Part shown: piece after piece, positions 1-64,000 of the stretch | Layout of the letters: each line of letters opens with the position of its first letter | Numbering within the stretch: the first letter of the stretch is position 1 | Source: Asaccharospora irregularis DSM 2635 | GTDB taxonomy: Bacteria; Bacillota; Clostridia; Peptostreptococcales; Peptostreptococcaceae | Assembly: GCF_900129815.1 (NCBI RefSeq) | Contig: NZ_FQWX01000014.1 | Span: 1 to 64,000 of the forward strand | Direction: 5' to 3' | Length of the DNA: 64,000 nt | The notes under the pieces: model-generated | The model's input: the letters and a program-made list of their open reading frames with translations, nothing else | Database searches by the model: none | What the model was told of the DNA's origin: nothing | Program-made: the position numbers and the translations under genes

Positions 1-253
1 TTGCAAGTATGGCCATAGCCTTTTTTAAAATTTCGTTCTCTTCCTTAATTTGAGATAACTCTCTTTTAAGAGCTCTTAATTCCTTCAATGTCATTTCATC
101 TTCTGAGTTTGAAGACACTGGAGAATTATCTTTTATCCATGTTGATATTGTTGATTTTGGTATGCCATACTCGCTATGTAATACTGCTAATGATTTTCCT
201 GATTTATATAATTCTATAATTGTATTTCTAAATTCATCTGTATATCTTGCCAT
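1..253 (-). CDS. IS3-family transposase OrfA, partial
   Basis: The first 84 codons of an OrfA helix-turn-helix protein run off the window edge. The N-terminus (MARYTDEFRNTIIELYKSGK) and the following GIPKSTISTWIK segment form the helix-turn-helix typical of IS3/IS150 OrfA proteins, which bind the IS ends. Residues 55-84 are rich in heptad leucines and charged residues (ELRALKRELSQIKEENEILK), the leucine zipper through which OrfA pairs with itself or with the OrfAB transposase. An AGAAAGGACG Shine-Dalgarno region precedes the ATG. The orfB integrase part is expected left of position 1. Confidence 0.85.
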   Translation of the reverse strand, partial: MARYTDEFRNTIIELYKSGKSLAVLHSEYGIPKSTISTWIKDNSPVSSNSEDEMTLKELRALKRELSQIKEENEILKKAMAILA

Positions 254-311
254 TTTAGACACGTCCTTTCTAATCTACCTATATTATAATTAGTTCGATT
301 AATTGTGTCTA
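1..311 (-). mobile_element. IS3-family insertion sequence, 5' end only
   Basis: This is the upstream end of an insertion sequence that continues off the left edge of the window. It contains the start of an IS3-type OrfA. About 50 nt upstream of OrfA lies a plausible terminal sequence reading TAGACACAATTAATCG on the minus strand. The outer boundary near 311 is inferred because an unrelated small ORF changes character there and takes its stop codon from this terminus. The other end, any target duplication and orfB cannot be seen. Confidence 0.7.
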
Positions 312-419
312 TATACTTATACTAACATCACCATTAACTAGAATACAGTTATTGTCATTCAGATTGTTGTGTGTCTTTATGATATGGTCAATTGATATAA
401 TTACATCTAAATAGTTCAT
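309..419 (-). pseudogene. small ORF cut short by the IS element
   Basis: A 36-codon ORF starts at an ATG preceded by a good ribosome binding site (GAGGGTGAT). It begins 58 nt downstream of the helicase gene, in the same direction. Its TAG stop is formed by the inferred IS terminus, so it looks like the 5' remnant of a longer third gene of the defence operon. The remaining peptide (MNYLDVIISIDHIIKTHNN and onward) matches no family I recognise. It could also be a genuine short ORF. Confidence 0.45.
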
Positions 420-477
420 ATACATCACCCTCTAAGAATCAATACTAGGAATAATAATTACGTCATGGCTAATTTAA

Positions 478-1554
478 CTACGGTCTCCATTCGATAATAT
501 CATATTCTTCTGGCTTTTCTACAACGATTGCTACTGAATACATCGCTCTAGTAACTGCAACGTAAAACAATGAAGCAGCTTTGTCTGCTAACTTTTCTTT
601 GGAGTCTTTGAGAGATTTTTTCATTGGACCAGTTGGGTATATTAAAACTCTTGGTACGGTTCTTCCTTTACAGAAACCAAAATTGATAGCCTTTGTTTCA
701 TTCAAAATTTTGCTATTAACATTATGTCGATAACATTCAGGTGTAAAACAATCTAAATAAAACTTCAAATTCTCCCAACTCACAACAAATATTCCATCAT
801 GCCCTGTTATATCTAATTGCTTTGACTCTGTTGGTGGAAAATCCAAATATTCAGGAAGAATTGAGTCGGCAAAATCAATGATCTCTTGATTACATCTCCA
901 CGTAGTCTTAATTTCTTCAATCATACAAAGTTTCCTAGATTCCATCTTTCTAAACCACAAGATCTTCTCAAGTCCATCATACTTGTTATTTTTTCGATCT
1001 GACCTACTAGTTTTTAACACTGATTGTCTGACATCCCCTACTGCAGTAATCTTGATTTTTGACATAAATAGCAGTTCTAATATCTCTAAATCATTACCAC
1101 CAAGATCCTGTACTTCATCAAAGTAAATCTCATCATATATCCCTTCAAGTCTTTCAATACAGGCATCATTGCTTGCTTTAGAGATATCAAATGCTAGTTT
1201 TCCTATTCTTGTATTATAAACCTTACCAGCTCTATCAAAATACCTTTTGACTCCTTTTGCGCGTTGAGCAGGGTCTTTTCCTTCAATGAAATGAAGTCCT
1301 TTAACAATCTGTCCGGGATATAAATCATTAACATATGGATGGATGAAATGTTTTAATAAAAAAGCATACCATCCTAACACCTCAATATTTGAACTTGAAC
1401 ATTTGTTTAGCCACAATCTTTCTTCAATTACCTTTTGACCAGTGGTGGTAAACGTAACAATTAATCTCTTTCTTGCATCTTCCCCCTCACGACACAGTTC
1501 GATGATTGATTGTGTTTTACGACCACCTGCAGGCGCTAGAATTATCCTATTCAT
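478..1554 (-). CDS. UvrD-like helicase of a Gabija-type defence pair (GajB-like)
   Basis: A compact superfamily 1A helicase of 358 residues. A P-loop lies at residues 7-14 (APAGGRKT), DEVQD Walker B at 146-150, GDVRQ motif III at 173-177, TTWRCN motif IV at about 217-222 and VAVTRA motif VI at 332-337. The P-loop is odd because the usual GKT is RKT. The gene overlaps the upstream OLD-type nuclease gene by 4 nt (ATGA), so the two are translationally coupled. In known Gabija systems GajB is a UvrD-like helicase of roughly 490 residues acting with GajA, so this is a short version. Pairing and motifs support an anti-phage role, but function is inferred. Other class-2 OLD/helicase pairs are an alternative label. 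Confidence 0.75.
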   Translation of the reverse strand: MNRIILAPAGGRKTQSIIELCREGEDARKRLIVTFTTTGQKVIEERLWLNKCSSSNIEVLGWYAFLLKHFIHPYVNDLYPGQIVKGLHFIEGKDPAQRAKGVKRYFDRAGKVYNTRIGKLAFDISKASNDACIERLEGIYDEIYFDEVQDLGGNDLEILELLFMSKIKITAVGDVRQSVLKTSRSDRKNNKYDGLEKILWFRKMESRKLCMIEEIKTTWRCNQEIIDFADSILPEYLDFPPTESKQLDITGHDGIFVVSWENLKFYLDCFTPECYRHNVNSKILNETKAINFGFCKGRTVPRVLIYPTGPMKKSLKDSKEKLADKAASLFYVAVTRAMYSVAIVVEKPEEYDIIEWRP

Positions 1555-3152
1555 AACTTGCGAATAAATTTAATAGCATCGATGAAATATTGGGGGTAGT
1601 CGATGCTTTTGTCACTACTTGCAATACGCCAAGCAGACTCGGTTTTATTTGTCGTCATGTATTCACACAGGTTTTTGTCTTCAGGACAGCCAACAATTTC
1701 TTTGAGCTCAATTTCCCTAATTTGATTGGCATAGAAAATCTGTGGTTCTAATGTTTCCCCTTGCTCTCTATAACCAATAAACATTTCTCGTTTTCCGTCT
1801 TCTAAATAATCGATGGCTTTTCCTTTCCAGTATTCTGGAGACTGTTGATCTACATCTCGCAGAACCGCTACAGATCGATTTAAGACATGACAAAGTTCAA
1901 GCGCTCTGCGGTTTCTTGTTCCTTGTGTAATAACATCTATTTCATCATCAATAGGATAATTACCAGTGCTATCATAATACGCACGGTTAAAAAGCATTTC
2001 ATCAGATGGACCTTCAACGATCACAAGTTTCCTTGCTAACACTAAACGTAAAGTATCATACCCCGATTGTTTTTTGAAATAATCTATTGTATCTGTTGAA
2101 AGATCTTCAAACTTTGCTTCATCTCCATCGTGCAGCAATATTAGACGATCTAGCCCTAATCGATTTAGCACATAAGAGCTGTGTGTGGCAATAAAGGTCT
2201 GCCTACCACAAGATAAAGTCTCAATAAGTTTAACAATCTTGGTTAAAGATGTATGGGACAAATGATTCTCTGGCTCTTCAATAATAATAAAATTACTTTT
2301 TTCTTCAGAAGATTTCAATGCTAACGCAATCTTCATAAGTACTTGTTGTCCCTGACCTGCCATAGAGAAAGGCACCGTGTCAATATGTGGAACTATATTA
2401 TATTCCCAACTAGATGAAGAAGATTGATCCATTTGGAGGCCTAAATTACGGTTGTGAATTGTTTGAGTATCTGCCTTTATGCGAGTATTCACTTTACTCA
2501 ATATATCTTCTGTTAGCTTATGCCGTGCTTGCCGATAAGCTACCGATAAATCAACACTTTCATTTTCATCAATATAATCAGACAGCATTTGGCGTGTCTG
2601 AACATCAATACCTCTTGTTGATCTTATAGTACGTCCATCGATAATTGAAGTTCTCAGTTCAATTGGCCGTCTATTTAAGGGGGTTCCATCGAACCCTTTC
2701 CAAGTAATCTGATAATATTCTGTAGGTAATACAGGTGGGTGGTCACTTTCAAGATATCTTTTCAAATAGTCTCTATATTCTGGATCTAACTCAATGCATA
2801 ATTGTATACCTGGACAATCTTCGTGAAAATAATTATTCTTGCCTCTTAGTCTCTGTGGTTCATCATTTTTACCGAAGTATATTTCAATTAGTATAGTTGG
2901 GGGAGCAACACTATCTCCTCTACTTACGGCACTAAAGTAGTCATTAACAATATCAATATTGAACCAATATGGGTTAAGCTCTTCGCCAATCCACCGCCCA
3001 TTAAGTCTACCATTTAAAACTAAAGTAATTGCCTCTAATAGTGTTGACTTACCGGCCTCGTTATTCCCAACGATAATGTTAAGGCCATCCTGCGGTTCTA
3101 TATTCAAATTTTTAAATGTTCGGTAATTTTGAATATGGATTCTTGTAATCAT
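1551..3152 (-). CDS. OLD-family ATPase/TOPRIM nuclease (GajA-like)
   Basis: A 533-residue ABC-type ATPase fused to a TOPRIM nuclease. Visible parts are a P-loop at residues 29-36 (GNNEAGKS), an ABC signature-like SMAGQGQQ at 263-270, Walker B IIIEEPENH at 289-297 and a switch His in IATHSSY at 321-327. The TOPRIM metal residues are EGPSDE at 380-385 and DVD at 433-435. The start at 3152 is chosen over an in-frame ATG 30 nt upstream because AAGGGGGT sits just before it. Class-2 OLD nucleases next to a UvrD helicase are the hallmark of Gabija, where GajA nicks DNA when nucleotides are depleted. It is the first gene of the two-gene operon. Confidence 0.82.
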   Translation of the reverse strand: MITRIHIQNYRTFKNLNIEPQDGLNIIVGNNEAGKSTLLEAITLVLNGRLNGRWIGEELNPYWFNIDIVNDYFSAVSRGDSVAPPTILIEIYFGKNDEPQRLRGKNNYFHEDCPGIQLCIELDPEYRDYLKRYLESDHPPVLPTEYYQITWKGFDGTPLNRRPIELRTSIIDGRTIRSTRGIDVQTRQMLSDYIDENESVDLSVAYRQARHKLTEDILSKVNTRIKADTQTIHNRNLGLQMDQSSSSSWEYNIVPHIDTVPFSMAGQGQQVLMKIALALKSSEEKSNFIIIEEPENHLSHTSLTKIVKLIETLSCGRQTFIATHSSYVLNRLGLDRLILLHDGDEAKFEDLSTDTIDYFKKQSGYDTLRLVLARKLVIVEGPSDEMLFNRAYYDSTGNYPIDDEIDVITQGTRNRRALELCHVLNRSVAVLRDVDQQSPEYWKGKAIDYLEDGKREMFIGYREQGETLEPQIFYANQIREIELKEIVGCPEDKNLCEYMTTNKTESAWRIASSDKSIDYPQYFIDAIKFIRKL

Positions 3153-3906
3153 TCTGTACCCCCTTGTATCGCAATTGCTCAATTTAAATCAGTAAATCTT
3201 GTTTATCTGCCTCTCTAAACTCACCCATTAATACAATATTCTGACACCTTCATTTATAAATAAAACGGGCAAAGCTATCTAACTTACTCTCTTCATGCCC
3301 GTTCTCTTTGATGTGTTTTGTCTGATTTATTCTGTTATGTCAATGTTGTTCTGTTGTCCGTTCTCTTTCACTGCTAATCTGAAAAGTTTCCATCACTGCC
3401 TATCTGGGATGTTCACCATCACTGCTTATCCTGATATAAAACTAATCATGCATATCAGCCAGATTGAGCTAAAATGACCCCATCTCGAATATCCTCGTCA
3501 CTATCGATCTTGATTCCAGCCTATTTGCCTATCTGTTTATTCTGTATAGCTGCTCATCTCTCCATCACCCTAATCAACTTGTCCACTTGTCCGTGCCCGG
3601 TACCTCTCAAATCTCATTTGTCCATTTGTCCGTGTCCGGCACCTCTCAAATCTAAGCTTTAGTTGATGTAACCCTTATTACTTCTAACGCCACATATAAG
3701 ATTCCCAAAATTTACTTATGTGGATGAATAGTTTCTTGGGGAGTTTTGGGTGTCAGGAGATTGGTGGGACTCATTCAGAATAACTACCCAGCCTTAATGA
3801 AACTGCTTGATTTACAGCGTTCCTATCTGGAGAAAGTTTTTCGAAAAAGTTATAAGATTTATATATAGAATTCCTTGTATCACAACATATTTTTAAGTTG
3901 TACCTC
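3153..3906. other. gene-poor spacer between defence module and polysaccharide locus
   Basis: About 750 nt without a convincing gene. The open frames on the plus strand here are low in complexity (repeated cac/ctg/tcc text) and lack ribosome binding sites. A tandem repeat lies at 3579-3654. A minus-strand open frame over 3771-3965 overlaps the next gene's 3' end and could be a decayed coding fragment, but I cannot assign it. Base composition is richer in C than the flanks, suggesting inserted or decayed DNA. Confidence 0.5.
3579..3654. repeat. two tandem copies of a 38-bp unit
   Basis: Copy 1 spans 3579-3616 and copy 2 spans 3617-3654. They differ at a few positions (for example GTGCCCGGTACC against GTGTCCGGCACC). 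Each unit holds a short palindrome-like CCGTGCCCGG core. Two copies are too few to call an array. They may be a remnant of a small palindromic repeat family, but no further copy is obvious in this window. Confidence 0.7.
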
Positions 3907-4521
3907 TTAAGAAAGGCAAAACGTATTAAACTTTTTCCCAAAATTACTAAGGACAATATTTTCATTTATTGAATTACCCGCACCCCCAAAAACTATGCTA
4001 TTTAGTGCCCCATCAATAAGACCAAAATTCTTTAATTGAGCTATAGATCCACTAATTACAGATTGCTCAATACCAGGTTTAGATATTGAACTACCTTGAA
4101 CAGGAGACGCTTGTTTTGCTAAAAAAGCAATGATTTCTATTTGTAACGGTGTTAAAGTACTCAGAATATCTAAAAGTAATTTTCTCTCATCAAAATTCCC
4201 ATTTACCGGCTGAATCATAGTTTTTTTGAAATAATTCTTATAAAGACGACGCTTTAATTCTAAGTGTTCAGATTCAACTTTTTCATTTAACTCTTCCAAT
4301 ATAGCTGATAGCTCATCTGGGTTGTGTTGTGAAATGTCTTTATAGTTATTTTGAGATTTTGATATTTCTTCCTTCAATTCTTCGTAAAATTTCTCTAGTC
4401 TTCTGAAACGCTTCTCTTGTTTATTTCCATAATATAGTGTGGCAAGAGGAGCGCCTACATATGGAATTGCTTGGATAGCCGCTTCAATAACTACATCTTT
4501 ATTCATAGAATTGCTTCCCAT
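3907..4521 (-). CDS. hypothetical protein with coiled coil and possible winged-helix C-terminus
   Basis: 204 residues, preceded by GGGAGGTGA and ending 20 nt after galE upstream. Residues 8-31 are mildly hydrophobic (AAIQAIPYVGAPLATLYYG). Residues 35-100 are rich in Glu and Lys and predicted to be a coiled coil. The last 90 residues (LLLDILSTLTPLQIEIIAFL, then a second block ending LSNFGKKFNTFCL) look like a small winged-helix domain of the type found in some plasmid and phage proteins. I do not recognise the family. Its place at the distal end of the polysaccharide operon may be accidental. Confidence 0.6.
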   Translation of the reverse strand: MGSNSMNKDVVIEAAIQAIPYVGAPLATLYYGNKQEKRFRRLEKFYEELKEEISKSQNNYKDISQHNPDELSAILEELNEKVESEHLELKRRLYKNYFKKTMIQPVNGNFDERKLLLDILSTLTPLQIEIIAFLAKQASPVQGSSISKPGIEQSVISGSIAQLKNFGLIDGALNSIVFGGAGNSINENIVLSNFGKKFNTFCLS

Positions 4522-4541
4522 GATTCACCTCCCAAAATGAT

Positions 4542-5534
4542 TTACTTGTTATTTTCTTCAAATCTCCAAGCATCTCTGACCATTGCGTCAGTCCCAAGCT
4601 CAGCCTTCCAGCCTAGTTCCTTCTCAGCTTTGCTAGCATCAGCGAAGCAGGTCGCAATATCGCCCGGACGTCTTCCTACTATTTCATGCGGAACTTTTAT
4701 ATCATTGATCTTCATAAAAGCATTTACAAGTTCCAATACTGATGTACCTTGTCCAGTTCCCAGATTATAGATATTAACTCCATCTTTAAGGTTCTCAATT
4801 GCCTTTACATGACCTTTGGCAAGATCAACCACATGGATATAATCACGAACGCCTGTCCCATCTATTGTATCATAGTCATTTCCAAATACACTTAACTTCT
4901 CTAATTGTCCTTTAGCGACCTTCGTCACAAAAGGCATGAGATTGTTTGGAATTCCGTTAGGATCCTCACCAATCAATCCACTCTCATGAGCACCTACTGG
5001 ATTGAAGTATCTTAATAGACTAACAGCAAACCCTTCATTAGCCTTAGCTGTATCTGTCAAGATTCTCTCACTCATAGCCTTGGTTTCGCCGTAAGGATTA
5101 GTTGTCTTCTTCAATTCCATATCTTCCTTAAGTGGAGATGGCTGGTCACCGTAAACAGTTGCTGATGAGCTGAAGACGAACTTATTTACACCATACTTCA
5201 CACACATCTTGCTAAGCACCATAATAGAAACAAGATTATTATAATAATACTCAAGTGGCTTGGTGACAGACTCTCCTACCGCTTTAAGACCAGCGAAGTG
5301 AATCACACCATCAAGTTTATGATTATTGAAGATTTCTTCTACCTTTGCTTCATCCGTCACATCGATTTGATAGAAAGTTGGTTTGATACCGGTTATGGTA
5401 GATAGCTTGTCCAGAACTTCAATCTTTGAGTTGATAAGATTATCAGTGATGATTACAGTATGGTTATTCTTTATAAGTTCTATTGTCGTATGGCTGCCGA
5501 TAAAACCTAGGCCTCCGGTTACTAATATGTTCAT
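4542..5534 (-). CDS. galE: UDP-glucose 4-epimerase
   Basis: Interconverts UDP-glucose and UDP-galactose (or the N-acetyl forms) with bound NAD, supplying galactose-type sugars for the polysaccharide. A 330-residue short-chain dehydrogenase-type epimerase, it has a GGLGFIGSH nucleotide-binding loop at residues 7-15, SSSATVYG at 122-129 and the catalytic YGETK with Tyr148 and Lys152. Length and motifs are canonical for GalE. It is the last clear enzyme of the leftward polysaccharide operon. Its codon use is slightly richer in GC than neighbouring genes. Confidence 0.95.
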   Translation of the reverse strand: MNILVTGGLGFIGSHTTIELIKNNHTVIITDNLINSKIEVLDKLSTITGIKPTFYQIDVTDEAKVEEIFNNHKLDGVIHFAGLKAVGESVTKPLEYYYNNLVSIMVLSKMCVKYGVNKFVFSSSATVYGDQPSPLKEDMELKKTTNPYGETKAMSERILTDTAKANEGFAVSLLRYFNPVGAHESGLIGEDPNGIPNNLMPFVTKVAKGQLEKLSVFGNDYDTIDGTGVRDYIHVVDLAKGHVKAIENLKDGVNIYNLGTGQGTSVLELVNAFMKINDIKVPHEIVGRRPGDIATCFADASKAEKELGWKAELGTDAMVRDAWRFEENNK

Positions 5535-5562
5535 TGGTTGTGGTCACCTCGCTCCCTTAAAA

Positions 5563-6828
5563 TCACACCTCATTTAATTCTTTTGCTAAATTCATAGCAT
5601 CAATCATTGAGTCTTCTATAGAACAATACTTCCAATCGCCATACCTTCCTATAGTATAGATATTATGGTCCTGTAAATCTTTTTTCTTATTATTTTTTAG
5701 ACTGTTTCCTTCATTAGATATATGCACATACGCCGGATTCATTATAATACTTGAATATGCTAACAATTTATGATCATTAATTACACCAATTTCTTTGAGA
5801 TTCTTAAGCGTTAGTTCTAGCTGATTTTCTATGTTTAGTTCTGCATCAGACTCGTAGCCAATTTCTATATACATACTCAGTTTATCTGAATCAAGAATAT
5901 TATCATAAAAACCAAATCGATAAAAATTAATATCTTTATCTGGTACATAAACCCAATGCATATCTTCGATAGACGATTTTTTATCGAATCCCAGGTTGAA
6001 AACCAACACTTTATTATACGTTAGCTTTTCTTTTGTTCTCTCATACTCCTTTGAGTCAATGTATTTTATCAAGTGATCAAATGGAGCAGAATTGATTAAA
6101 TACTCGTATTCAAACTTATCAGTCGTAGTTGTAACAACTTTATTCTTCACATCAATATCAATTACTTCTTGATCATATATAATACTATTCGTATTAAGCT
6201 CTTTTAAGAGTGCATTAATGTATGTTACTGCACCTTTTTTTGGATATAAAAATTCCTTATTATAAGAGTTGTCCTCTTCTAACTTCATATTGTCGATAAT
6301 TTCTTTTATGTTAGCATAGGGGAAAAATCTCCCCATCGCATTTGAGTCCAGGCTGTTTAAGTCACAAGCATATAATTTTTCATTGTATGGTTTAAGAAAT
6401 TTTTCAGTAATACTCTTTCCGAACTTTCCATACAGCATATCTTCAAATCCTACATATTCATTTTTTTCTTCCTTGTTAAATAAATCGTAAAGGCAATCAA
6501 TAAATTCGTCTTTGCTTAACTGATGTATGTTTTTCTGGAATGGATAATCAATATACTCACCCTTATAAAATATCTTTGTGTTCTTTTCCTTATTAATCAG
6601 ATCTTCCGGATCAATTTTACTATTGAAAAAATTCTTAAGCTCCTGATTAGCAAAGTGAAAGAAATGTCCAGCATAATCCCATACATATTCCCCATTGTAA
6701 ATTGTTCTACAATATCCACCTGCAGCGGATTCCTTTTCGAGAATTAGATAATCCTCACTATCAATAAAATTTGCAAATCCAAGTCCAGATACTCCTGCAC
6801 CTACAACTAAATACTTTACTTTTGGCAT
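5563..6828 (-). CDS. FAD-dependent oxidoreductase, UDP-galactopyranose-mutase-like
   Basis: 421 residues. The N-terminal Rossmann motif GAGVSGLG at residues 10-17 is followed by an acidic residue and a second glycine pair (EKESAAGGYCRT), as in amine-oxidase/UDP-galactopyranose mutase flavoproteins. A tryptophan and tyrosine-rich segment near the middle resembles their substrate side. Such proteins in capsule loci isomerise or oxidise nucleotide sugars. True UDP-galactopyranose mutase is a little shorter and more conserved, so this is a relative rather than a confirmed mutase. It overlaps the end of wecB by 13 nt, indicating one operon. Confidence 0.7.
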   Translation of the reverse strand: MPKVKYLVVGAGVSGLGFANFIDSEDYLILEKESAAGGYCRTIYNGEYVWDYAGHFFHFANQELKNFFNSKIDPEDLINKEKNTKIFYKGEYIDYPFQKNIHQLSKDEFIDCLYDLFNKEEKNEYVGFEDMLYGKFGKSITEKFLKPYNEKLYACDLNSLDSNAMGRFFPYANIKEIIDNMKLEEDNSYNKEFLYPKKGAVTYINALLKELNTNSIIYDQEVIDIDVKNKVVTTTTDKFEYEYLINSAPFDHLIKYIDSKEYERTKEKLTYNKVLVFNLGFDKKSSIEDMHWVYVPDKDINFYRFGFYDNILDSDKLSMYIEIGYESDAELNIENQLELTLKNLKEIGVINDHKLLAYSSIIMNPAYVHISNEGNSLKNNKKKDLQDHNIYTIGRYGDWKYCSIEDSMIDAMNLAKELNEV

Positions 6829-7922
6829 TTTTCTCCCTCCAATATATCTGCTATTCTCTTACTAGCATATCCGTCTCCATATGGATTGCTTGCTTTACTC
6901 ATTTTTTCATATTCACTTTGGTCTTCTAACAACTGCTTAAGCGTATTATATATGATATCTTCATCAGTACCTACAAGTTTAAGTGTCCCAGCTGCAATAC
7001 CTTCTGGTCTCTCTGTTGTATCTCTCATAACAAGAACCGGCTTTCCTAAACTTGGTGCTTCTTCTTGAATACCTCCACTATCAGTTAAAATCAAATGAGA
7101 TCTAAATAAGAAGTTATGGAAGTCTAAAACTTCAAGCGGTTCAATTATCTTAATTCTATCGGTATCACCAAGAATCTCTTGGGCAGCGTCTCTTACTATT
7201 GGGTTCATGTGAATTGGATAGATTGCTTTTATATCAGAATTATCATGAATAATACGTTTGATCGCCTTAAACATATTTCTCATTGGTTCACCAAGGTTCT
7301 CTCTTCTATGAGCAGTAATCATGATAAGTCTACTATCTAAGGCCCAATCTAGATATTCGTGTGTATAATCATCTCGAACCGTTGTCTTAAGTGCATCAAT
7401 TGCAGTATTACCGGTCACATAAATAGTTTCAGGATTTTTACCTTCCTTTAAAAGGTTTTCTTTTGACATCTCCGTCGGAGCAAAGTTATAATTTGAAATT
7501 ATGCCCACTGCTTGTCTGTTAAACTCCTCTGGATACGGAGAATAGATATTATAAGTTCTCAAACCTGCTTCTACATGCCCTACTGGAATCTGAAGATAAA
7601 AGCAAGCCAACGCTGTTACAAATGTTGTAGAAGTGTCCCCATGGACCAAAACTACATCAGGTTTAACCTCTGCCAGAACTGACTTCATTTTTTCAAGAAT
7701 ATTTATTGTAACATCAAACAGCGTTTGCTTCGCTTTCATAATAGAAAGATCATAGTCAGGTACTACATCAAAAGCTGTTAGTACTTGATCCAGCATTTCT
7801 CTATGCTGTCCGGTCACACAAACAATTGTATTTAGGCTTTCTCTTGTCTTCAATTCTTTAACCAATGGACACATTTTTATTGCTTCTGGCCTGGTACCGA
7901 ATACCACCATTACTTTTCTCAT
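6816..7922 (-). CDS. wecB: UDP-N-acetylglucosamine 2-epimerase, non-hydrolysing
   Basis: Converts UDP-GlcNAc to UDP-ManNAc, a precursor for surface polysaccharides. The 368-residue GT-B fold enzyme shows FGTRPEAIK near the N-terminus, HVEAGLR, TAHRRENLGE and the long nucleotide-binding block LTDSGGIQEEAPSLGKPVL, then TERPEG. All are diagnostic for WecB/MnaA. It is in the operon between the flippase and the flavoprotein genes. Confidence 0.93.
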   Translation of the reverse strand: MRKVMVVFGTRPEAIKMCPLVKELKTRESLNTIVCVTGQHREMLDQVLTAFDVVPDYDLSIMKAKQTLFDVTINILEKMKSVLAEVKPDVVLVHGDTSTTFVTALACFYLQIPVGHVEAGLRTYNIYSPYPEEFNRQAVGIISNYNFAPTEMSKENLLKEGKNPETIYVTGNTAIDALKTTVRDDYTHEYLDWALDSRLIMITAHRRENLGEPMRNMFKAIKRIIHDNSDIKAIYPIHMNPIVRDAAQEILGDTDRIKIIEPLEVLDFHNFLFRSHLILTDSGGIQEEAPSLGKPVLVMRDTTERPEGIAAGTLKLVGTDEDIIYNTLKQLLEDQSEYEKMSKASNPYGDGYASKRIADILEGEKCQK

Positions 7923-7968
7923 TGATTCATAACTCCTCTTGTAAGATGAACATAATATAGCAAAACAA

Positions 7969-9264
7969 TTAATCGCTTATATTCTCTATAGTATGCTTTG
8001 TTTCGCATTTTAACTTCTTTAATAAGTTTAAGGTTAAAACAACTTCAGCAAACATAGCAGCATACGCAATACCATACATACCAAAAAAATACCCTCCAAA
8101 ACTACTAAACAATACAAGTGCAGCTACACCTACATAAAATGCACTACTATATTTCTTCTGTTTTCCACTAGCAACTAGTATTTGAATCCCTAGAAAATTA
8201 TTCAGAATGCTAAACACAGCCCATATGATTAAAGGATACAATAAACTATTGAATCCTGAATACTCGGATCCGTAAAGTAAATAGATTAACTGCTGTGAAG
8301 CAATAATGATTACCAATGAAAACAAAATTATTAGAGGCATTATTACAGACATTACTTTTTTTACTCTTTTTACACCTGTGCTAAATGATACGTCGTAAAA
8401 TTTAGATATATATGGAAATAGCGCTTGACTTATGGGCGAGAATAACAATAATACCAATGTGGGGATTTTAAGTATTGCAGAATAGATTCCTACATCTGAA
8501 TTAGATGTTCCCATAATTCCTAAAATTGTAACACCAAATCCACTAAATATCTTAGCCATCGCATTTGTAGTGAATAGCTTCCATCCTTCAGAAAATTCAC
8601 TTTTTATATCATTCAAGCTAAATCTTACAAACTTTAAATGAAACTTTAGTCGTACAATTATCATTGACATAATCCCATTCAATAAGAATGTGAATGAGTA
8701 CAAGAATGAGTACAAATTTAAGTGTTCTCTATTATTAACGAACGCAAAAACCAAAATAACCGAGAATAATCGTGAGAACACATTTATAACTGTAATAAAT
8801 TTCATTTCTTGCATGCCTTGAAAAAGCCAAGTCTGTTGTAATGCCAGACCAATAACCATACAATATAGAATTAAGATGGAATATTTCAAATCTGCTTGTA
8901 TTTTGAATACTATTGTATAAACAATTATAATTCCAATTGTAAATAGCATCAAAAGAACTTTACATACCGTAACGATACTATAGATTTTAGATAACTCATC
9001 CCGATCTTTAGATAGAGATACTTTTCTTACAGCTGTTAGATTAAAGCCATACTCAACTAGGACTATAATATAACCAGTTATATTGAGTGCGAAAGAAAAT
9101 ATTCCAAATCTGTCGCTTCCTAACACCCTAGTTACGTAAGGTAAAGTAAAAAACGGTACAATTGTATTGAAAAATTGCAGTAAATATAACCACATCCCAT
9201 TAATGATTACTTTTGATTTAATAGCCTTTATAATGGTTGATTTATTGGGCATAATTTTACTCAT
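7969..9264 (-). CDS. polysaccharide flippase (Wzx/MATE-like)
   Basis: An integral membrane protein of about 431 residues with 12 or more hydrophobic segments. The N-terminal FFTLPYVTRVLGSDRFGIFSF motif is typical of the RfbX/Wzx oligosaccharide flippases. It is expected to move lipid-linked repeat units across the membrane. The start is uncertain: ATGs at 9276, 9264 and 9252 are in frame and none has a strong ribosome binding site. I chose 9264 because ATGAGTAA overlaps the stop of the preceding glycosyltransferase, a usual coupling arrangement. Confidence 0.88.
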   Translation of the reverse strand: MSKIMPNKSTIIKAIKSKVIINGMWLYLLQFFNTIVPFFTLPYVTRVLGSDRFGIFSFALNITGYIIVLVEYGFNLTAVRKVSLSKDRDELSKIYSIVTVCKVLLMLFTIGIIIVYTIVFKIQADLKYSILILYCMVIGLALQQTWLFQGMQEMKFITVINVFSRLFSVILVFAFVNNREHLNLYSFLYSFTFLLNGIMSMIIVRLKFHLKFVRFSLNDIKSEFSEGWKLFTTNAMAKIFSGFGVTILGIMGTSNSDVGIYSAILKIPTLVLLLFSPISQALFPYISKFYDVSFSTGVKRVKKVMSVIMPLIILFSLVIIIASQQLIYLLYGSEYSGFNSLLYPLIIWAVFSILNNFLGIQILVASGKQKKYSSAFYVGVAALVLFSSFGGYFFGMYGIAYAAMFAEVVLTLNLLKKLKCETKHTIENISD

Positions 9265-10387
9265 CAGCCAGTACATCTTTATAAACTCTTAAGTGTTTTT
9301 TTGCCATTTCAATATTATTAAATTCACTTATTATAGTATTGTAAGCATTTTCTTTAAGTTGTTGTCGTATGTCCACTTTTGAGATTACTTTATACAATTC
9401 ATCTGCTAAAGATATTGGATCCTGGGAAGGTACTAAAATCCCATTATAACCCGATGTAATTAGCTCTGGAATTCCTCCAACAGCAGTCACTACCACTGGA
9501 ATATTATTAACCATTGCTTCTAGTAACGAGATAGGTAAGCCTTCATAATCTGAAGATAAACAAAATATATCCAACTCATTCATTATGTTTAAAACATCAT
9601 TTCTAAAGCCTGTAAAACTTACCACTTCAGATAATTCCAAACTCTTGCATAATGTCTCTAGTTCGTTTCTTAGCTCGCCATCACCAACAATTAGAACTTT
9701 AAGATTATCGACTTTTTGTGTCAGAATTTTCAACGCATTCAAAAAAACATCTAACGCCTTCTGCTTTCTTAATCCAGCAATAATGCCTATTAACACTTCA
9801 TCATCCTTAATTCCAAATTCCTCTCTACATTTACTTGATGCAATTACTTTAACTCGTTTTATATCAATTCCATTATGAATTGTAATAACTTTTTCTTTTC
9901 TGACACTGAAATTTACAATTAGATTTTGTCGTACCTCTTCACTTACTGCAACTATCTTATTGCCCATTGTGTAAACTTTATTGATAATATTATCTGTAGA
10001 AAAGATGTTGTGAGCGGTAATAACTAATGGAATTTTAAAAACGAATGATAAAATCCTCCCAAATATTATTGGTATAGGCTGGTGTGCATGTAATACATTT
10101 ATATCGTATTTTTTAATTGACTTAATCAAAATTTGTAAACTGTCAAAAAAATCAAACACATACTTGAAGTATTTTGTAATTTTGTTATCACTCTTCCTAC
10201 TAATAGGTATATATACGTGAGGAATTCCTTCAGAATTTAATTCTTCTATCAATATTCCACCACTTGATGCTACAACTGAGTCTACATTATTTTGTTTTAA
10301 CCCTACTGCAAGATCCAATGCAACGAAAGCTGGTCCATTTTTTTTGATATTCGAAACTATTTGTAATATTTTTATTTCTTTACTCAT
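9257..10387 (-). CDS. glycosyltransferase, family 4
   Basis: 376 residues, GT-B fold. The N-terminal acceptor domain starts ILQIVSNIKKNGPA. The C-terminal donor domain carries IGIIAGLRKQKA, then VGDGELR, then SSDYEGLPISLLEAMV with the EX7E pair used in retaining transfer, and ending PVVVTAVGGIPELI. The start at 10387 is supported by AAAGGAGAC. An in-frame upstream ATG would overlap the previous gene by 68 nt. It adds a sugar during repeat-unit assembly; donor and acceptor cannot be told from sequence. Confidence 0.9.
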   Translation of the reverse strand: MSKEIKILQIVSNIKKNGPAFVALDLAVGLKQNNVDSVVASSGGILIEELNSEGIPHVYIPISRKSDNKITKYFKYVFDFFDSLQILIKSIKKYDINVLHAHQPIPIIFGRILSFVFKIPLVITAHNIFSTDNIINKVYTMGNKIVAVSEEVRQNLIVNFSVRKEKVITIHNGIDIKRVKVIASSKCREEFGIKDDEVLIGIIAGLRKQKALDVFLNALKILTQKVDNLKVLIVGDGELRNELETLCKSLELSEVVSFTGFRNDVLNIMNELDIFCLSSDYEGLPISLLEAMVNNIPVVVTAVGGIPELITSGYNGILVPSQDPISLADELYKVISKVDIRQQLKENAYNTIISEFNNIEMAKKHLRVYKDVLADE

Positions 10388-11621
10388 ATTTAGTCTCCTT
10401 TGTCTCAAAAATAGTCTGATATTTATACCACATATTTCCCCACACAAAGTTCTCTTTCAAATACAATTTAGATTTTTGAAAGTTCGCTTCACGATCTTTT
10501 AGTTTTTCTAGCATATTACAAATAATACTTGCATTTATTGTTCCATCTTTTATATTATTATAATTTAAAACAATCTTATTTGTAGGAATAGAACTCACAT
10601 CACCAATAGTGTCCGTAGTCAATAAAGTCAACCCTGATGATAAATATTCTGGAATTTTTGTAGGTGATGAGATTCTATTAATTAGTGATTCATCTCTTAA
10701 AATAATGCCGATGTCTGCAGCCATATAATAGGAGTAAACTTGATCATGTCTAACAGCATCAACCATATAATTTCTTACATTAACATTGTGCTTATTCATG
10801 ATATTAATCACGGTCTCTTTATTATGATTATGGGTTAAAAATATCAAATAAAAGTTTTCATCATAGTCAATTATTCTTTTAAACAGATGAGCTATTTCAT
10901 CCGTACAATGCCATAGTCCAATACCACCAGCATAAATAATAACCTTTTTATCTTCTAATTTAAGAATCTTTCTTTTTTCTTTTCTTAAATCATTATCAAA
11001 TTCAATCTTTTCCTGATGTATACACGAGGGAATAACTACCACATTTTCGCTAGCTACATCGAAATTATTACAAATGTAACTTTTAAAAGAATTAGAAACA
11101 CAAACTATAAATTTAGCATTTTCTAATGTTATTTTCTCAATTTTTTTATAATAAGAATAATTAACTCGACCAAATGATGTTCCCGATTCTCTGAATTCTT
11201 CCGGTGCAACTCCATGATAATCGATGATGTAAGGAGTATTTTGCTTTTTATTAACGTGGTATGCGATATAACCGCACAATAAGTTTTCCGCATATAAAAC
11301 ATCCATTCTTTTATTTTTATTCTTTCTAATAATTGTGTTGGCACAGTATTTAAAATACATATCAGGATTTGCAAAAAAAAGGACTACAGGCAATCCTATA
11401 TTAAAATTAATAGTAAATTTTTTATCGCTGAAATACTGCATTGTATCACGCATTACTTTTTTTAGTTTTGCTGGCATAAGTTTCTTCCAACTAGTGAAAT
11501 TCTCTATATGTACATTAAATTCATCGTAGCAGGACCATAGTTCTAATTGCCTTTTAACTCTTTGCGCATAACCATCATAACCTGTTATTGTACCATTCAC
11601 GATATGGACTATTCTTTTCAT
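10380..11621 (-). CDS. glycosyltransferase, GT-B fold
   Basis: 413 residues with a start at KRIVHIVNGTITGYDGYAQR. The later segment IIYAGGIGLWHCTDEI is a GT-B donor-domain beginning. It is followed by YYMAADIGIILRDES and SPTKIPEYLSSGLTLLTTD, the conserved end of the group 1 transferase domain, although the EX7E pair is less clear than in its neighbour. It overlaps the next gene by 8 nt. Its likely role is a further transfer step in repeat-unit building. Confidence 0.82.
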   Translation of the reverse strand: MKRIVHIVNGTITGYDGYAQRVKRQLELWSCYDEFNVHIENFTSWKKLMPAKLKKVMRDTMQYFSDKKFTINFNIGLPVVLFFANPDMYFKYCANTIIRKNKNKRMDVLYAENLLCGYIAYHVNKKQNTPYIIDYHGVAPEEFRESGTSFGRVNYSYYKKIEKITLENAKFIVCVSNSFKSYICNNFDVASENVVVIPSCIHQEKIEFDNDLRKEKRKILKLEDKKVIIYAGGIGLWHCTDEIAHLFKRIIDYDENFYLIFLTHNHNKETVINIMNKHNVNVRNYMVDAVRHDQVYSYYMAADIGIILRDESLINRISSPTKIPEYLSSGLTLLTTDTIGDVSSIPTNKIVLNYNNIKDGTINASIICNMLEKLKDREANFQKSKLYLKENFVWGNMWYKYQTIFETKETKYE

Positions 11622-11841
11622 TCTTTCACCAACTTTTCAATTTTTATTATTTATAAGTCACTAAACTTAATACTTCCAGTATTAATAACTGTATTAAGTT
11701 TCCGGCCAAAAATCTATTAAGCCTTTATAATTTCTTAGGGTGTATTGCAGCTATAAAAGTCTCTTCACTAATTTAAACTCCCAAATTTCAAAGCAAACAA
11801 TATAGAATCAAACTAAAATTCTTATTAACAGATCAACTAAA

Positions 11842-13086
11842 TCACGTTTCACGTTCACACCTATTAATTGCTTCTTTGCCTTCAACTAGTAATCTCCTTT
11901 TACTGTATGCTTCGAAAACTGATAGACATATATAAATAATGGACAATAGTCTATAAGTTGATAAGCTATCTACCAAACGATGAACCGAAAAGTATATAAC
12001 AATCATTGAACACGAAAAAAAGACAAGATCCCCTCTAAAGCGTAAATTTTTAAAAGCATCTATTGCGATTTTCATAAAATACCAATGGAACTTCCAAAAG
12101 AATATTAAACCGATGACTCCACTTGAAACAATTACTGATATATAATCACTATGTGGATCAAAATACCTAAAATAATAATACTGCTGTAAGTCTCCAGAAT
12201 ACATGTGAAACAAGTCGTTGTATCTTCCCGGACCGACTCCCAAAATAAAATTATCTATGATTACTCTTAATGAAGTTACCCATGTATAAATCCTATTAGA
12301 GAAGATCGTAGTTAAATCTTGATACGTAAAATAGCCATTTTTTACCCCTAAAATAATAAACGATATAAATACTAGCAGAAACGAGATGCTTGCACGTAAC
12401 AAGAAAGATAGTTTAATTTTATACTTAGTAAGTAATATAATAATGCAGGCAATTATCAAAGAGATTACTGCTCCTTCTGTCTTGGAAATAATTAATGCCA
12501 GAACGCAAACTGTCAATGTAATTCCGCTTATTATTTTGTTTTTACTTGTTTCGAATTTATTTAGAATTTTTCCACTTGCAATTATAAATGTTACCACCAA
12601 GTAAGATGCAAAAAAAATAGGATTATTAAATGTAGATGAAGGTCTTACCGAATCATTTTCAACAAATATAAATCCAGCTTCTGTTCTAAATAAATTAAGC
12701 AACCCTAAAATATTAAAAGTGTTATTATATTCCAAAATAGAGACAATCCCTAAAAACAAACCCACATACATAATACAATTTAGAACTTGGCGAGACTTTT
12801 TTTCAAAATCACTGCTGTTATATATGAAATTATAAAAACTATAATAAACAAGTAGTAATTCGAAATTTATGATTATTAATTTCAAATCTCCTCCATTAAA
12901 TAAATATGACAAAAGCACAATCAAATTGGTGGCTAATAGTAATACCATCCCTTTTGAATAGCGCATTACAAGTTTTTTCTTCGTGAGAAGAAATAATGAT
13001 ATGACGATCATCCCTATTCGTGAAATAGAGTTAGCAAAATAAATATTAGGATCTAATTGAACTAAAATAATCCATAGAAAATACAT
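11842..13086 (-). CDS. O-antigen ligase-type polysaccharide polymerase (Wzy-like)
   Basis: 414 residues with about ten to twelve membrane segments. A large outer loop in the second half holds LGVGPGRYNDLFHMY and DPHSDYISVIVSSGVIGLI, the pattern of the Wzy_C/O-antigen ligase family. With a flippase next door it most likely polymerises lipid-linked repeat units outside the membrane. Specificity is not predictable. It is separated from the following glycosyltransferase by about 220 nt. Confidence 0.85.
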   Translation of the reverse strand: MYFLWIILVQLDPNIYFANSISRIGMIVISLFLLTKKKLVMRYSKGMVLLLATNLIVLLSYLFNGGDLKLIIINFELLLVYYSFYNFIYNSSDFEKKSRQVLNCIMYVGLFLGIVSILEYNNTFNILGLLNLFRTEAGFIFVENDSVRPSSTFNNPIFFASYLVVTFIIASGKILNKFETSKNKIISGITLTVCVLALIISKTEGAVISLIIACIIILLTKYKIKLSFLLRASISFLLVFISFIILGVKNGYFTYQDLTTIFSNRIYTWVTSLRVIIDNFILGVGPGRYNDLFHMYSGDLQQYYYFRYFDPHSDYISVIVSSGVIGLIFFWKFHWYFMKIAIDAFKNLRFRGDLVFFSCSMIVIYFSVHRLVDSLSTYRLLSIIYICLSVFEAYSKRRLLVEGKEAINRCERET

Positions 13087-13694
13087 AGTATCCCCCCTTT
13101 CTCAGCACTATTATAGTTAGTACAAGCCTCGAAGCGTGCAAAAAACAAAAAGTAGGATTGGCACCTAATTTAGTTTTTTTCTTCGTACAGTGAGCAAACA
13201 GATACTATGTAGATATAGCAATCAGTTTAATCTAATACCATACTTTAGATTAATAAATGACACAATCTAGGCATATTTTCAAAAAACTTATACTTTAATA
13301 TCTTATATCTTTGAATTTGATCACTCTTCTATCAAGGCGATCTTATAATGGTTAGGTAGATCAGCTAATGACCTTAAAAATCTGTAAGTAACTTTTATAG
13401 AACCAACTGAATTATAGAATCATACTGGCGCAATAACTCCAAGCTATTTCTATCATAAGGCCATTGGAAAATGTTATTTTAAATCCATATAATTGTTACG
13501 ATGATAAATATTCTAAGAGTATTAGATGTTTAGAATATAACAGTAAATTCAATATGAAACGAATCAATTAATCAGTAATATTAGAACTTATGTTGATTCT
13601 TATTGTTCTCGTTGAAAAACTTACATTTTTAAACTTAAATGACACCTTTTGGATTCTTGAAGTTAATTAGTTCTGAAGTTCAGACTTACATAAC
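13087..13694. other. 608-nt gene-free gap inside the polysaccharide locus
   Basis: No open frame with a ribosome binding site is visible on either strand. A weak inverted repeat (ATATTCTAA with TTTAGAATAT) lies near 13506-13536. The sequence is as AT-rich as the neighbours. It may be a decayed gene, or a join between the sps-like half and the polymerase half of the locus. No promoter was identified with confidence. Confidence 0.4.
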
Positions 13695-14465
13695 TTAAAG
13701 TGGTAAATTGATTTTAGGCCAATAATGGTATATTGAATACCGTTCAATACATTTGAACCCTTTTGATAAATAAAAATTTATAGCACTTAAATTATCTACC
13801 TGTGTCCCTACTCTAATTCTTTCAATATTCTGCTCAAGTAAATAACTCTCTAATTTATTGATTAAAGCTTGTCCAACATGCTGTCCTCTAAACACTTTGT
13901 CAACAGCTATTAACTCTATCACAGCTTCACTTAAGCTAGCTCTTAAAGAAAAAAGCAAATAGCCTGCTAAGGTATTATCTTTATATACCGTTATGAAATA
14001 TTTATCTGGTTCTTTAAAAGCGTTCCTAGTCCAATTAAGGTATATATTTTTAGACTTATTTAAATCTAAATAAACATCATTAAAAAATCTCGAATGTCCA
14101 AAAGTATTTTTTGCAATTTCTAATATACATTGATCCTCAGCTTTATTTGATTCTAAACGTGTTTCAAGCGCAATCTCAAAGCATTCCGTTACACTTTTCG
14201 AAAACTGGATATTTACATCCGTTAGAAAAGCTGGTGTTTTTATGTTGATTAATCTATTGTTTTCCGATCGATTGTTTCTATTAATTATTGTAATAAAATC
14301 ATATTTACAAGATTCTTTAATAACTTCACACATTTGCATTTCTGTTAAGCCAATGTTTAGAATAACTTTTCCAGCAGATACTCCAAAATAATTTGTGTCC
14401 CACTCTAAAGTATGCCATTCATAAGGCCTTTCTGCATTACCTTGAAAGTCGCCATTAGTACGCAT
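13695..14465 (-). CDS. GNAT acetyltransferase of the nonulosonic acid pathway (SpsD/WecD-like)
   Basis: 256 residues. The C-terminal 110 residues form a GNAT domain: GYLLFSLRA, then IELIAVDKVFRGQHVGQAL, where RGQHVGQAL is the acetyl-CoA pyrophosphate loop, then VGTQVDNLSAINFYLSKGFK. The N-terminal HTLEWDTNYFGVSAGKV resembles the start of WecD and SpsD-type enzymes that acetylate amino-sugars. Position next to the NeuB-like gene fits N-acetylation of a 4-amino-sugar precursor. The exact substrate is inference. Confidence 0.75.
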   Translation of the reverse strand: MRTNGDFQGNAERPYEWHTLEWDTNYFGVSAGKVILNIGLTEMQMCEVIKESCKYDFITIINRNNRSENNRLINIKTPAFLTDVNIQFSKSVTECFEIALETRLESNKAEDQCILEIAKNTFGHSRFFNDVYLDLNKSKNIYLNWTRNAFKEPDKYFITVYKDNTLAGYLLFSLRASLSEAVIELIAVDKVFRGQHVGQALINKLESYLLEQNIERIRVGTQVDNLSAINFYLSKGFKCIERYSIYHYWPKINLPL

Positions 14466-14496
14466 GTCTCAATTCTCCCTATTAAAATTAAATGAT

Positions 14497-15603
14497 TTAA
14501 ACATTTAAGATATCGTCCCATTTGACTGGAGAACCTTCTTCAATCAATTTATTAGCTTTTACTTTATTCTGGATTAACATTTCATAGAACTTTGGCTCGA
14601 TTCCTAATTCTGATTCACCTGGTCTTAATATTGCAGTATTCAGTGTTGTAATAAGTTCGTTTGGTGCGATATCTTTAATTGCAAATACTGTCCTGTATGC
14701 ATATCTTCTTAAACTTCTTTCACATTCTTGCATTTTCTTTTCAGATGTTCCAAAAATCAATGGGTCAATTTCTACTTCTTCTTTGTTTTTTATTTTAATT
14801 TCTGTATCTCTAATTGCTCTTACCATTTCTCTTAACCCAATAGGGTCAACGGCAAAACTATGATCAGCTCCAGGTAAATTTTTATCTATCGTAAAATGCT
14901 TTTCTATTATCTTTGCTCCTTTATAAACTGCAGTAACTGGAGCTTTTATAGGATCTTCAGTATGATCTGAATAACCAATTATTAAGTCTGGGAAAGCAAA
15001 CTTAAAAGTATCCAATACGTTCATATTACATGTCTCTAATGGCGCTGGATATTTAGCTACACAGTGTAATAATGCAATTTTTTCATTCCCCTCATTTTTA
15101 ATTGTTCTAATTGCTTCCTCAATATCAGATAAATTTGCCCCTGCGGTTGAAAAAACCATCGTTTTCTGTTTTTTTGCTACATACTTTAATAATGGGATAT
15201 GTGTTATAGCATAAGAGGCCATCTTGAACGAATCAACATGATAATCCGTTAAAACATCTCCTGAATATTCATCACAAACCGTACATAAAAAACCAATATT
15301 TTTGAGTTTGCAATAATCAATTAATTTTGGTATCCACTCAAAAGGCAATTCTACACTTTTTAACAATTCAACTATTTCTTCGTTTTTACCACTGGCTGTA
15401 ATATATTTCCCCGCATTTTTTGTATACATTTTATCAGCTTTGAAGAGTTGAAATTTGACAACATCTGCACCTGCCTCTGAAGCTACATCTATGAGCTTCA
15501 ATGCCTGATTATAATCACCGTCATGATTAATCCCTGCTTCAGCAATAATAAGCACTGGTGAATCTTTATCTACTTTTTTACCACCGATCAACATTTTATT
15601 CAT
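14497..15603 (-). CDS. N-acetylneuraminate synthase family protein (NeuB/SpsE/PseI-type)
   Basis: Condenses an N-acetylated hexose with phosphoenolpyruvate to give a nine-carbon sialic-type acid. 368 residues. The TIM barrel begins IIAEAGINHDGDY and contains DVVKFQLFK, ALLHCVAKYPAP, IIGYSDHT and IEKHFTIDK, all standard NeuB motifs. A C-terminal SAF/antifreeze-like domain lies at about residues 300-360. The start at 15603 is favoured over one 18 nt upstream because AAAGGGG precedes it. It lies 1 nt after the SpsG-like gene. The product could be legionaminic, pseudaminic or another nonulosonate. Confidence 0.9.
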   Translation of the reverse strand: MNKMLIGGKKVDKDSPVLIIAEAGINHDGDYNQALKLIDVASEAGADVVKFQLFKADKMYTKNAGKYITASGKNEEIVELLKSVELPFEWIPKLIDYCKLKNIGFLCTVCDEYSGDVLTDYHVDSFKMASYAITHIPLLKYVAKKQKTMVFSTAGANLSDIEEAIRTIKNEGNEKIALLHCVAKYPAPLETCNMNVLDTFKFAFPDLIIGYSDHTEDPIKAPVTAVYKGAKIIEKHFTIDKNLPGADHSFAVDPIGLREMVRAIRDTEIKIKNKEEVEIDPLIFGTSEKKMQECERSLRRYAYRTVFAIKDIAPNELITTLNTAILRPGESELGIEPKFYEMLIQNKVKANKLIEEGSPVKWDDILNV

Positions 15604-15604
15604 C

Positions 15605-16675
15605 TTAATCCCCTTTCTCAAACAGGTAATTTTTATTTTCTTTAGAAATCTTATTATATTGATTGTTTAATACGTCAATAATTATATCCTTAACTCTTTC
15701 TAAGCCCATGCCATCAACGTATCTTCTCCCATTAGCACATAACCTTTGTCTAAGTGAAACATCATTATTCATTTGGTTAAAGACATCTCTAATCTGCCCC
15801 TCTTTTAAATCATCAATGATTCCTATGTTTATTGCTACATCTGAGTCTTCAAATCTTTCTGCAGTTTTCAACTGATGTTCTACTTGAGAAATAACAACAG
15901 CCGGAGTTCCTAGTGTAGCTGCTTCATATAATGTTACTCCACCTGAAATAAAACACAGGTCACTATTAAATAGTAGCTCAGCCATATTGCTTGCATTGAA
16001 TATTAACTTGCAATTGAGTAATCTGCTGGTAACATCTTTAAGCTTTTCACTATTCTTGTAAGCGGGTCCTACAACAATATTTATAAAAATGTCCTCTATG
16101 TCTTTTAGTTCATTGATAACTCTCATAGTTACATTCTTTGGATCGCTTCCACCGAAAGATAACAATACACTTTGTATTCTATTGTTTATTTTTTTGTTTC
16201 TCCTAATATAGTCTCTAAAAGATTTATTTAATATAATGAAGTCATTTCCACTATATAACTTTGATTGATTTACCGTATTCTTCGTTGGAAGAATTGCATT
16301 AATAAGCACATCTACATAGACTGAGCCTTCTCCGATGTCATCAAGTGCAATAATTGTCCCAATTTTATCTTTCAATTTCTTCATATAATGATACTCAGAG
16401 TTTAATTTGTCAATAACTAAGACATCTATAGAATTCATTTTGCATATTTTAGTCACAAGAACTGCTTCTTCATTAACAGATAAATTATTATCAATTTTGT
16501 AGAAGTTCAATTTTTCTTTTTCTAAAATGCACACAGTATCATTGTATTCTTTTGTAATCACAATAACTTGAATATCACTAATCTCTAATTCACGAATTAG
16601 ATTAAGACACCTAAACACATGACCCATTCCCATTAAATTGTTTCCATCAAACCTAAACGCAAGTTTTTTTTTCAC
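15605..16675 (-). CDS. PseG/SpsG-like nucleotide-sugar hydrolase
   Basis: 356 residues from a GTG start preceded by GGGGAGAT. The N-terminal RFDGNNLMGMGHVFRCLNLI carries the GxGHxxR signature of PseG/SpsG, which removes UDP from a diacetamido-sugar before condensation by the NeuB-type enzyme. The C-terminal GT-B half holds ISGGVTLYEAATLGTPAVVI. It sits between the cytidylyltransferase and synthase genes with gaps of 4 and 1 nt. It is longer than many PseG proteins at the C-terminus but has no recognisable extra domain. Confidence 0.82.
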   Translation of the reverse strand: MKKKLAFRFDGNNLMGMGHVFRCLNLIRELEISDIQVIVITKEYNDTVCILEKEKLNFYKIDNNLSVNEEAVLVTKICKMNSIDVLVIDKLNSEYHYMKKLKDKIGTIIALDDIGEGSVYVDVLINAILPTKNTVNQSKLYSGNDFIILNKSFRDYIRRNKKINNRIQSVLLSFGGSDPKNVTMRVINELKDIEDIFINIVVGPAYKNSEKLKDVTSRLLNCKLIFNASNMAELLFNSDLCFISGGVTLYEAATLGTPAVVISQVEHQLKTAERFEDSDVAINIGIIDDLKEGQIRDVFNQMNNDVSLRQRLCANGRRYVDGMGLERVKDIIIDVLNNQYNKISKENKNYLFEKGD

Positions 16676-16679
16676 GGGA

Positions 16680-17402
16680 TTATCTCCCCTTTTGCTTAAC
16701 ATTTCTGTTTATATTTAGAATTTCATGATTGTCTTTAAGATACTCTATAACTTCTGGAATGTTAATTATTTCATTGTTTCTGTACAATACCCGGTATATG
16801 TTTTGAATTAATTCAAAATCTTCAATAGTATCAACTGTCAACCTTAATTCTGGACTATTATATCCTATTGGAGCTTCAATCAGGTTAGTATCAAATTCCA
16901 TATTATTTTCTCTAATATACAAGGTAACATGCTCTTTATGATAACATTCCAATTTTCTCTTTTTAATACCGATTAAAGTACCCATATTAACAATTTCGCT
17001 GCCAACCCCTAGAGGCAAATTATTCATAGTTGTATAATGTGCTTTCTTACTTAAATGAGATTCTATCATCTTGTCAATACAAACCGGACATGTTAACGGA
17101 TTGTCTCCAGTTACTCTAACTAAAATATCAGCATCATAATATTGCCCAGTATTAACAAACCGATCCAAAACATCTTCTTCACTTCCAAGAAACATTTTAA
17201 TATTATTTTTAGACAATAGATTTATTAATTCTTTATTCTCTGCAGATAAGGATGTTGCAACAATAACTTCGTCTAAATCATTACATTTTTTTAATCTTTC
17301 TACTATGTGCTCAATTACCGTCTTATCACTTAATCTTTTTAAGACTTTTCCCGGCAACCTAGTCGAACCCATTCTCGCTTGAATGACTGCAATAATCTTC
17401 AA
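16680..17402 (-). CDS. cytidylyltransferase family protein (SpsF-like)
   Basis: Probably activates the nonulosonic acid with CTP. 240 residues from a TTG start with GAGGTGA 6 nt upstream; an ATG further up at 17444 lacks a site. The beginning IIAVIQARMGSTRLPGKVL is the nucleotide-binding motif of CMP-sugar synthetases and SpsF. VRVTGDNPLTCP and ELRLTVDTIEDFELI are family-conserved downstream blocks. The order SpsF-SpsG-SpsE-SpsD matches, in reverse gene lettering, the Bacillus subtilis sps operon. Confidence 0.85.
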   Translation of the reverse strand: MKIIAVIQARMGSTRLPGKVLKRLSDKTVIEHIVERLKKCNDLDEVIVATSLSAENKELINLLSKNNIKMFLGSEEDVLDRFVNTGQYYDADILVRVTGDNPLTCPVCIDKMIESHLSKKAHYTTMNNLPLGVGSEIVNMGTLIGIKKRKLECYHKEHVTLYIRENNMEFDTNLIEAPIGYNSPELRLTVDTIEDFELIQNIYRVLYRNNEIINIPEVIEYLKDNHEILNINRNVKQKGR

Positions 17403-17505
17403 TAATTTCACCTCACAAAAGTAACTCCATATAATATTTTTCATAGATAGTTTTCTAATAATTGCATTCGATTTTTCTAGAAAGTCCTACTTATGATCCA
17501 AGTTT

Positions 17506-18849
17506 TTATTTTTCAACTCTTAGCATCTCAATAATAAGCTCTGCTACTCGCGATGCGGCTTTTCCATCAGTGGCAAATTCTTGCCTTGCTTCTTTTAACT
17601 TTTCAACTACTTCTGAGTCTTCAAATATTAAACTAATTGTTTTAGATAACTCTTCTTTATCATAAACTCCTAAACCGATACCCATATCATTATAAGGTAT
17701 AAAATCGGGTTCACCTGTCAAGTTTATTGATATTAACGGCTTATCCATAACTACAGCTTCGAGTCCTGTAGTAGATGAAACAGTAATCACCAAATCTGAA
17801 AGCTCAATAATTTTAGGAGCCTCAATATCTTTTACTATGATTGCTTTATAACCCATTTCGTCAAGCATTACTTGTTGAATTTTTCCATCTTCATTTGGGT
17901 GTAACTTTATAATTAATTGTTTATTTTCATGCTCTTTCATAGCGTGTATTAATGCTTTTAAAACATTTTCTCTGCTATCAATAGGTTGTGACATAAGAGA
18001 AACTATTGTTTTACTCGAGTCAATGCCTAATTTTTTACACATTTCCATTTTATTCAAGTTCTTAAATTCCAATAATTTATCAAAAGCAGGTTGTCCTGTT
18101 ACAATAACTGAATCTGGATTAATTCCTCTATTTGCTATATTGTTTTTTGTGTACTTACACAAAACCGCAAACTTTGTTGGTTGTAGCTTGCAGTATTTTT
18201 CATAAACTTCATTAGCCACCTCTTGAATATCAGGATCATCGATTTGAGACTTAAGAATGATACTCTCCTTTTTGAATCCTTTTGCAATATATTGATCTCT
18301 TTCATCAGCAGTATCTACATGAATTTTATCAGGAAATGGTTTGTTGATATTTCCCAATAAATCTTCCACTCTTAAACTAGGAATTCCTAATTCACATGCA
18401 GCGATAAGTGAAGCAGCTTCAAACCTATGCATTGTAGTAGCAACTACTACATCAGGTTTTTCTTTTTGTAGTATTTCTTTCATTGCATTTATTGGAAGAA
18501 ATAATCTCCTATCGTAAACCTCGAAAACTTTTCTTGCAACTTCATTTCCTTTTTCATTTATTAGATCCCTCATTGAAAATCCATAATATGCAATTGAATC
18601 TGCAAAGCTGACATTTGAATCGAAGTTATGAAATTGTTCTGCTAAAGGAGCACCAACTTGCAATACTTCTTTTGACATATATGATGATAAGGTTTTACAT
18701 GGAATTCTATTCTTTCTCAAGGTTTCAGCAGCTAAATTAATCCCGATTGAAACTACCTCGATATCATCAAACTTATATAACTCCTTTATAATTGGAATTA
18801 TTGTATTAACATGACCACCACCATAACTAACAAAAAGACACTTTTTCAT
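17506..18849 (-). CDS. GT-B fold protein, SpsB/CDP-glycerol transferase-like
   Basis: 447 residues with start at an ATG preceded by GGAGG. The N-terminal KCLFVSYGGGHVNTIIPII is a GT-B first-domain glycine loop. The C-terminal domain SDLVITVSSTTGLEAVVMDKPLISI resembles UDP-GlcNAc 2-epimerases and CDP-glycerol glycerophosphotransferases. I suggest an SpsB-like transferase or an epimerase step of the pathway, based on its neighbours. The exact reaction cannot be assigned from motifs. Confidence 0.65.
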   Translation of the reverse strand: MKKCLFVSYGGGHVNTIIPIIKELYKFDDIEVVSIGINLAAETLRKNRIPCKTLSSYMSKEVLQVGAPLAEQFHNFDSNVSFADSIAYYGFSMRDLINEKGNEVARKVFEVYDRRLFLPINAMKEILQKEKPDVVVATTMHRFEAASLIAACELGIPSLRVEDLLGNINKPFPDKIHVDTADERDQYIAKGFKKESIILKSQIDDPDIQEVANEVYEKYCKLQPTKFAVLCKYTKNNIANRGINPDSVIVTGQPAFDKLLEFKNLNKMEMCKKLGIDSSKTIVSLMSQPIDSRENVLKALIHAMKEHENKQLIIKLHPNEDGKIQQVMLDEMGYKAIIVKDIEAPKIIELSDLVITVSSTTGLEAVVMDKPLISINLTGEPDFIPYNDMGIGLGVYDKEELSKTISLIFEDSEVVEKLKEARQEFATDGKAASRVAELIIEMLRVEK

Positions 18850-18899
18850 TTCATGTTCCTCCATAAATTCAGTTTAACGATTGATATTCTGATGTCTGA

Positions 18900-19586
18900 C
18901 TAATTTACTCCTTTTTGAAACAAGACAGTATGAATTGTTTTTAGTATCACTTTAATGTCCAATAATAAAGAGAAATTTTGCACATAATACGCATCGTATC
19001 TAGTAGCCTGTAAAGTGTTCAAACTACTTCTTCCATATGCTTGCGCCATCCCGGTTATTCCTGGTCTAACCAATTCTCTTATTTTCATATATTGCTGGTG
19101 AATCAACTCATTTTCTGGATATTCATTATTTAACTTCTCTAATCTCAAATCAATTTCTTTACTTGGAACAGCTCTAGGTCCTACTATGCTCATATCGCCA
19201 AGTAATACATTAATTAGTTGAGGGGTTTCATCTAAGCTAGTTTTTCTCAATATCCATCCAACTCTCGTTACTCTTCTGTCTCCTTTTTCGGGTGACTTTA
19301 AGTTCCCAACTGATGAATCAACATGCATAGTCCTAAATTTATAAGTTTTAAAGTCTACACCATTTTTACCTCTTCTAATCTGTGTAAACATAATCGGTCC
19401 TTTAGAGTCAATTTTTATGCTGATAGAAATTAAAATAAAAAAGGGAACTAAAAATAGCAAGCATATACACGATATAATAAGTTCAATTAACCTTTTTACT
19501 ATTAATTGAACTCTTTGATTGTGTGATAGTATTCCAAAATCATTTAATTCAATTAAATCATCTTTTAATGTACTTATATTCATCAT
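18900..19586 (-). CDS. initiating sugar-1-phosphate transferase (undecaprenyl-phosphate)
   Basis: Starts repeat-unit assembly by moving a sugar phosphate onto undecaprenyl phosphate at the inner membrane face. 228 residues with one N-terminal membrane helix (LIELIISCICLLFLVPFFI). The bacterial sugar transferase domain shows YKFRTM, RKTSLDETPQLINVLLGDM, SIVGPR and RPGITGMAQAYGR. The length fits the short monotopic class. Its place early in the operon fits the first committed step. Confidence 0.92.
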   Translation of the reverse strand: MMNISTLKDDLIELNDFGILSHNQRVQLIVKRLIELIISCICLLFLVPFFILISISIKIDSKGPIMFTQIRRGKNGVDFKTYKFRTMHVDSSVGNLKSPEKGDRRVTRVGWILRKTSLDETPQLINVLLGDMSIVGPRAVPSKEIDLRLEKLNNEYPENELIHQQYMKIRELVRPGITGMAQAYGRSSLNTLQATRYDAYYVQNFSLLLDIKVILKTIHTVLFQKGVN

Positions 19587-19608
19587 TTCACTTCCTTCAA
19601 AAGTAATA

Positions 19609-20817
19609 TCAGTCTTTATATATATCTCTCAAACTCTCCACCACATACTCAATATCTTCATCTGTCAACAAAGTATGAAGTGGCAATGTAATCTCATTTT
19701 TATACATATCAAATGCATTCGGATAATCTTCCATTTTAAACCCTAAGTTCTTATATGCTGAATGCATTGGAAGCGGCTTGTAATGCACATTACTTGATAC
19801 ACCTTTCTCAGCCATCTTCGTAATAACATCGTTTCTAAAAGCTTCATCTTCCCCATTAAGTCTTAACAAGTATAGATGACCACAAGATTGATAGGTCTCA
19901 TCATAGTGCTTCATAGATGTTACTTCTAGTTGGCTCAATAAAGCATCATACTTTTCAATGATTTCTTTTCTTCTACCAAGAATCTCTGGATATCTTTTGA
20001 ACTGAGCAAGTCCAAGCGATGCCATGATATCAGTCATGTTGCATTTATAGTTTGGAGCTACGATGTCATACTCCCAAGCACCGAGTTTAGTCTTAGTAAG
20101 GGCATCCTTTGATTGGCCATGAAGGGAAAGAAGCATATACTGTTTATAAATCTCTTCATTATCAAAGCCATCAATATCTCTCCAAGTAACCATACCACCT
20201 TCAGCTGTAGTTAAATTCTTTACAGCATGAAAAGAGAAAGATGTGAAGTCAGCAACTTCGCCACTCATCTTTCCTTTATAAGTAGCCCCTATTGAGTGAG
20301 CTGCGTCAGCAATAACAGCAACTCTACCAAATGCCTTTTGTAGGTCATTAGAAGGATTGAATAGTTGCTTCTTACTTTCTACAGCTTCAAAAATTCTATC
20401 ATAGTCACACATCACGCCAGCAATATCAACTGGAATGATGGCTTTTGTCTTTTCTGTAATGGCATCAGCAATCCCATCATAATCAATATGGAAAGAGTCC
20501 TTTCCTGAATCGACAAGAACAACCTTTGCTCCTACATGAGTGATTACACTTGCAGAAGCAGAATAAGTATAAGCACAAGTAATGACTTCATCACCTGGTC
20601 CAATACCAAGAAGTCTTAAAGTCATCTCCATTGCAGCTGTTGCTGAATTGAGAGCAACTGCTTTTGATGTATTGCAATACTCAGCAATTTGCTTTTCGAA
20701 TAATTTTGTTTTAGGCCCTGTTGTAATCCAACCAGACTTTAAAGTATCAACTACTTCATTGATCTCTTCATCTGAAATATCTGGTGGTGAAAATGGAATG
20801 CTTCTCAATTCAGTCAT
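19609..20817 (-). CDS. DegT/DnrJ/EryC1 family sugar aminotransferase (SpsC/PseC-like)
   Basis: PLP enzyme of 402 residues that installs the amino group on a 4-keto nucleotide sugar. Conserved blocks are SGWITTGPKTKLFEKQIAEY, ALNSATAAMEMTLRLLGIGP, DAAHSIGATY and SFHAVKNLTTAEGG, whose Lys near residue 205 should bind PLP. It is preceded by GAGAGGGCG. No matching 4,6-dehydratase lies in the window, so the substrate-making step must come from elsewhere. The GC content looks somewhat higher than in its neighbours, as for galE. Confidence 0.9.
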   Translation of the reverse strand: MTELRSIPFSPPDISDEEINEVVDTLKSGWITTGPKTKLFEKQIAEYCNTSKAVALNSATAAMEMTLRLLGIGPGDEVITCAYTYSASASVITHVGAKVVLVDSGKDSFHIDYDGIADAITEKTKAIIPVDIAGVMCDYDRIFEAVESKKQLFNPSNDLQKAFGRVAVIADAAHSIGATYKGKMSGEVADFTSFSFHAVKNLTTAEGGMVTWRDIDGFDNEEIYKQYMLLSLHGQSKDALTKTKLGAWEYDIVAPNYKCNMTDIMASLGLAQFKRYPEILGRRKEIIEKYDALLSQLEVTSMKHYDETYQSCGHLYLLRLNGEDEAFRNDVITKMAEKGVSSNVHYKPLPMHSAYKNLGFKMEDYPNAFDMYKNEITLPLHTLLTDEDIEYVVESLRDIYKD

Positions 20818-21041
20818 CTTATTCGCCCTCTCTTAAATAGTTTCTTTTGTGTTTTTCATCTATATAATGTATAGGTACTTATGTTTACAGCACCTTAATT
20901 TCCTGGTTTATGTAAATTGGTTAAATGCTGCTATCTTTTAAATGTACATTTTTGGTTTTCTGTTGAAACCCTTGATATTACTACCTTACAGCCTCTTTAT
21001 CCTTTCACCATACTCACGTCGCTCTAACCATCCAATCAAAC

Positions 21042-21383
21042 TTACAAATAAGGCACTTCCCCTTCATCATGTTCATCTTTATTAGTATGCACACTACATC
21101 TAACTTGTCCATTATTATAGCTAATATCTCTATTTTCTGGACATATATCTTTACCATACTGTATTATATATCCCTCAAATATTTGATCACTATGATTTAA
21201 ACCTTCAGTTATCAAATATGCATAGTACATCCTTTCTAATTCTCTACAATTTGTATCACAAACCTGTCCCCTGACCTTTCCTATATAAGCATTAAAACGG
21301 GGAACAGCAATAATTATTAATATAGCTAATATCCCTATAACTACTATGAGTTCAACCAAAGTAAAACCTTTATTATTTTTCAT
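21042..21383 (-). CDS. type IV prepilin-like protein
   Basis: 113 residues. The prepilin cleavage motif KGFTLVELIVVIGILAILIIIA occupies the N-terminus, with cleavage expected after Gly6 and the Glu at mature position 5 present. The short C-terminal globular part holds four cysteines and an acidic tail. It sits alone between loaP and the sugar genes, with no pilus assembly genes in the window. It may be a minor pilin or ComGC-type pseudopilin that relies on assembly genes elsewhere. Confidence 0.85.
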   Translation of the reverse strand: MKNNKGFTLVELIVVIGILAILIIIAVPRFNAYIGKVRGQVCDTNCRELERMYYAYLITEGLNHSDQIFEGYIIQYGKDICPENRDISYNNGQVRCSVHTNKDEHDEGEVPYL

Positions 21384-21525
21384 ATTAATCCCTTATAGTT
21401 TGCTTCAATCCAATTTCCTACCTCAAGGCATAGCTTCGCCCATTCACATGACTTAAACTATCATGCTACAGTCTTAGCTATAACCTCCTTTGCTCCTACT
21501 TGGGCCGAAACACCAAATATTTACA

Positions 21526-22041
21526 TTAGATTTTGTCTATAAAGTCTATTCCTAGTTGAACTATCCTTGTTTCTCCTAAAAAGTCCATTTTTACCTTAGC
21601 TCGTCCTTTTCTTGCATCTATACTTTCTATATTTGCTTCAAAGCCTGCTAGTGGACCTTGTATTATCTTTATTTTTTCATCTATCTTATAAGCTATTGAT
21701 ATCCCTACATTTTCATCTTCTCGTAAAAGTATATTTAAAGCTCTTAATTCTCTTTTGTCTATTTCTAGCAAACCATCTTCATCTTTTAAAAAGTTTGTTG
21801 CTAAGGGTAACGTTTTCATTTTGTAATAGTCTTCTACCGATATTTCTCCTTTTAAGAGAACATATCCTGGAAAAAGTTTTCTCTTCACAATTTCCCATTT
21901 CCCTGATTTTCTTTCTCTCAGTTCTCTCGTTGGAACTATTGCTTTTATATCTTTAAATGTAGCTTCTATTGCCACCTTAGTCTTTTCTTCTTGCCCTGTT
22001 ATCACAAATAGTGCATACCAAGGAGTTGATTCTATTTTCAT
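21526..22041 (-). CDS. loaP: LoaP, NusG-family antiterminator
   Basis: 171 residues. The NGN domain starts WYALFVITGQEEKTKVAIE, continues with KRKLFPGYVLLKGE, and is followed by a KOW domain at about residues 125-165 (IIQGPLAGFEANIESIDARKGRAKV). LoaP is the NusG paralogue that promotes read-through of long polysaccharide and antibiotic operons in Firmicutes after binding a leader RNA hairpin. Location at the head of an 18-kb sugar operon agrees. It overlaps the regulator gene upstream by 4 nt. The matching RNA hairpin was not identified with confidence. Confidence 0.88.
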   Translation of the reverse strand: MKIESTPWYALFVITGQEEKTKVAIEATFKDIKAIVPTRELRERKSGKWEIVKRKLFPGYVLLKGEISVEDYYKMKTLPLATNFLKDEDGLLEIDKRELRALNILLREDENVGISIAYKIDEKIKIIQGPLAGFEANIESIDARKGRAKVKMDFLGETRIVQLGIDFIDKI

Positions 22042-22652
22042 TCTGTAAAGAACCTCTCTATCTTATCCCCCGGATAATCTATTTCTTCTAGTTTTTTTCT
22101 TATTTCGTCTTCAAAAGTATAGCTTGTTATGACAATTCCATCGTGTTTATAGTCTTTTATTTCTTCTCTAGATATTATCTTATATCCTAGCATTTCTGTA
22201 TTTTGTCTATCCTTATCATCATCTATTAAGGCTACTACTTTTAAAGATTTATCTGTTCTATATTTTAATATCCCTAGTATTGTCTGTGCAACTTCTCCGG
22301 CTCCGTATATTAAGATATTTTCGTATCCTTTATCTTCTAATCCTACTAAAAACTTTTCAATGTTTTCTTCTGCTAATCTATACAATTCTAGGAGTTCATG
22401 AAAATATGTGATTGAAAGATATCTTTTTCTTTTTATACCTTTAGGAGTAATATTGTAATGTACTACTTTTGCAGATTTATAATCCCTTATTAGTAAGTTT
22501 CTTTCTTCTAAATCTTCCATATATTCATTTACAGTAGAAGGTGCTCCACCTACTGCTCGTGCTATCCCTTTTTGTGTGGTGTTTGGGTTTTCTTCTATAT
22601 GCTGTAATAGCAACATTTCTTTTAGTGTTTTTGTAGGGCTAAAAAAATTCAT
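22038..22652 (-). CDS. winged-helix regulator fused to a PglD/FlaA1-like Rossmann domain
   Basis: 204 residues. Residues 10-80 form a winged helix-turn-helix (LLLQHIEENPNTTQKGIARA, then APSTVNEYMEDLEERNLL, then VVHYNITPKGIKRK). Residues about 110-200 form a Rossmann unit with NILIYGAGEVAQTILGIL and VVALIDDD, like the N-terminal part of PglD and FlaA1/CapD proteins. This suggests a transcription factor that senses a nucleotide or nucleotide sugar. It is the first gene of the operon, and its promoter overlaps an inverted repeat, consistent with self-regulation. The sensing role is inference. Confidence 0.75.
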   Translation of the reverse strand: MNFFSPTKTLKEMLLLQHIEENPNTTQKGIARAVGGAPSTVNEYMEDLEERNLLIRDYKSAKVVHYNITPKGIKRKRYLSITYFHELLELYRLAEENIEKFLVGLEDKGYENILIYGAGEVAQTILGILKYRTDKSLKVVALIDDDKDRQNTEMLGYKIISREEIKDYKHDGIVITSYTFEDEIRKKLEEIDYPGDKIERFFTE

Positions 22653-22693
22653 ATTTTTTCTCCTTTATTTAAATTCGAACTACGAACGATAAT

Positions 22694-22727
22694 ATCTTAT
22701 CATAAATCATTCACATTGTAAATGATT
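22694..22727 (-). promoter_or_regulatory. promoter and candidate operator of the loaP/polysaccharide operon
   Basis: On the minus strand, TTTACA at 22717-22722 and TAAGAT at 22694-22699 are spaced 17 nt apart. A palindrome (AATCATT, 9 nt, AATGATT at 22705-22727) covers the -35 box. A winged-helix protein encoded just downstream is the natural candidate to bind it. The palindrome is symmetric at seven positions each side. Confidence 0.65.
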
Positions 22728-22811
22728 ATGGCATTTTTTTGTAAAATATTTCTGTTTTTATATATTTTTGTCTTTTCTTGTTTCTCTGTTTTTTTGAATT
22801 TGTGAATAATA

Positions 22812-22856
22812 AAAGAGTAGTTCTTAAATACTTATACTATACAAGAACTACTCTTT
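22812..22856 (-). terminator. terminator after the moaA-like gene
   Basis: Perfect 14-bp inverted repeat (AAAGAGTAGTTCTT and its complement) with a 17-nt loop and a T-rich run on the minus-strand side. It ends the leftward moaA-like transcript before the polysaccharide promoter. Confidence 0.75.
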
Positions 22857-22875
22857 CATATTTTTGTATAAAACT

Positions 22876-23835
22876 CTATCCTCCGATTTCATACATACAC
22901 TTATCACAACCACTAACTCCATTTTTGACTATTCTATGATTTTTAGGTTTTTTTAATATTATATCTTTGATTTCTTCCCTAAATAAAAGTGGTTTATTTA
23001 AATATCTTTTTATATCTACTTCATCACCCGAATTGAGGCATAACTTTATTGTTCCTCTATTTGTTATTATTATCTTATTACAATCCTCACAAAATGGATC
23101 ACTAATGGATGATATAACTCCTACTCTACCTTTAGCCCCTTTGAATTTATAATAATATGCAGAACTATCTTCTTGCTTTCCTAACTTAAAAAGCCCTTCT
23201 ACATTATCCAATAAATTTTTGGTATTAATATAGCCTTTATTATGTATTCTTTTTGCTTCCCCCAAGGGCATAAGTTCCACGAATCTTAGATCTATAGAAG
23301 AGTATTTAGTAAGCTCCATGAAATCATAAATTTCATCGTCATTAAATCCGTCTATTAATGTACAATTTATTTTTACCTTTATCCCTAGTCTCAAGCAGAC
23401 ATCTATAGATTTAAGAACATTTTTTAATAGGCCACCTCTGGTCACTGTTTTATATTTATATTCCTTTAATGAAGTTAAGTTAATGTTTGCACTAGTTAAA
23501 CCACTATCTTTTAATTTATAAGCAATCTCATCTAAACCAATACCATTTGTAGTTATGCCTATGTTTTTTATATTACATTCTTTGCTTGCAAATTCCACAA
23601 GGTCGCATAAACTAGGATGTAATAACGGTTCACCACCAGTAAATTTGATTTTTGTTATACCAAGCGTTGCCATTGATTTTATAAGAAACTTATAATCATT
23701 AACGCTTAAATCATTATTAATATAGTTTTTATCAAATTCTATATCTGGTGGCATACAGTAAATACACCTTAGGTTACACTTATCTGTAAGTGAAATTCGA
23801 AGATAGTTTATCTTTCTACCGTATTCATCTTTCAT
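22876..23835 (-). CDS. moaA: MoaA-like GTP 3',8-cyclase (radical SAM)
   Basis: First step of molybdopterin synthesis: converts GTP to 3',8-cyclo-dihydro-GTP. 319 residues. The radical SAM cluster motif CNLRCIYC lies at about residues 18-25. KFTGGEPLLHP is the SAM-binding GGEP block. The second iron-sulphur cluster cysteines are in FCEDCNKIIITNRGTIKLCL. The protein ends in the di-glycine tail GG that MoaA needs for activity. No other moa or moe genes are nearby, so the rest of the pathway must be elsewhere. It is transcribed alone. Confidence 0.9.
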   Translation of the reverse strand: MKDEYGRKINYLRISLTDKCNLRCIYCMPPDIEFDKNYINNDLSVNDYKFLIKSMATLGITKIKFTGGEPLLHPSLCDLVEFASKECNIKNIGITTNGIGLDEIAYKLKDSGLTSANINLTSLKEYKYKTVTRGGLLKNVLKSIDVCLRLGIKVKINCTLIDGFNDDEIYDFMELTKYSSIDLRFVELMPLGEAKRIHNKGYINTKNLLDNVEGLFKLGKQEDSSAYYYKFKGAKGRVGVISSISDPFCEDCNKIIITNRGTIKLCLNSGDEVDIKRYLNKPLLFREEIKDIILKKPKNHRIVKNGVSGCDKCMYEIGG

Positions 23836-24007
23836 ATTTAGCTACCCTCTTTGTCTATTTTATATACATATAATTGCATAATAATTTCTCTTAAAGTCAA
23901 TATTAATTATTACTAATTTTTTATACAAGTATATTATATACTATAATTTTGTCTGTTTATATAATATTATTGTATTTTTTTATATTCATCTAAATTTTTT
24001 CAACAAA

Positions 24008-24050
24008 AAACGTATAATAAAACTTTTTGACAAGTGTTTACTATACGTTT
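24008..24050 (-). terminator. terminator after the small membrane ORF
   Basis: A 9-bp stem (AAACGTATA/TATACGTTT) with a long loop is followed by a run of T on the minus strand. It lies just after the stop of the small ORF at 24056, which supports that ORF being part of the ybjQ transcript. Confidence 0.6.
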
Positions 24051-24055
24051 TAAAT

Positions 24056-24205
24056 TTAATAGTCTTTATAATCTTTAAACTCTTTTTTCTCATTCTCTTT
24101 TTCTCTATTTCTTTCAACTATTTTAAGAACTATAAGAACTATACTTCCTATAATAATAGCTAAATAAAAAATACAAATAAGTATCACTATTACAACACCA
24201 CACAA
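24056..24205 (-). CDS. small single-pass membrane protein, 49 residues
   Basis: An open frame with a TTG start (alternative GTG six codons later) lies 32 nt after ybjQ in the same direction. It encodes a hydrophobic helix (VIVILICIFYLAIIIGSIVL) and then a highly charged tail rich in Glu and Lys. The amphipathic design and the terminator just after its stop suggest a real small protein. The ribosome binding site is poor, so the start is uncertain and the call is tentative. No family recognised. Confidence 0.45.
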   Translation of the reverse strand: MCGVVIVILICIFYLAIIIGSIVLIVLKIVERNREKENEKKEFKDYKDY

Positions 24206-24237
24206 TCTAACTTTTAAATTGTCTATTTAATAATATT

Positions 24238-24561
24238 CTACTCACAATCTTCAACAAATACAGCCGTACCATAAGCAAGCATTTCTGCCGCACCTTGCAT
24301 AACTGCAGCTGAAGTCAATCTAAATCCTATTATTGCATTTGCACCTTTTGACTTTGCATCATCTGCCATTCTACCTATCGCTATTTGTCTTGCCTCTGTT
24401 AACATTTCATTATATCCTGTAAGTTCGCCTCCAACAAGGTGTTTAAAACTAGCTCCTATATCTTTGCCAACATGTTTTGCTCTTATTGTACTTCCTTTTA
24501 CCAACCCATAAACCTCTGTTATTTTTTTACCTGGTACATTATCAGTAGTTAATATTAACAT
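24238..24561 (-). CDS. YbjQ/UPF0145 family protein
   Basis: 107 residues from an ATG preceded by GAGGGAGATGAG; an upstream in-frame ATG would add 15 residues not seen in the family. Conserved blocks are LILTTDNVPGKKITEVYGLV, GGELTGYNEML, ARQIAIGRM, and AKSKGANAIIGFR. The family (also called heavy-metal-binding domain, DUF74) forms pentameric rings, but its biochemical function is not established. Confidence 0.85.
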   Translation of the reverse strand: MLILTTDNVPGKKITEVYGLVKGSTIRAKHVGKDIGASFKHLVGGELTGYNEMLTEARQIAIGRMADDAKSKGANAIIGFRLTSAAVMQGAAEMLAYGTAVFVEDCE

Positions 24562-24678
24562 AAATCTCATCTCCCTCTTATGTATTTCTTCTATTATATC
24601 ATTCATAATACAAATGTTAAAATATTTTTAATCACCTCTACTACAAGTTTAAATATTATATAATATGGAGGTGTATTT

Positions 24679-25218
24679 ATGACAGACTTAGGATTACTTC
24701 AGACTCTTATTATAAGTTTTATTTTTACCCTAGATGCTTTTTTTGTATCAGTAGCATACGGTATGTCTGGTATTTCATTGAAAAAAACTTTCACATTAGC
24801 ATCTTTGGTAAGTTTGTTTTGTGGTATTAGTATAGTTTTAGGTTTGTTTATAGGAGATGTGTTGCTTAAAAATAACTATATATATACGCTAATTGGTACT
24901 ATCATATTCGGTTTCGGATTCAATATGATTTTCCAAAAAAATCAGAGTGAAATTCCTAAGGAACTTACTTTTTTAAATATATTGTTATTCTCATTAAGCC
25001 TTAGCATAGATAGTTTTTCTATATCAATAGCTCTTAGTTCTCAATACAATATAACTTTAGTTAGTATTTTTATATTCTGCTTAGTTTCATTTGTAATGAC
25101 AATTTCAGGCCTTCTATGTGGAAAAGTTTTATCTAAAAGTAACCCAAAACATCCAAACGTTTTTCAGGGAGTTGCAATGTGCATAATATCTTATAGAATG
25201 CTTCTAAAACTAAGATAA
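24679..25218 (+). CDS. MntP/YtaF-like cation exporter
   Basis: 179 residues with six membrane helices in two similar halves. Asp in TLDAFFVSVAYG (helix 1) and SIDSFSISIAL (helix 4) is the repeated signature of the MntP manganese efflux family. The sporulation protein YtaF shares the fold. It has GGAGGTG upstream and diverges from ybjQ across about 115 nt. There is no manganese riboswitch in that space. Substrate is inferred. Confidence 0.8.
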   Translation: MTDLGLLQTLIISFIFTLDAFFVSVAYGMSGISLKKTFTLASLVSLFCGISIVLGLFIGDVLLKNNYIYTLIGTIIFGFGFNMIFQKNQSEIPKELTFLNILLFSLSLSIDSFSISIALSSQYNITLVSIFIFCLVSFVMTISGLLCGKVLSKSNPKHPNVFQGVAMCIISYRMLLKLR

Positions 25219-25245
25219 TAAAGCATCAAACTTAAGAATTAACTT

Positions 25246-25301
25246 AACTGTCTCAAATTTAATTTTCTATTTAAGTATAAAAATTATAATTTGAGACAGT
25301 T
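25246..25301. terminator. bidirectional terminator
   Basis: A perfect 14-bp inverted repeat (AACTGTCTCAAATT and its complement) around a 28-nt AT-rich loop lies between convergent genes. It can end both the mntP-like transcript and the RelA/SpoT-domain gene transcript. Confidence 0.7.
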
Positions 25302-25321
25302 TACTTAAAAGTACTTTTCCT

Positions 25322-26689
25322 TTATTCAAAGATTTGAATAATTTTAGATTTAAGTTTTTTAATAAATACCTTATTATTTAGAATATACTGTTCATAGCTA
25401 TCGCACTCTCTACAAATATAAGATATTGTCTCACTTACTAAAAAGTTTATTTTTTCTAAATTATAATCATACATTGTTTCTACGCTATCTACTTCTATAA
25501 TAGTCTCCGAAATACAATTATATATATCTTTTATTATATACTCGCCTTTTACTTTAAATTGATTTAGAATATGATTTTTACTTTCATCGGATAATACCTC
25601 TCCTTTTATAAACATGATAAAACACTCAAAATCCTGTCTATTATTATACGGTTCTATTTCAAATAATATCCTAAAAAATAAGTTCCATGGAAACTCTGTG
25701 TTTAATCTGTTTCTTATATGTTGTCCTATTTTCTTGCAAAACGAATCATTAAACTCTGGTTCAGATTCAAATTCAATAGACTTGGTAAACTCAATATCTT
25801 TTTTTGCTATATCATTTAATTTGGCGATTTCATCAAACATTATATCCCAAAATAAATCATTTCTATTGTCTTTTTTATTGAATGAATAACTCATTATGGT
25901 TTCACAAGGCTTTTTAAAATCTACAACAAAGCCTATACTATCTCTCATTTTTGCTGAAAAAGCATCATGCGCTATTTTTGCTAAAACCTTCTCTATTTCT
26001 TTTTTTCTTGTTTGATTATCCTGCATGGATTTTGTATTAAAATTCTTATATATGCTAAGAAGTTGATTGTCTATCATAGTTAAATTATTTTTTATAGAAG
26101 CCATCATATCCCTTAGAAAATTATCTGCTAATAAATAAGTATTGTTTTTATAAATTATTTTATGTTCTATTTCACTCCAAAACACATTTACAAGAGATTT
26201 GATTTGAAGTTCAAAATTTATTTCTTTAGCGAGATATGTAAAGGTTCCATCTATCCTGTATATCTCAAATCCATTTTTTTGTTTACTTGGTTGCTTATCA
26301 GATAGTTTTAATTTAATACTCTTATTATCCTTATTATAATAATATATTTTATCATCAGTTTTATTGAAGTGCTTTTTTAATAGTCTATATATTTTATTTT
26401 CATCCTCTATAAACCTACACTCAATTCTAACACCTATAAGATCGGACAATCTATCTATAAGATTCTTTGCCTCTTCATATCTTTTTATATACCTATTTCT
26501 AATTATTTTTTCTCTTAGGCTCGATTCTGATTTTATCCTCGATGATATATTAATATATTCTTGATTTTTTTCCTCTAATATATCTTCAAAGTGATCTTCA
26601 AGTTGATCTGATACTATCTCTAAAATTGGACTCATTACATTTAGCATATTTATTGACTCATCTATAAATTCAAACTCTTTTAACCCCAT
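25322..26689 (-). CDS. RelA/SpoT-domain protein with long C-terminal extension
   Basis: 455 residues from an ATG with GGAGAC upstream. Residues about 15-215 hold the (p)ppGpp synthetase fold: SRIKSESSLREKI, DLIGVRIECRF and FELQIKSLVNVFWSEIEHKI, which match the substrate and catalytic segments of small alarmone synthetases. There is no hydrolase domain before it and no TGS/ACT after it. The remaining 240 residues are unfamiliar. Normal small synthetases are about 210-260 residues, so the tail is unusual. The product could be (p)ppGpp, pppApp or a modified RNA as in some toxic synthetases. It is alone in its transcript. Confidence 0.8.
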   Translation of the reverse strand: MGLKEFEFIDESINMLNVMSPILEIVSDQLEDHFEDILEEKNQEYINISSRIKSESSLREKIIRNRYIKRYEEAKNLIDRLSDLIGVRIECRFIEDENKIYRLLKKHFNKTDDKIYYYNKDNKSIKLKLSDKQPSKQKNGFEIYRIDGTFTYLAKEINFELQIKSLVNVFWSEIEHKIIYKNNTYLLADNFLRDMMASIKNNLTMIDNQLLSIYKNFNTKSMQDNQTRKKEIEKVLAKIAHDAFSAKMRDSIGFVVDFKKPCETIMSYSFNKKDNRNDLFWDIMFDEIAKLNDIAKKDIEFTKSIEFESEPEFNDSFCKKIGQHIRNRLNTEFPWNLFFRILFEIEPYNNRQDFECFIMFIKGEVLSDESKNHILNQFKVKGEYIIKDIYNCISETIIEVDSVETMYDYNLEKINFLVSETISYICRECDSYEQYILNNKVFIKKLKSKIIQIFE

Positions 26690-26873
26690 TTTATGTCTCC
26701 TATGATTTTTATATTTACAACTAATTCTATCATTATTTTCTATTTTAAGTAAATCTCTATGCTGAAATTTCACATATATTTCAAATACATAAATAATATG
26801 ATTTTATATTGCTGTCTAAAATATTGATTTTATGTGCAGAATTTTAGATAGTATAATCTTATTTCATACAAAA

Positions 26874-26921
26874 AGGACTATAAATAAATTTATTTTTTCT
26901 ATAAATTCATCTATAATCCCT
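26874..26921 (-). terminator. terminator of the thiamin operon
   Basis: A long AT-rich stem of about 20 bp with G-U pairs (minus strand GGGATTATAGATGAATTTAT with its partner) ends in CCTTTTTG. It follows the thiE-like gene. Confidence 0.65.
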
Positions 26922-26937
26922 ATATTTATACACATTG

Positions 26938-27573
26938 TTATTTTTTTAAGTATTCACCTACAGTTTTTCCTACATTACTAGACATCATAACTGTAGACAT
27001 TACAGCAAAATCATCACAATATTTTAAAACCTCATCTACGTTTGATGGTAATATCCCACCTAGAGCAACCACCTTTAATCTTGTTAATTTCCTCGCTTCT
27101 TTCAGTAAAGTAATACCTCTAGGTTTTAAATTTTCTTTACACTTGGTTTTATATATATGTGACAGTGTTATATAATCTATATCTATATCCTTATTTTCTA
27201 TAATTTTCTTTAATAAAACTATTTCATCTAGACTATGAAGCGATAACCCTATGATTTTTTTATTATTAAAGCTATATCCATCCTTTAGTAATTCTAAGAA
27301 TCTATTAAATGGTAAATGTATCCCATCACAATTAAAGTTTTCAAATACATTTATGTTGGTGTTTATAATTAAGTTTATATTTTTTATATTATTTAAATCT
27401 ATGGATTTCCTAACTTCTAAATAAACTTTTCCCAGACAATCATCATCTAGATCTTTTTCTCTTATTATTATATTCTCCACACCACTCTTTGCTGCATCTA
27501 CTATCACTTTTATATAATTTTCTTCACTACACAAATGCCTATTGGTTATAAGATACACTAAAATCTCTCCCAA
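26938..27573 (-). CDS. thiE: thiamine phosphate synthase-like protein (ThiE/TenI)
   Basis: TIM-barrel protein of 211 residues and the last gene of the thiamin operon. It shows LITNRHLC, ENIIIREKDL, a phosphate-loop-like segment GLSLHSLDE, and VALGGILPSNVDEVL at the end. ThiE joins the thiazole and pyrimidine phosphates. TenI instead tautomerises the thiazole. Gene order fits either, and the short C-terminal region does not settle the choice. It overlaps thiH by 16 nt. Confidence 0.75.
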   Translation of the reverse strand: MGEILVYLITNRHLCSEENYIKVIVDAAKSGVENIIIREKDLDDDCLGKVYLEVRKSIDLNNIKNINLIINTNINVFENFNCDGIHLPFNRFLELLKDGYSFNNKKIIGLSLHSLDEIVLLKKIIENKDIDIDYITLSHIYKTKCKENLKPRGITLLKEARKLTRLKVVALGGILPSNVDEVLKYCDDFAVMSTVMMSSNVGKTVGEYLKK

Positions 27574-28661
27574 TCCTTAAATACATGCTGATATCCTATA
27601 GATTTTAGCATTTTCTCTATATCTTTTACTCCACTCTCATCGTTTATTTCAAATTGAGAGGTAGAATGTTCATCTTGAGAATGCCCTCCAACATCTGTTG
27701 ATACTCCAGCACTTAGTTTAGTCACACCCAACGGTATTATGTGTTTTCTCATCTCTAAACTCTCTCTAGTTGATATATTAATAGCTGCATGTGGATCAAA
27801 TAATCTCATGCAAACCATAGCCTGTACTAGATTTTTATCACTTATATCAACAAGTTCCTCAAAACATCCCTTAAAAGGTCTCATTCTTGGTGTAGAGTAA
27901 GATAATTCAATATGTGGATACTTTTTCTTTAAATATTTCCCATGCAATATTGTAAAAAATGTTTCCTTCCTAAAATCGTTAAGTCCTAAAAGAGCTCCTA
28001 TTGATAAAGTCCTCATTCCAGCTTTTGCCCCTCTTTCTGGAGCATCTAATCTAAATCTGTAGTTTGACTTAGGACCTTTTATATGAACTTTTTTGTATAT
28101 ATCCTCATCATAAGTTTCTTGGTATACAGTCAATCCCTCTACGCCCTTTTCAACTATATATTTATAGTCTTCTGTCTCCATAGGATATACTTCTATACCT
28201 ATAGATGGAAATTTATCCTTCAATATCTCAATCGCTTCACCTATGTATTCTTTGCTAGAGTGAAAACTACTTTCCCCAGTCAATACAAGCAGATGTTTAA
28301 ATCCTTCTTGTGAAATAGCATCTCCCTCTTTTTTTATTTCATCCATAGTTAGTTTTTTTCTCTTTATTCCACTTTTTATGTTGTAACTACAATAAACACA
28401 TTGATTTATACAATAGTTGGCTATATACATAGGAGTATATAGGCAAACTGTTTTACCAAAGTATTGAACACTTAACTTGTGCGCTTTTTGAGCCATTTTT
28501 TCTAAGTGTTTTTCTGCCGTTTTTGAAAGTAAGTTTAGTACATCACAATCATCAAGTCTATCTTTAGACAAACTTCTAAGTACATCTTGGTCTGTAACAT
28601 TTTCAAAGTATTTGTCGAAATCAAATTCCCTATATCTTTCTATTACGTCATAAAAACTCAT
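27558..28661 (-). CDS. thiH: 2-iminoacetate synthase
   Basis: Radical SAM enzyme that cleaves tyrosine to give dehydroglycine for the thiazole. 367 residues with the cluster motif CINQCVYCSY at about residues 85-94. LTGESSFHSS and GVEGLTVYQETYD are conserved ThiH blocks, and the C-terminal region ends KDWERF. It is 12 nt downstream of thiG. Confidence 0.93.
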   Translation of the reverse strand: MSFYDVIERYREFDFDKYFENVTDQDVLRSLSKDRLDDCDVLNLLSKTAEKHLEKMAQKAHKLSVQYFGKTVCLYTPMYIANYCINQCVYCSYNIKSGIKRKKLTMDEIKKEGDAISQEGFKHLLVLTGESSFHSSKEYIGEAIEILKDKFPSIGIEVYPMETEDYKYIVEKGVEGLTVYQETYDEDIYKKVHIKGPKSNYRFRLDAPERGAKAGMRTLSIGALLGLNDFRKETFFTILHGKYLKKKYPHIELSYSTPRMRPFKGCFEELVDISDKNLVQAMVCMRLFDPHAAINISTRESLEMRKHIIPLGVTKLSAGVSTDVGGHSQDEHSTSQFEINDESGVKDIEKMLKSIGYQHVFKDWERF

Positions 28662-28673
28662 TTTTCATCCCCC

Positions 28674-29444
28674 CTATAATTCACCTAAAAATCCTGTCAG
28701 TGGAGAAGATGCATTTGCATACTCTGATACAGCTCCAGCTTGGGCAAGATATGCTTTTCTTCCACCTTCTACTGCCAATCTAAACGCACCTGCCATAGCA
28801 ATTGGATCTTGTGCTGATGCTATAGCCGTATTAACAAGTACTGCATCTGCTCCCATCTCCATAGCCTCCATAGCTTGTGATGGTTTGCCTATCCCTGCAT
28901 CAACTATTATAGGTATATCTAATTCATCTATCATAATTCTTATCATTTCTTTCATTTTTAATCCTCTATTTGATCCAATTGGAGCCCCAAGTGGCATAAC
29001 AGCCGCTGCACCTGCTTCTATCAATCTTCTTCCCGCATAAAGATCTGGTGTCATGTATGGTAAGACTATAAACCCTTCATCTGCAAGTATTTTTGTAGCT
29101 TTTATAGTTTCTTCATTGTCTGGTAATAGATACTTTGTATCTGATATAACTTCTATTTTTATGAAATCTCCACATCCCATTTTACGAGCTATTCTAGCTA
29201 TTCTAACAGCCTCTTCATGATTTGTTGCCCCTGATGTGTTTGGAAGTATTGTCATATTCTTAGGTATATGTGTAAGTATATTTTCCTGTTCATTATCTAA
29301 ATCAACTCTTCTAAGTGCCATAGTAATTATCTCACTGCCACTTTCATCTATTACCTTTGGTAATATTTCATTTGAACCGTACTTACCAGTACCTACCAAA
29401 AGTCTACTATTAAACTCATGCCCACCTAATATTAACTTATCCAC
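28674..29444 (-). CDS. thiG: thiazole synthase
   Basis: 256-residue TIM-barrel enzyme building thiamine thiazole from DXP, the ThiS thiocarboxylate and dehydroglycine. It shows [12 protein letters not shown] at the N-terminus, [14 protein letters not shown], and [15 protein letters not shown]. Length and blocks are canonical. It is preceded by a ribosome binding site (GGGGG) and sits between thiF and thiH. Confidence 0.95.
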
Positions 29445-29469
29445 TTTGAAAACCCCCTATTTTTTTATA

Positions 29470-30267
29470 TTATTTATTCTCAATTAGAATTTTAGCAGCT
29501 AAATTAGCCATATGATTTGCACATATCGCTACTCTAGGAGCCATAAGTCCTTCTCCTATTTTAGCTTCGTTTACAAAATCCCCACATATATAGAATTTAT
29601 CTCTTATCTTTTTAGTTTTTATTATATTAGAATCATAATATCCGGCCATTCCTGATGAGGCTATAAGATATTTATCTTTCATTTTGGTTAAAACGTGATT
29701 ACAAATTTCCGCCTTACACGATGGATTGTCAAAGGCTTCTATTATTATATCTGCTTCATTAAATTTATACATATTTTCTTTAGTTACAATTATGTTATGT
29801 GAGATAATCCTAACCATTGGATTTATTCTTTTGATATGCTTTTTTAAAGCTTCTGTCTTTAGCATTCCTATATCTTCGATAAAGTACTGTTGTCTATTTA
29901 GATTTGAAGGTTCAACAACATCATAATCAGCCAGTATTAATTCAGAAACTCCTATTCTTGACAAAGATATAGCTATATTAGAACCCAAACCTCCAAGACC
30001 TAATATAGCTACTCTACCTTTTTTTAACTTATTATGTACATTTGGAGTGTGTCTTGCTATTAATAAACTTTCTATTTCTTCTAAGGATGGAACCTCTCCC
30101 CTTTTTATTAAAGTCAGTCTGTCATCTTCTCTTAGCAAGATATCTTCTTTGATTGGATATCCATTTAAAATCACAATATCATGCCCCTTATTGTAGCTAT
30201 CCCTTACATCATAGGCAGTTTTGCCCTCTTCTATTTCGTTTTGTTTTTCATTTACATAAATTTTCAT
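29470..30267 (-). CDS. thiF: ThiS adenylyltransferase with N-terminal ThiS-like domain
   Basis: 265 residues. The first about 62 residues (MKIYVNEKQNEIEEGKTAYD to LIKRGE) look like a beta-grasp ThiS-like domain without the GG tail. The E1 domain follows with LGLGGLGSNIAISLSRIG, ILADYDVVEPSNLNRQQYF and EAFDNPSCK, and a later region with GSSGMAGYYD-type sequence. It activates the ThiS C-terminus with ATP. The thiS start lies 2 nt upstream of this gene. The domain fusion is known from several Clostridia. Confidence 0.9.
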   Translation of the reverse strand: MKIYVNEKQNEIEEGKTAYDVRDSYNKGHDIVILNGYPIKEDILLREDDRLTLIKRGEVPSLEEIESLLIARHTPNVHNKLKKGRVAILGLGGLGSNIAISLSRIGVSELILADYDVVEPSNLNRQQYFIEDIGMLKTEALKKHIKRINPMVRIISHNIIVTKENMYKFNEADIIIEAFDNPSCKAEICNHVLTKMKDKYLIASSGMAGYYDSNIIKTKKIRDKFYICGDFVNEAKIGEGLMAPRVAICANHMANLAAKILIENK

Positions 30268-30268
30268 T

Positions 30269-30463
30269 CTAGCCTCCCCCTACAAAGCTAATAAGTTCAA
30301 TTACATCTTCTTTATTTAATATATAATTATCATATTGGCTTTCTTCAATTATATTTAAATTTATTTCTACTACTACCCTATCTTTTTTTAGCCCATACTC
30401 ATCTAATAAATCTATTATAGTAGTATTTTCCTTAAATTCTATCTCTCTACCATTTACCTTCAC
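30269..30463 (-). CDS. thiS: sulfur carrier protein
   Basis: 64-residue beta-grasp protein ending in the obligatory Gly-Gly (VGGG), which is adenylated by ThiF and loaded with sulphur for ThiG. The N-terminus MKVNGREIEFKENTTIIDLL is typical. A GAGGTG ribosome site lies just upstream. The thiF gene begins 2 nt after its end. Confidence 0.95.
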   Translation of the reverse strand: MKVNGREIEFKENTTIIDLLDEYGLKKDRVVVEINLNIIEESQYDNYILNKEDVIELISFVGGG

Positions 30464-30498
30464 TTTGTCACCTCCCCCTCTACATTTAAATAAGTTTT

Positions 30499-30606
30499 TA
30501 GGATATAAGCCACCATATAGTAAATTTATATTTATTTTTATATTTATTTTTATATTTATGCCTATAAATATTAATAACTATTTATAGATAAGTAGCCTAT
30601 ATCCTA
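30499..30606 (-). repeat. inverted repeat between thiC and thiS
   Basis: In the 170-nt gap, TAGGATATAAGCC (30499-30511) and AGCCTATATCCTA (30594-30606) can pair, with an AT-rich interior of short TTTATTTT repeats. It may shape processing or differential expression of thiC relative to the thiSFGHE part, but may be simple AT-rich folding. Confidence 0.5.
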
Positions 30607-30632
30607 TAAATTTAATTTTCTATGCTAAAAGT

Positions 30633-31934
30633 CTATATTAAACTAACTTCTTCATTTTTTAATATTTTTTTTACAGTTCTCATAGAACACATTTTTCCAC
30701 ACATAGTACAACTATCCTCATGTGTTGGTCTTGATTCTTCTCTATATCTTCTAGCCTTTTCAGGGTCTATACACAGTTTAAACTGCTCTTCCCAGTCCAA
30801 ATCTACTCTAGCCTTACTCATCTTATTGTCCCACTCACGAGCGCCTGCCACATTCTTAGCTATATCACCTGCATGTGCAGCTATTTTAGTAGCTATTATA
30901 CCCTCTTTCATATCCTCTAAGTTTGGAAGTCTTAAATGTTCAGCTGGGGTAACATAGCATAAGAAATCTACTCCTTTTGCACTAGCAAGAGCCCCACCAA
31001 TTGCACTAGTTATATGATCATATCCAGGTGCTATATCAGTTACTAAAGGCCCTAGTACATAAAAAGGTGCTCCATGACATATTCTCTTTTGTAACACTAC
31101 ATTTGCTTCTATTTCATCGATTGCCATATGACCCGGACCTTCTATCATAACTTGAACATTTCTAGCCCATGCTCTCTTAGTAAGTTCTCCTAAAACTATA
31201 AGTTCATCTATTTGTACTCCATCAGTTGAGTCCGCTATACTTCCCGGTCTACATGCATCTCCTAAACTAACTGTAACATCATACTCTTCACAGATATCAA
31301 GTATTTTATCGAAATTTGTGTATATAGGATTTTCCTTATCATTTAACTCCATCCATGCAAATAATAAAGATCCTCCTCTTGATACTATATGAGTCAATCT
31401 ATCGTTATTTTTTATCTTCTTGCAAACGCTTCTAGTAAGTCCTGCGTGAATTGTTATAAAGTCAACTCCATCTATAGCATGTTGTCTTATAACATTTAAA
31501 AACTCTTCTTCTGTTATGTCTTTTAATTCTTTATCTAAATATCCAACAGCATCATATATAGGAACTGATCCTATCATAGCTGGTGAAACATCTATTAGTT
31601 TTTCTCTAAACTCTCTAGTTTTTCCATAACTACTTAAATCCATTATAGCTTCTATATTCATATCTATTGCTGTTTTAACTTTTTCCATTTCTTTGTCTAC
31701 ATCCATACAGTCTCTTGATATCCCTAAGTTTACATTTACCTTAGTTCTTAAATTTTTACCTACCCCTTCTGCACTTAAAGATTTGTGATTTTTATTTGCA
31801 GGAATAACAACTTGACCTTTTGCTATTAATTCTCTTAATTTTTCAACTTCTATCTGTTCTTTTTTTGCAACTACTTCCATTTCCTTAGTTATTATGCCCT
31901 TTTTAGCTGCATCCATTTGTGTTGTATAATTCAT
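30633..31934 (-). CDS. thiC: phosphomethylpyrimidine synthase
   Basis: Radical SAM rearrangement of AIR to the thiamin pyrimidine phosphate. 433 residues, start at an ATG with GGAGGAGAT upstream rather than 42 nt earlier. Residues include [53 protein letters not shown], and the C-terminal [10 protein letters not shown] cluster motif (CX2CX4C class). It is the first gene after the TPP riboswitch. Confidence 0.95.
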
Positions 31935-32124
31935 TTTATCTCCTCCAAATTTGTATATTTTAAATTTGTTAATCAATGCTTTAAAATAACTATGTATATT
32001 TTTTATAACTAGCTAATGATTAACTTTTTAAATTTACCCTTTTATATTTTTAAATTATTACTGGTAATATAAAAACTTATTTATCACTTGATCACAGTTG
32101 TATATATTGTAATTTCCTTATACG

Positions 32125-32160
32125 TAAAAAAGTGCCTTCCTTATGTTAAGGAAAGCACTT
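32125..32160 (-). terminator. attenuator terminator of the TPP riboswitch
   Basis: On the minus strand, AAGTGCTTTCCTTA, a 3-nt loop, and a matching arm (with one G-U pair) are followed by TTTTTT. It lies between the riboswitch aptamer and thiC, so TPP binding should stop transcription here. Confidence 0.85.
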
Positions 32161-32239
32161 GTAAGCTACTTATAAATATTATATTTGTATCCAATTACTT
32201 GAATACTATCTATTTCTATTTATAATTTAAATTACAATC

Positions 32240-32337
32240 AAAGCTTCCCTTCGCAAGCATTACCTTGAGCAGGTTGTTAGGGTTTGTAAGTTTACGGCTT
32301 TATCTCTCAGCTAGCCAATTCTAGCGCCCCTAGCTCT
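32240..32337 (-). promoter_or_regulatory. TPP riboswitch aptamer (THI element)
   Basis: On the minus strand, CTGAGAG follows the first stem, then ACCTGCTCAAGGTAATGC and GCGAAGGGAAGC. These are the signature blocks of the TPP aptamer. Closing stem P1 pairs AGAGCT (32332-32337) with AGCTTT (32240-32245). It lies upstream of thiC and controls the operon through the terminator at 32125-32160. Confidence 0.92.
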
Positions 32338-32538
32338 AACATTTATTTTCTTTTATAGGCTAAGTATATCATAGCAATTTTCCCAATACAATCAATTTTT
32401 GCATTTATTACTTTAAAGCCCAATTTCTTTACAATAATAACCTAATCCTTCTCTTATTTGAAATTAATCAAAATAAAACAATTCCTCAAATTTTTTATCC
32501 AGTGCTATACAAAGAATCAATTAAAATAAAACCTACTG

Positions 32539-32567
32539 TTGACTAAATTTTTTTTTGATTATATAAT
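32539..32567 (+). promoter_or_regulatory. promoter of the MATE gene
   Basis: TTGACT at 32539-32544 and TATAAT at 32562-32567 are separated by exactly 17 nt, close to the sigma-A consensus. Transcription would start near 32574, giving a leader of about 170 nt before the MATE ATG. Confidence 0.75.
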
Positions 32568-32672
32568 ATTTTAGGTATAATTTTTTTAAACCGATATTTT
32601 AATTAAAATTTAATTTTTATATAAAAATATAGATAGAGTATATACTTTATCTATACTTTTATATGAGTGTTG

Positions 32673-32712
32673 AACACCCACTTGAAAAAAACCTACAAGT
32701 GGGTGTTTTTAT
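32673..32712 (+). terminator. leader terminator before the MATE gene
   Basis: A 12-bp stem (AACACCCACTTG and its complement) with an 11-nt loop ends in TTTTT and lies 30 nt before the MATE start. The opposite strand carries only the divergent thiamin leader, so the hairpin acts on the MATE leader itself and suggests conditional read-through. Confidence 0.65.
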
Positions 32713-32741
32713 TTAAAAAATAAGTATTCAGGAGGTAATAA

Positions 32742-34112
32742 ATGATAAAAAACACTATAGAAAAATATAAAAAGGATAAGGAATTTTACAAATATTTATT
32801 TATAATTACACTACCAATAGCATTACAAAACTTGATAACATCTTCTCTTAACATGCTAGATACTATGATGATAGGAAAAGTTGGAGAAATAGAACTTGCA
32901 TCTGTTGGTATAGCAAATCAATATTATTTTTTATTTTCACTACTTTCAAATGCATTGGCAATAGGTGCTGGAGTTCTTATTGCTCAACTTTGGGGTAAAA
33001 AAGATCATGCTAATATAAAAAGAGTTTTATCAAAGTCATTATTTTTCAATATAATTTTAACGTTATTATTTATGGCTTTAGGTCTTATAATACCATCAAA
33101 AATAATAGCTTTATTTAATAATGATCCATCAGTCGTAAGAATAGGTGCAACTTACTTAAGAATAGTTGTTCTAAGCTACTTTTTTACTACAATAACATTT
33201 ACATTTGCAAGCGGACTTAGAAGTATCGGTAATACACGCCTTCCTATGTGGGCTAGTTTTATAGGACTTATAGTTAACGGAGTTTTAAATGCCTTTTTAA
33301 TATTTGGTCTATGGATATTCCCTACGCTAGGAATCAAAGGGGCAGCAATAGCTACACTGATAGCTAGGATTATTGAATGTTTAATAGTATTATCTGTAGT
33401 ATACTCTAAGATTGATGTCTTAAAATTAAAGTATAAAGATATTTTTGTTTTACCTAAGCAACTATCTTCTACATTATATAGTGTGACCATGCCTATATTC
33501 TTAAATGAAACTTGTTGGGCATTAGGTAATATAACTTACGCTGCCATATACGCTAGAATCGGTACTAGTGCTACAGCATCAATACAAATATGTAGTACAG
33601 TTATGAACCTATTTATGATAGTTACATTTGGGCTTGCAAATGCATCGGTAGTTATAATAGGAAATGAAATAGGCGCAAATAGAGAAAAAGAGGCTATTGA
33701 AGCATCTAAAAAAATCTGTAGTATCTCTATAAGAATATCTATTTTATTGGCTATATTCATGGCAATAAGTGCAAAACCTGTAGTTTCTTTCTTTAATATA
33801 TCTGATGCTGTTAAATTGAGTTCAGAATATATACTTTATATTTACTCATTAGTTTTAGTAGTCAAAGTTTACAACTCAGTTATGATAGTCGGAATTTTAA
33901 GAGGTGGTGGAGATGCGACTTACGGCTCAATCCTTCAAGCCTTAACTTTATGGTTAATAGGAATTCCTTTAGCATTTTTCGCTGCGTTTGTATTGAAACT
34001 ACCTATTCATATAGTAGTATCTTTTGCTATGGTAGAAGAACTGATTAAAGTTGTTCTTATGAATAGAAGATTTAAATCATTTAAATGGCTTAAAAACATG
34101 GTAAACGGCTAA
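32742..34112 (+). CDS. MATE family efflux transporter
   Basis: 456 residues with 12 membrane helices in two homologous halves. Family blocks include TLPIALQNLITSSLNMLDTMMIGKVGE, ANALAIGAGVLIAQLWGKKD-type text and, in the second half, MPIFLNETCWALGNITYAAIYA and GIPLAFFAA. It probably exports cationic drugs or metabolites in exchange for sodium or protons. It has AGGAGG 8 nt before the ATG, its own promoter and a leader hairpin. Confidence 0.88.
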   Translation: MIKNTIEKYKKDKEFYKYLFIITLPIALQNLITSSLNMLDTMMIGKVGEIELASVGIANQYYFLFSLLSNALAIGAGVLIAQLWGKKDHANIKRVLSKSLFFNIILTLLFMALGLIIPSKIIALFNNDPSVVRIGATYLRIVVLSYFFTTITFTFASGLRSIGNTRLPMWASFIGLIVNGVLNAFLIFGLWIFPTLGIKGAAIATLIARIIECLIVLSVVYSKIDVLKLKYKDIFVLPKQLSSTLYSVTMPIFLNETCWALGNITYAAIYARIGTSATASIQICSTVMNLFMIVTFGLANASVVIIGNEIGANREKEAIEASKKICSISIRISILLAIFMAISAKPVVSFFNISDAVKLSSEYILYIYSLVLVVKVYNSVMIVGILRGGGDATYGSILQALTLWLIGIPLAFFAAFVLKLPIHIVVSFAMVEELIKVVLMNRRFKSFKWLKNMVNG

Positions 34113-34361
34113 TATCAAATTAAGTATAGTTTTTGATAAAAATTATTCAACACTGATAAAGTTTATGCAGTTTTTTCTAAAAATGGAAAATTATGTAAAG
34201 TATTCAAATTAGTATCCGTACAAAATTCAAGATGGCAATAAGTAGAAATAAAAACAAATGATTTTATAAAAGAAGGGAGGATTATAGTATATAAATAGTT
34301 TGAAAATTTAATTCAACTTATAGCTTAAAAAGTAATATCTTATATTTATAGGGAGATTCAC

Positions 34362-36046
34362 ATGAAAAACTGGAAAATAGGGAAAAAACTAGCTGTATCT
34401 TTTATAATATTGATAGGGCTAGCCGCATTTGGGAACTTTTATGCAATATCTAATCTTAATAAAGCCGGTCAATTAAACCAAGAGTTATTTGAAGGTCCAT
34501 ATCAATTAACTAATCAATCTATGGGGGTTCGTAGAGACTTAGTTACAATAGCTAGAAATATAGGAAGATCTATTATTGAAAAAGATGAAGTTGAAGCTAG
34601 AAAACATGCATTAGATGCATTTGATAGTCTTGATCAAAGAATAAATGTGATAACTAAATCTTTAGGTGGGGAAACTGATTTAACTAGGGAATTTAAGGAA
34701 TCAATAAAAAACTATAAATCCTCATGCGAAGAAGTCTTCACTGCTATATCTAAGGGCGAATATAATCGTGCATCAGAAATTGCGAATGAACTTTATAAAA
34801 TGCAGAAACCCGCGGAAAAGAATTTAATAGCGAAGTAATAAAAACAGTATCAACTTCCAAAATAGTAGCAACGGTAGTAAGTATATCAACTATGGCACTT
34901 GGTGTATTTATATGTATATTTATTACTAAGTCATTATTAAATCCAATTAAAGAATTAGAAAAAGCTTCAAATAAAATGGCTAAAGGTGATTTTGATATAG
35001 ATTTGGATTACGGATCTGAAGATGAATTAGGTCATTTGTCAAATACTATAAGCGAAATGGGAGAAGAAATTAAAAGTATTATAAATGATACAGTGTATGT
35101 TCTAGGAGAAGTTGCATCAGGTAATTTCATGGTAGAACCTAGTGCACAATACATAGGTATATTTAAAAATATAGAAAAATCTCTAAATAAAATAACACAT
35201 GATTTAAGTGAAACCATGACTCAAATAAATTTAGCAGCAGATGAAGTTGAAGGAGCTTCTGAACAAGTATCAAGTGGAGCTCAAATGCTATCCCAAGGTG
35301 CAACTGAACAGGCAGGTTCAATTCAAGAATTAACTGCAACTATATCTGATATAGCTCAAAAAGTTCAGTATACTGCAGAAAATGCTCAAAAAGCTAATGA
35401 TTTAACACTAAGCTCAGCTAAACAAGTTAGTGACGGAAACGACCAAATGAAACAAATGGTTCAGGCTATGGAAGAAATATCATTTACATCTAGTGAAATA
35501 GGCAGAATAATAAAAACTATAGATGATATAGCATTCCAAACCAATATATTATCATTAAATGCAGCAGTAGAAGCAGCAAGAGCAGGTTCTGCTGGTAAAG
35601 GATTCGCAGTAGTCGCTGATGAAGTTAGAAACTTAGCAGCAAAATCAGCAGAGGCCGCTAAAAATACAGCTGCACTTATAGAAAATTCAATTAAAGCAGT
35701 TGAAAATGGTACTGAAATAGTAGATAATACGGCTAAATCTTTAGAAAAGATAATTGATACAACGAACCAAACAAATCAATTGGTAAATGAAATAGCCATA
35801 GCATCAGAAACTCAAGCGACTGCAATTAACCAAGTTTCATTGGGAGTAGAACAAGTTTCATCAGTAGTTCAAACAAATTCAGCAACAGCAGAGGAAAGTG
35901 CAGCATCTAGCGAAGAGTTAAGTGGTCAAGCTCAAATGCTAAAATCACTTATTGAGAGTTTTGTACTAAAAAATACAGATGCATATAGTAAAAAATTTAG
36001 CTTTAGCGATGATGGAGATGATAACTTTAGTATGAGTGAATACTAA
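34362..36046 (+). pseudogene. methyl-accepting chemotaxis protein broken by a frameshift
   Basis: Two frames make one receptor. Positions 34362-34838 encode a membrane helix and a four-helix-bundle sensing domain (WKIGKKLAVSFIILIGLAAFG, then FNLNKAGQLN-type region). Positions 34892-36046 encode the second membrane helix, a HAMP domain ([14 protein letters not shown]) and a methyl-accepting signalling hairpin with [20 protein letters not shown]. Near 34826-34836 (AAGAATTTAATAG) one T is missing, moving AAT TTT AAT AGC to a premature stop. It could be a sequencing error, a real mutation or phase variation. No C-terminal CheR pentapeptide. Confidence 0.8.
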
Positions 36047-36126
36047 ATATACAGTTAGATTATCTAATCACCTTCTATGAACATAGACCATATAATATTA
36101 TAAAGTCTATACAAGGGGTGATAAAT

Positions 36127-36714
36127 ATGTACAATGTTCCTAAGCCACATCAATACCCTTACTGGGTTGAGGTACCAACATATAATATGTACTCGTACCT
36201 TCTTTGGCTTAACTCACAGATGAGTAATACAAATAAAAATACTCCACGTGCTAACAAACAAATCTATAAACCAGGATTTAAGAGACCTGCTGCTGAATTA
36301 AAAGATTATGGTCCTAATCCATTTGTAATTGATATCGATGATGCTACTACTCAAAATGATACTTTTCGCACTGCTTTATGGACAGGAGAAAATTTACAAG
36401 TTACATTAATGAGCATCGATGTCGGTGATGATATAGGTTTAGAAATTCATCCAGAGGGAGATCAATTTATACGCATCGAAGATGGGCAAGGACTTGTTAA
36501 AATGGGAGATAGCGAAGATAGCTTGGATTTTCAAAGAAAAGTATCCGATGACTACGCTATTATGATACCAGCTGGTAAATGGCACAATGTAATTAACACA
36601 GGGGACAAACCACTTAAATTATATGCTATTTACGCTCCACCTGAACATCCCCGTGATACAGTTCATAAAACTAAAGCAGATTCAGAAGCTGCTGAACATA
36701 ACAACAGATACTAA
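36127..36714 (+). CDS. cupin-domain protein with aromatic N-terminus
   Basis: 195 residues from an ATG preceded by AAGGGGTG. The first 35 residues are rich in Tyr, Pro and Trp (YNVPKPHQYPYWVEVPTYNM). Residues about 95-170 form a cupin: VGDDIGLEIHPEGDQFIRIEDG and later MIPAGKWHNVINTGDKPLKL, with the metal-binding His and Glu of both cupin motifs. The tail is charged. Similar combinations occur in spore-related or carbohydrate-binding cupins. Enzymatic activity is unknown. Confidence 0.75.
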   Translation: MYNVPKPHQYPYWVEVPTYNMYSYLLWLNSQMSNTNKNTPRANKQIYKPGFKRPAAELKDYGPNPFVIDIDDATTQNDTFRTALWTGENLQVTLMSIDVGDDIGLEIHPEGDQFIRIEDGQGLVKMGDSEDSLDFQRKVSDDYAIMIPAGKWHNVINTGDKPLKLYAIYAPPEHPRDTVHKTKADSEAAEHNNRY

Positions 36715-36729
36715 TTTAAAAATTTTATA

Positions 36730-36772
36730 AAAACAGCTTTATGATAATATTAATTTGTCATAGAGCTGTTTT
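36730..36772 (+). terminator. terminator after the cupin gene
   Basis: AAAACAGCT and AGCTGTTTT form the stem of a hairpin ending in a T run, between convergent cupin and recQ genes. It may work in both directions. Confidence 0.7.
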
Positions 36773-36796
36773 TACGTAAAATTATAAATTTATATA

Positions 36797-38392
36797 CTAT
36801 CCAATATACCTTTCTAATATTACCGCCCTTATACTTTCATACTTTATTTCATCAGCAACAGCCTTTTTTATAACACCTACTTTCTCATCACCAAATCTAT
36901 TTATCGCATCTTTTATACTACTCTTTTCATTTTCACTATATAAAGATTTCAAATCTATCGCAAAGTGAACTTTGTTTCCACCTTTAATATAATCATATAC
37001 ATACCCAAGCACTGTAGATGTAGAAACTTCTATCTCATCACAAACCTCTTTTATACTCTTACCTTGATTCAATAAATCCAAAGCAATTTCATCATTTTTT
37101 CTACTATCACCGTCTAGTACAAGTTTAAGCTTTTTCTTTTCTTGCCACTCAGGAGATATATTATTTTTTTCAACATACTCTTTTATTATTTTTATTATAT
37201 CTTCACCATATTTATCAATTTTAACGTTACCTATCCCTGCAATATCTTTTAGCTTAACTTCATCTAAAGGATACCTTCCACTTATCTCTTTAAGTGTATT
37301 TAGAGTTAACACCATATATGGGAGTACTCCTTCTAACTTAGAGACTTTTAACCTGTATTCCTTTAATTTCTCATATAATTCGTAATTAGTATTAACCTCA
37401 AAAAATTCTTTATTTGTAGAGCAATTTTTAACGTTATCCTTTTTAGACTGTTTTAGCAATTCTTTTTTATTTATACCTTTTTCTTCTATGTACACCTTTA
37501 TAGTTTCTTCAAATTGTTGACAATACTTGTCGTATTTGACTTCTCCTATCCCAGCCACACTAAGCATCTCATCCTTATTGGTTGCATATATACTCGCCAT
37601 ATTTTTAAGAGTAGCATCACCAAATACCATATATGGAGCTATCTTATTTTCTCTTGCTATATTACTTCTAATCTCTACCAATCTTTCATATAATTCATTT
37701 TCTACATACATAGATTTAGTAACTTTAGATTCCTTAAATTCAACTTTTATTTCATTTTTTATTACCCTCATAGATTGTTCATTTAACTTTATAGTTGGGT
37801 AGCTTCCTCTAACACCTATATTTTCTACTACTTCTAAAAATCCGTGCGATACAAGCGTGTTTATAAAAGTCTTTAAATCCTCCGATGAGTAATTTTTCAT
37901 AATTCCATAAGTACTCAATGTGTCAAACCCCTGACTCATTACCTTTTTATTTTTAGAACCTCTTAGAACATCTATTATCATAGTTACACCGAAAGGTCTT
38001 TTCATTCTAGCTATGCAAGATATAACCTTTTGGGCATCTAAAGTTTTATCTGTTACTTCACCTTCATTTAGGCAATTACTACAATTATTACAATCTTCTT
38101 TTAGTTTATCTCCAAAATAATTTAATATACTTTTTCTATAGCAACCATTGCTATAAACTAAGTCTACCATTTGCTGAAGTTTTTTATATTGAACTATTTT
38201 TCTATCAGGGTTTTCTATTCCTACCTCTACCAAGTATTTTTGAGTATGTACATCTCCTGGTGTAAATAGAAGCACACATTCGCTAGGCTCTCCATCTCTT
38301 CCAGCTCTACCTATTTCTTGATAATAATTTTCTATACTCTGTGGCATATTATAGTGTATAACCCATCTAATATTAGGCTTATCTATACCCAT
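36797..38392 (-). pseudogene. recQ: host recQ, C-terminal part (separated from its start by the mobile element)
   Basis: The downstream half (531 codons) of a RecQ helicase starts inside motif V (GMGIDKPNIRWVIHYNMPQSIENYY). It has zinc cysteines CYRKSILNYFGDKLKEDCNNCSNC, an RQC domain, two HRDC domains and a HTH_40 C-terminus. The first half lies 14.6 kb away at 52962-53846 and joins in frame to it across the duplicated 9-bp core. As it stands it has an ATG but no ribosome binding site. It is about 75 percent identical, by eye, to the intact recQ copy next to it. Confidence 0.92.
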
Positions 38393-38397
38393 ACCGA
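38389..38397. repeat. left 9-bp junction core of the mobile element
   Basis: On the minus strand it reads TCGGTATGG, identical to the copy at 52973-52981. The left flank continues as host recQ (GGTATAGATAAG on the minus strand) and the right flank is element sequence. Strand exchange should fall inside these 9 bp. Confidence 0.85.
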
Positions 38398-38430
38398 GTG
38401 TTGTGTCTTAAATTTTTATATTATTTAATT

Positions 38431-38493
38431 TTATAAACAAAATACAGAAATAAAATTAATAAAATATATCACTAAATATTGATTTAATAGGGG
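38431..38493. repeat. left 63-bp inverted repeat of the element
   Basis: It is the reverse complement of 52751-52813 with 59 of 63 positions the same and no gaps. It begins TTATAAACAAAATACAGAAA and includes one copy of the 12-mer ATAAACAAAATA at 38433-38444. It starts 34 bp from the left core and ends just before the recQ stop. It likely binds the recombinases. Confidence 0.85.
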
Positions 38494-38519
38494 CTTCCTA
38501 AGTAATTAATATTTCTTAA

Positions 38520-40988
38520 TTACTTATCATTTAACAGTCCTTCTAGTATTACAGCTCTTATATTCTCATATTTAATATAATCAGGGAGAACCTTTTTTAT
38601 AGCTCCTATTTTTTCATATCCAAATTTATCTATTGCATCTTTTATCATATCTTTATCATTTTCACTATACAATGCTTTTAAATTAATATTGAAATTTATA
38701 TCATTTCCATCTTTAATATAATCACATACATATCCAAGTGCTGTAGATAAAGAAACCTCAGTTTCATTACAAACTTCTTTTATATCATTGCCTTGATTTA
38801 ATAAGTCTAATACTATTTCATCAGTTTTTCGACTGTCTCCATCAAGTACAAGCTTAAGTCTTTTCTTTTCTTCCCATTTAGGTATTATATTATTTTCTTC
38901 TATGTGTCCTTTTACTATATTTATAATATCCTCACCGTATTTAGTTATTTTGACAGGTCCAATTCCCCCTATATCTTTTAACTGTTCTTCTTCTAAAGGA
39001 TATCTACCACTTATTTCTTTTAAAGTATTTGCTCCTAACACCATATAAGGTAAAGTACCTTCTAACTTAGATACACTCAACCTATAATCTTTTAGTCTTT
39101 CATACAATTTGCTATCTGTTGTAACTTCAAAATATTCATTATCTTTAGCAATAGTTCTTTTATTAGTCTCTAAAGTATTCAAAACTTCTTCTTTATTTAT
39201 ATTCTTTTCTTCTATATACTTCTGTATTATTTCCTCAAATTTATAACCATATCTTTCGTACTTTACTTCTCCTACTCCAGATATATTTAGCATTTCATTT
39301 TTAGTAACTGCATAAGTACTAGCCATATTTCTTAGGGTTGCATCTCCAAATACCATATATGGTGCTATACGATTCTCTCTAGCTATTTCACTTCTAATCC
39401 CTACTAATCTTTCATATAGTTCATTTTCCACATATCTAGACTTAGTCACTTTAGATTCTTTAAATTCAACTTTTATTTCATTCTTTATTACTCTCATAGA
39501 TTGTTCATTTAACTTTATAGTTGGATAACTGCCTCTTACTCCCATATTTTCAACAACTTCTAAAAATCCATGAGCTACAAGTGTATTTATAAAAGTTTTT
39601 AAATCTTCTGCCCCATAGTTTTTCATAATACCATAAGTAGTTAAATCATTAAATTTTTGGTCTATTACTTTTTTATTTTTAGACCCTCTCAAAACATCTA
39701 TAATCATAGTTGTACCAAAACTTCGTTTCATTCTAGCTATACAAGATATAACTTTCTGAGCATCTAATGTTTTATCTATTACTTCTCCTTCATTTAAGCA
39801 GTTACTGCAATTATCACATTTATCTTCTAACTCGTCTCCAAAGTAATTTAATATACTTTTTCGATAACACCCATTGCTATAAACTAAGTCTACCATTTGC
39901 TGAAGTTTTTTATATTGAATTCTTTTTCTTTCTGGGTTATCTATACCTACTTCTACTAAATATTTTTGAGTATGTACATCTCCTGGTGTAAATAGAAGCA
40001 CACATTCACTAGGCTCTCCATCTCTTCCAGCTCTACCTATTTCTTGATAATAGTTTTCTATACTTTGAGGCATATTGTAATGTATGACCCATCTAACATT
40101 AAATTTATCAATTCCCATTCCAAATGCATTGGTGGCTACCATTATTTTTATTTCATCATTTATAAATTTTTCTTGATTTTCTTTTCTTATTTCATTATTT
40201 AATCCAGCATGATATTTAGAAACTGAATAGTTTCTCTTAAGCAATCCTTCATATATACTTTCTACTTCTTTTCTAGTCGCTACGTATATTATTCCACTTT
40301 CATTTTTATGGTTTTCTATATAATCTAACAAGTATCTGTTTTTTGAAGAAGATTTAACTATATTTATAGATAAATTTTCCCTATCAAATCCAGTGATATA
40401 AACATCTGGTTCTTGTAAATCAAGTATACTCTTAATATCATATCTTACTTCATCACTAGCTGTTGCAGTAAATGCAGTTACTATAGGTCTTTTATTTAAT
40501 CTTTTTATAAATTGTGGTATCCTTTTATAACTTGGTCTAAAGTCATGTCCCCAACTAGAAATACAATGGGCTTCGTCTATTGCAACTTGACTTATATCTT
40601 TATTTCTTATTAAATTTATAAATTCTATACTATCAAGTCTCTCTGGAGCTACATAAAGTAGTTTATATCTATCATTTTCTATATTATCTAGTACTTGATT
40701 GTATTCATTATTAGATAAAGAACTATTTATAAGCTCTGCTTCTATTCCCATAGATTTAAGTGCATCTACTTGGTCTTTCATTAATGATATTAGTGGCGAT
40801 ATAACTATAGTTATACCATCTAAACAAAGTGCTGGAACTTGGTAACAAATTGATTTCCCTCCACCTGTTGGCATTATAGCTAGCACATCTTTTTTATTAA
40901 TTATTGAATTTATAATACTTTCTTGACCATTTCTAAAACTTGTATATCCATAGTATTTAGATAGTATGTCTAAAGGTTTTATGTTCAT
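38520..40988 (-). CDS. recQ: complete RecQ helicase carried by the element
   Basis: 822 residues. It has a P-loop TGGGKS at 41-46, DEAH at 138-141, FTATAS, motif V GMGIDK, motif VI QEIGRAGRDG, zinc cysteines (CYRKSILNYFGDELEDKCDNCSNC), RQC, two HRDC domains and a HTH_40 tail. It is a 3'-5' DNA helicase for replication-fork repair. It is intact and in the same direction as the host copy that the element breaks. Its codons over the insertion site differ from the host copy at several synonymous bases. A hairpin overlapping its stop codon (AAGTAATTAA/TTAATTACTT) may end the transcript. Confidence 0.95.
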   Translation of the reverse strand: MNIKPLDILSKYYGYTSFRNGQESIINSIINKKDVLAIMPTGGGKSICYQVPALCLDGITIVISPLISLMKDQVDALKSMGIEAELINSSLSNNEYNQVLDNIENDRYKLLYVAPERLDSIEFINLIRNKDISQVAIDEAHCISSWGHDFRPSYKRIPQFIKRLNKRPIVTAFTATASDEVRYDIKSILDLQEPDVYITGFDRENLSINIVKSSSKNRYLLDYIENHKNESGIIYVATRKEVESIYEGLLKRNYSVSKYHAGLNNEIRKENQEKFINDEIKIMVATNAFGMGIDKFNVRWVIHYNMPQSIENYYQEIGRAGRDGEPSECVLLFTPGDVHTQKYLVEVGIDNPERKRIQYKKLQQMVDLVYSNGCYRKSILNYFGDELEDKCDNCSNCLNEGEVIDKTLDAQKVISCIARMKRSFGTTMIIDVLRGSKNKKVIDQKFNDLTTYGIMKNYGAEDLKTFINTLVAHGFLEVVENMGVRGSYPTIKLNEQSMRVIKNEIKVEFKESKVTKSRYVENELYERLVGIRSEIARENRIAPYMVFGDATLRNMASTYAVTKNEMLNISGVGEVKYERYGYKFEEIIQKYIEEKNINKEEVLNTLETNKRTIAKDNEYFEVTTDSKLYERLKDYRLSVSKLEGTLPYMVLGANTLKEISGRYPLEEEQLKDIGGIGPVKITKYGEDIINIVKGHIEENNIIPKWEEKKRLKLVLDGDSRKTDEIVLDLLNQGNDIKEVCNETEVSLSTALGYVCDYIKDGNDINFNINLKALYSENDKDMIKDAIDKFGYEKIGAIKKVLPDYIKYENIRAVILEGLLNDK

Positions 40989-41183
40989 TTATACTCTCCT
41001 TCAAATTATTGTTACCTTAAATAATAATATTCTAATTTTAAAACTTATACCTATTTATATTATCATAATTCACTTTATTTATAATACTTATTAATTAAAT
41101 AAATTCTAGCTAAAATATGAAGTTTAGTTATTTTATGTAATTACACTTATAATAAAAATATATATATTATATTAGACATAATA

Positions 41184-41236
41184 AATATACCGCAAATGCG
41201 ATGAATTTATAAATTCCACCACACTTGCGGTATATT
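41184..41236 (-). terminator. terminator after the ABC permease genes
   Basis: A perfect 12-bp stem (AATATACCGCAA and its complement) with a 29-nt loop lies just beyond the stop of the small permease gene. The trailing T run is moderate. Confidence 0.65.
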
Positions 41237-41239
41237 AGT

Positions 41240-41857
41240 TTACTTTTTTCTTCTATAAGAAATCCCAACTATTATCATTAATGCTCCTGCAACTAATAAA
41301 TATTTTTTATCTAAGACATTTCCTTCCATCATTGAAAACAAATAAAAGTTTCCTAAATATTTTTTCCCTGCACCGTAACATAAAATATAATATAATACAG
41401 GAATCATATATCCTACTGCTATATTATCAACTATAGAGTATGCTAAAATACCTAAGCCACCAAGGAAAATACAAGTTGATATAGTCCCATAAAAATATTG
41501 CATAAAATCGAATGTGCAATTTCCTTTTTTAAGAAAAACTAAGAATCCTAACACTATAATTATTAGGCATACTATTGCTTCAACTATTCTTATTAAATAA
41601 TTAATCGTTATAGATTCTTTTTTAGACTTTACCAAATCCCTTATATCCTTATCTTGGTCTGGAATGAATAGTGGAACTAATAATATCATTCCGAATAATG
41701 ATATATACATATCTAATATTTTAGCTGTATTTAAACTATCTAAATTTTTTAAGCCCATAATTAGCGGAGATATTAAACATAAACCAATTACAACAATTAT
41801 ATGGGGAAATAAGTTAAACTTTAAATTAACTTTAGCTATTTTTAAGTATCTTTCCAT
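41240..41857 (-). CDS. ABC exporter membrane subunit, small
   Basis: 205 residues with six membrane helices and a tail of basic residues. It overlaps the larger permease gene by 26 nt. I recognise no motif beyond the ABC-2-like membrane layout; it is called as a permease from its place in the operon with an ATPase. Confidence 0.7.
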   Translation of the reverse strand: MERYLKIAKVNLKFNLFPHIIVVIGLCLISPLIMGLKNLDSLNTAKILDMYISLFGMILLVPLFIPDQDKDIRDLVKSKKESITINYLIRIVEAIVCLIIIVLGFLVFLKKGNCTFDFMQYFYGTISTCIFLGGLGILAYSIVDNIAVGYMIPVLYYILCYGAGKKYLGNFYLFSMMEGNVLDKKYLLVAGALMIIVGISYRRKK

Positions 41858-43043
41858 TTAAATTAAATTTCCCCTTTCTTTTTATATCATATACGAATAT
41901 GTTCATCACTATTAATACGATTCCAACTACACTATAAAAAACTCTATTTATAACAAGCTCATTAAAAATTCTACTATATATATCATAAGCTCCAAATGTA
42001 TTAAATCTAGGAACTAAGTTCATACCCACATTCCCAACTAAATTAAAAGCACCTAATAATATACTTACAAACCACCATATACCTTGAACTAAAATTGCAA
42101 TTGGTCCATTTGTAAGTTCTGTTAATAAAAATCCCATAGAAACTGTAACTAATACAGTAGGCATAAGCCATCCAAATATAACTTTTATAAAAGCAAAATA
42201 ATCTGCACTTATTTCATTACTATTAGCTGAATAAATTGACTGTAATGTTGGTGTAATACTTATTAAAATTAATGGTAATATTATCATAGATATAATCGCT
42301 AAATATCTTGATAATATAATTACAGTTGAGGAACACTTCTTAGCAAAAATAACTTGCTCTGACTTTGCTCTCTTATCTTTTAATACTCTAGTTACTGCTA
42401 AAAACATTGGAAGTATTGCTAAAACAATTCCCATATAATCACTAAATAATCTTGCATAAGCTCTTGATATCTTATCATTATTTATAATACTTTCATAATC
42501 TTTAAGTGCATCATCATAGGTTCTCTCAACCCTTGCATTTACAGATAATCTTTTTGAATTATAAAAACTTCCACCACCAAGAACATCATCTATTTTATCC
42601 ATCTCTTTTGAAAACTCTTGAAAACTAATATTATCTTTTACCTTAACAACATCAACTAATACATCTTCTTTTGTACTATTGTAATCTTTAATCTGCTTTA
42701 TTAACTGTTCCTTATTTAAACCTGTTAGGCTCTCAAAAATTTTATAAATTTTTGACATATCTTCATCGCTAAGCTTTACTTCTTTATAAAATCCTATCGG
42801 GTATGTTGGAAAGGAATTTGATTCTAGTTCAAAAGCTAGTTTATCAATGGTTGATTGTATTATTACACTTTCACCAGCATCATGTTTAAATCCATAACTT
42901 TCTTGACCTTGTACAGGTTTTGCAATCCCTGGAAAGCTTCCCATTTGAGTAATAAAAAATATAACTATACAAGCTAAGAATATATAATAAGTAATACTTT
43001 TTAGTGTTTCTTTACATTCTTTCAAAAACAAAGTCTTAAACAT
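41832..43043 (-). CDS. ABC exporter membrane subunit, large
   Basis: 403 residues. One N-terminal helix (ITYYIFLACIVIFFITQMG) is followed by an outer domain of about 150 residues and then five or six helices in the C-terminal half, the ABC-2 permease layout. Its start overlaps the ATPase stop by 1 nt. It works with the ATPase and the small subunit, probably to export or detoxify a peptide or lipid-linked compound. Confidence 0.8.
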   Translation of the reverse strand: MFKTLFLKECKETLKSITYYIFLACIVIFFITQMGSFPGIAKPVQGQESYGFKHDAGESVIIQSTIDKLAFELESNSFPTYPIGFYKEVKLSDEDMSKIYKIFESLTGLNKEQLIKQIKDYNSTKEDVLVDVVKVKDNISFQEFSKEMDKIDDVLGGGSFYNSKRLSVNARVERTYDDALKDYESIINNDKISRAYARLFSDYMGIVLAILPMFLAVTRVLKDKRAKSEQVIFAKKCSSTVIILSRYLAIISMIILPLILISITPTLQSIYSANSNEISADYFAFIKVIFGWLMPTVLVTVSMGFLLTELTNGPIAILVQGIWWFVSILLGAFNLVGNVGMNLVPRFNTFGAYDIYSRIFNELVINRVFYSVVGIVLIVMNIFVYDIKRKGKFNLNGKILKNS

Positions 43044-43927
43044 TATCTTACACCTCCACTTGTATGCATAAGATACATATATGCATCTTCAACATTTGGA
43101 AGTGTTGTTTCAGCACCATTAAAAAGTTCAGACTCACTCTTAGCAATGAATCTTATTTTAGCCTCTGTTGACGTCATAAGAACATTAGTAACTATGTATT
43201 TCTTTTTTATATCTTCAATTTCGACTCTTGATATCTTAGCTTCATATATATTACCATTAGCTTTATCTAAAAGTTCTGTAACTGTACCTTTAAATATTAT
43301 TTTTCCTTCATCCATTACGGCAATATTTTCACAAGTAGATTCTATATCTCCAACTATATGAGTTGATAATATAACGATTCTATCTTCTGCTATTTCAGAA
43401 AGTAAATTACGAAAACGGACTCTCTCCTCTGGGTCTAATCCTGCTGTAGGTTCATCTACTATTAATACCTTAGGATTATGAAGTATAGCTTGTGCAATTC
43501 CAAGCCTTCTTCTCATACCTCCTGACATAGCTTTTACCTTAATCTTCATATTATTATTTAAATTTACTTTAGCCAAGAGCTCTGGTATTCTTTCTTTTCT
43601 AGTTTTTTTATCTAAGCCTGATAGTACACCCAAGTAGTCCATAGCTTCATAAGCTGACATATTACTATACATTGAAAAATCTTGAGGTAGGTATCCTATC
43701 ATTTCTCTTATCTTACTAGCTTCATTTACATTTATACCACATACTGTAATTTCACCTGAACTTAAAGAAAGTAATGTTGCTATTGATTTCATTAAAGTAG
43801 TTTTTCCTGCCCCATTTCTTCCTAATAAACCAAACATTCCTTTTTCTATATCTAAGTTGATATTATTCAATGCTCGTTTTTTCCCATAAAATTTACTTAC
43901 ATCTTTTAAAATAACATTTGTATCCAT
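43043..43927 (-). CDS. ABC exporter ATPase
   Basis: 294 residues. A P-loop GRNGAGKTT lies at about residues 37-45, Q-loop PQDFSMY, signature SGGMRRRLGIAQA, Walker B VLIVDEPTAGLDPEER and switch His in LSTHIVGD. The C-terminal 70 residues are the extension typical of CcmA/BcrA-type exporters. It drives the two permeases that follow. The nearby two-component system suggests it is induced by its substrate. Confidence 0.9.
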   Translation of the reverse strand: MDTNVILKDVSKFYGKKRALNNINLDIEKGMFGLLGRNGAGKTTLMKSIATLLSLSSGEITVCGINVNEASKIREMIGYLPQDFSMYSNMSAYEAMDYLGVLSGLDKKTRKERIPELLAKVNLNNNMKIKVKAMSGGMRRRLGIAQAILHNPKVLIVDEPTAGLDPEERVRFRNLLSEIAEDRIVILSTHIVGDIESTCENIAVMDEGKIIFKGTVTELLDKANGNIYEAKISRVEIEDIKKKYIVTNVLMTSTEAKIRFIAKSESELFNGAETTLPNVEDAYMYLMHTSGGVR

Positions 43928-44047
43928 ACCATTCTCCTATCTCTTATTTATTAATATAAGTAAATTTTAACTACTAAATATCTATTTTTTATCTACATTT
44001 TAAAAAAATCTACTACAATTTAGCAATATATAGGTGAAGACTTTTTA

Positions 44048-45235
44048 TTACCAATGACTTTGTCCGTTGCTAAAAAAACTTGCACATACAATAGCACCAC
44101 CGCTTGTACTATTATTTAAAGTCAATTTTCCTCCATGCTTTTCACATAATGATTTACATATAGTAAGCCCTATACCAAAGTGTCCATCTATTCCAGCTCG
44201 ACTGCTATAATAAGGCTTTGATGCTGAATATATTTCCTTCTTTGAAAAACCTTCACCATTATCTCTTATATAAATATATATAACATCATTTTCCCACTCC
44301 AAAATAATATCAACTTTATTTTTTGTAAATGACAAAGCATTAGATAATAAATTATCTACAACTTGTAAAATAATACTTTCATCAAAATATCCTTTATTCT
44401 CTTTTAATTTGCTATATATATTAATTTCAATGTTGTTACTAGCTGAAATTACGTTTATAACTTCTTCTATCTTTTTTTCTAAAATATTGAACTCTTTAAG
44501 CTTTGTCTTTACTTCTATAGCTCCAATATCCTGTATATCCTTCATAGTTTCTGAGAAGTTCTTTAATCTGGTTAATTGAGACTGTATTAAATTAAGATTT
44601 TCTAATAGTTTTTCTTCTGTTATCTTACCTTGTGGGTAGTACTTAACTAACATATCTGTATAGCCTCCTATAACAGTAAGAGGGGTTCTAATATCATGAG
44701 CAAAAGCTGAATTTAATTGTCTTTGTCCCTCCATAAGATTCCATACATTTTCATTATTATTAATAAGTTGCACTCTCATTTTATCAAAAGCTTCGCATAT
44801 TTCCCCCAACTCATCTCCACTATTATAAATACATGAAAAACTTAAATCATTCCGACTTATATGCTTGGCTTCTTCTCTTAAAATCTCTATCGGAATTTTT
44901 ATTTTATTTTTATAAAACATATTAGATGTGATTATTATTGCTATGATAGAGTAAACAACTATTGAAAGCTCTTTAATAATGTCTGAACCATATAAAATTA
45001 CTTTATCTATTGTATCTAACTCAACAAGTTCCTCTATTGGTATATAGGTATTTACATCAAGAGAATACTTTGTATATACTAACCCTTTCCACCCATGACA
45101 AAAAACTACTGTTGATATATATATAATTATAACTGCAATAATAGCAATAAATATGTATAAACTCATTGTTTTTCTTAAAGATTGTGCTTTTATCTTATCT
45201 TTTAATCTTAAGAGTTGTTCATCTATCCAATCCAT
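44048..45235 (-). CDS. sensor histidine kinase
   Basis: 395 residues. There are two membrane helices (IFIAIIAVIIIYISTVVF; IVVYSIIAIIITSNMFY) around a short outer loop, then HAMP, the H-box SAFAHDIRTPLTV, N-box and G-boxes (DNGEGFSKKE, HFGIGLTICKSLCEKHGG). It overlaps the response regulator by 13 nt and likely controls the ABC genes just downstream. The short sensor suggests it detects ligand through the membrane or the transporter. Confidence 0.92.
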   Translation of the reverse strand: MDWIDEQLLRLKDKIKAQSLRKTMSLYIFIAIIAVIIIYISTVVFCHGWKGLVYTKYSLDVNTYIPIEELVELDTIDKVILYGSDIIKELSIVVYSIIAIIITSNMFYKNKIKIPIEILREEAKHISRNDLSFSCIYNSGDELGEICEAFDKMRVQLINNNENVWNLMEGQRQLNSAFAHDIRTPLTVIGGYTDMLVKYYPQGKITEEKLLENLNLIQSQLTRLKNFSETMKDIQDIGAIEVKTKLKEFNILEKKIEEVINVISASNNIEINIYSKLKENKGYFDESIILQVVDNLLSNALSFTKNKVDIILEWENDVIYIYIRDNGEGFSKKEIYSASKPYYSSRAGIDGHFGIGLTICKSLCEKHGGKLTLNNSTSGGAIVCASFFSNGQSHW

Positions 45236-45897
45236 TTATAACCTACTCCCCAAACTGTTTCTATAATAGTATCATCAGTGTATTTACCAAGTTTCATGCG
45301 TATTCGTCTAATATGTTCAGTTATAATGCTACTATCACCCTCTTTATCAAATCCCCAAAGTTTTTCGTAAATATCTTCTTTCGAAAAAATTCGTCCACTA
45401 TTCATACTCAAATTTTCTAGAATATCAAATTCTGTTTTAGTAAGATTTATTTCATTTTCTCTACAAAAAGCTTTTCTATCAGAATAATTAATAACTATTT
45501 CTTTTGAAAATTTCACTTTTTCTTTTGTAGTTTTACGCTCTTCACGCCTTAAATGAGCTTTAACCCTAGCATTTAATTCTTCTATACTGAATGGTTTTAA
45601 AATGTAATCATCCCCACCTACCATCAGCCCTTTGATTCTATCACTTTCTTCAACTTTTGCTGTTAAAAATACGATAGGACAACTGACATAATTTCTTATT
45701 TTAGTGCATACCTCTATTCCATCCATTCCTGGCATATTAATATCTAATAATATAATATCTGGATTTATATTTATCTTTTTTAAAGTATCGTCTCCACTAT
45801 AAGCTGTGTAAACTAAAAAATCTTCAAGTTCAAAAAAATCTTTCAAAAGTGATACAATACTAACTTCATCATCTATGACAAGCATCTTATATTTCAT
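45223..45897 (-). CDS. OmpR-family response regulator
   Basis: 224 residues. The receiver domain shows VIDDEVS, the phosphoacceptor Asp in ILLDINMPGMDG and TAKVEESDRI. The C-terminal winged helix spans about residues 130-224 (INLTKTEFDILENL, IRRIRMKLG, ETVWGVGYKW). It is the first cargo gene after the recombinase operon, and would activate the ABC exporter operon. Confidence 0.93.
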   Translation of the reverse strand: MKYKMLVIDDEVSIVSLLKDFFELEDFLVYTAYSGDDTLKKININPDIILLDINMPGMDGIEVCTKIRNYVSCPIVFLTAKVEESDRIKGLMVGGDDYILKPFSIEELNARVKAHLRREERKTTKEKVKFSKEIVINYSDRKAFCRENEINLTKTEFDILENLSMNSGRIFSKEDIYEKLWGFDKEGDSSIITEHIRRIRMKLGKYTDDTIIETVWGVGYKWIG

Positions 45898-46135
45898 ATA
45901 CTATACTCCTACTCCCTTTATTTTTATATAATAATTAAAACTTTATAATTTTGTATTTACAGTAAATTTTAACCTATATTTCTCTATAATTTCTCTACTT
46001 ACCTACCTAACATAAAGTAAAAAAGTCATCAACCATTAATTTGCATTATATAACAATTGTTCTTAAATAGAGTTAATTTAGCCTTCAAATTTATATTTAC
46101 GTATATATAATGAGTAATAAACTAGGTTTTTGCAC

Positions 46136-46921
46136 TTACAATAAATCATCAAATTCATCTATAGCATTTTGAATTTTTTTATCCTCTTTAATTTTTCTAT
46201 CATTAAATGAGACAATCTTATTTTTATTAGTATCATTTACATTTGATGTGTTATTTTCAGTAGCATCATAGTCTATATCATCAAAAACTTCGTCTACTAT
46301 TTCATTGCTTAATCCAAAGTCACATTTTTGTAAAATTATCATTAAGTTTTCCTCATCAATCCCATTTAACAGATTGTTTGATTTAAGATATTCCCTCATT
46401 TTAATTTGTTCATCTAAAACCTTAAATTTATTTAGTCTCGCATTTATTTTTGATAACTGCTTATTTTTTTCACTTATATCTTTACTCTTTTCTTTGAGCT
46501 TCTTATTCTCATCTTTAAGTTTTTCTATTTCTAGCTTATATTGATTTTCTTTATGTTTCATTTCTAAAACTTGCTGATTTAACTCACTATGCCTATCTGC
46601 AAAACGTCTTAAAACAACCTTTTGAGTCTTTTCATCTTTTTTATATGTTTCTAAGAATTTATCTGAATTAAATTCAATCAAAGTATTTATATTACTTGTA
46701 TCTCCACTTTGATTTATATTATTAGTTTGCTCTATTAGTTCTTTAATTTCCTTATTTCTTGTAAAATGAAAATATCTAATATCTTCATAACCAAGTTCAT
46801 TTACTGCAAAATTTGCAATATCTGTAGCTGTAACTTGACCAAAAACTGTATTTCTATCAAAATATGTGTCAACTATATTTTCTAACATTTCAGTTGTGAA
46901 TCTTTTTTTTCTCCCTGCCAT
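46136..46921 (-). CDS. TnpC-like accessory protein
   Basis: 261 residues. The N-terminal MAGRKKRFTTEMLENIVDTYF suggests DNA binding. Residues about 100-170 are a long coiled coil (rich in Glu, Lys and Gln). The tail is acidic and ends DDLL. It lies 2 nt after the TnpB-like gene. Tn554 TnpC is shorter (about 125 residues) and has a similar basic-plus-coil design; this size is closer to the DUF6262 proteins found with such recombinases. It probably guides orientation or efficiency of integration. Confidence 0.65.
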   Translation of the reverse strand: MAGRKKRFTTEMLENIVDTYFDRNTVFGQVTATDIANFAVNELGYEDIRYFHFTRNKEIKELIEQTNNINQSGDTSNINTLIEFNSDKFLETYKKDEKTQKVVLRRFADRHSELNQQVLEMKHKENQYKLEIEKLKDENKKLKEKSKDISEKNKQLSKINARLNKFKVLDEQIKMREYLKSNNLLNGIDEENLMIILQKCDFGLSNEIVDEVFDDIDYDATENNTSNVNDTNKNKIVSFNDRKIKEDKKIQNAIDEFDDLL

Positions 46922-46923
46922 AA

Positions 46924-48780
46924 TTATCCCTCCACATCTATGTTATTATCAATAACATAATCACATAACATCTCAGCCTTGCTCTTAGCTTTACTATGGA
47001 TTTTGTTTATAGATGTTTTATACGCATCTTTATATCCAATTAATGTGTTTCTATTTTTCATAAGATAATTTAATGTCTTTATTTCTGAGCTAATTTCTTC
47101 ATCTATTTCCCTTAATTCTTTATCTATTTTTGAAAGTTCCCCCTCTTTAGGTATAAAATAAGGACATCTTCTATGATTTCCTCTTAGTATCTTACATGGC
47201 ATCATATCATCTTTTTCATAAGTACAATATCCCTCACTTAATTCAATTTTTCTTTTATCTTTTTTATTTCTTTTATTTTTTATAATTTTATACCTTTGAT
47301 TTGCTGAGCCATTTTTATCATCAATAATATTAGATAAGTTCATATCTAATATTTCATTTTTTTGCTTAGAATTCTTTTTTAAAGCCATTTGTTTTGCCAT
47401 CGAAATAGTATAACATTTTATAAATAATTCACTATGGTCTGAGTATGAAAATGATGTATTAATATTTTTATGACCCACTACTCTTTGTATAGTTGATGCT
47501 TCAAATCCCATATATATCATATTTAATATTGCAAAATGTCTTGTATCCATTAACTGAATATACTCTATCTGTTCTTCTTGTAAAAACACACTTCCTATAT
47601 CTTCACTTTCATAGATTTCTTTTGTTTTGGGTATTATATTTACATTGTATTTTCCAATTACAATTTCTATTAAGAATTGTTTTCTCAAAATATTAAGCAG
47701 ATTTGAAGAAAAAAATTCTCTTTCATCCCTTATTGTATTTTTATAATCTCTAAACTGCTTATAACTTCTATATGAAAATAAAAACTTCCTTTCTATTGGT
47801 TTTCCTAAACCATCAACATAAAATTTGTCTAATTTATCATATTTATCAACTATAGATTTATATTCATTTATCAATTGAACAATCTCATCACTTATTGGAA
47901 ATTCTTGTTCTGTATAGCACTCTTCAAAACTATGATTGAAAATATCATTAGATATTCCACCCTTCAAGTTATTTCTATAAAACTTAAATATATTTTTATT
48001 GTCATATCTTCTAATACAATTCAAAGGAATAAGCACCACTTCATGAGCTCTCAGTGGTATTATAGATGTTATTTTCCACCATAGTATAATAGGAAAAAAT
48101 CTTTCTCTTTCAATTCCCTCAGCATTTTGGATAAAATCTTCTATTATATCATTAAATTTAAACATAGATTCAAAACTTGGAAGTGCTCTTCTTTCTTTCT
48201 TTTTTACACTTTTCTCTTTACTATATTCATCACTTGCAAACTTTAAATAACAATCTTCATAATCTTCTAATATTGAACTGTTATTGAAATACATTTCAAT
48301 ATATGCAAAATATTCTGAAATCATAAAATATGATGATAAAAAACTTCTACAATTCCTTAGTTCTTCATTTAAAACATCCTTAATTAGAACTTCATTTTTA
48401 AATAGTTTTTTCAATTGATTAACAAAAATAACTATTCTTTGTCCAGTATTAAAATCTAACATATATAAGATATAGCTCTTAATAGATAATAAAAACTGCT
48501 CATAATTAATATCTTTGAATATTCCTTTATTTATTAGTTTTTTAAACTCTACTTCACTAAATTTAAACTTTACATTACTAACATTTACATCACCCGTGAT
48601 TATAGTCCAATTACAGTCATTGATGCTATCATTTTGAATAATCTTAGCATTTTTATGTTTTTTCCATAACTCCAAATATTTATCGTAATCTCTATAATTA
48701 AATTCAACTAAATCTACTTTTTTTGCTGGAGTATTTCCTATGTTCTTCAATACAGCAATCATATTACCCTCCCGTATCAA
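46924..48780 (-). CDS. TnpB-like tyrosine recombinase
   Basis: 618 residues, close to Tn554 TnpB (630). Catalytic motifs: Arg in SIIPLRAHEVVLIP; DTRHFAILNMIYMG as box II; VGHKNINTSFSYSDH, where the Tyr is the likely nucleophile. A cysteine cluster (EGYCTYEK, MPCKIL, RRCPYF) lies near the C-terminus, as in TnpB relatives. It is in one operon with the neighbours (12 and 2 nt gaps). Confidence 0.85.
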   Translation of the reverse strand: MIREGNMIAVLKNIGNTPAKKVDLVEFNYRDYDKYLELWKKHKNAKIIQNDSINDCNWTIITGDVNVSNVKFKFSEVEFKKLINKGIFKDINYEQFLLSIKSYILYMLDFNTGQRIVIFVNQLKKLFKNEVLIKDVLNEELRNCRSFLSSYFMISEYFAYIEMYFNNSSILEDYEDCYLKFASDEYSKEKSVKKKERRALPSFESMFKFNDIIEDFIQNAEGIERERFFPIILWWKITSIIPLRAHEVVLIPLNCIRRYDNKNIFKFYRNNLKGGISNDIFNHSFEECYTEQEFPISDEIVQLINEYKSIVDKYDKLDKFYVDGLGKPIERKFLFSYRSYKQFRDYKNTIRDEREFFSSNLLNILRKQFLIEIVIGKYNVNIIPKTKEIYESEDIGSVFLQEEQIEYIQLMDTRHFAILNMIYMGFEASTIQRVVGHKNINTSFSYSDHSELFIKCYTISMAKQMALKKNSKQKNEILDMNLSNIIDDKNGSANQRYKIIKNKRNKKDKRKIELSEGYCTYEKDDMMPCKILRGNHRRCPYFIPKEGELSKIDKELREIDEEISSEIKTLNYLMKNRNTLIGYKDAYKTSINKIHSKAKSKAEMLCDYVIDNNIDVEG

Positions 48781-48792
48781 GCTAAATTTCTA

Positions 48793-51351
48793 TTAATTCA
48801 TAAGTTTATAATCTAATTTTATAGACTGACTTTCTCTTAATTTATCAATCTTATTTTTCATACCAACTACATCTACAAATACATTAACATTACTTTTCCC
48901 TAAAACATTTTGTGCTTCCTTTAAAATAGGCATATATGTTTTAAAAATCAATGTACTATACATGTATTGCTCATATTCATTATCTATTAAATATAATTTA
49001 TTAATAGCATCATTCATTAAATCATTTAGTTCATATAGAAAATACATTTCTTCAATTATAAAAGGGCATCCTATACAAGTATCAAAGTTATCATTAATAC
49101 AATTTATTCCCTCATTTAATTCTATTAAATTATTTGGTATCGCATCATCTACATTACTACATTCTATGACATTCAACATAGCTTTTAATATACATCTAGT
49201 ATGATTGTGCTTACCATGTGTATTTCCATATGCCAACTCAACTAATATTTCTTTTATTAAATTTGGAGTTGAGACCATCCTCGATATCATTTCTGTAACT
49301 TTTTTTCTTTGTATATAAATATTTTTCATAGTATATTCAAGCTCATATGGAGTCAATGATATATCATCCATAAGCTCTGTTTTCGTACTGTCATCATTTT
49401 CTATAAAATTATTATCTATAATCTTCAAAGCCTGAAATTTTTCAAATGCAAAGCTACCTCTATTAAACAACGTCGCGACTGCATTTTCTATACTATTATC
49501 TACTTTCCTCGTTTCATATATAGTAGTTGTTTCTGACATACCCTTTGAATCAACACTATAACCTCTCAAAATAGATATTATGTGCGTAGCAAAATTATCT
49601 CCTTTTTCTTCACTATAATTATGAATGTAGTTATTATAGCTTTTATTGGCTCTTCTGTTTGAAAATTTTTCTTCCCCAAGTATATCAATGATTTGTTTTC
49701 CAAATAAATCATCATAATAACTTTTATTGCCTATAAATCCTGATGATATTATACTATCTGCCTTAAGATTCTTTTTATTTAGTCTATGTGTTATCTGTCT
49801 ATGTGCTTCACAAATTGCAAATAGTAACCCTAAACTTCTAACTGTAAGCCTTCCAACTTCCATAACTAAATACCCATTATTTTTAGTTGATTTCATAGAG
49901 TATCCATCTATTTTTCTTTTTACATCTTCTGTAATTATCATTCCCATTTCTTCAGTAAATTCATTTCCTTCTGATAGCCACTTCAATAACTCTTCTGCCT
50001 CAAATCCAATATTATTAAGATTAGGACTTGGTATATCACTTATAGCTCCTCTTCTCCATATGGTTACATAATGTAGATACATATATAGCCAAACTTGAGC
50101 TTGCCCTCTGCTTTCAATAGCTCTGTCTATATATTCTTTATCACTAGTACTTGTGTGTAAAAGTCTGAACAGTTCTAAAAATTGCTCTTGAGTATAACTT
50201 AATACTTCTTGTGATTCATCTATAAAACTATTTTTAGGTAATTTATAAATAACTCTATTTTTAAAAGATTTATACTTTATTAAGTAGTTATAAAATGAAA
50301 CAAATTCAACTTTATCATTCTGAGTATACTCTTCATTAGATATTATATTTTCTATGATTTTTTCTACTAACTCTTCACTGTATTTATAAAAATCCATATT
50401 TAAAGTTTTATTTAATATTTCTTTAACTCTATGAAAACTCATAGCTTTACCTTTAATTGATTGCTTAGATTTTATATCATTAAATCTATCAATTACAAAT
50501 AACTCATAAATTTGCATAGTATCCTCAAGTTTTTCTTTTGTTTTTATATTCTCTGTTAGAATTCTATAAATCTCTAAACCATTTTTTGCTGACTTAATCC
50601 TAGTTTGTATATTTAATTCATCAAATATTATATGGGCATCTTTTTTTAACATAAGCCTTCTTTTTCCCATAAATGGATGTCTTTCTATCAACTCTATATT
50701 ATTCTTTAAAATCCTATCTCTAATAGCATCTTCTTGAACGTCCACTCTATCTACAACATCTTTAATAAAATCCTCAACTGGAATGGATATTTCCTTCAAT
50801 TTGTTGTATTTTTCAACTTCTTCTATTTTTAAATATAATTTTTTACCATATCTATATACAAAATCAAACGCTGGAAGACGTTCATGCGTAATTTCTCTTT
50901 CCCCTAAAATTTCTGCTGTTTTAACTAAATCAATATACTTATTCTCATCTATAATATCCTTTGGAGCTCCGTCTAGAATTATATTTTCTATTTTTTCAAA
51001 ATCCTTTAAGTTATATCTTAATTGCTTTGTAAATGGTTGTTGCTCATATGATAGAGATTCAATACCATGCTTTTTAAAAACATTTCTTATATGTGTTGTT
51101 GTAAATTTAAAATATTTTGAAAGTTCATCTACAAATCCTAGTTCTGATTCCCATTTAAGCAATTGCTCAAAGTCTGATTTTAAGTAATATTCAATCTTAC
51201 CATATTTGTAACATTGTATATATTGCTTTATTCTATTAATAAAAAATATTGTGTATCCTTTTTCTTTCAATTCTTTAGCAGTATAATAATCCTCTATATC
51301 ATCAATGTTATTATTAAGTATAATTTCTTTAGCATTTTTATTTCTTATCAT
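48793..51351 (-). CDS. large recombinase-associated protein, 852 residues
   Basis: Middle gene of the recombinase operon, 4 nt after the TnpA-like gene. Its long N-terminal half looks like a DNA-binding region with repeated helix-turn-helix-like blocks. HYVTIWRRGAISDIPSP and ATHIISILRGYSVDSKG resemble degraded tyrosine-recombinase boxes, but a clear nucleophile is lacking. A CX2C pair (DTCIGCPF) is near the end, as in TnpB-type proteins. It may be an inactive recombinase or architectural subunit. No comparable protein exists in classic Tn554. Confidence 0.6.
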   Translation of the reverse strand: MIRNKNAKEIILNNNIDDIEDYYTAKELKEKGYTIFFINRIKQYIQCYKYGKIEYYLKSDFEQLLKWESELGFVDELSKYFKFTTTHIRNVFKKHGIESLSYEQQPFTKQLRYNLKDFEKIENIILDGAPKDIIDENKYIDLVKTAEILGEREITHERLPAFDFVYRYGKKLYLKIEEVEKYNKLKEISIPVEDFIKDVVDRVDVQEDAIRDRILKNNIELIERHPFMGKRRLMLKKDAHIIFDELNIQTRIKSAKNGLEIYRILTENIKTKEKLEDTMQIYELFVIDRFNDIKSKQSIKGKAMSFHRVKEILNKTLNMDFYKYSEELVEKIIENIISNEEYTQNDKVEFVSFYNYLIKYKSFKNRVIYKLPKNSFIDESQEVLSYTQEQFLELFRLLHTSTSDKEYIDRAIESRGQAQVWLYMYLHYVTIWRRGAISDIPSPNLNNIGFEAEELLKWLSEGNEFTEEMGMIITEDVKRKIDGYSMKSTKNNGYLVMEVGRLTVRSLGLLFAICEAHRQITHRLNKKNLKADSIISSGFIGNKSYYDDLFGKQIIDILGEEKFSNRRANKSYNNYIHNYSEEKGDNFATHIISILRGYSVDSKGMSETTTIYETRKVDNSIENAVATLFNRGSFAFEKFQALKIIDNNFIENDDSTKTELMDDISLTPYELEYTMKNIYIQRKKVTEMISRMVSTPNLIKEILVELAYGNTHGKHNHTRCILKAMLNVIECSNVDDAIPNNLIELNEGINCINDNFDTCIGCPFIIEEMYFLYELNDLMNDAINKLYLIDNEYEQYMYSTLIFKTYMPILKEAQNVLGKSNVNVFVDVVGMKNKIDKLRESQSIKLDYKLMN

Positions 51352-51355
51352 TTTT

Positions 51356-52696
51356 TCACCCTCTTATAAATGATGTTTTTGTTATTTGCTCATAACTCTC
51401 TATAAAACTATTTTGTATTTCCTTTATATACTCTACTCTTCCTCTCGATTTTGATAGATATGTCAATGCAGTTGTTAAACTAGAGTCACCTCTATACATA
51501 GCTAAAGTATGTGCGTCTTCTCTTCTAGCTACATAATCAGTAAAGAAATATCTTAATGCATGTGTATTCATCTTTGACTCTAGTAGCATTTCAAAATCAA
51601 CTGATGCTTGAATATTACCATTATCAGCCATATATCCTAGTCTTTCAATTAATCTAGTTATAAGTTTGTTATATCTATCCGCATATCTATCAGCCTTTAA
51701 AGCCTTCCGATTCTTCCCAAAGAATAATGCTCCATATTCATCTCCATCTAACCCTTTTTGGCGTAGCAACTTCATATGTTCTGTATATAAACGATTTATA
51801 TATGGTAAAAATGCCTCATACACTAGTTGTACTCTAGATACTTTTATTTCACCCGTTCTAGCTCCATCATTTCTTAGCATATGTTCTCTTGTTAAATCAA
51901 TACAAAAACTAATAGACTCTCCAAGTGGTCTCCTATTTACTATTCTACTTCTACTCATTTGACAAACCTCTCCACATCTTAACCCAGCAAAACTTTGTAA
52001 TGCTATTCCAAATGCAAGCATTGGGTCATATTGCTTCGCTACTTCTATAAGAGTATATACCATTAACTCGTCAGGTGATTCTATCTTTTTCTTTATCTCT
52101 TTATGTGGGTATTCTACTGTAAACAATGATTTTAAATATTTAACTTGCCTAAATCCTTCTCTCATGTCTATTCTATTTTTATTTTTATAGATTTTAGTTT
52201 CATAATTAAAGTCACTTTTTTTGATATGATTTAATTTGTAATTAGGTTGATAAAATAGCCAATTATAGAAACTAGTTAATGCATACTCTGCCTTTTCTAT
52301 CACTTCATCAGTTTTCACTTCCATACTTCTTGATGTAGGACCTTTTCTTAAATCTCCATATGAAAATTTATTTAAAAATTCTTCACCTATCTTCACAGTT
52401 ATATCTTCAATAGAATTTAATGTAACCTCTCTATCAAAAAAGATATAATTTAAAAATAGCACTATTGTAGTTCCATAATTATTTTTATTTGTGTGTATTG
52501 AATTGTTTAATCTCTTTTTATGAAAAAAGAAATCTGTATACTCTGAGATTTGAAATTCATTTGTATTAGAATTGCTTAATGTTATAAAGTTATAATTTTT
52601 AACTAAACCATTTTTAATAATAGTAGCTTCTCTTTGACCATATCTCCATTCCATTCTGTTACTATCTACTAATTTTATATCTTCTATATATTGCAT
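51356..52696 (-). CDS. TnpA-like tyrosine recombinase
   Basis: 446 residues. Box I Arg is in LQSFAGLRCGEVCQMSRS; box II is NTHALRYFFTDYVAR (HxxR); MYRGDSSLTTALTYLSKS places the catalytic Tyr. First gene of the recombinase operon, with TAAGGAG before the ATG. Tn554 TnpA is about 360 residues; this one has a longer N-terminus that could hold the arm-binding domain. Confidence 0.88.
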   Translation of the reverse strand: MQYIEDIKLVDSNRMEWRYGQREATIIKNGLVKNYNFITLSNSNTNEFQISEYTDFFFHKKRLNNSIHTNKNNYGTTIVLFLNYIFFDREVTLNSIEDITVKIGEEFLNKFSYGDLRKGPTSRSMEVKTDEVIEKAEYALTSFYNWLFYQPNYKLNHIKKSDFNYETKIYKNKNRIDMREGFRQVKYLKSLFTVEYPHKEIKKKIESPDELMVYTLIEVAKQYDPMLAFGIALQSFAGLRCGEVCQMSRSRIVNRRPLGESISFCIDLTREHMLRNDGARTGEIKVSRVQLVYEAFLPYINRLYTEHMKLLRQKGLDGDEYGALFFGKNRKALKADRYADRYNKLITRLIERLGYMADNGNIQASVDFEMLLESKMNTHALRYFFTDYVARREDAHTLAMYRGDSSLTTALTYLSKSRGRVEYIKEIQNSFIESYEQITKTSFIRG

Positions 52697-52710
52697 TTCT
52701 TTAGTTCTCC

Positions 52711-52743
52711 TTAATTATCATTTTCTATTAATAACAATTTCAT
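52711..52743 (-). CDS. possible 10-residue leader peptide before the recombinase operon
   Basis: ATG to TAA encodes MKLLLIENDN. An AGGGGAG site sits 7 nt before it, inside the right inverted repeat flank, and its stop is part of the ribosome binding site of the TnpA-like gene (TAAGGAG). It could couple translation to the next gene. It may be chance. Confidence 0.3.
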   Translation of the reverse strand: MKLLLIENDN

Positions 52744-52750
52744 TTAAACT

Positions 52751-52813
52751 CCCCTATTGACTCAATATTTAGTGATATATTTTATTAATTCTATTTCTGT
52801 ATTTCGTTTATAA
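52751..52813. repeat. right 63-bp inverted repeat of the element
   Basis: It pairs with 38431-38493 at 59 of 63 positions. Here the unit lies 160 bp from the right core, leaving an extra arm with three further relatives of the 12-mer at 52853-52864, 52876-52887 and 52948-52959. The asymmetric arms recall recombinase attachment sites. Confidence 0.85.
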
Positions 52814-52961
52814 GTAAATTATAGAACACTTTTATTTATTTTTCTATTAGTTTATTTTGTTTTTATTTATTTTTTATAAACAAAATACTAAACATGTTCA
52901 TATTACTAATATATAATATAATATAACCATATCTATTTTATATATTCTATTTTGTTTATTA

Positions 52962-53846
52962 TTAACAACATTCCATACCGAAGGCATTTGTTGCCACCAT
53001 TATTTTTATTTCATCATTTATAAATTTTTCTTGATTTTCTTTTCTTATTTCATTACTAAGACCTGCATGGTATTTGGAGACAGAATAACCCTTTTTAAAT
53101 AACCCATCATATATACTTTCTACGTCTTTTCTGGTAGCAGCATATACTATTCCACTTTCGTTTTTATGATTTTCTATATAATCTAATAAGTATCTATTTT
53201 TTGAAGAAGATTTCACTATATTCATAGATAAATTTTCTCTATCAAATCCCGTTATATAAACCTCTGGTTCACTTAAATTAAGTAAATTTATTATATCATA
53301 CCTAACTTCATCTGATGCAGTTGCTGTAAATGCAGTAACTATCGGTTTTTTTTCTAAACTTTTGATAAATAAAGGAATCTTTCTATAGCTAGATCTAAAA
53401 TCATGCCCCCACTGAGAAACACAATGTGCCTCATCCACGGCAATTTGGCTTATACTTTTATTTTTTATTAAATTTACAAACTCTAAGTTATCTAATCTTT
53501 CTGGTGCTATATATAATATTTTATATTTATCTTTATTTATATCTACTAGGATATTATCTAGTTGTTCAGAACTTAAGGAACTATTTATAAATACGGCATT
53601 AATACCCATAGTATTTAAAGAATCTACCTGATCCTTCATAAGTGATATTAACGGTGAAATTACTATTGTCAATCCATCTAACATAAGAGATGGTATCTGA
53701 TAGCATATAGACTTCCCTCCGCCAGTTGGCATTATTGCAACTACATCTTTTTTGTTTAATATCGACTTTATAATTTCTTCTTGTCCCTTTCTAAAACTTG
53801 TGTATCCATAGTATTTTGATAATATATCTAAAGCTTTTAAATTCAT
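52962..53846 (-). pseudogene. recQ: host recQ, N-terminal part
   Basis: The upstream part of the broken RecQ: start MNLKALDILSKYYGYTSFRK with GGAGAA upstream, P-loop MPTGGGKS, DEAHCVSQWGHDFR, and ending VATNAFGM followed by three foreign codons and a stop at the junction. Removing the element and the extra core copy gives FGMGIDKP in frame with 36797-38392, restoring a RecQ of about 821 residues. Alone it contains RecA domain 1 and most of domain 2 but no zinc or RQC part. Confidence 0.93.
52973..52981. repeat. right 9-bp junction core
   Basis: TCGGTATGG on the minus strand, same as 38389-38397. On its right is host recQ; on its left is element DNA. Confidence 0.85.
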
Positions 53847-54104
53847 TTTTATTCTCCTATCTGTCGAACATATGTTTATTTTAATTATATACATACTTTC
53901 TACTTATAATACATATTAACACAATATCTTTTTGAAAATTGTACCTAATTGTTTTTATTAATATATCGCTGGATTAGTATAACAAATATCTATTTTATTA
54001 ATTTTCAGATTGATTATAAAATATAATTAGATAAAGGTATTTTATTCTTTTAAATATACTAACCTAAATTATTCTATAAATAAAGTACTTACGGGGGATA
54101 GCTT

Positions 54105-54512
54105 ATGAAATTACAACTAGAAAAAGAGCTTTCAGATGAAAAGCTTAAACTTATCAATAAATATTCACTTTCATTAAATAAAGATTTAATATGGGAGTTT
54201 AGACACGATAAATATCATACAGTAAAATACTTTTCCCATAAATTCGCTATTAAAGAATCCACATTAGCTCTTCTATTTTATATACACAGGCTATGCTTTG
54301 CAAAAATAAAATACTTTGAATCCAACTTTCAAAAATATACCCCTTATAAATACGATTTTGAACTGGGGTTTATAAAATGTGATTTATATGATATGGAATT
54401 TATGATGCATAGGCCAAGCCAGATTATGATTGATTTAAGAAACCTACAGAAAATCAAAAATATAGATGAGTTCAAAAAATTTTGTGATTATCTAGAGTCA
54501 TTTGAAAACTAA
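54105..54512 (+). CDS. hypothetical protein, 135 residues
   Basis: A charged, aromatic-rich protein without signal or membrane segment (KDLIWEFRHDKYHTVKYFSHK). GGGGGAT precedes the ATG. No family recognised. It lies between the host recQ start (divergent) and a large hairpin. Confidence 0.6.
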   Translation: MKLQLEKELSDEKLKLINKYSLSLNKDLIWEFRHDKYHTVKYFSHKFAIKESTLALLFYIHRLCFAKIKYFESNFQKYTPYKYDFELGFIKCDLYDMEFMMHRPSQIMIDLRNLQKIKNIDEFKKFCDYLESFEN

Positions 54513-54550
54513 TAGCCTTAAAGTCTTAAATAGTTTTCTATAGTATATAA

Positions 54551-54623
54551 AAGCCTATCTTAAGTCAAAGTTTAAAAAGTAATACTAATGTTACTTTAAA
54601 AACTTTACACTTAAGATAGGCTT
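54551..54623. terminator. large stem-loop between convergent genes
   Basis: A perfect 15-bp outer stem (AAGCCTATCTTAAGT and its complement) encloses a second AT-rich stem, making a 73-nt folded unit, followed by T-rich sequence on both sides. It likely ends transcription from both sides; the length hints that it might be a small mobile hairpin. Confidence 0.7.
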
Positions 54624-54655
54624 CTTATTTTTATTTATATACTATTTTATTTTTT

Positions 54656-56083
54656 CTATGAAATTTCCTCTACACTATCTGAGTCCTTCCATTCCTCTAT
54701 GTTTTCTAGTCCTTTTATATTAGAAGCATTAAATACTGGATCTTTTATCCCGCTCTTTCTCTGCTTAGTATAATCATTTAAAGCTATAAATGCATATTTT
54801 CCAAGTAAAGCTATTGCAACTAGATTTATAATTGCCATAAGTCCCATAAATAAATCTGCCAAATCCCAAACTATAGCAACCTTTGTAAGTGATCCAAATA
54901 AAACCATTGCAACAACAATTGTTCTAAATACATTTAAAATTGTCTTGTTTCCACTCATAAATTCTATATTAGATTCACCATAGTAGTAATTACCAACTAT
55001 AGAACTAAATGCGAATAGGAATATACATACTGCTATAAATATATAACCTATAGAACCTATATGTGAACTTAAAGCTTCCTGAGCTAGCTCTATTCCTATT
55101 GCACCACTAGTAGCATATCCAGGGTATAAAAGAACCATAAACGCTGTACAGCTACATATTATTATAGTATCAGTAAATACTCCTAAACTCTGAATTAATC
55201 CTTGTTTTACAGGGTGTGAAACGTGAGCTGTAGCAGCTGCATTAGGAGCACTACCCATACCTGCCTCATTAGAGAATAAACCTCTCTTTATACCAACAAG
55301 CATTATTCCCGCCATAGAACCTATTGATGCTTCTCTAAAGTTAAATGCATTTGTAAATATCAGTTTAATTACATTTGGCATTTCACCTATATTCATTAAT
55401 ACTATTACTACTGCAACAATTATATATAATCCTGCAAATATAGGAACTATAACTTCAGATACCTTAGCAACTCTGTGTACACCACCAAATATTACCAATC
55501 CTGTTAGAACTGCAAGTACTATTCCCATTGTCATCTTATCAATACCAAATGCAGTATTAAATGCAACTGAAACAGTATTTGCCTGCACAGCATTAAACAC
55601 GAATCCAAAGCATATTGTTATAAGAACTGAGAATAAAACTCCCATCCATTTTTGGCCTAGACCTTTTTCTATATAATAAGCAGGTCCTCCTCTGTTTGCA
55701 GAACCATCTTTTACTTTAAAGATTTGTGCAAGCGTACTCTCAACAAAGCTTGATGCAGATCCTATTAAAGCGATAAGCCACATCCAAAATATAGATCCTG
55801 GACCTCCAGCAACAACTGCCATAGCAATACCCGCTATATTACCCGTTCCTACTCTTGATGCAGTACTTATACAAAACGCTTGAAACGAAGATATCTTTCC
55901 TTCTTTTTTTGCTTCTTTAGAATTCCCATCTCCTAAAAGTCTAAACATTTCTCCGAAATATCTGAATTGTACAAAATTAGTTCTAATAGTAAAATAAACT
56001 CCTAAAACTATAAGCATTGTTATTAATATATATGTCCACATAAAATCATTAATGCTCAAAACTATATTGTTTAATATCTCCAT
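54656..56083 (-). CDS. alanine/glycine:cation symporter (AGCS family)
   Basis: 475 residues with about 11 helices. AGCS blocks: GNIAGIAMAVVAGGPGSIFWMW, KDGSANRGGPAYYIEKGL, GIKRGLFSNEAGMGSAPNAAATA. Transports alanine or glycine with sodium at the cytoplasmic membrane. A GGAGGG site precedes the ATG. Glycine uptake would suit an amino-acid fermenting host, but that is inference. Confidence 0.93.
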   Translation of the reverse strand: MEILNNIVLSINDFMWTYILITMLIVLGVYFTIRTNFVQFRYFGEMFRLLGDGNSKEAKKEGKISSFQAFCISTASRVGTGNIAGIAMAVVAGGPGSIFWMWLIALIGSASSFVESTLAQIFKVKDGSANRGGPAYYIEKGLGQKWMGVLFSVLITICFGFVFNAVQANTVSVAFNTAFGIDKMTMGIVLAVLTGLVIFGGVHRVAKVSEVIVPIFAGLYIIVAVVIVLMNIGEMPNVIKLIFTNAFNFREASIGSMAGIMLVGIKRGLFSNEAGMGSAPNAAATAHVSHPVKQGLIQSLGVFTDTIIICSCTAFMVLLYPGYATSGAIGIELAQEALSSHIGSIGYIFIAVCIFLFAFSSIVGNYYYGESNIEFMSGNKTILNVFRTIVVAMVLFGSLTKVAIVWDLADLFMGLMAIINLVAIALLGKYAFIALNDYTKQRKSGIKDPVFNASNIKGLENIEEWKDSDSVEEIS

Positions 56084-56588
56084 GTAAAATCCCTCCTATA
56101 TTATTATGAAATGAATAATTTTGTCGGCCTAATTTCATTTTATAATAATAAACTATTTTAATCTACATTTCAAGTCGTAAATGAAACTTTTTTTATTCTC
56201 GTTGCAAATTTTTAATTTATGACGGATTTTTTATAAAATCTTCATTCATTTCTCTATAAAATTATCATTCATTTTATTTGGTAATAATATCTAATCATAA
56301 TACTATTTTCTTTGGTAATAATATCTAATCATAATACTATTTTTGAGATTTTATAGTTTTAACAATTTCCTAAAGTGATGGTTTTTTATTGTTATTAATA
56401 CTGTAACCTTCTAACCTCAATATTTATAAATATATACGAATTAAGATGAACTCGTTAAAAAAAATACTATATTGAAAAACATATTAAAAAGTACTATTAT
56501 TATAAAGTAATATAATTATAGAGTACTATTCATCATAAAGTACTATATTAACTATATTCTAATTACAATTACAAAGGAGGTACTTTTT
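56084..56588. other. 505-nt intergenic region with direct repeats
   Basis: Divergent promoters for the AGCS and ArsB/NhaD-type genes must lie here, although no clear pair was found. It contains the 34-bp tandem repeat at 56277-56344 and, from 56485 to 56550, three spaced copies of AGTACTAT. No coding frame. Confidence 0.5.
56277..56344. repeat. 34-bp direct repeat in two tandem copies
   Basis: TTTGGTAATAATATCTAATC begins each unit; copies 56277-56310 and 56311-56344 differ only at the final base. It may be an operator or recent slippage. Confidence 0.85.
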
Positions 56589-57857
56589 ATGGGAATTAAA
56601 CCATTGATAGCAGTAATTATATTTCTAGTAGTTATGCTCGCTATTATAACAGAAAAGATAAATAGATGTATTGCCGCTTTGAGTGGAGCTCTACTTATGA
56701 TTATCTTTAGAATAATAACATTAGAGGAAGGTTTGCAACATGTAGATTTTAATACACTTGGTGTTTTGGTCGGAATGATGATTTTCGTTTCTGTAGCTAA
56801 AAACTCAGGTTTATTTGAATATATAGCTATTTGGACAGCAAAAAAAACAAAAGGCGATCCATGGAAAATCATGATTTATTTTGTCATCATAACCGCTGTT
56901 TTATCTGCTGTTTTAGATAATGTTACGACAGTCTTACTTGTAGGTCCTATGACTATTGTTATTACACAGATTCTAGGGTTAAATCCAGTTCCATTTTTAA
57001 TCACTCAAATTATAGCTTCAAATGTCGGAGGTACAGCTACTCTAATAGGAGACCCACCAAACATAATGATAGGTAGTGCTGCTAATATAAGTTTTTTAGA
57101 TTTCGTTGTAAATTTAGGTCCAGTAGTAGTAGTCATATTAATAAGTATGATTTTCTGTTTTAAATTTATATACAAAAAAAATCTTATTGTCGATAAAGAA
57201 TGCCAAGATGCTATTTTAAAATTAGATGAAAAGGTAGCTATAAAAGATAAAAAGTTACTTATAAAAAGTGTTATCATGATATTCTTTGTTTTATTCGGAT
57301 TTGCACTGCATAATACAATTAAACTTGAGTCTTCTGTTGTAGCATTGACAGGTGCTGTTATTATGCTTTTTATAGGAAAACAAGACATAGACGATATACT
57401 AGCAAGTGTAGAATGGTCAACAATATTCTTCTTTATAGGTTTATTTGTTGTGGTTGGAGGACTTGTTGAAGTAGGTATAATTCATAGATTAGCTACAATA
57501 TTAATCGAATCAACAAAAGGTCACATGATGCTTACAGTTTTAATCATATTATGGTTATCTGCAATTATATCATCCTTCTTGGACAATATACCTTTTGTGG
57601 CAACACTAATTCCTCTTATATTAACAATGCAAGCTGAGGGTATAGATGTTATGCCTTTATGGTGGGCAACTTCTTTAGGAGCTTGTCTTGGAGGTAATGG
57701 TACACTAATAGGAGCATCTGCAAATGTAGTTTTAGCTAGTGTAGGTCAAAAAAATGGTCATCCTATATCATTTAAAGAATACTTTAAGATAGGTTTCCCT
57801 CTTATGATTGTATCAATTATTATATCTACTGTTTATTTAATTATAAAATTCCAATAA
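56589..57857 (+). CDS. ArsB/NhaD-type ion transporter
   Basis: 422 residues, about 11 helices in two halves. NVGGTATLIGDPPNIMIGS and the second-half copy LGGNGTLIGASANVVLAS are the ion-transporter superfamily signatures. Exchanges sodium or a dicarboxylate with protons; substrate not predictable. AGGAGG stands 10 nt before the ATG. Confidence 0.88.
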   Translation: MGIKPLIAVIIFLVVMLAIITEKINRCIAALSGALLMIIFRIITLEEGLQHVDFNTLGVLVGMMIFVSVAKNSGLFEYIAIWTAKKTKGDPWKIMIYFVIITAVLSAVLDNVTTVLLVGPMTIVITQILGLNPVPFLITQIIASNVGGTATLIGDPPNIMIGSAANISFLDFVVNLGPVVVVILISMIFCFKFIYKKNLIVDKECQDAILKLDEKVAIKDKKLLIKSVIMIFFVLFGFALHNTIKLESSVVALTGAVIMLFIGKQDIDDILASVEWSTIFFFIGLFVVVGGLVEVGIIHRLATILIESTKGHMMLTVLIILWLSAIISSFLDNIPFVATLIPLILTMQAEGIDVMPLWWATSLGACLGGNGTLIGASANVVLASVGQKNGHPISFKEYFKIGFPLMIVSIIISTVYLIIKFQ

Positions 57858-57910
57858 AACTTAAAAAAAATTATGATATAATTAAGGTACAAGAAAGGGG
57901 ATGTATTTAG

Positions 57911-58366
57911 ATGAATATAAATACAGTTCAAGGAGATTCAATTGAAATTCTCTTAAGACAAATTGGAGCCAAGAGGATAGAAAAGGTTAGAGGGTTATTA
58001 TACTTTATAGAGTTTGAATTAGATGAGAATTTAAAAGTATCATATTCTTATAATATCAACTCTCATGATAATTATTTTTTACAAAGAATTAAACCATACC
58101 CTATTAACCAAGGGCTATTTACAGACGAACATGAAATAGTGTCCTTTATAACAAAAGATATTAAAAAATTTAAAAATGCTAAAAATAGTACTAACTTTGA
58201 CACTTTCTTAGATGTAACTAAAAAAGTAAATTCTATTACTCATAACGTAGAGCATCTATTTTTAAATTACAATGTATCTGGTAAAGATTTGAAAAACTTA
58301 GATAAAGCATTAGATACAATCCTAAATGAAATTATATATATAAAAGATCACGCTAAAAAAGTTTAA
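57911..58366 (+). CDS. hypothetical protein, 151 residues
   Basis: GAAAGGGG site precedes the ATG. The N-terminal half (VRGLLYFIEFELDENLKVSYSY) is beta-rich; the C-terminal half is helical and Lys-rich. No family recognised. A strong terminator follows, and it may be co-transcribed with the transporter 53 nt upstream. Confidence 0.6.
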   Translation: MNINTVQGDSIEILLRQIGAKRIEKVRGLLYFIEFELDENLKVSYSYNINSHDNYFLQRIKPYPINQGLFTDEHEIVSFITKDIKKFKNAKNSTNFDTFLDVTKKVNSITHNVEHLFLNYNVSGKDLKNLDKALDTILNEIIYIKDHAKKV

Positions 58367-58376
58367 CCTAAAATTT

Positions 58377-58414
58377 AAAATAGTTATGGATAAAATTTAT
58401 CCATAACTATTTTT
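58377..58414. terminator. rho-independent terminator
   Basis: An AAAATAGTTATGGATAAA stem with its complement and a TTTTTT tail on the plus strand. It lies between convergent genes and may serve both. Confidence 0.85.
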
Positions 58415-58444
58415 TATGTTCATATTTATTTATCTTCTATGTCT

Positions 58445-59857
58445 TTATATTCTTATTACAAACTCTGTACCCTTACCTATGTCGCTATTAACCTCTATAA
58501 ATCCTCCGTGTAACTCAATTACATGTTTAGCTATTGTAAGACCCACCCCAATTCCTCCTGTTTCTGAATTTCTTGAGGTGTCAACTCGATAAAAACGTTC
58601 AAAAATATACTTCAAGTCTTCTTTTGGAATTCCAATACCTGTATCTCTTATAGATATATTTGTATATTTTTCATCTTTATATGTTTTTATATAAATGCTT
58701 CCTCCATCAGTTGTATACTTTATTGCATTAGTTAACAAATTTACAATAGCCTGAGAAAATTTCTTTTTATCGATTAATATTTCTATATCCTTTAATTCAT
58801 AATCGATATTTATATTTTTATCTAAAGCTTCAATTTCATAATTATATACTATATTTTTTACCAATTCTGCTAGATTCACATTTTCAATTTCTAGTTTGTC
58901 TTGTCCAATATCTAATTTAGATAAATTTGTAAGATCATTTACTAGTTTTGTTATTCTCAATACTTCTTCACTTATACTTACAAGCCTCTCATTTGTAGGC
59001 TCCCATATACCAGCTATAATCACATCCAGATGACCTTTTATACTTGTAAGAGGTGTTCTGAGTTCATGAGATATATCTGTAGTCAGCCTTTTTCTCAATT
59101 TTTCTTGATCATTAAGCGCATCGGCCAATTTATTTATAGAATATATAAGCTCATCAACCTCTTTTATGTTGCTTGTATACTCCAGTTTATTCTTATAGTT
59201 GCCACTTTCTATAACTTTAGCCATTTTTGACACCTTAGATATAGGGCTAGATATGGATTTAGATATTACTAATGAAATAATTACAATACCTACAATAGCT
59301 ATAAGTGCTATAAATAACATAAATTTATTCATTATGTTAAAAAATTCCATATCATTTTCCATATAGTAAGTAGATTCATAATGACCTATATATGAATAAC
59401 CTACAATCTTACCATTATCATCATATATACGCCCTTTATATTCCTTGAACTTGTCATTCCAACCTTTTTCTACTTTCTCCATATTATCATTTATTTTCTT
59501 TAATATATTGTTTGAAAGCATTTTTTCATCTTCAAATATACTCCAGACTAATTTTTCATCCTTATCGTATACTTTAAGTGCAATCCCTTTTGAAATAGCA
59601 TCTTCTCCTAGTGCCTTTATTGTTCTAATATCCCAGTCACCGTCTTTGTATATATGCTTTAAATCAAATACTAAGTGATTGACCTCTGATTTATTGCTTT
59701 GATCTACGTACTTTTCAAATGCAGACTCAAATGATACATTTATAAAAACTCTTATAATTAAAATGGTTAAAACAATAATGATTGTAAATGACCTTATTAT
59801 TTTTATATTTATAGATTTTGCTCTTTTATTGTATCCCAAACTTATACCCCATTCCAT
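58445..59857 (-). CDS. sensor histidine kinase
   Basis: 470 residues with two membrane helices around an outer sensor of about 130 residues (positions 45-175), then HAMP, H-box DISHELRTPLTSIKGH, N and G boxes (RDTGIGIPKEDL, GVGLTIAKHVIELHGG). It overlaps the response regulator by 32 nt if the ATG is used; a TTG at 59836 with GGGGT upstream would start just before the regulator's stop and is an alternative. Confidence 0.92.
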   Translation of the reverse strand: MEWGISLGYNKRAKSINIKIIRSFTIIIVLTILIIRVFINVSFESAFEKYVDQSNKSEVNHLVFDLKHIYKDGDWDIRTIKALGEDAISKGIALKVYDKDEKLVWSIFEDEKMLSNNILKKINDNMEKVEKGWNDKFKEYKGRIYDDNGKIVGYSYIGHYESTYYMENDMEFFNIMNKFMLFIALIAIVGIVIISLVISKSISSPISKVSKMAKVIESGNYKNKLEYTSNIKEVDELIYSINKLADALNDQEKLRKRLTTDISHELRTPLTSIKGHLDVIIAGIWEPTNERLVSISEEVLRITKLVNDLTNLSKLDIGQDKLEIENVNLAELVKNIVYNYEIEALDKNINIDYELKDIEILIDKKKFSQAIVNLLTNAIKYTTDGGSIYIKTYKDEKYTNISIRDTGIGIPKEDLKYIFERFYRVDTSRNSETGGIGVGLTIAKHVIELHGGFIEVNSDIGKGTEFVIRI

Positions 59858-60503
59858 ACACAGTTTGTATGATTTTAGGATTACTTGAGTCTATCTCTAT
59901 TTTTTGTCTCAAATTCTTTATATGGCTATCTATAACCCTATCAAATTTTTCATAACTATCTCCCACCGTGTTTTCTAGTAGTTCTTCCCTTGAATATACC
60001 TTTTTAGGATTTGATGCAAGTGTCAATAATATTTTATACTCCGTATTTGTTAGATAAATATTCTTGCCCTCTAATTTTAACTCTGGTGATATTTTACTGA
60101 GTTCAAAAAAATTTCCAAACTTTATAACTTCTTCTCCTTTTATATTACTTCTTTTTAAAATAGACTTTACCCTAAGAACTAATTCTATTACATTAAAAGG
60201 CTTGCATATATAATCATCACATCCTAATTTAAATCCTTCTATCCTATCCTCATCTTCCACTTTTGATGTTAACATTATTATAGGTATATTAGATTTAGAT
60301 CTTATATATTCACATATCTTTTCTCCGCTTATATCCGGAATCATTCTATCTAAAATGACTATATCATAGTTATTTTTTTCAAAATAGGATATTGCACTCT
60401 TACCATCATATGCCACATCTGAGTTATACCCTTCCTTATCAAGACAAGCCTTTATAAACTCACATATCTTTTTTTCATCATCTACAAGCAATATATTTAT
60501 CAT
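59826..60503 (-). CDS. OmpR-family response regulator
   Basis: 225 residues. Receiver with VDDEKKI, phospho-Asp in IVILDRMIPDISG, and LTSKVEDED; DNA-binding winged helix with IYLTNTEYKILLTL and VYGMGYKFG. It is the first gene of the pair. Regulated genes unknown; mgtE 33 nt upstream is in the same direction and might be in the operon. Confidence 0.93.
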   Translation of the reverse strand: MINILLVDDEKKICEFIKACLDKEGYNSDVAYDGKSAISYFEKNNYDIVILDRMIPDISGEKICEYIRSKSNIPIIMLTSKVEDEDRIEGFKLGCDDYICKPFNVIELVLRVKSILKRSNIKGEEVIKFGNFFELSKISPELKLEGKNIYLTNTEYKILLTLASNPKKVYSREELLENTVGDSYEKFDRVIDSHIKNLRQKIEIDSSNPKIIQTVYGMGYKFGIQ

Positions 60504-60536
60504 TTTATCACCCCACTATAAATATTCTTACATTAA

Positions 60537-61871
60537 TTATATCCCTAAAAATACACTTGCCAAATAGAAATATATAATTAAAGCAAATGAATCTACTATA
60601 GTAGTAATCAAAGGACTTGCCATTATAGCGGGATCGAATTTTAACTTTTTAGCAATTATAGGTAAAATACCTCCGACTATTTTTGCTATCATTACTGTAA
60701 AAAACAAACTTCCACATACAGTAAATGCTACCATTATATCCGTTTTTTCTAAAATATATATTCTAAAGAAATTAACAGTAGAAAGAACTGTGGCTACCAA
60801 TAAACTAACTCTAAATTCCTTCCAGACAATTTTTAAATAGTCGTTAGTCTTTATATCTCCTAATGCTAATCCTCTTATTATAAGTGTTGATGACTGTGAC
60901 CCTGCATTTCCACCTGTATCCATAAGCATAGGTATAAATGCAGTTAGTATTACAACTGATTGTAAAACATCATTAAACCTTTTGATTATTGAACCTGTAA
61001 GTGTAGCTGATACCATCAATACCAAAAGCCATATTATCCTGTGTTTTGCTAATAATACCACTGGTGTCTTCAAGTATGGAACCTCACTTGGTTCTATAGC
61101 TGCCATCTTTTGAAAATCCTCTGTATTCTCTTGTTCTATTATATCTACAACATCATCTATTGTAATTATTCCTACCAGCCTACCTTCAAAATCAACCACA
61201 GCCATTGAAACCAAATCATATTTTTTAAATAAATATGCTACATTCTCCTGATCTTCACCTACGTTGACAAAAATTACATTCTCATTCATTATCTCTGATA
61301 TTAATAAATTTTCGGGGCTCAAAATTAAATCTTTTACAGAAACTATACCCTTTAGTTTTCTATACTTGCCAATTACAAAAAAGGTATCTATAATTGATTT
61401 ATTAAATCCTGTCTTTCTTATATAGTCTATAGCCTCTTTTGCAGTCATATTCTCCTTTAACTCAACAAATTCTATAGTCATAATAGAACCTGCTGAATTC
61501 TCTTCATATTTTAAAAACTGATTTATAAGTTGACGTTTTTGGAAAGATACATTTCTAAGTACCTTTTTTACAACATTTGCAGGTAATTCTTCTATAAAAT
61601 CGATTGTGTCGTCTAAAAATAACTTTTCTATTATCTCTTCAACTTCACTATCAGTCATAGCCTCTATTATATGCTGTTGGAATTCACTATCTAAATACGA
61701 AAAAACTTCAGCAGCGGTATCTTTAGGTAATATTCTAAATACCAATACAGAGTATTTATCGTCTAATTCCATAATAATCTTCGCAATATCTACTGAATTG
61801 AGTTTTTGAAGATACTCACTTAACTCCGTTATTTTACTTTCCTTTATCATGTCTATTATTCTTTTTATCAT
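60537..61871 (-). CDS. mgtE: MgtE magnesium transporter
   Basis: 444 residues from an ATG with GGGGAAG upstream (an alternative ATG 30 nt earlier overlaps the stop of the small upstream ORF). N domain of helical repeats, two CBS domains (about 135-255), then five membrane helices in the C-terminal part with MLMDTGGNAGSQSSTLIIRG, the ion pore signature. Magnesium uptake gated by cytosolic magnesium. The leader has competing hairpins. Confidence 0.93.
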   Translation of the reverse strand: MIKRIIDMIKESKITELSEYLQKLNSVDIAKIIMELDDKYSVLVFRILPKDTAAEVFSYLDSEFQQHIIEAMTDSEVEEIIEKLFLDDTIDFIEELPANVVKKVLRNVSFQKRQLINQFLKYEENSAGSIMTIEFVELKENMTAKEAIDYIRKTGFNKSIIDTFFVIGKYRKLKGIVSVKDLILSPENLLISEIMNENVIFVNVGEDQENVAYLFKKYDLVSMAVVDFEGRLVGIITIDDVVDIIEQENTEDFQKMAAIEPSEVPYLKTPVVLLAKHRIIWLLVLMVSATLTGSIIKRFNDVLQSVVILTAFIPMLMDTGGNAGSQSSTLIIRGLALGDIKTNDYLKIVWKEFRVSLLVATVLSTVNFFRIYILEKTDIMVAFTVCGSLFFTVMIAKIVGGILPIIAKKLKFDPAIMASPLITTIVDSFALIIYFYLASVFLGI

Positions 61872-61876
61872 GCTAT

Positions 61877-61989
61877 CTTCCCCTTTCAGAGTCCACAGCA
61901 TTAAATAACAATATATTTAATAGCGCTATATATGGACTCTATAAAATATTCTATTTTTCTTATAAGATGCAAGGGACTACTGTCCATAT
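61877..61989 (-). promoter_or_regulatory. mgtE leader with mutually exclusive hairpins
   Basis: On the minus strand, segment A (61982-61989, ATATGGAC) can pair with B (61930-61937), while B (61933-61940, AGAGTCCA) can instead pair with C (61888-61895, TGGACTCT), which sits 4 nt before the mgtE ribosome binding site. A overlaps the start of the upstream ORF. The switch could respond to ribosome movement or magnesium. It is not an M-box by sequence. Confidence 0.55.
61901..61987 (-). CDS. 28-residue upstream ORF of mgtE
   Basis: ATG preceded by AAAGGAG, ending in TAA that overlaps an in-frame mgtE ATG (TAATG). The peptide (MDSSPLHLIRKIEYFIESIY and eight more) is not similar to known leader peptides. 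Ribosomes on it would cover segments A and B of the hairpin switch. Likely a leader peptide controlling mgtE. Confidence 0.55.
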   Translation of the reverse strand: MDSSPLHLIRKIEYFIESIYSAIKYIVI

Positions 61990-62100
61990 AACCACGCTCC
62001 TTTAAAGTATTTTCAAATAAAAGCTTTTTTATCCTGTAATCCAAGATTAACCACTAATAAATTATACAAAAATAGTATGTATAAATTATGAAGTATTTAC

Positions 62101-62164
62101 ATACAACTTAAAAATCTGTACACAAGTACTAATTAGTAATCGCATACAGATTTTTAAGTTGTAT
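62101..62164 (-). terminator. terminator after the NifX-like gene
   Basis: A perfect 20-bp inverted repeat (ATACAACTTAAAAATCTGTA and its complement) around a 24-nt loop, lying directly downstream of the NifX-like gene. Confidence 0.8.
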
Positions 62165-62176
62165 ATATTTTATACC

Positions 62177-62548
62177 TTAGTGATGTCCACAATCATCATG
62201 ATTGCAACTATGGTTAGACGCAAATTCTTCAAGCTTTCCTTCCTTGAACAACTCTAAATTTTCCTTTATAGTCTCTCCTTTTGCTCTATAAACTTTTATT
62301 CCCATTTCTCCTAGTTTAATTATAGCACCTTGACCTATACCTCCAACTATTACAGCATCTACCACGTTTCCAGATAATGCCTTCATAGGTTGGCATTTTC
62401 CGTGCTCATGTCCTAAATCTCCATTATCTAATGGAGTTAATTCGTTTTTTTCTAAATCACATACCAAAAACATTGGAGCTGATCCAAAGTGCCCAAATGG
62501 CGCACTCTCTAATCCTTTATTTTCCTCTACTGGTATACAAATTTTCAT
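62177..62548 (-). CDS. NifX/NifB-type iron-molybdenum cofactor-binding family protein
   Basis: 123 residues. MKICIPVEENKGLESAPFGHFGSAPMF and DAVIVGGIGQGAIIKLGEMGI are the family blocks; a His and Cys-rich tail (CNHDDCGHH) probably binds metal. Such proteins occur without nitrogenase in Clostridia and may handle iron-sulphur or metal clusters. No nif genes nearby. Confidence 0.88.
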   Translation of the reverse strand: MKICIPVEENKGLESAPFGHFGSAPMFLVCDLEKNELTPLDNGDLGHEHGKCQPMKALSGNVVDAVIVGGIGQGAIIKLGEMGIKVYRAKGETIKENLELFKEGKLEEFASNHSCNHDDCGHH

Positions 62549-62628
62549 ATTTATTACTCCCTTCTTTTTTTACATTTTTCTATAAGTTTACAAAAATAAT
62601 AAGTATTTTAAATCTTTTTTATTTAAGG

Positions 62629-62673
62629 TTATAACTAAAAAACTCTAGGTTTCCTAGAGTTTTTTAGTTATAA
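62629..62673. terminator. terminator overlapping the trxB stop
   Basis: A perfect 21-bp inverted repeat (TTATAACTAAAAAACTCTAG with partner) around a 3-nt loop. It serves the leftward trxA-trxB transcript. Confidence 0.85.
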
Positions 62674-63561
62674 TTTATTTTGAATTTTAAGTTTATCCAA
62701 ATATGACACTGCATTTAAAGCAGCTATCTGACCTTGTCCTGCTGATTTTATATACGAATACGGTTTTCCAACACAGTCTCCTGCTGCAAAACATCCAGGT
62801 ATATTCGTTTTCATATTTATATCTACAATAATATGAGCACCTTCTGTTTCTATCCCAGGCACTAAAGATTTAGGAGATGCACTATCTTTTATAACAAATA
62901 CTCCATCTACATTAATTTCTTTTTCTTTAAAAGAAATTTTGTTTACTAATTTATCTCCATTTATTTGTACTGGTCTATCATGTATAACTTCTATAGTTTC
63001 ATCTAATGTATTTGAAGATCTCATCAATCCTTCTTTATACATCGGTATAAAATAAGTCTTAGATGCTATTTCACTTAAGAAGTTAGCCTCTTCTTCAGAT
63101 TCTTTGTTATAACCTATAACTGCTACTTTTTTATCTCTATATAAAGGAGCATCACAAGTTGCACAGTATCCTACACCTTTACCTAGAAACTCTTCTTCTC
63201 CTTTTATAGGTCTAGCATATTCCACTCCTGTTGCCAATATAACTGTAGTTGCTTCATAAGTTTCGTTTCCTGACATCAGTGCAAAATATTCACCCATTGC
63301 ATATATGTTGTTTACTTTGTTATTATTTACTTCTATTCCTAAACTTTCTATATGTTCTTTAAATTTATTTTTTAGTTCTTCTCCACTTATATCATAAAAC
63401 CCTAAATAGTTATCTACAGATGGAGCTTTTACTAATTTATTACTTAAACTTTCATTTCCAAAAACTACTATGTTTTTGTTTCTTATTTTTGCATTTATCG
63501 CCGCAGATAAACCTGCTGGCCCACTACCTACTATCGCTATATCATATCTCATAATCTTCAC
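62668..63561 (-). CDS. trxB: flavin thioredoxin reductase lacking NADPH motifs (FFTR-like)
   Basis: 297 residues. FAD motif GSGPAGLSAAINA and redox CATC are intact. The second dinucleotide site reads VIGYNKESEEEAN instead of the GGGDSA form, and the HRRDxxRA motif for the NADPH phosphate is absent. This matches the ferredoxin-dependent flavin thioredoxin reductases of Clostridia rather than NADPH-dependent TrxB. It follows trxA by 3 nt, so thioredoxin is its likely partner. Confidence 0.85.
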   Translation of the reverse strand: MKIMRYDIAIVGSGPAGLSAAINAKIRNKNIVVFGNESLSNKLVKAPSVDNYLGFYDISGEELKNKFKEHIESLGIEVNNNKVNNIYAMGEYFALMSGNETYEATTVILATGVEYARPIKGEEEFLGKGVGYCATCDAPLYRDKKVAVIGYNKESEEEANFLSEIASKTYFIPMYKEGLMRSSNTLDETIEVIHDRPVQINGDKLVNKISFKEKEINVDGVFVIKDSASPKSLVPGIETEGAHIIVDINMKTNIPGCFAAGDCVGKPYSYIKSAGQGQIAALNAVSYLDKLKIQNKL

Positions 63562-63564
63562 CTT

Positions 63565-63882
63565 TTATAAATGTGACTTAACCTTCATTTCTATTTTATT
63601 TTTTGGCATAAAACCAACTAATCTTTCAACAGCTTCTCCATCTTTGAATATAATCATTGTTGGAACTGTAGATACATCAAATTGTTGAGCTATTTCTAAA
63701 CTTTGGTCTATATCAATTTTAAAAAATCTAGCTTCATCTTTCATATCTTCCCCTAATTCTTCAAATACAGGAGCTAACATATTACATGGTCCACACCAAG
63801 TTGCAAAGAAATCTACAACAACTACCCCTTTACTTGATTCTACACTACTTCTAAATTCTGATGTGTTTATAACTTTAGCCAT
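63565..63882 (-). CDS. trxA: thioredoxin
   Basis: 105 residues with the active site WCGPC in DFFATWCGPCNMLAPVF and the cis-proline in STVPTM. GGAGGGT precedes the ATG. Reduces disulphides in the cytoplasm; co-transcribed with the reductase 3 nt downstream. Confidence 0.96.
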   Translation of the reverse strand: MAKVINTSEFRSSVESSKGVVVVDFFATWCGPCNMLAPVFEELGEDMKDEARFFKIDIDQSLEIAQQFDVSTVPTMIIFKDGEAVERLVGFMPKNKIEMKVKSHL

Positions 63883-64000
63883 TTTTTTACCCTCCTATTT
63901 TATCTCATACTTTATAATATGAATTTTATTAAATCTAGTTATTAATTAACATTAAATATCCTTGCTTTGTAAGATAATCTTGAGTCTATTTATGTTTTAA

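Follow-up and report, generated by a model that had tools for sequence, protein, structure and literature searches.

Introduction

Integrases often limit the damage caused by their insertion by choosing tRNA genes or the ends of genes. For the Tn554 family of transposons, we know of no member that carries a copy of its target. Among the described systems, SE elements such as SE-6283 (strand-biased circularizing integrative elements, known from Vibrio) are characterized by an operon for a recombinase, Tfp, a large recombinase and Srap as well as by a 6-bp crossover (PMC9345347, PMC10214605), and, in the accessible part of the account, elements resembling SE-6283 sit in bcp and carry bcp themselves, the one of pSEA1 being excepted (PMC9345347). 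Further traits of SE elements are a second protein that combines a recombinase fold with an incomplete R-H-R-Y set, circle joints in which imperfect inverted repeats flank a 6-bp spacer, and a strand-biased formation of circles that leaves no empty site. The Tfp-like gene has no counterpart in Tn554, as far as the available portion of the description goes (PMC10214605). Tn552-II of Staphylococcus aureus contains a "target-gene-like" (tgl) gene, and the authors suggest in the consulted section that tgl may provide rescue (PMC12486829). Beside two GInts, a duplicated reductase gene was described, the accessible text making no mention of a target copy inside the element (PMC5385486).

The carriage of a target copy is thus already known from two single precedents, SE-6283 with bcp and Tn552-II with tgl. 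A literature survey by title and start of abstract, comprising few subscription papers, yielded no recQ-targeted element of this kind and no account of the matching of target and copy as a general trait. New are the target recQ, a range of nine targeted genes within the Bacillota (or eight, with the two kinds of Y-family polymerase merged) and copies moving with their elements. The starting point was a window of 64,000 nucleotides, i.e., the whole stretch analysed, from Asaccharospora irregularis DSM 2635 (contig NZ_FQWX01000014.1).

Insertion into Motif V of recQ

Read on the minus strand of the window, the recQ frame extends from 53846 across the core TCGGTATGG, which ends at 52973, and is closed by a stop no more than 11 bases further on; it is taken up again at a second core (38397-38389) and ends at 36797. 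This nonamer occurs at these two positions and nowhere else in the window (52973-52981 and 38389-38397, minus strand), with a chance expectation of 0.06, and the 14,575 bp between the two cores (38398-52972) represent the insert. The left att core (52973-52981) was assigned by the 9-mer search and core comparison and the right one (38389-38397) by the 9-mer search, with the crossover perhaps lying within the GGTATG of the core. The N-terminal half of the host gene (52973-53846, minus strand) has 291 codons, covers positions 3-286 of TIGR01389 and ends with the FGM of motif V, and the C-terminal half (36797-38397, minus strand) forms an ORF of 531 aa starting with the ATG from the core. Fusion of both halves via one core results in 821 residues free of internal stops, with TNAFGMGIDKP across the join. 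The original prediction of a host recQ in two parts about 14.6 kb apart, with the same sequence at both junctions, FGMGIDKP in frame after joining and an insertion in motif V by an element with tyrosine recombinases, is therefore well supported.

The comparison with orthologues of relatives, which had been proposed together with this prediction, revealed an unbroken recQ in G006, with up135, an AGCS symporter and a permease-like gene upstream in the same order as in the window. The objection that the halves are separate old genes fails accordingly, as relatives feature a single gene. An assembly error, the second objection, is judged unlikely because this kind of layout is found again in independent assemblies, among them a closed Paenibacillus lautus plasmid and the complete chromosome of Intestinibacter bartlettii (L058/L107; genome G008, CP102273), which belongs to the Peptostreptococcaceae and thus to the same family as the genome of the window.

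A recQ survey of 147 genomes including the window's own, with at most six candidates scored per genome, gave a match at E<=1e-100 in 72 of them. In every matching genome of the same family, recQ occupies a single place, the exception being the window's genome with three (one intact gene and two halves). At 297 columns invariant in relatives, the host halves show 7 changes and the recQ carried by the insert shows 1; relatives scored likewise, with close kin left out, range from 0 to 20 changes of 297-317. Due to these few changes, the host halves are regarded as not badly decayed and the carried recQ as well conserved.

A Complete recQ within the Element

Originally, recQ was taken as simply disrupted. 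The gene is indeed split, but a complete second recQ in the insert had been overlooked (38520-40988, minus strand; 822 aa), which scores 817 bits for TIGR01389 against a cut-off of 640 and contains all of the DEAD, Helicase_C, RecQ zinc, RQC and HRDC domains. Its protein is 78% identical to the N-terminal and 77% to the C-terminal half of the host RecQ, the corresponding DNA identities being 78 and 79%. Between the end of the gene and the right core lie 122 bp. The gene is enclosed by subterminal inverted repeats, and this enclosure assigns it to the element. Shortly upstream of its ATG, AAGGAG provides a good ribosome-binding site; promoter-like sites around the gene are not in excess (14 versus a shuffle mean of 23.4). 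The tree calculated with 29 relatives does not group the carried with the host recQ and places the carried gene beside G006/G027 with a weak support of 0.555.

Operon, Ends and Cargo

All parts of the element described here lie on the minus strand. As predicted, the insert contains inverted repeats, which are subterminal: the left one (52751-52832) pairs with the right one (38410-38493; about 84 bp) over 84 columns with 87% identity and an E value of 2.5e-22, obtained in a whole-genome search that also returned six short matches at E 9.5e-4. The pairing of the termini was analysed over 11 positions with an assumed 6-bp spacer and 200 random windows as reference. With 8/11, the window's own termini are at the random level (mean 8.15), and only its subterminal repeats are strong. 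Full pairing (11/11) was found in L060, L083, L079 and L075, the maximum of the random windows being 10; L081 reaches 10 and L058, L059, L065 and L076 reach 9, values also attained by random windows. The window, L058 and L059 have the same 6-bp core at both ends; in the other loci compared, the two cores differ, those of L060 in the way expected were one core carried along from the donor site.

The operon encodes proteins of 446, 852, 618 and 261 aa, an order found similarly in relatives, and none of the four had a match in PHROGs. The first is a tnpA/intA-like tyrosine recombinase (51356-52696; 446 aa), which keeps the R-H-R-Y set (R240, H379, R382 and Y413, invariant in an alignment of five sequences) and weakly matches profiles of XerA/Int chains (best E 0.0056). 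The second is a Tfp-like large protein (48793-51351; 852 aa) with a likeness to XerH in its predicted structure. Residues 271-623 of the model align with XerH over 266 residues at Z 9.1 and an rmsd of 8.7, but helical chains without a relationship reach Z values of up to 8.1; HxxR is absent among the invariant columns of the alignment of this protein, and Foldseek gave zero matches at E<=0.001. The model, of modest confidence (pLDDT 65), is consistent with a recombinase-like middle domain. The third is a tnpB/intB-like large tyrosine recombinase with a TTG start (46924-48780; 618 aa), whose match to PF00589 (E 8.8e-4) is under the cut-off; R244, R414, H437 and Y446 are invariant in five sequences, with no histidine three residues before R414. 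The fourth, a putative TnpC/Srap-like small protein (46136-46921; 261 aa) lacking a family match, is assigned by its operon position and size only. Further cargo comprises a response regulator (45223-45897; PF00072, PF00486), a histidine kinase (44048-45235; PF00512, PF02518) and an ABC transporter ATPase (43043-43927; PF00005). A probable ABC permease (41832-43043) and a second probable permease (41240-41857) lack a family match and were recognized by position and, by eye, by their hydrophobic sequence.

In comparison with the known systems, the window element agrees with SE-6283 in the four-gene order, in the intragenic insertion and in the carriage of a homologue of the target, the proteins being compared by description as given in the accessible sources. 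It differs in that SE-6283 was found, according to the same sources, in hosts of the Gammaproteobacteria and targets bcp, whereas the target here is recQ (PMC9345347, PMC10214605). Tn552-II likewise combines a tnp operon with a target-like gene; still, the consulted part of its description names three genes (tnpABC), a 7-bp att, another, yolD-like target and a beta-lactamase as cargo (PMC12486829). Three recombinase-like genes and a gene for a small protein are also present in GInts, and these site-specific islands with cargo are described for Firmicutes, too (PMC5385486). However, the gene order differs, and GinC, the third protein, has no full motif (PMC10214605); besides, GInts insert at gene ends or in intergenic regions (PMC5385486), unlike the element inside recQ, all as stated in the available text of these papers. 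The label "Tn554-like" holds at the superfamily level only. Tn554, whose target is radC instead of recQ, likewise inserts site-specifically by means of tyrosine recombinases and has a TnpC-type protein, but plain membership in its family is ruled out by the extra 852-aa gene between the recombinase genes. As this gene lacks a counterpart in Tn554 in the accessible portion of the source (PMC10214605), the layout is that of a four-gene SE/GInt element.

Targets and Copies in Related Elements

Searching species genomes with a tnpB alignment led to 49 loci (L062-L110), in genera that, judged by the record titles, we take to be Bacillota; together with the window, 50 loci were considered. A complete gene of the broken target's family is carried in 17 of them: recQ in the window, radA in L062 and L063, dinB in L064, a DNA ligase gene in L071, rarA in L075, L076, L085, L097 and L109, a Y-family polymerase gene in L079, L080, L083 and L084, ywbE in L081, a yfbR-like gene in L089 and a DUF1002 gene in L099. 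Two further loci (L106, L107) have a split DUF1002 copy interrupted by about 427 bp (L058 3147-3572; also L059), the break in the copies of I. bartlettii and Clostridium being situated within about two residues of the break position of the host gene. This stretch matched no Rfam family in I. bartlettii (L058). A probable copy is present in two loci, L067 (topB) and L087 (Y-polymerase), the latter copy being close to another polymerase of the same genome, and L090 carries radA with its target off the contig. In seven loci, the target is split and a copy is absent from the assembled genome, namely L065 (recQ), L082, L088, L095, L096 and L101 (DUF72) and L091 (topB). The remaining 21 loci, including L068 and L108 with pieces of topB, received no call either way. 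Since L062/L063 and L106/L107 are near-duplicates, the number of independent cases is lower than 17.

The completeness of these loci varies. Both host halves and the copy are found on one contig in the window, L075, L079 (with L133), L081, L083, L106, L107 and L099, with the copy split in L106/L107 and no more than 20 residues of the host N-terminal half left at the edge of the contig in L099. In L062, L063, L076, L080 and L097, a different contig holds the far host half; L064 and L071 show a single host fragment, which in L071 is almost the whole gene minus its start. The contig of L084 does not include the host half on the tnpA side, the N-terminal half was not found for L109, and the host N-terminal part of L085 is unexpectedly situated in the interior of another contig. 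The host fragment of L089 has 73 aa and matches the copy weakly, both being YfbR-like by Pfam. The element of L075 measures about 67 kb. Outside the 50 loci, the closed P. lautus plasmid pAZOPL1 contains the host N-terminal (19858-19010) and C-terminal (9453-9052) parts and the copy (18775-17531). Viral contigs contained no relative of tnpB, and plasmids held distant relatives only (two records with tnpA, four and three with two tnpB queries).

Several neighbouring observations arose from this survey. L065, from an uncultured member of the Clostridia, represents a separate insertion into recQ (4909-5325 and 17098-18801), with the cut after motif II (DEAHCVSQ). In L083, yolD-like neighbours, recognized by eye, accompany the polymerase copy on the element (17854-19864), so that the duplicated unit seems to be a small operon and not a single gene. 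The elements of L094, L072 and L098 adjoin the C-terminal half of a thymidylate synthase gene, the C-terminal half of RtcB and the N-terminal part of a ComGA-like (T2SSE) gene, respectively. L061 (10539-14056; G013:C3) features an hflX fragment, a second hflX, an erm-like and an RlmA-like gene, all named by eye, beside related tnpB/tnpC. In a related genus (L053/L054, G017:C1), recQ is intact and a four-gene element is located outside of it, about 2 kb downstream past a RelA/SpoT-like gene.

Controls and Mobility of the Copy

The 1.2 kb adjoining tnpA matched the far side of the element at the protein level in 13 of 44 loci, or in 12 without L069, whose short and weak match was not counted as a copy. 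Control stretches further upstream gave no far-side matches (0/40 for 2-3.2 kb and 0/38 for 3.5-4.7 kb). In a cross-target test, 11 copy proteins of ten families were compared with the part downstream of tnpA in the 50 loci, up to about 10 kb past tnpB, a range that leaves out the more distant copies of L075, L076, L079 and L080; for four loci lacking a tnpA position, the start was set by hand. Matches were obtained in 18 loci, in L065 and L091 via the broken host gene alone. As expected, dinB and the Y-polymerases matched each other, and so did the rarA variants; apart from this, the gene of another target was detected in none of the elements tested.

The polymerase copies of P. sanguinis, P. 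ihumii and P. cisolokensis are 95.2-97.3% and their tnpA 93.8-99.5% identical, whereas the host halves share 43.9-58.7%. For the pair of I. bartlettii and Clostridium sp. 1001270J, the identity amounts to 100% in the DUF1002 copies, 99.8% in tnpA and 92.7 and 82.8% in the host halves. Copies are thus near-identical where the host genes have diverged, and therefore the copy travels with the element. The opposite mismatch occurs in L076 and L085, whose host rarA halves share 94 and 87% and whose copies share 41% identity; between P. lautus and P. sanguinis, tnpA is 87% and the copy 65% identical. As the polymerase copies do not form one clade either, these mismatches indicate that copies were acquired more than once. 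A single origin of all copies was considered and found unsupported for the Y-family polymerases, with three label changes, the same as for shuffled labels, and one host row being long.

Break and Probable Replacement of the Target

Taken together, an SE/GInt-type element very probably cut recQ at the FGMG codons and supplies a recQ of its own, so that the target is both broken and replaced. A four-gene element with two tyrosine recombinases, a Tfp-like and a TnpC/Srap-like protein would insert at a short core in the FGMG codons of motif V, its far end bringing a complete recQ of separate ancestry. After integration, the host would retain one full recQ gene, encoded by the element. If expressed, this gene could substitute for the broken one, and such functional rescue, suggested by the sequence, would lower the cost of insertion and make a conserved functional motif usable as a dependable att site. 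The element may move as a circle, in the manner described for SE elements and Tn552-II. Replacement is not obligatory, because in seven of the 50 loci the split target is not accompanied by a copy; a universal rescue rule is ruled out by the same loci, which represent natural controls.

More broadly, we lean slightly towards a widespread four-gene lineage of the Bacillota that breaks and replaces its targets, each sublineage having a conserved codon block as target and a matched working substitute, and whose spread swaps chromosomal recQ, rarA, radA, dinB and others for mobile alleles. Here, a conserved gene is interrupted in its middle, and the element seems to compensate for the damage with a copy that it brings along. 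If this holds, it would explain how invariant catalytic motifs can serve transposons as att sites and would open a route for the horizontal replacement of core repair genes; moreover, scoring a gene as "disrupted" need not mean that it is lost.

Among the rival readings, the best survivor, albeit an improbable one, holds that a repair gene is carried because the element's own transposition needs the enzyme, with the match to the target as a side effect. It draws on the many genes of replication or repair among targets and copies (recQ, radA, rarA, dinB, Y-family polymerase, ligase), but a needed factor should be one constant gene, whereas the visible targets are matched by a copy of their own family and of no other tested family. 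Besides, ywbE, yfbR, DUF1002 and also the bcp of SE-6283 are, to our knowledge, not transposition factors.

Less probable again is a copy acting as decoy or homology arm, in site immunity or gene conversion, instead of as a functional enzyme. In line with this, the carried recQ differs from TCGGTATGG at two of the nine core bases, and the copies of I. bartlettii and Clostridium are broken near the position of the host break. Against it stand the 17 complete copies, the single change of the window copy at the 297 invariant columns and the 38-64% protein identity of several copies to the host gene, a level that makes efficient recombination with the latter implausible. Site immunity through a recoded copy, considered separately, was not established, the other compared copies diverging over the whole gene and those of L106/L107 being split near the site. 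Least credible of all is a second recQ that arose in the host, as a common paralogue or by tandem duplication, and was trapped between the halves, a reading for which the 79% DNA identity with the host halves speaks, but which is at odds with the position of the second recQ inside the subterminal repeats and between the halves, with the one recQ place in the other matching genomes of the family, with the weakly supported separation of the two genes in the tree and with the recurrence of the layout with other genes.

Other Loci in the Window

Apart from the split recQ and its element, the window contains two further loci on the minus strand. A Gabija-type defence pair is situated at 478-3182, with GajA at 1551-3182 and GajB at 478-1554, both with strong PADLOC matches. 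A TPP riboswitch (RF00059, 65 bits) is found at 32229-32341, and the genes downstream of it resemble, by eye, thiamine synthesis genes.
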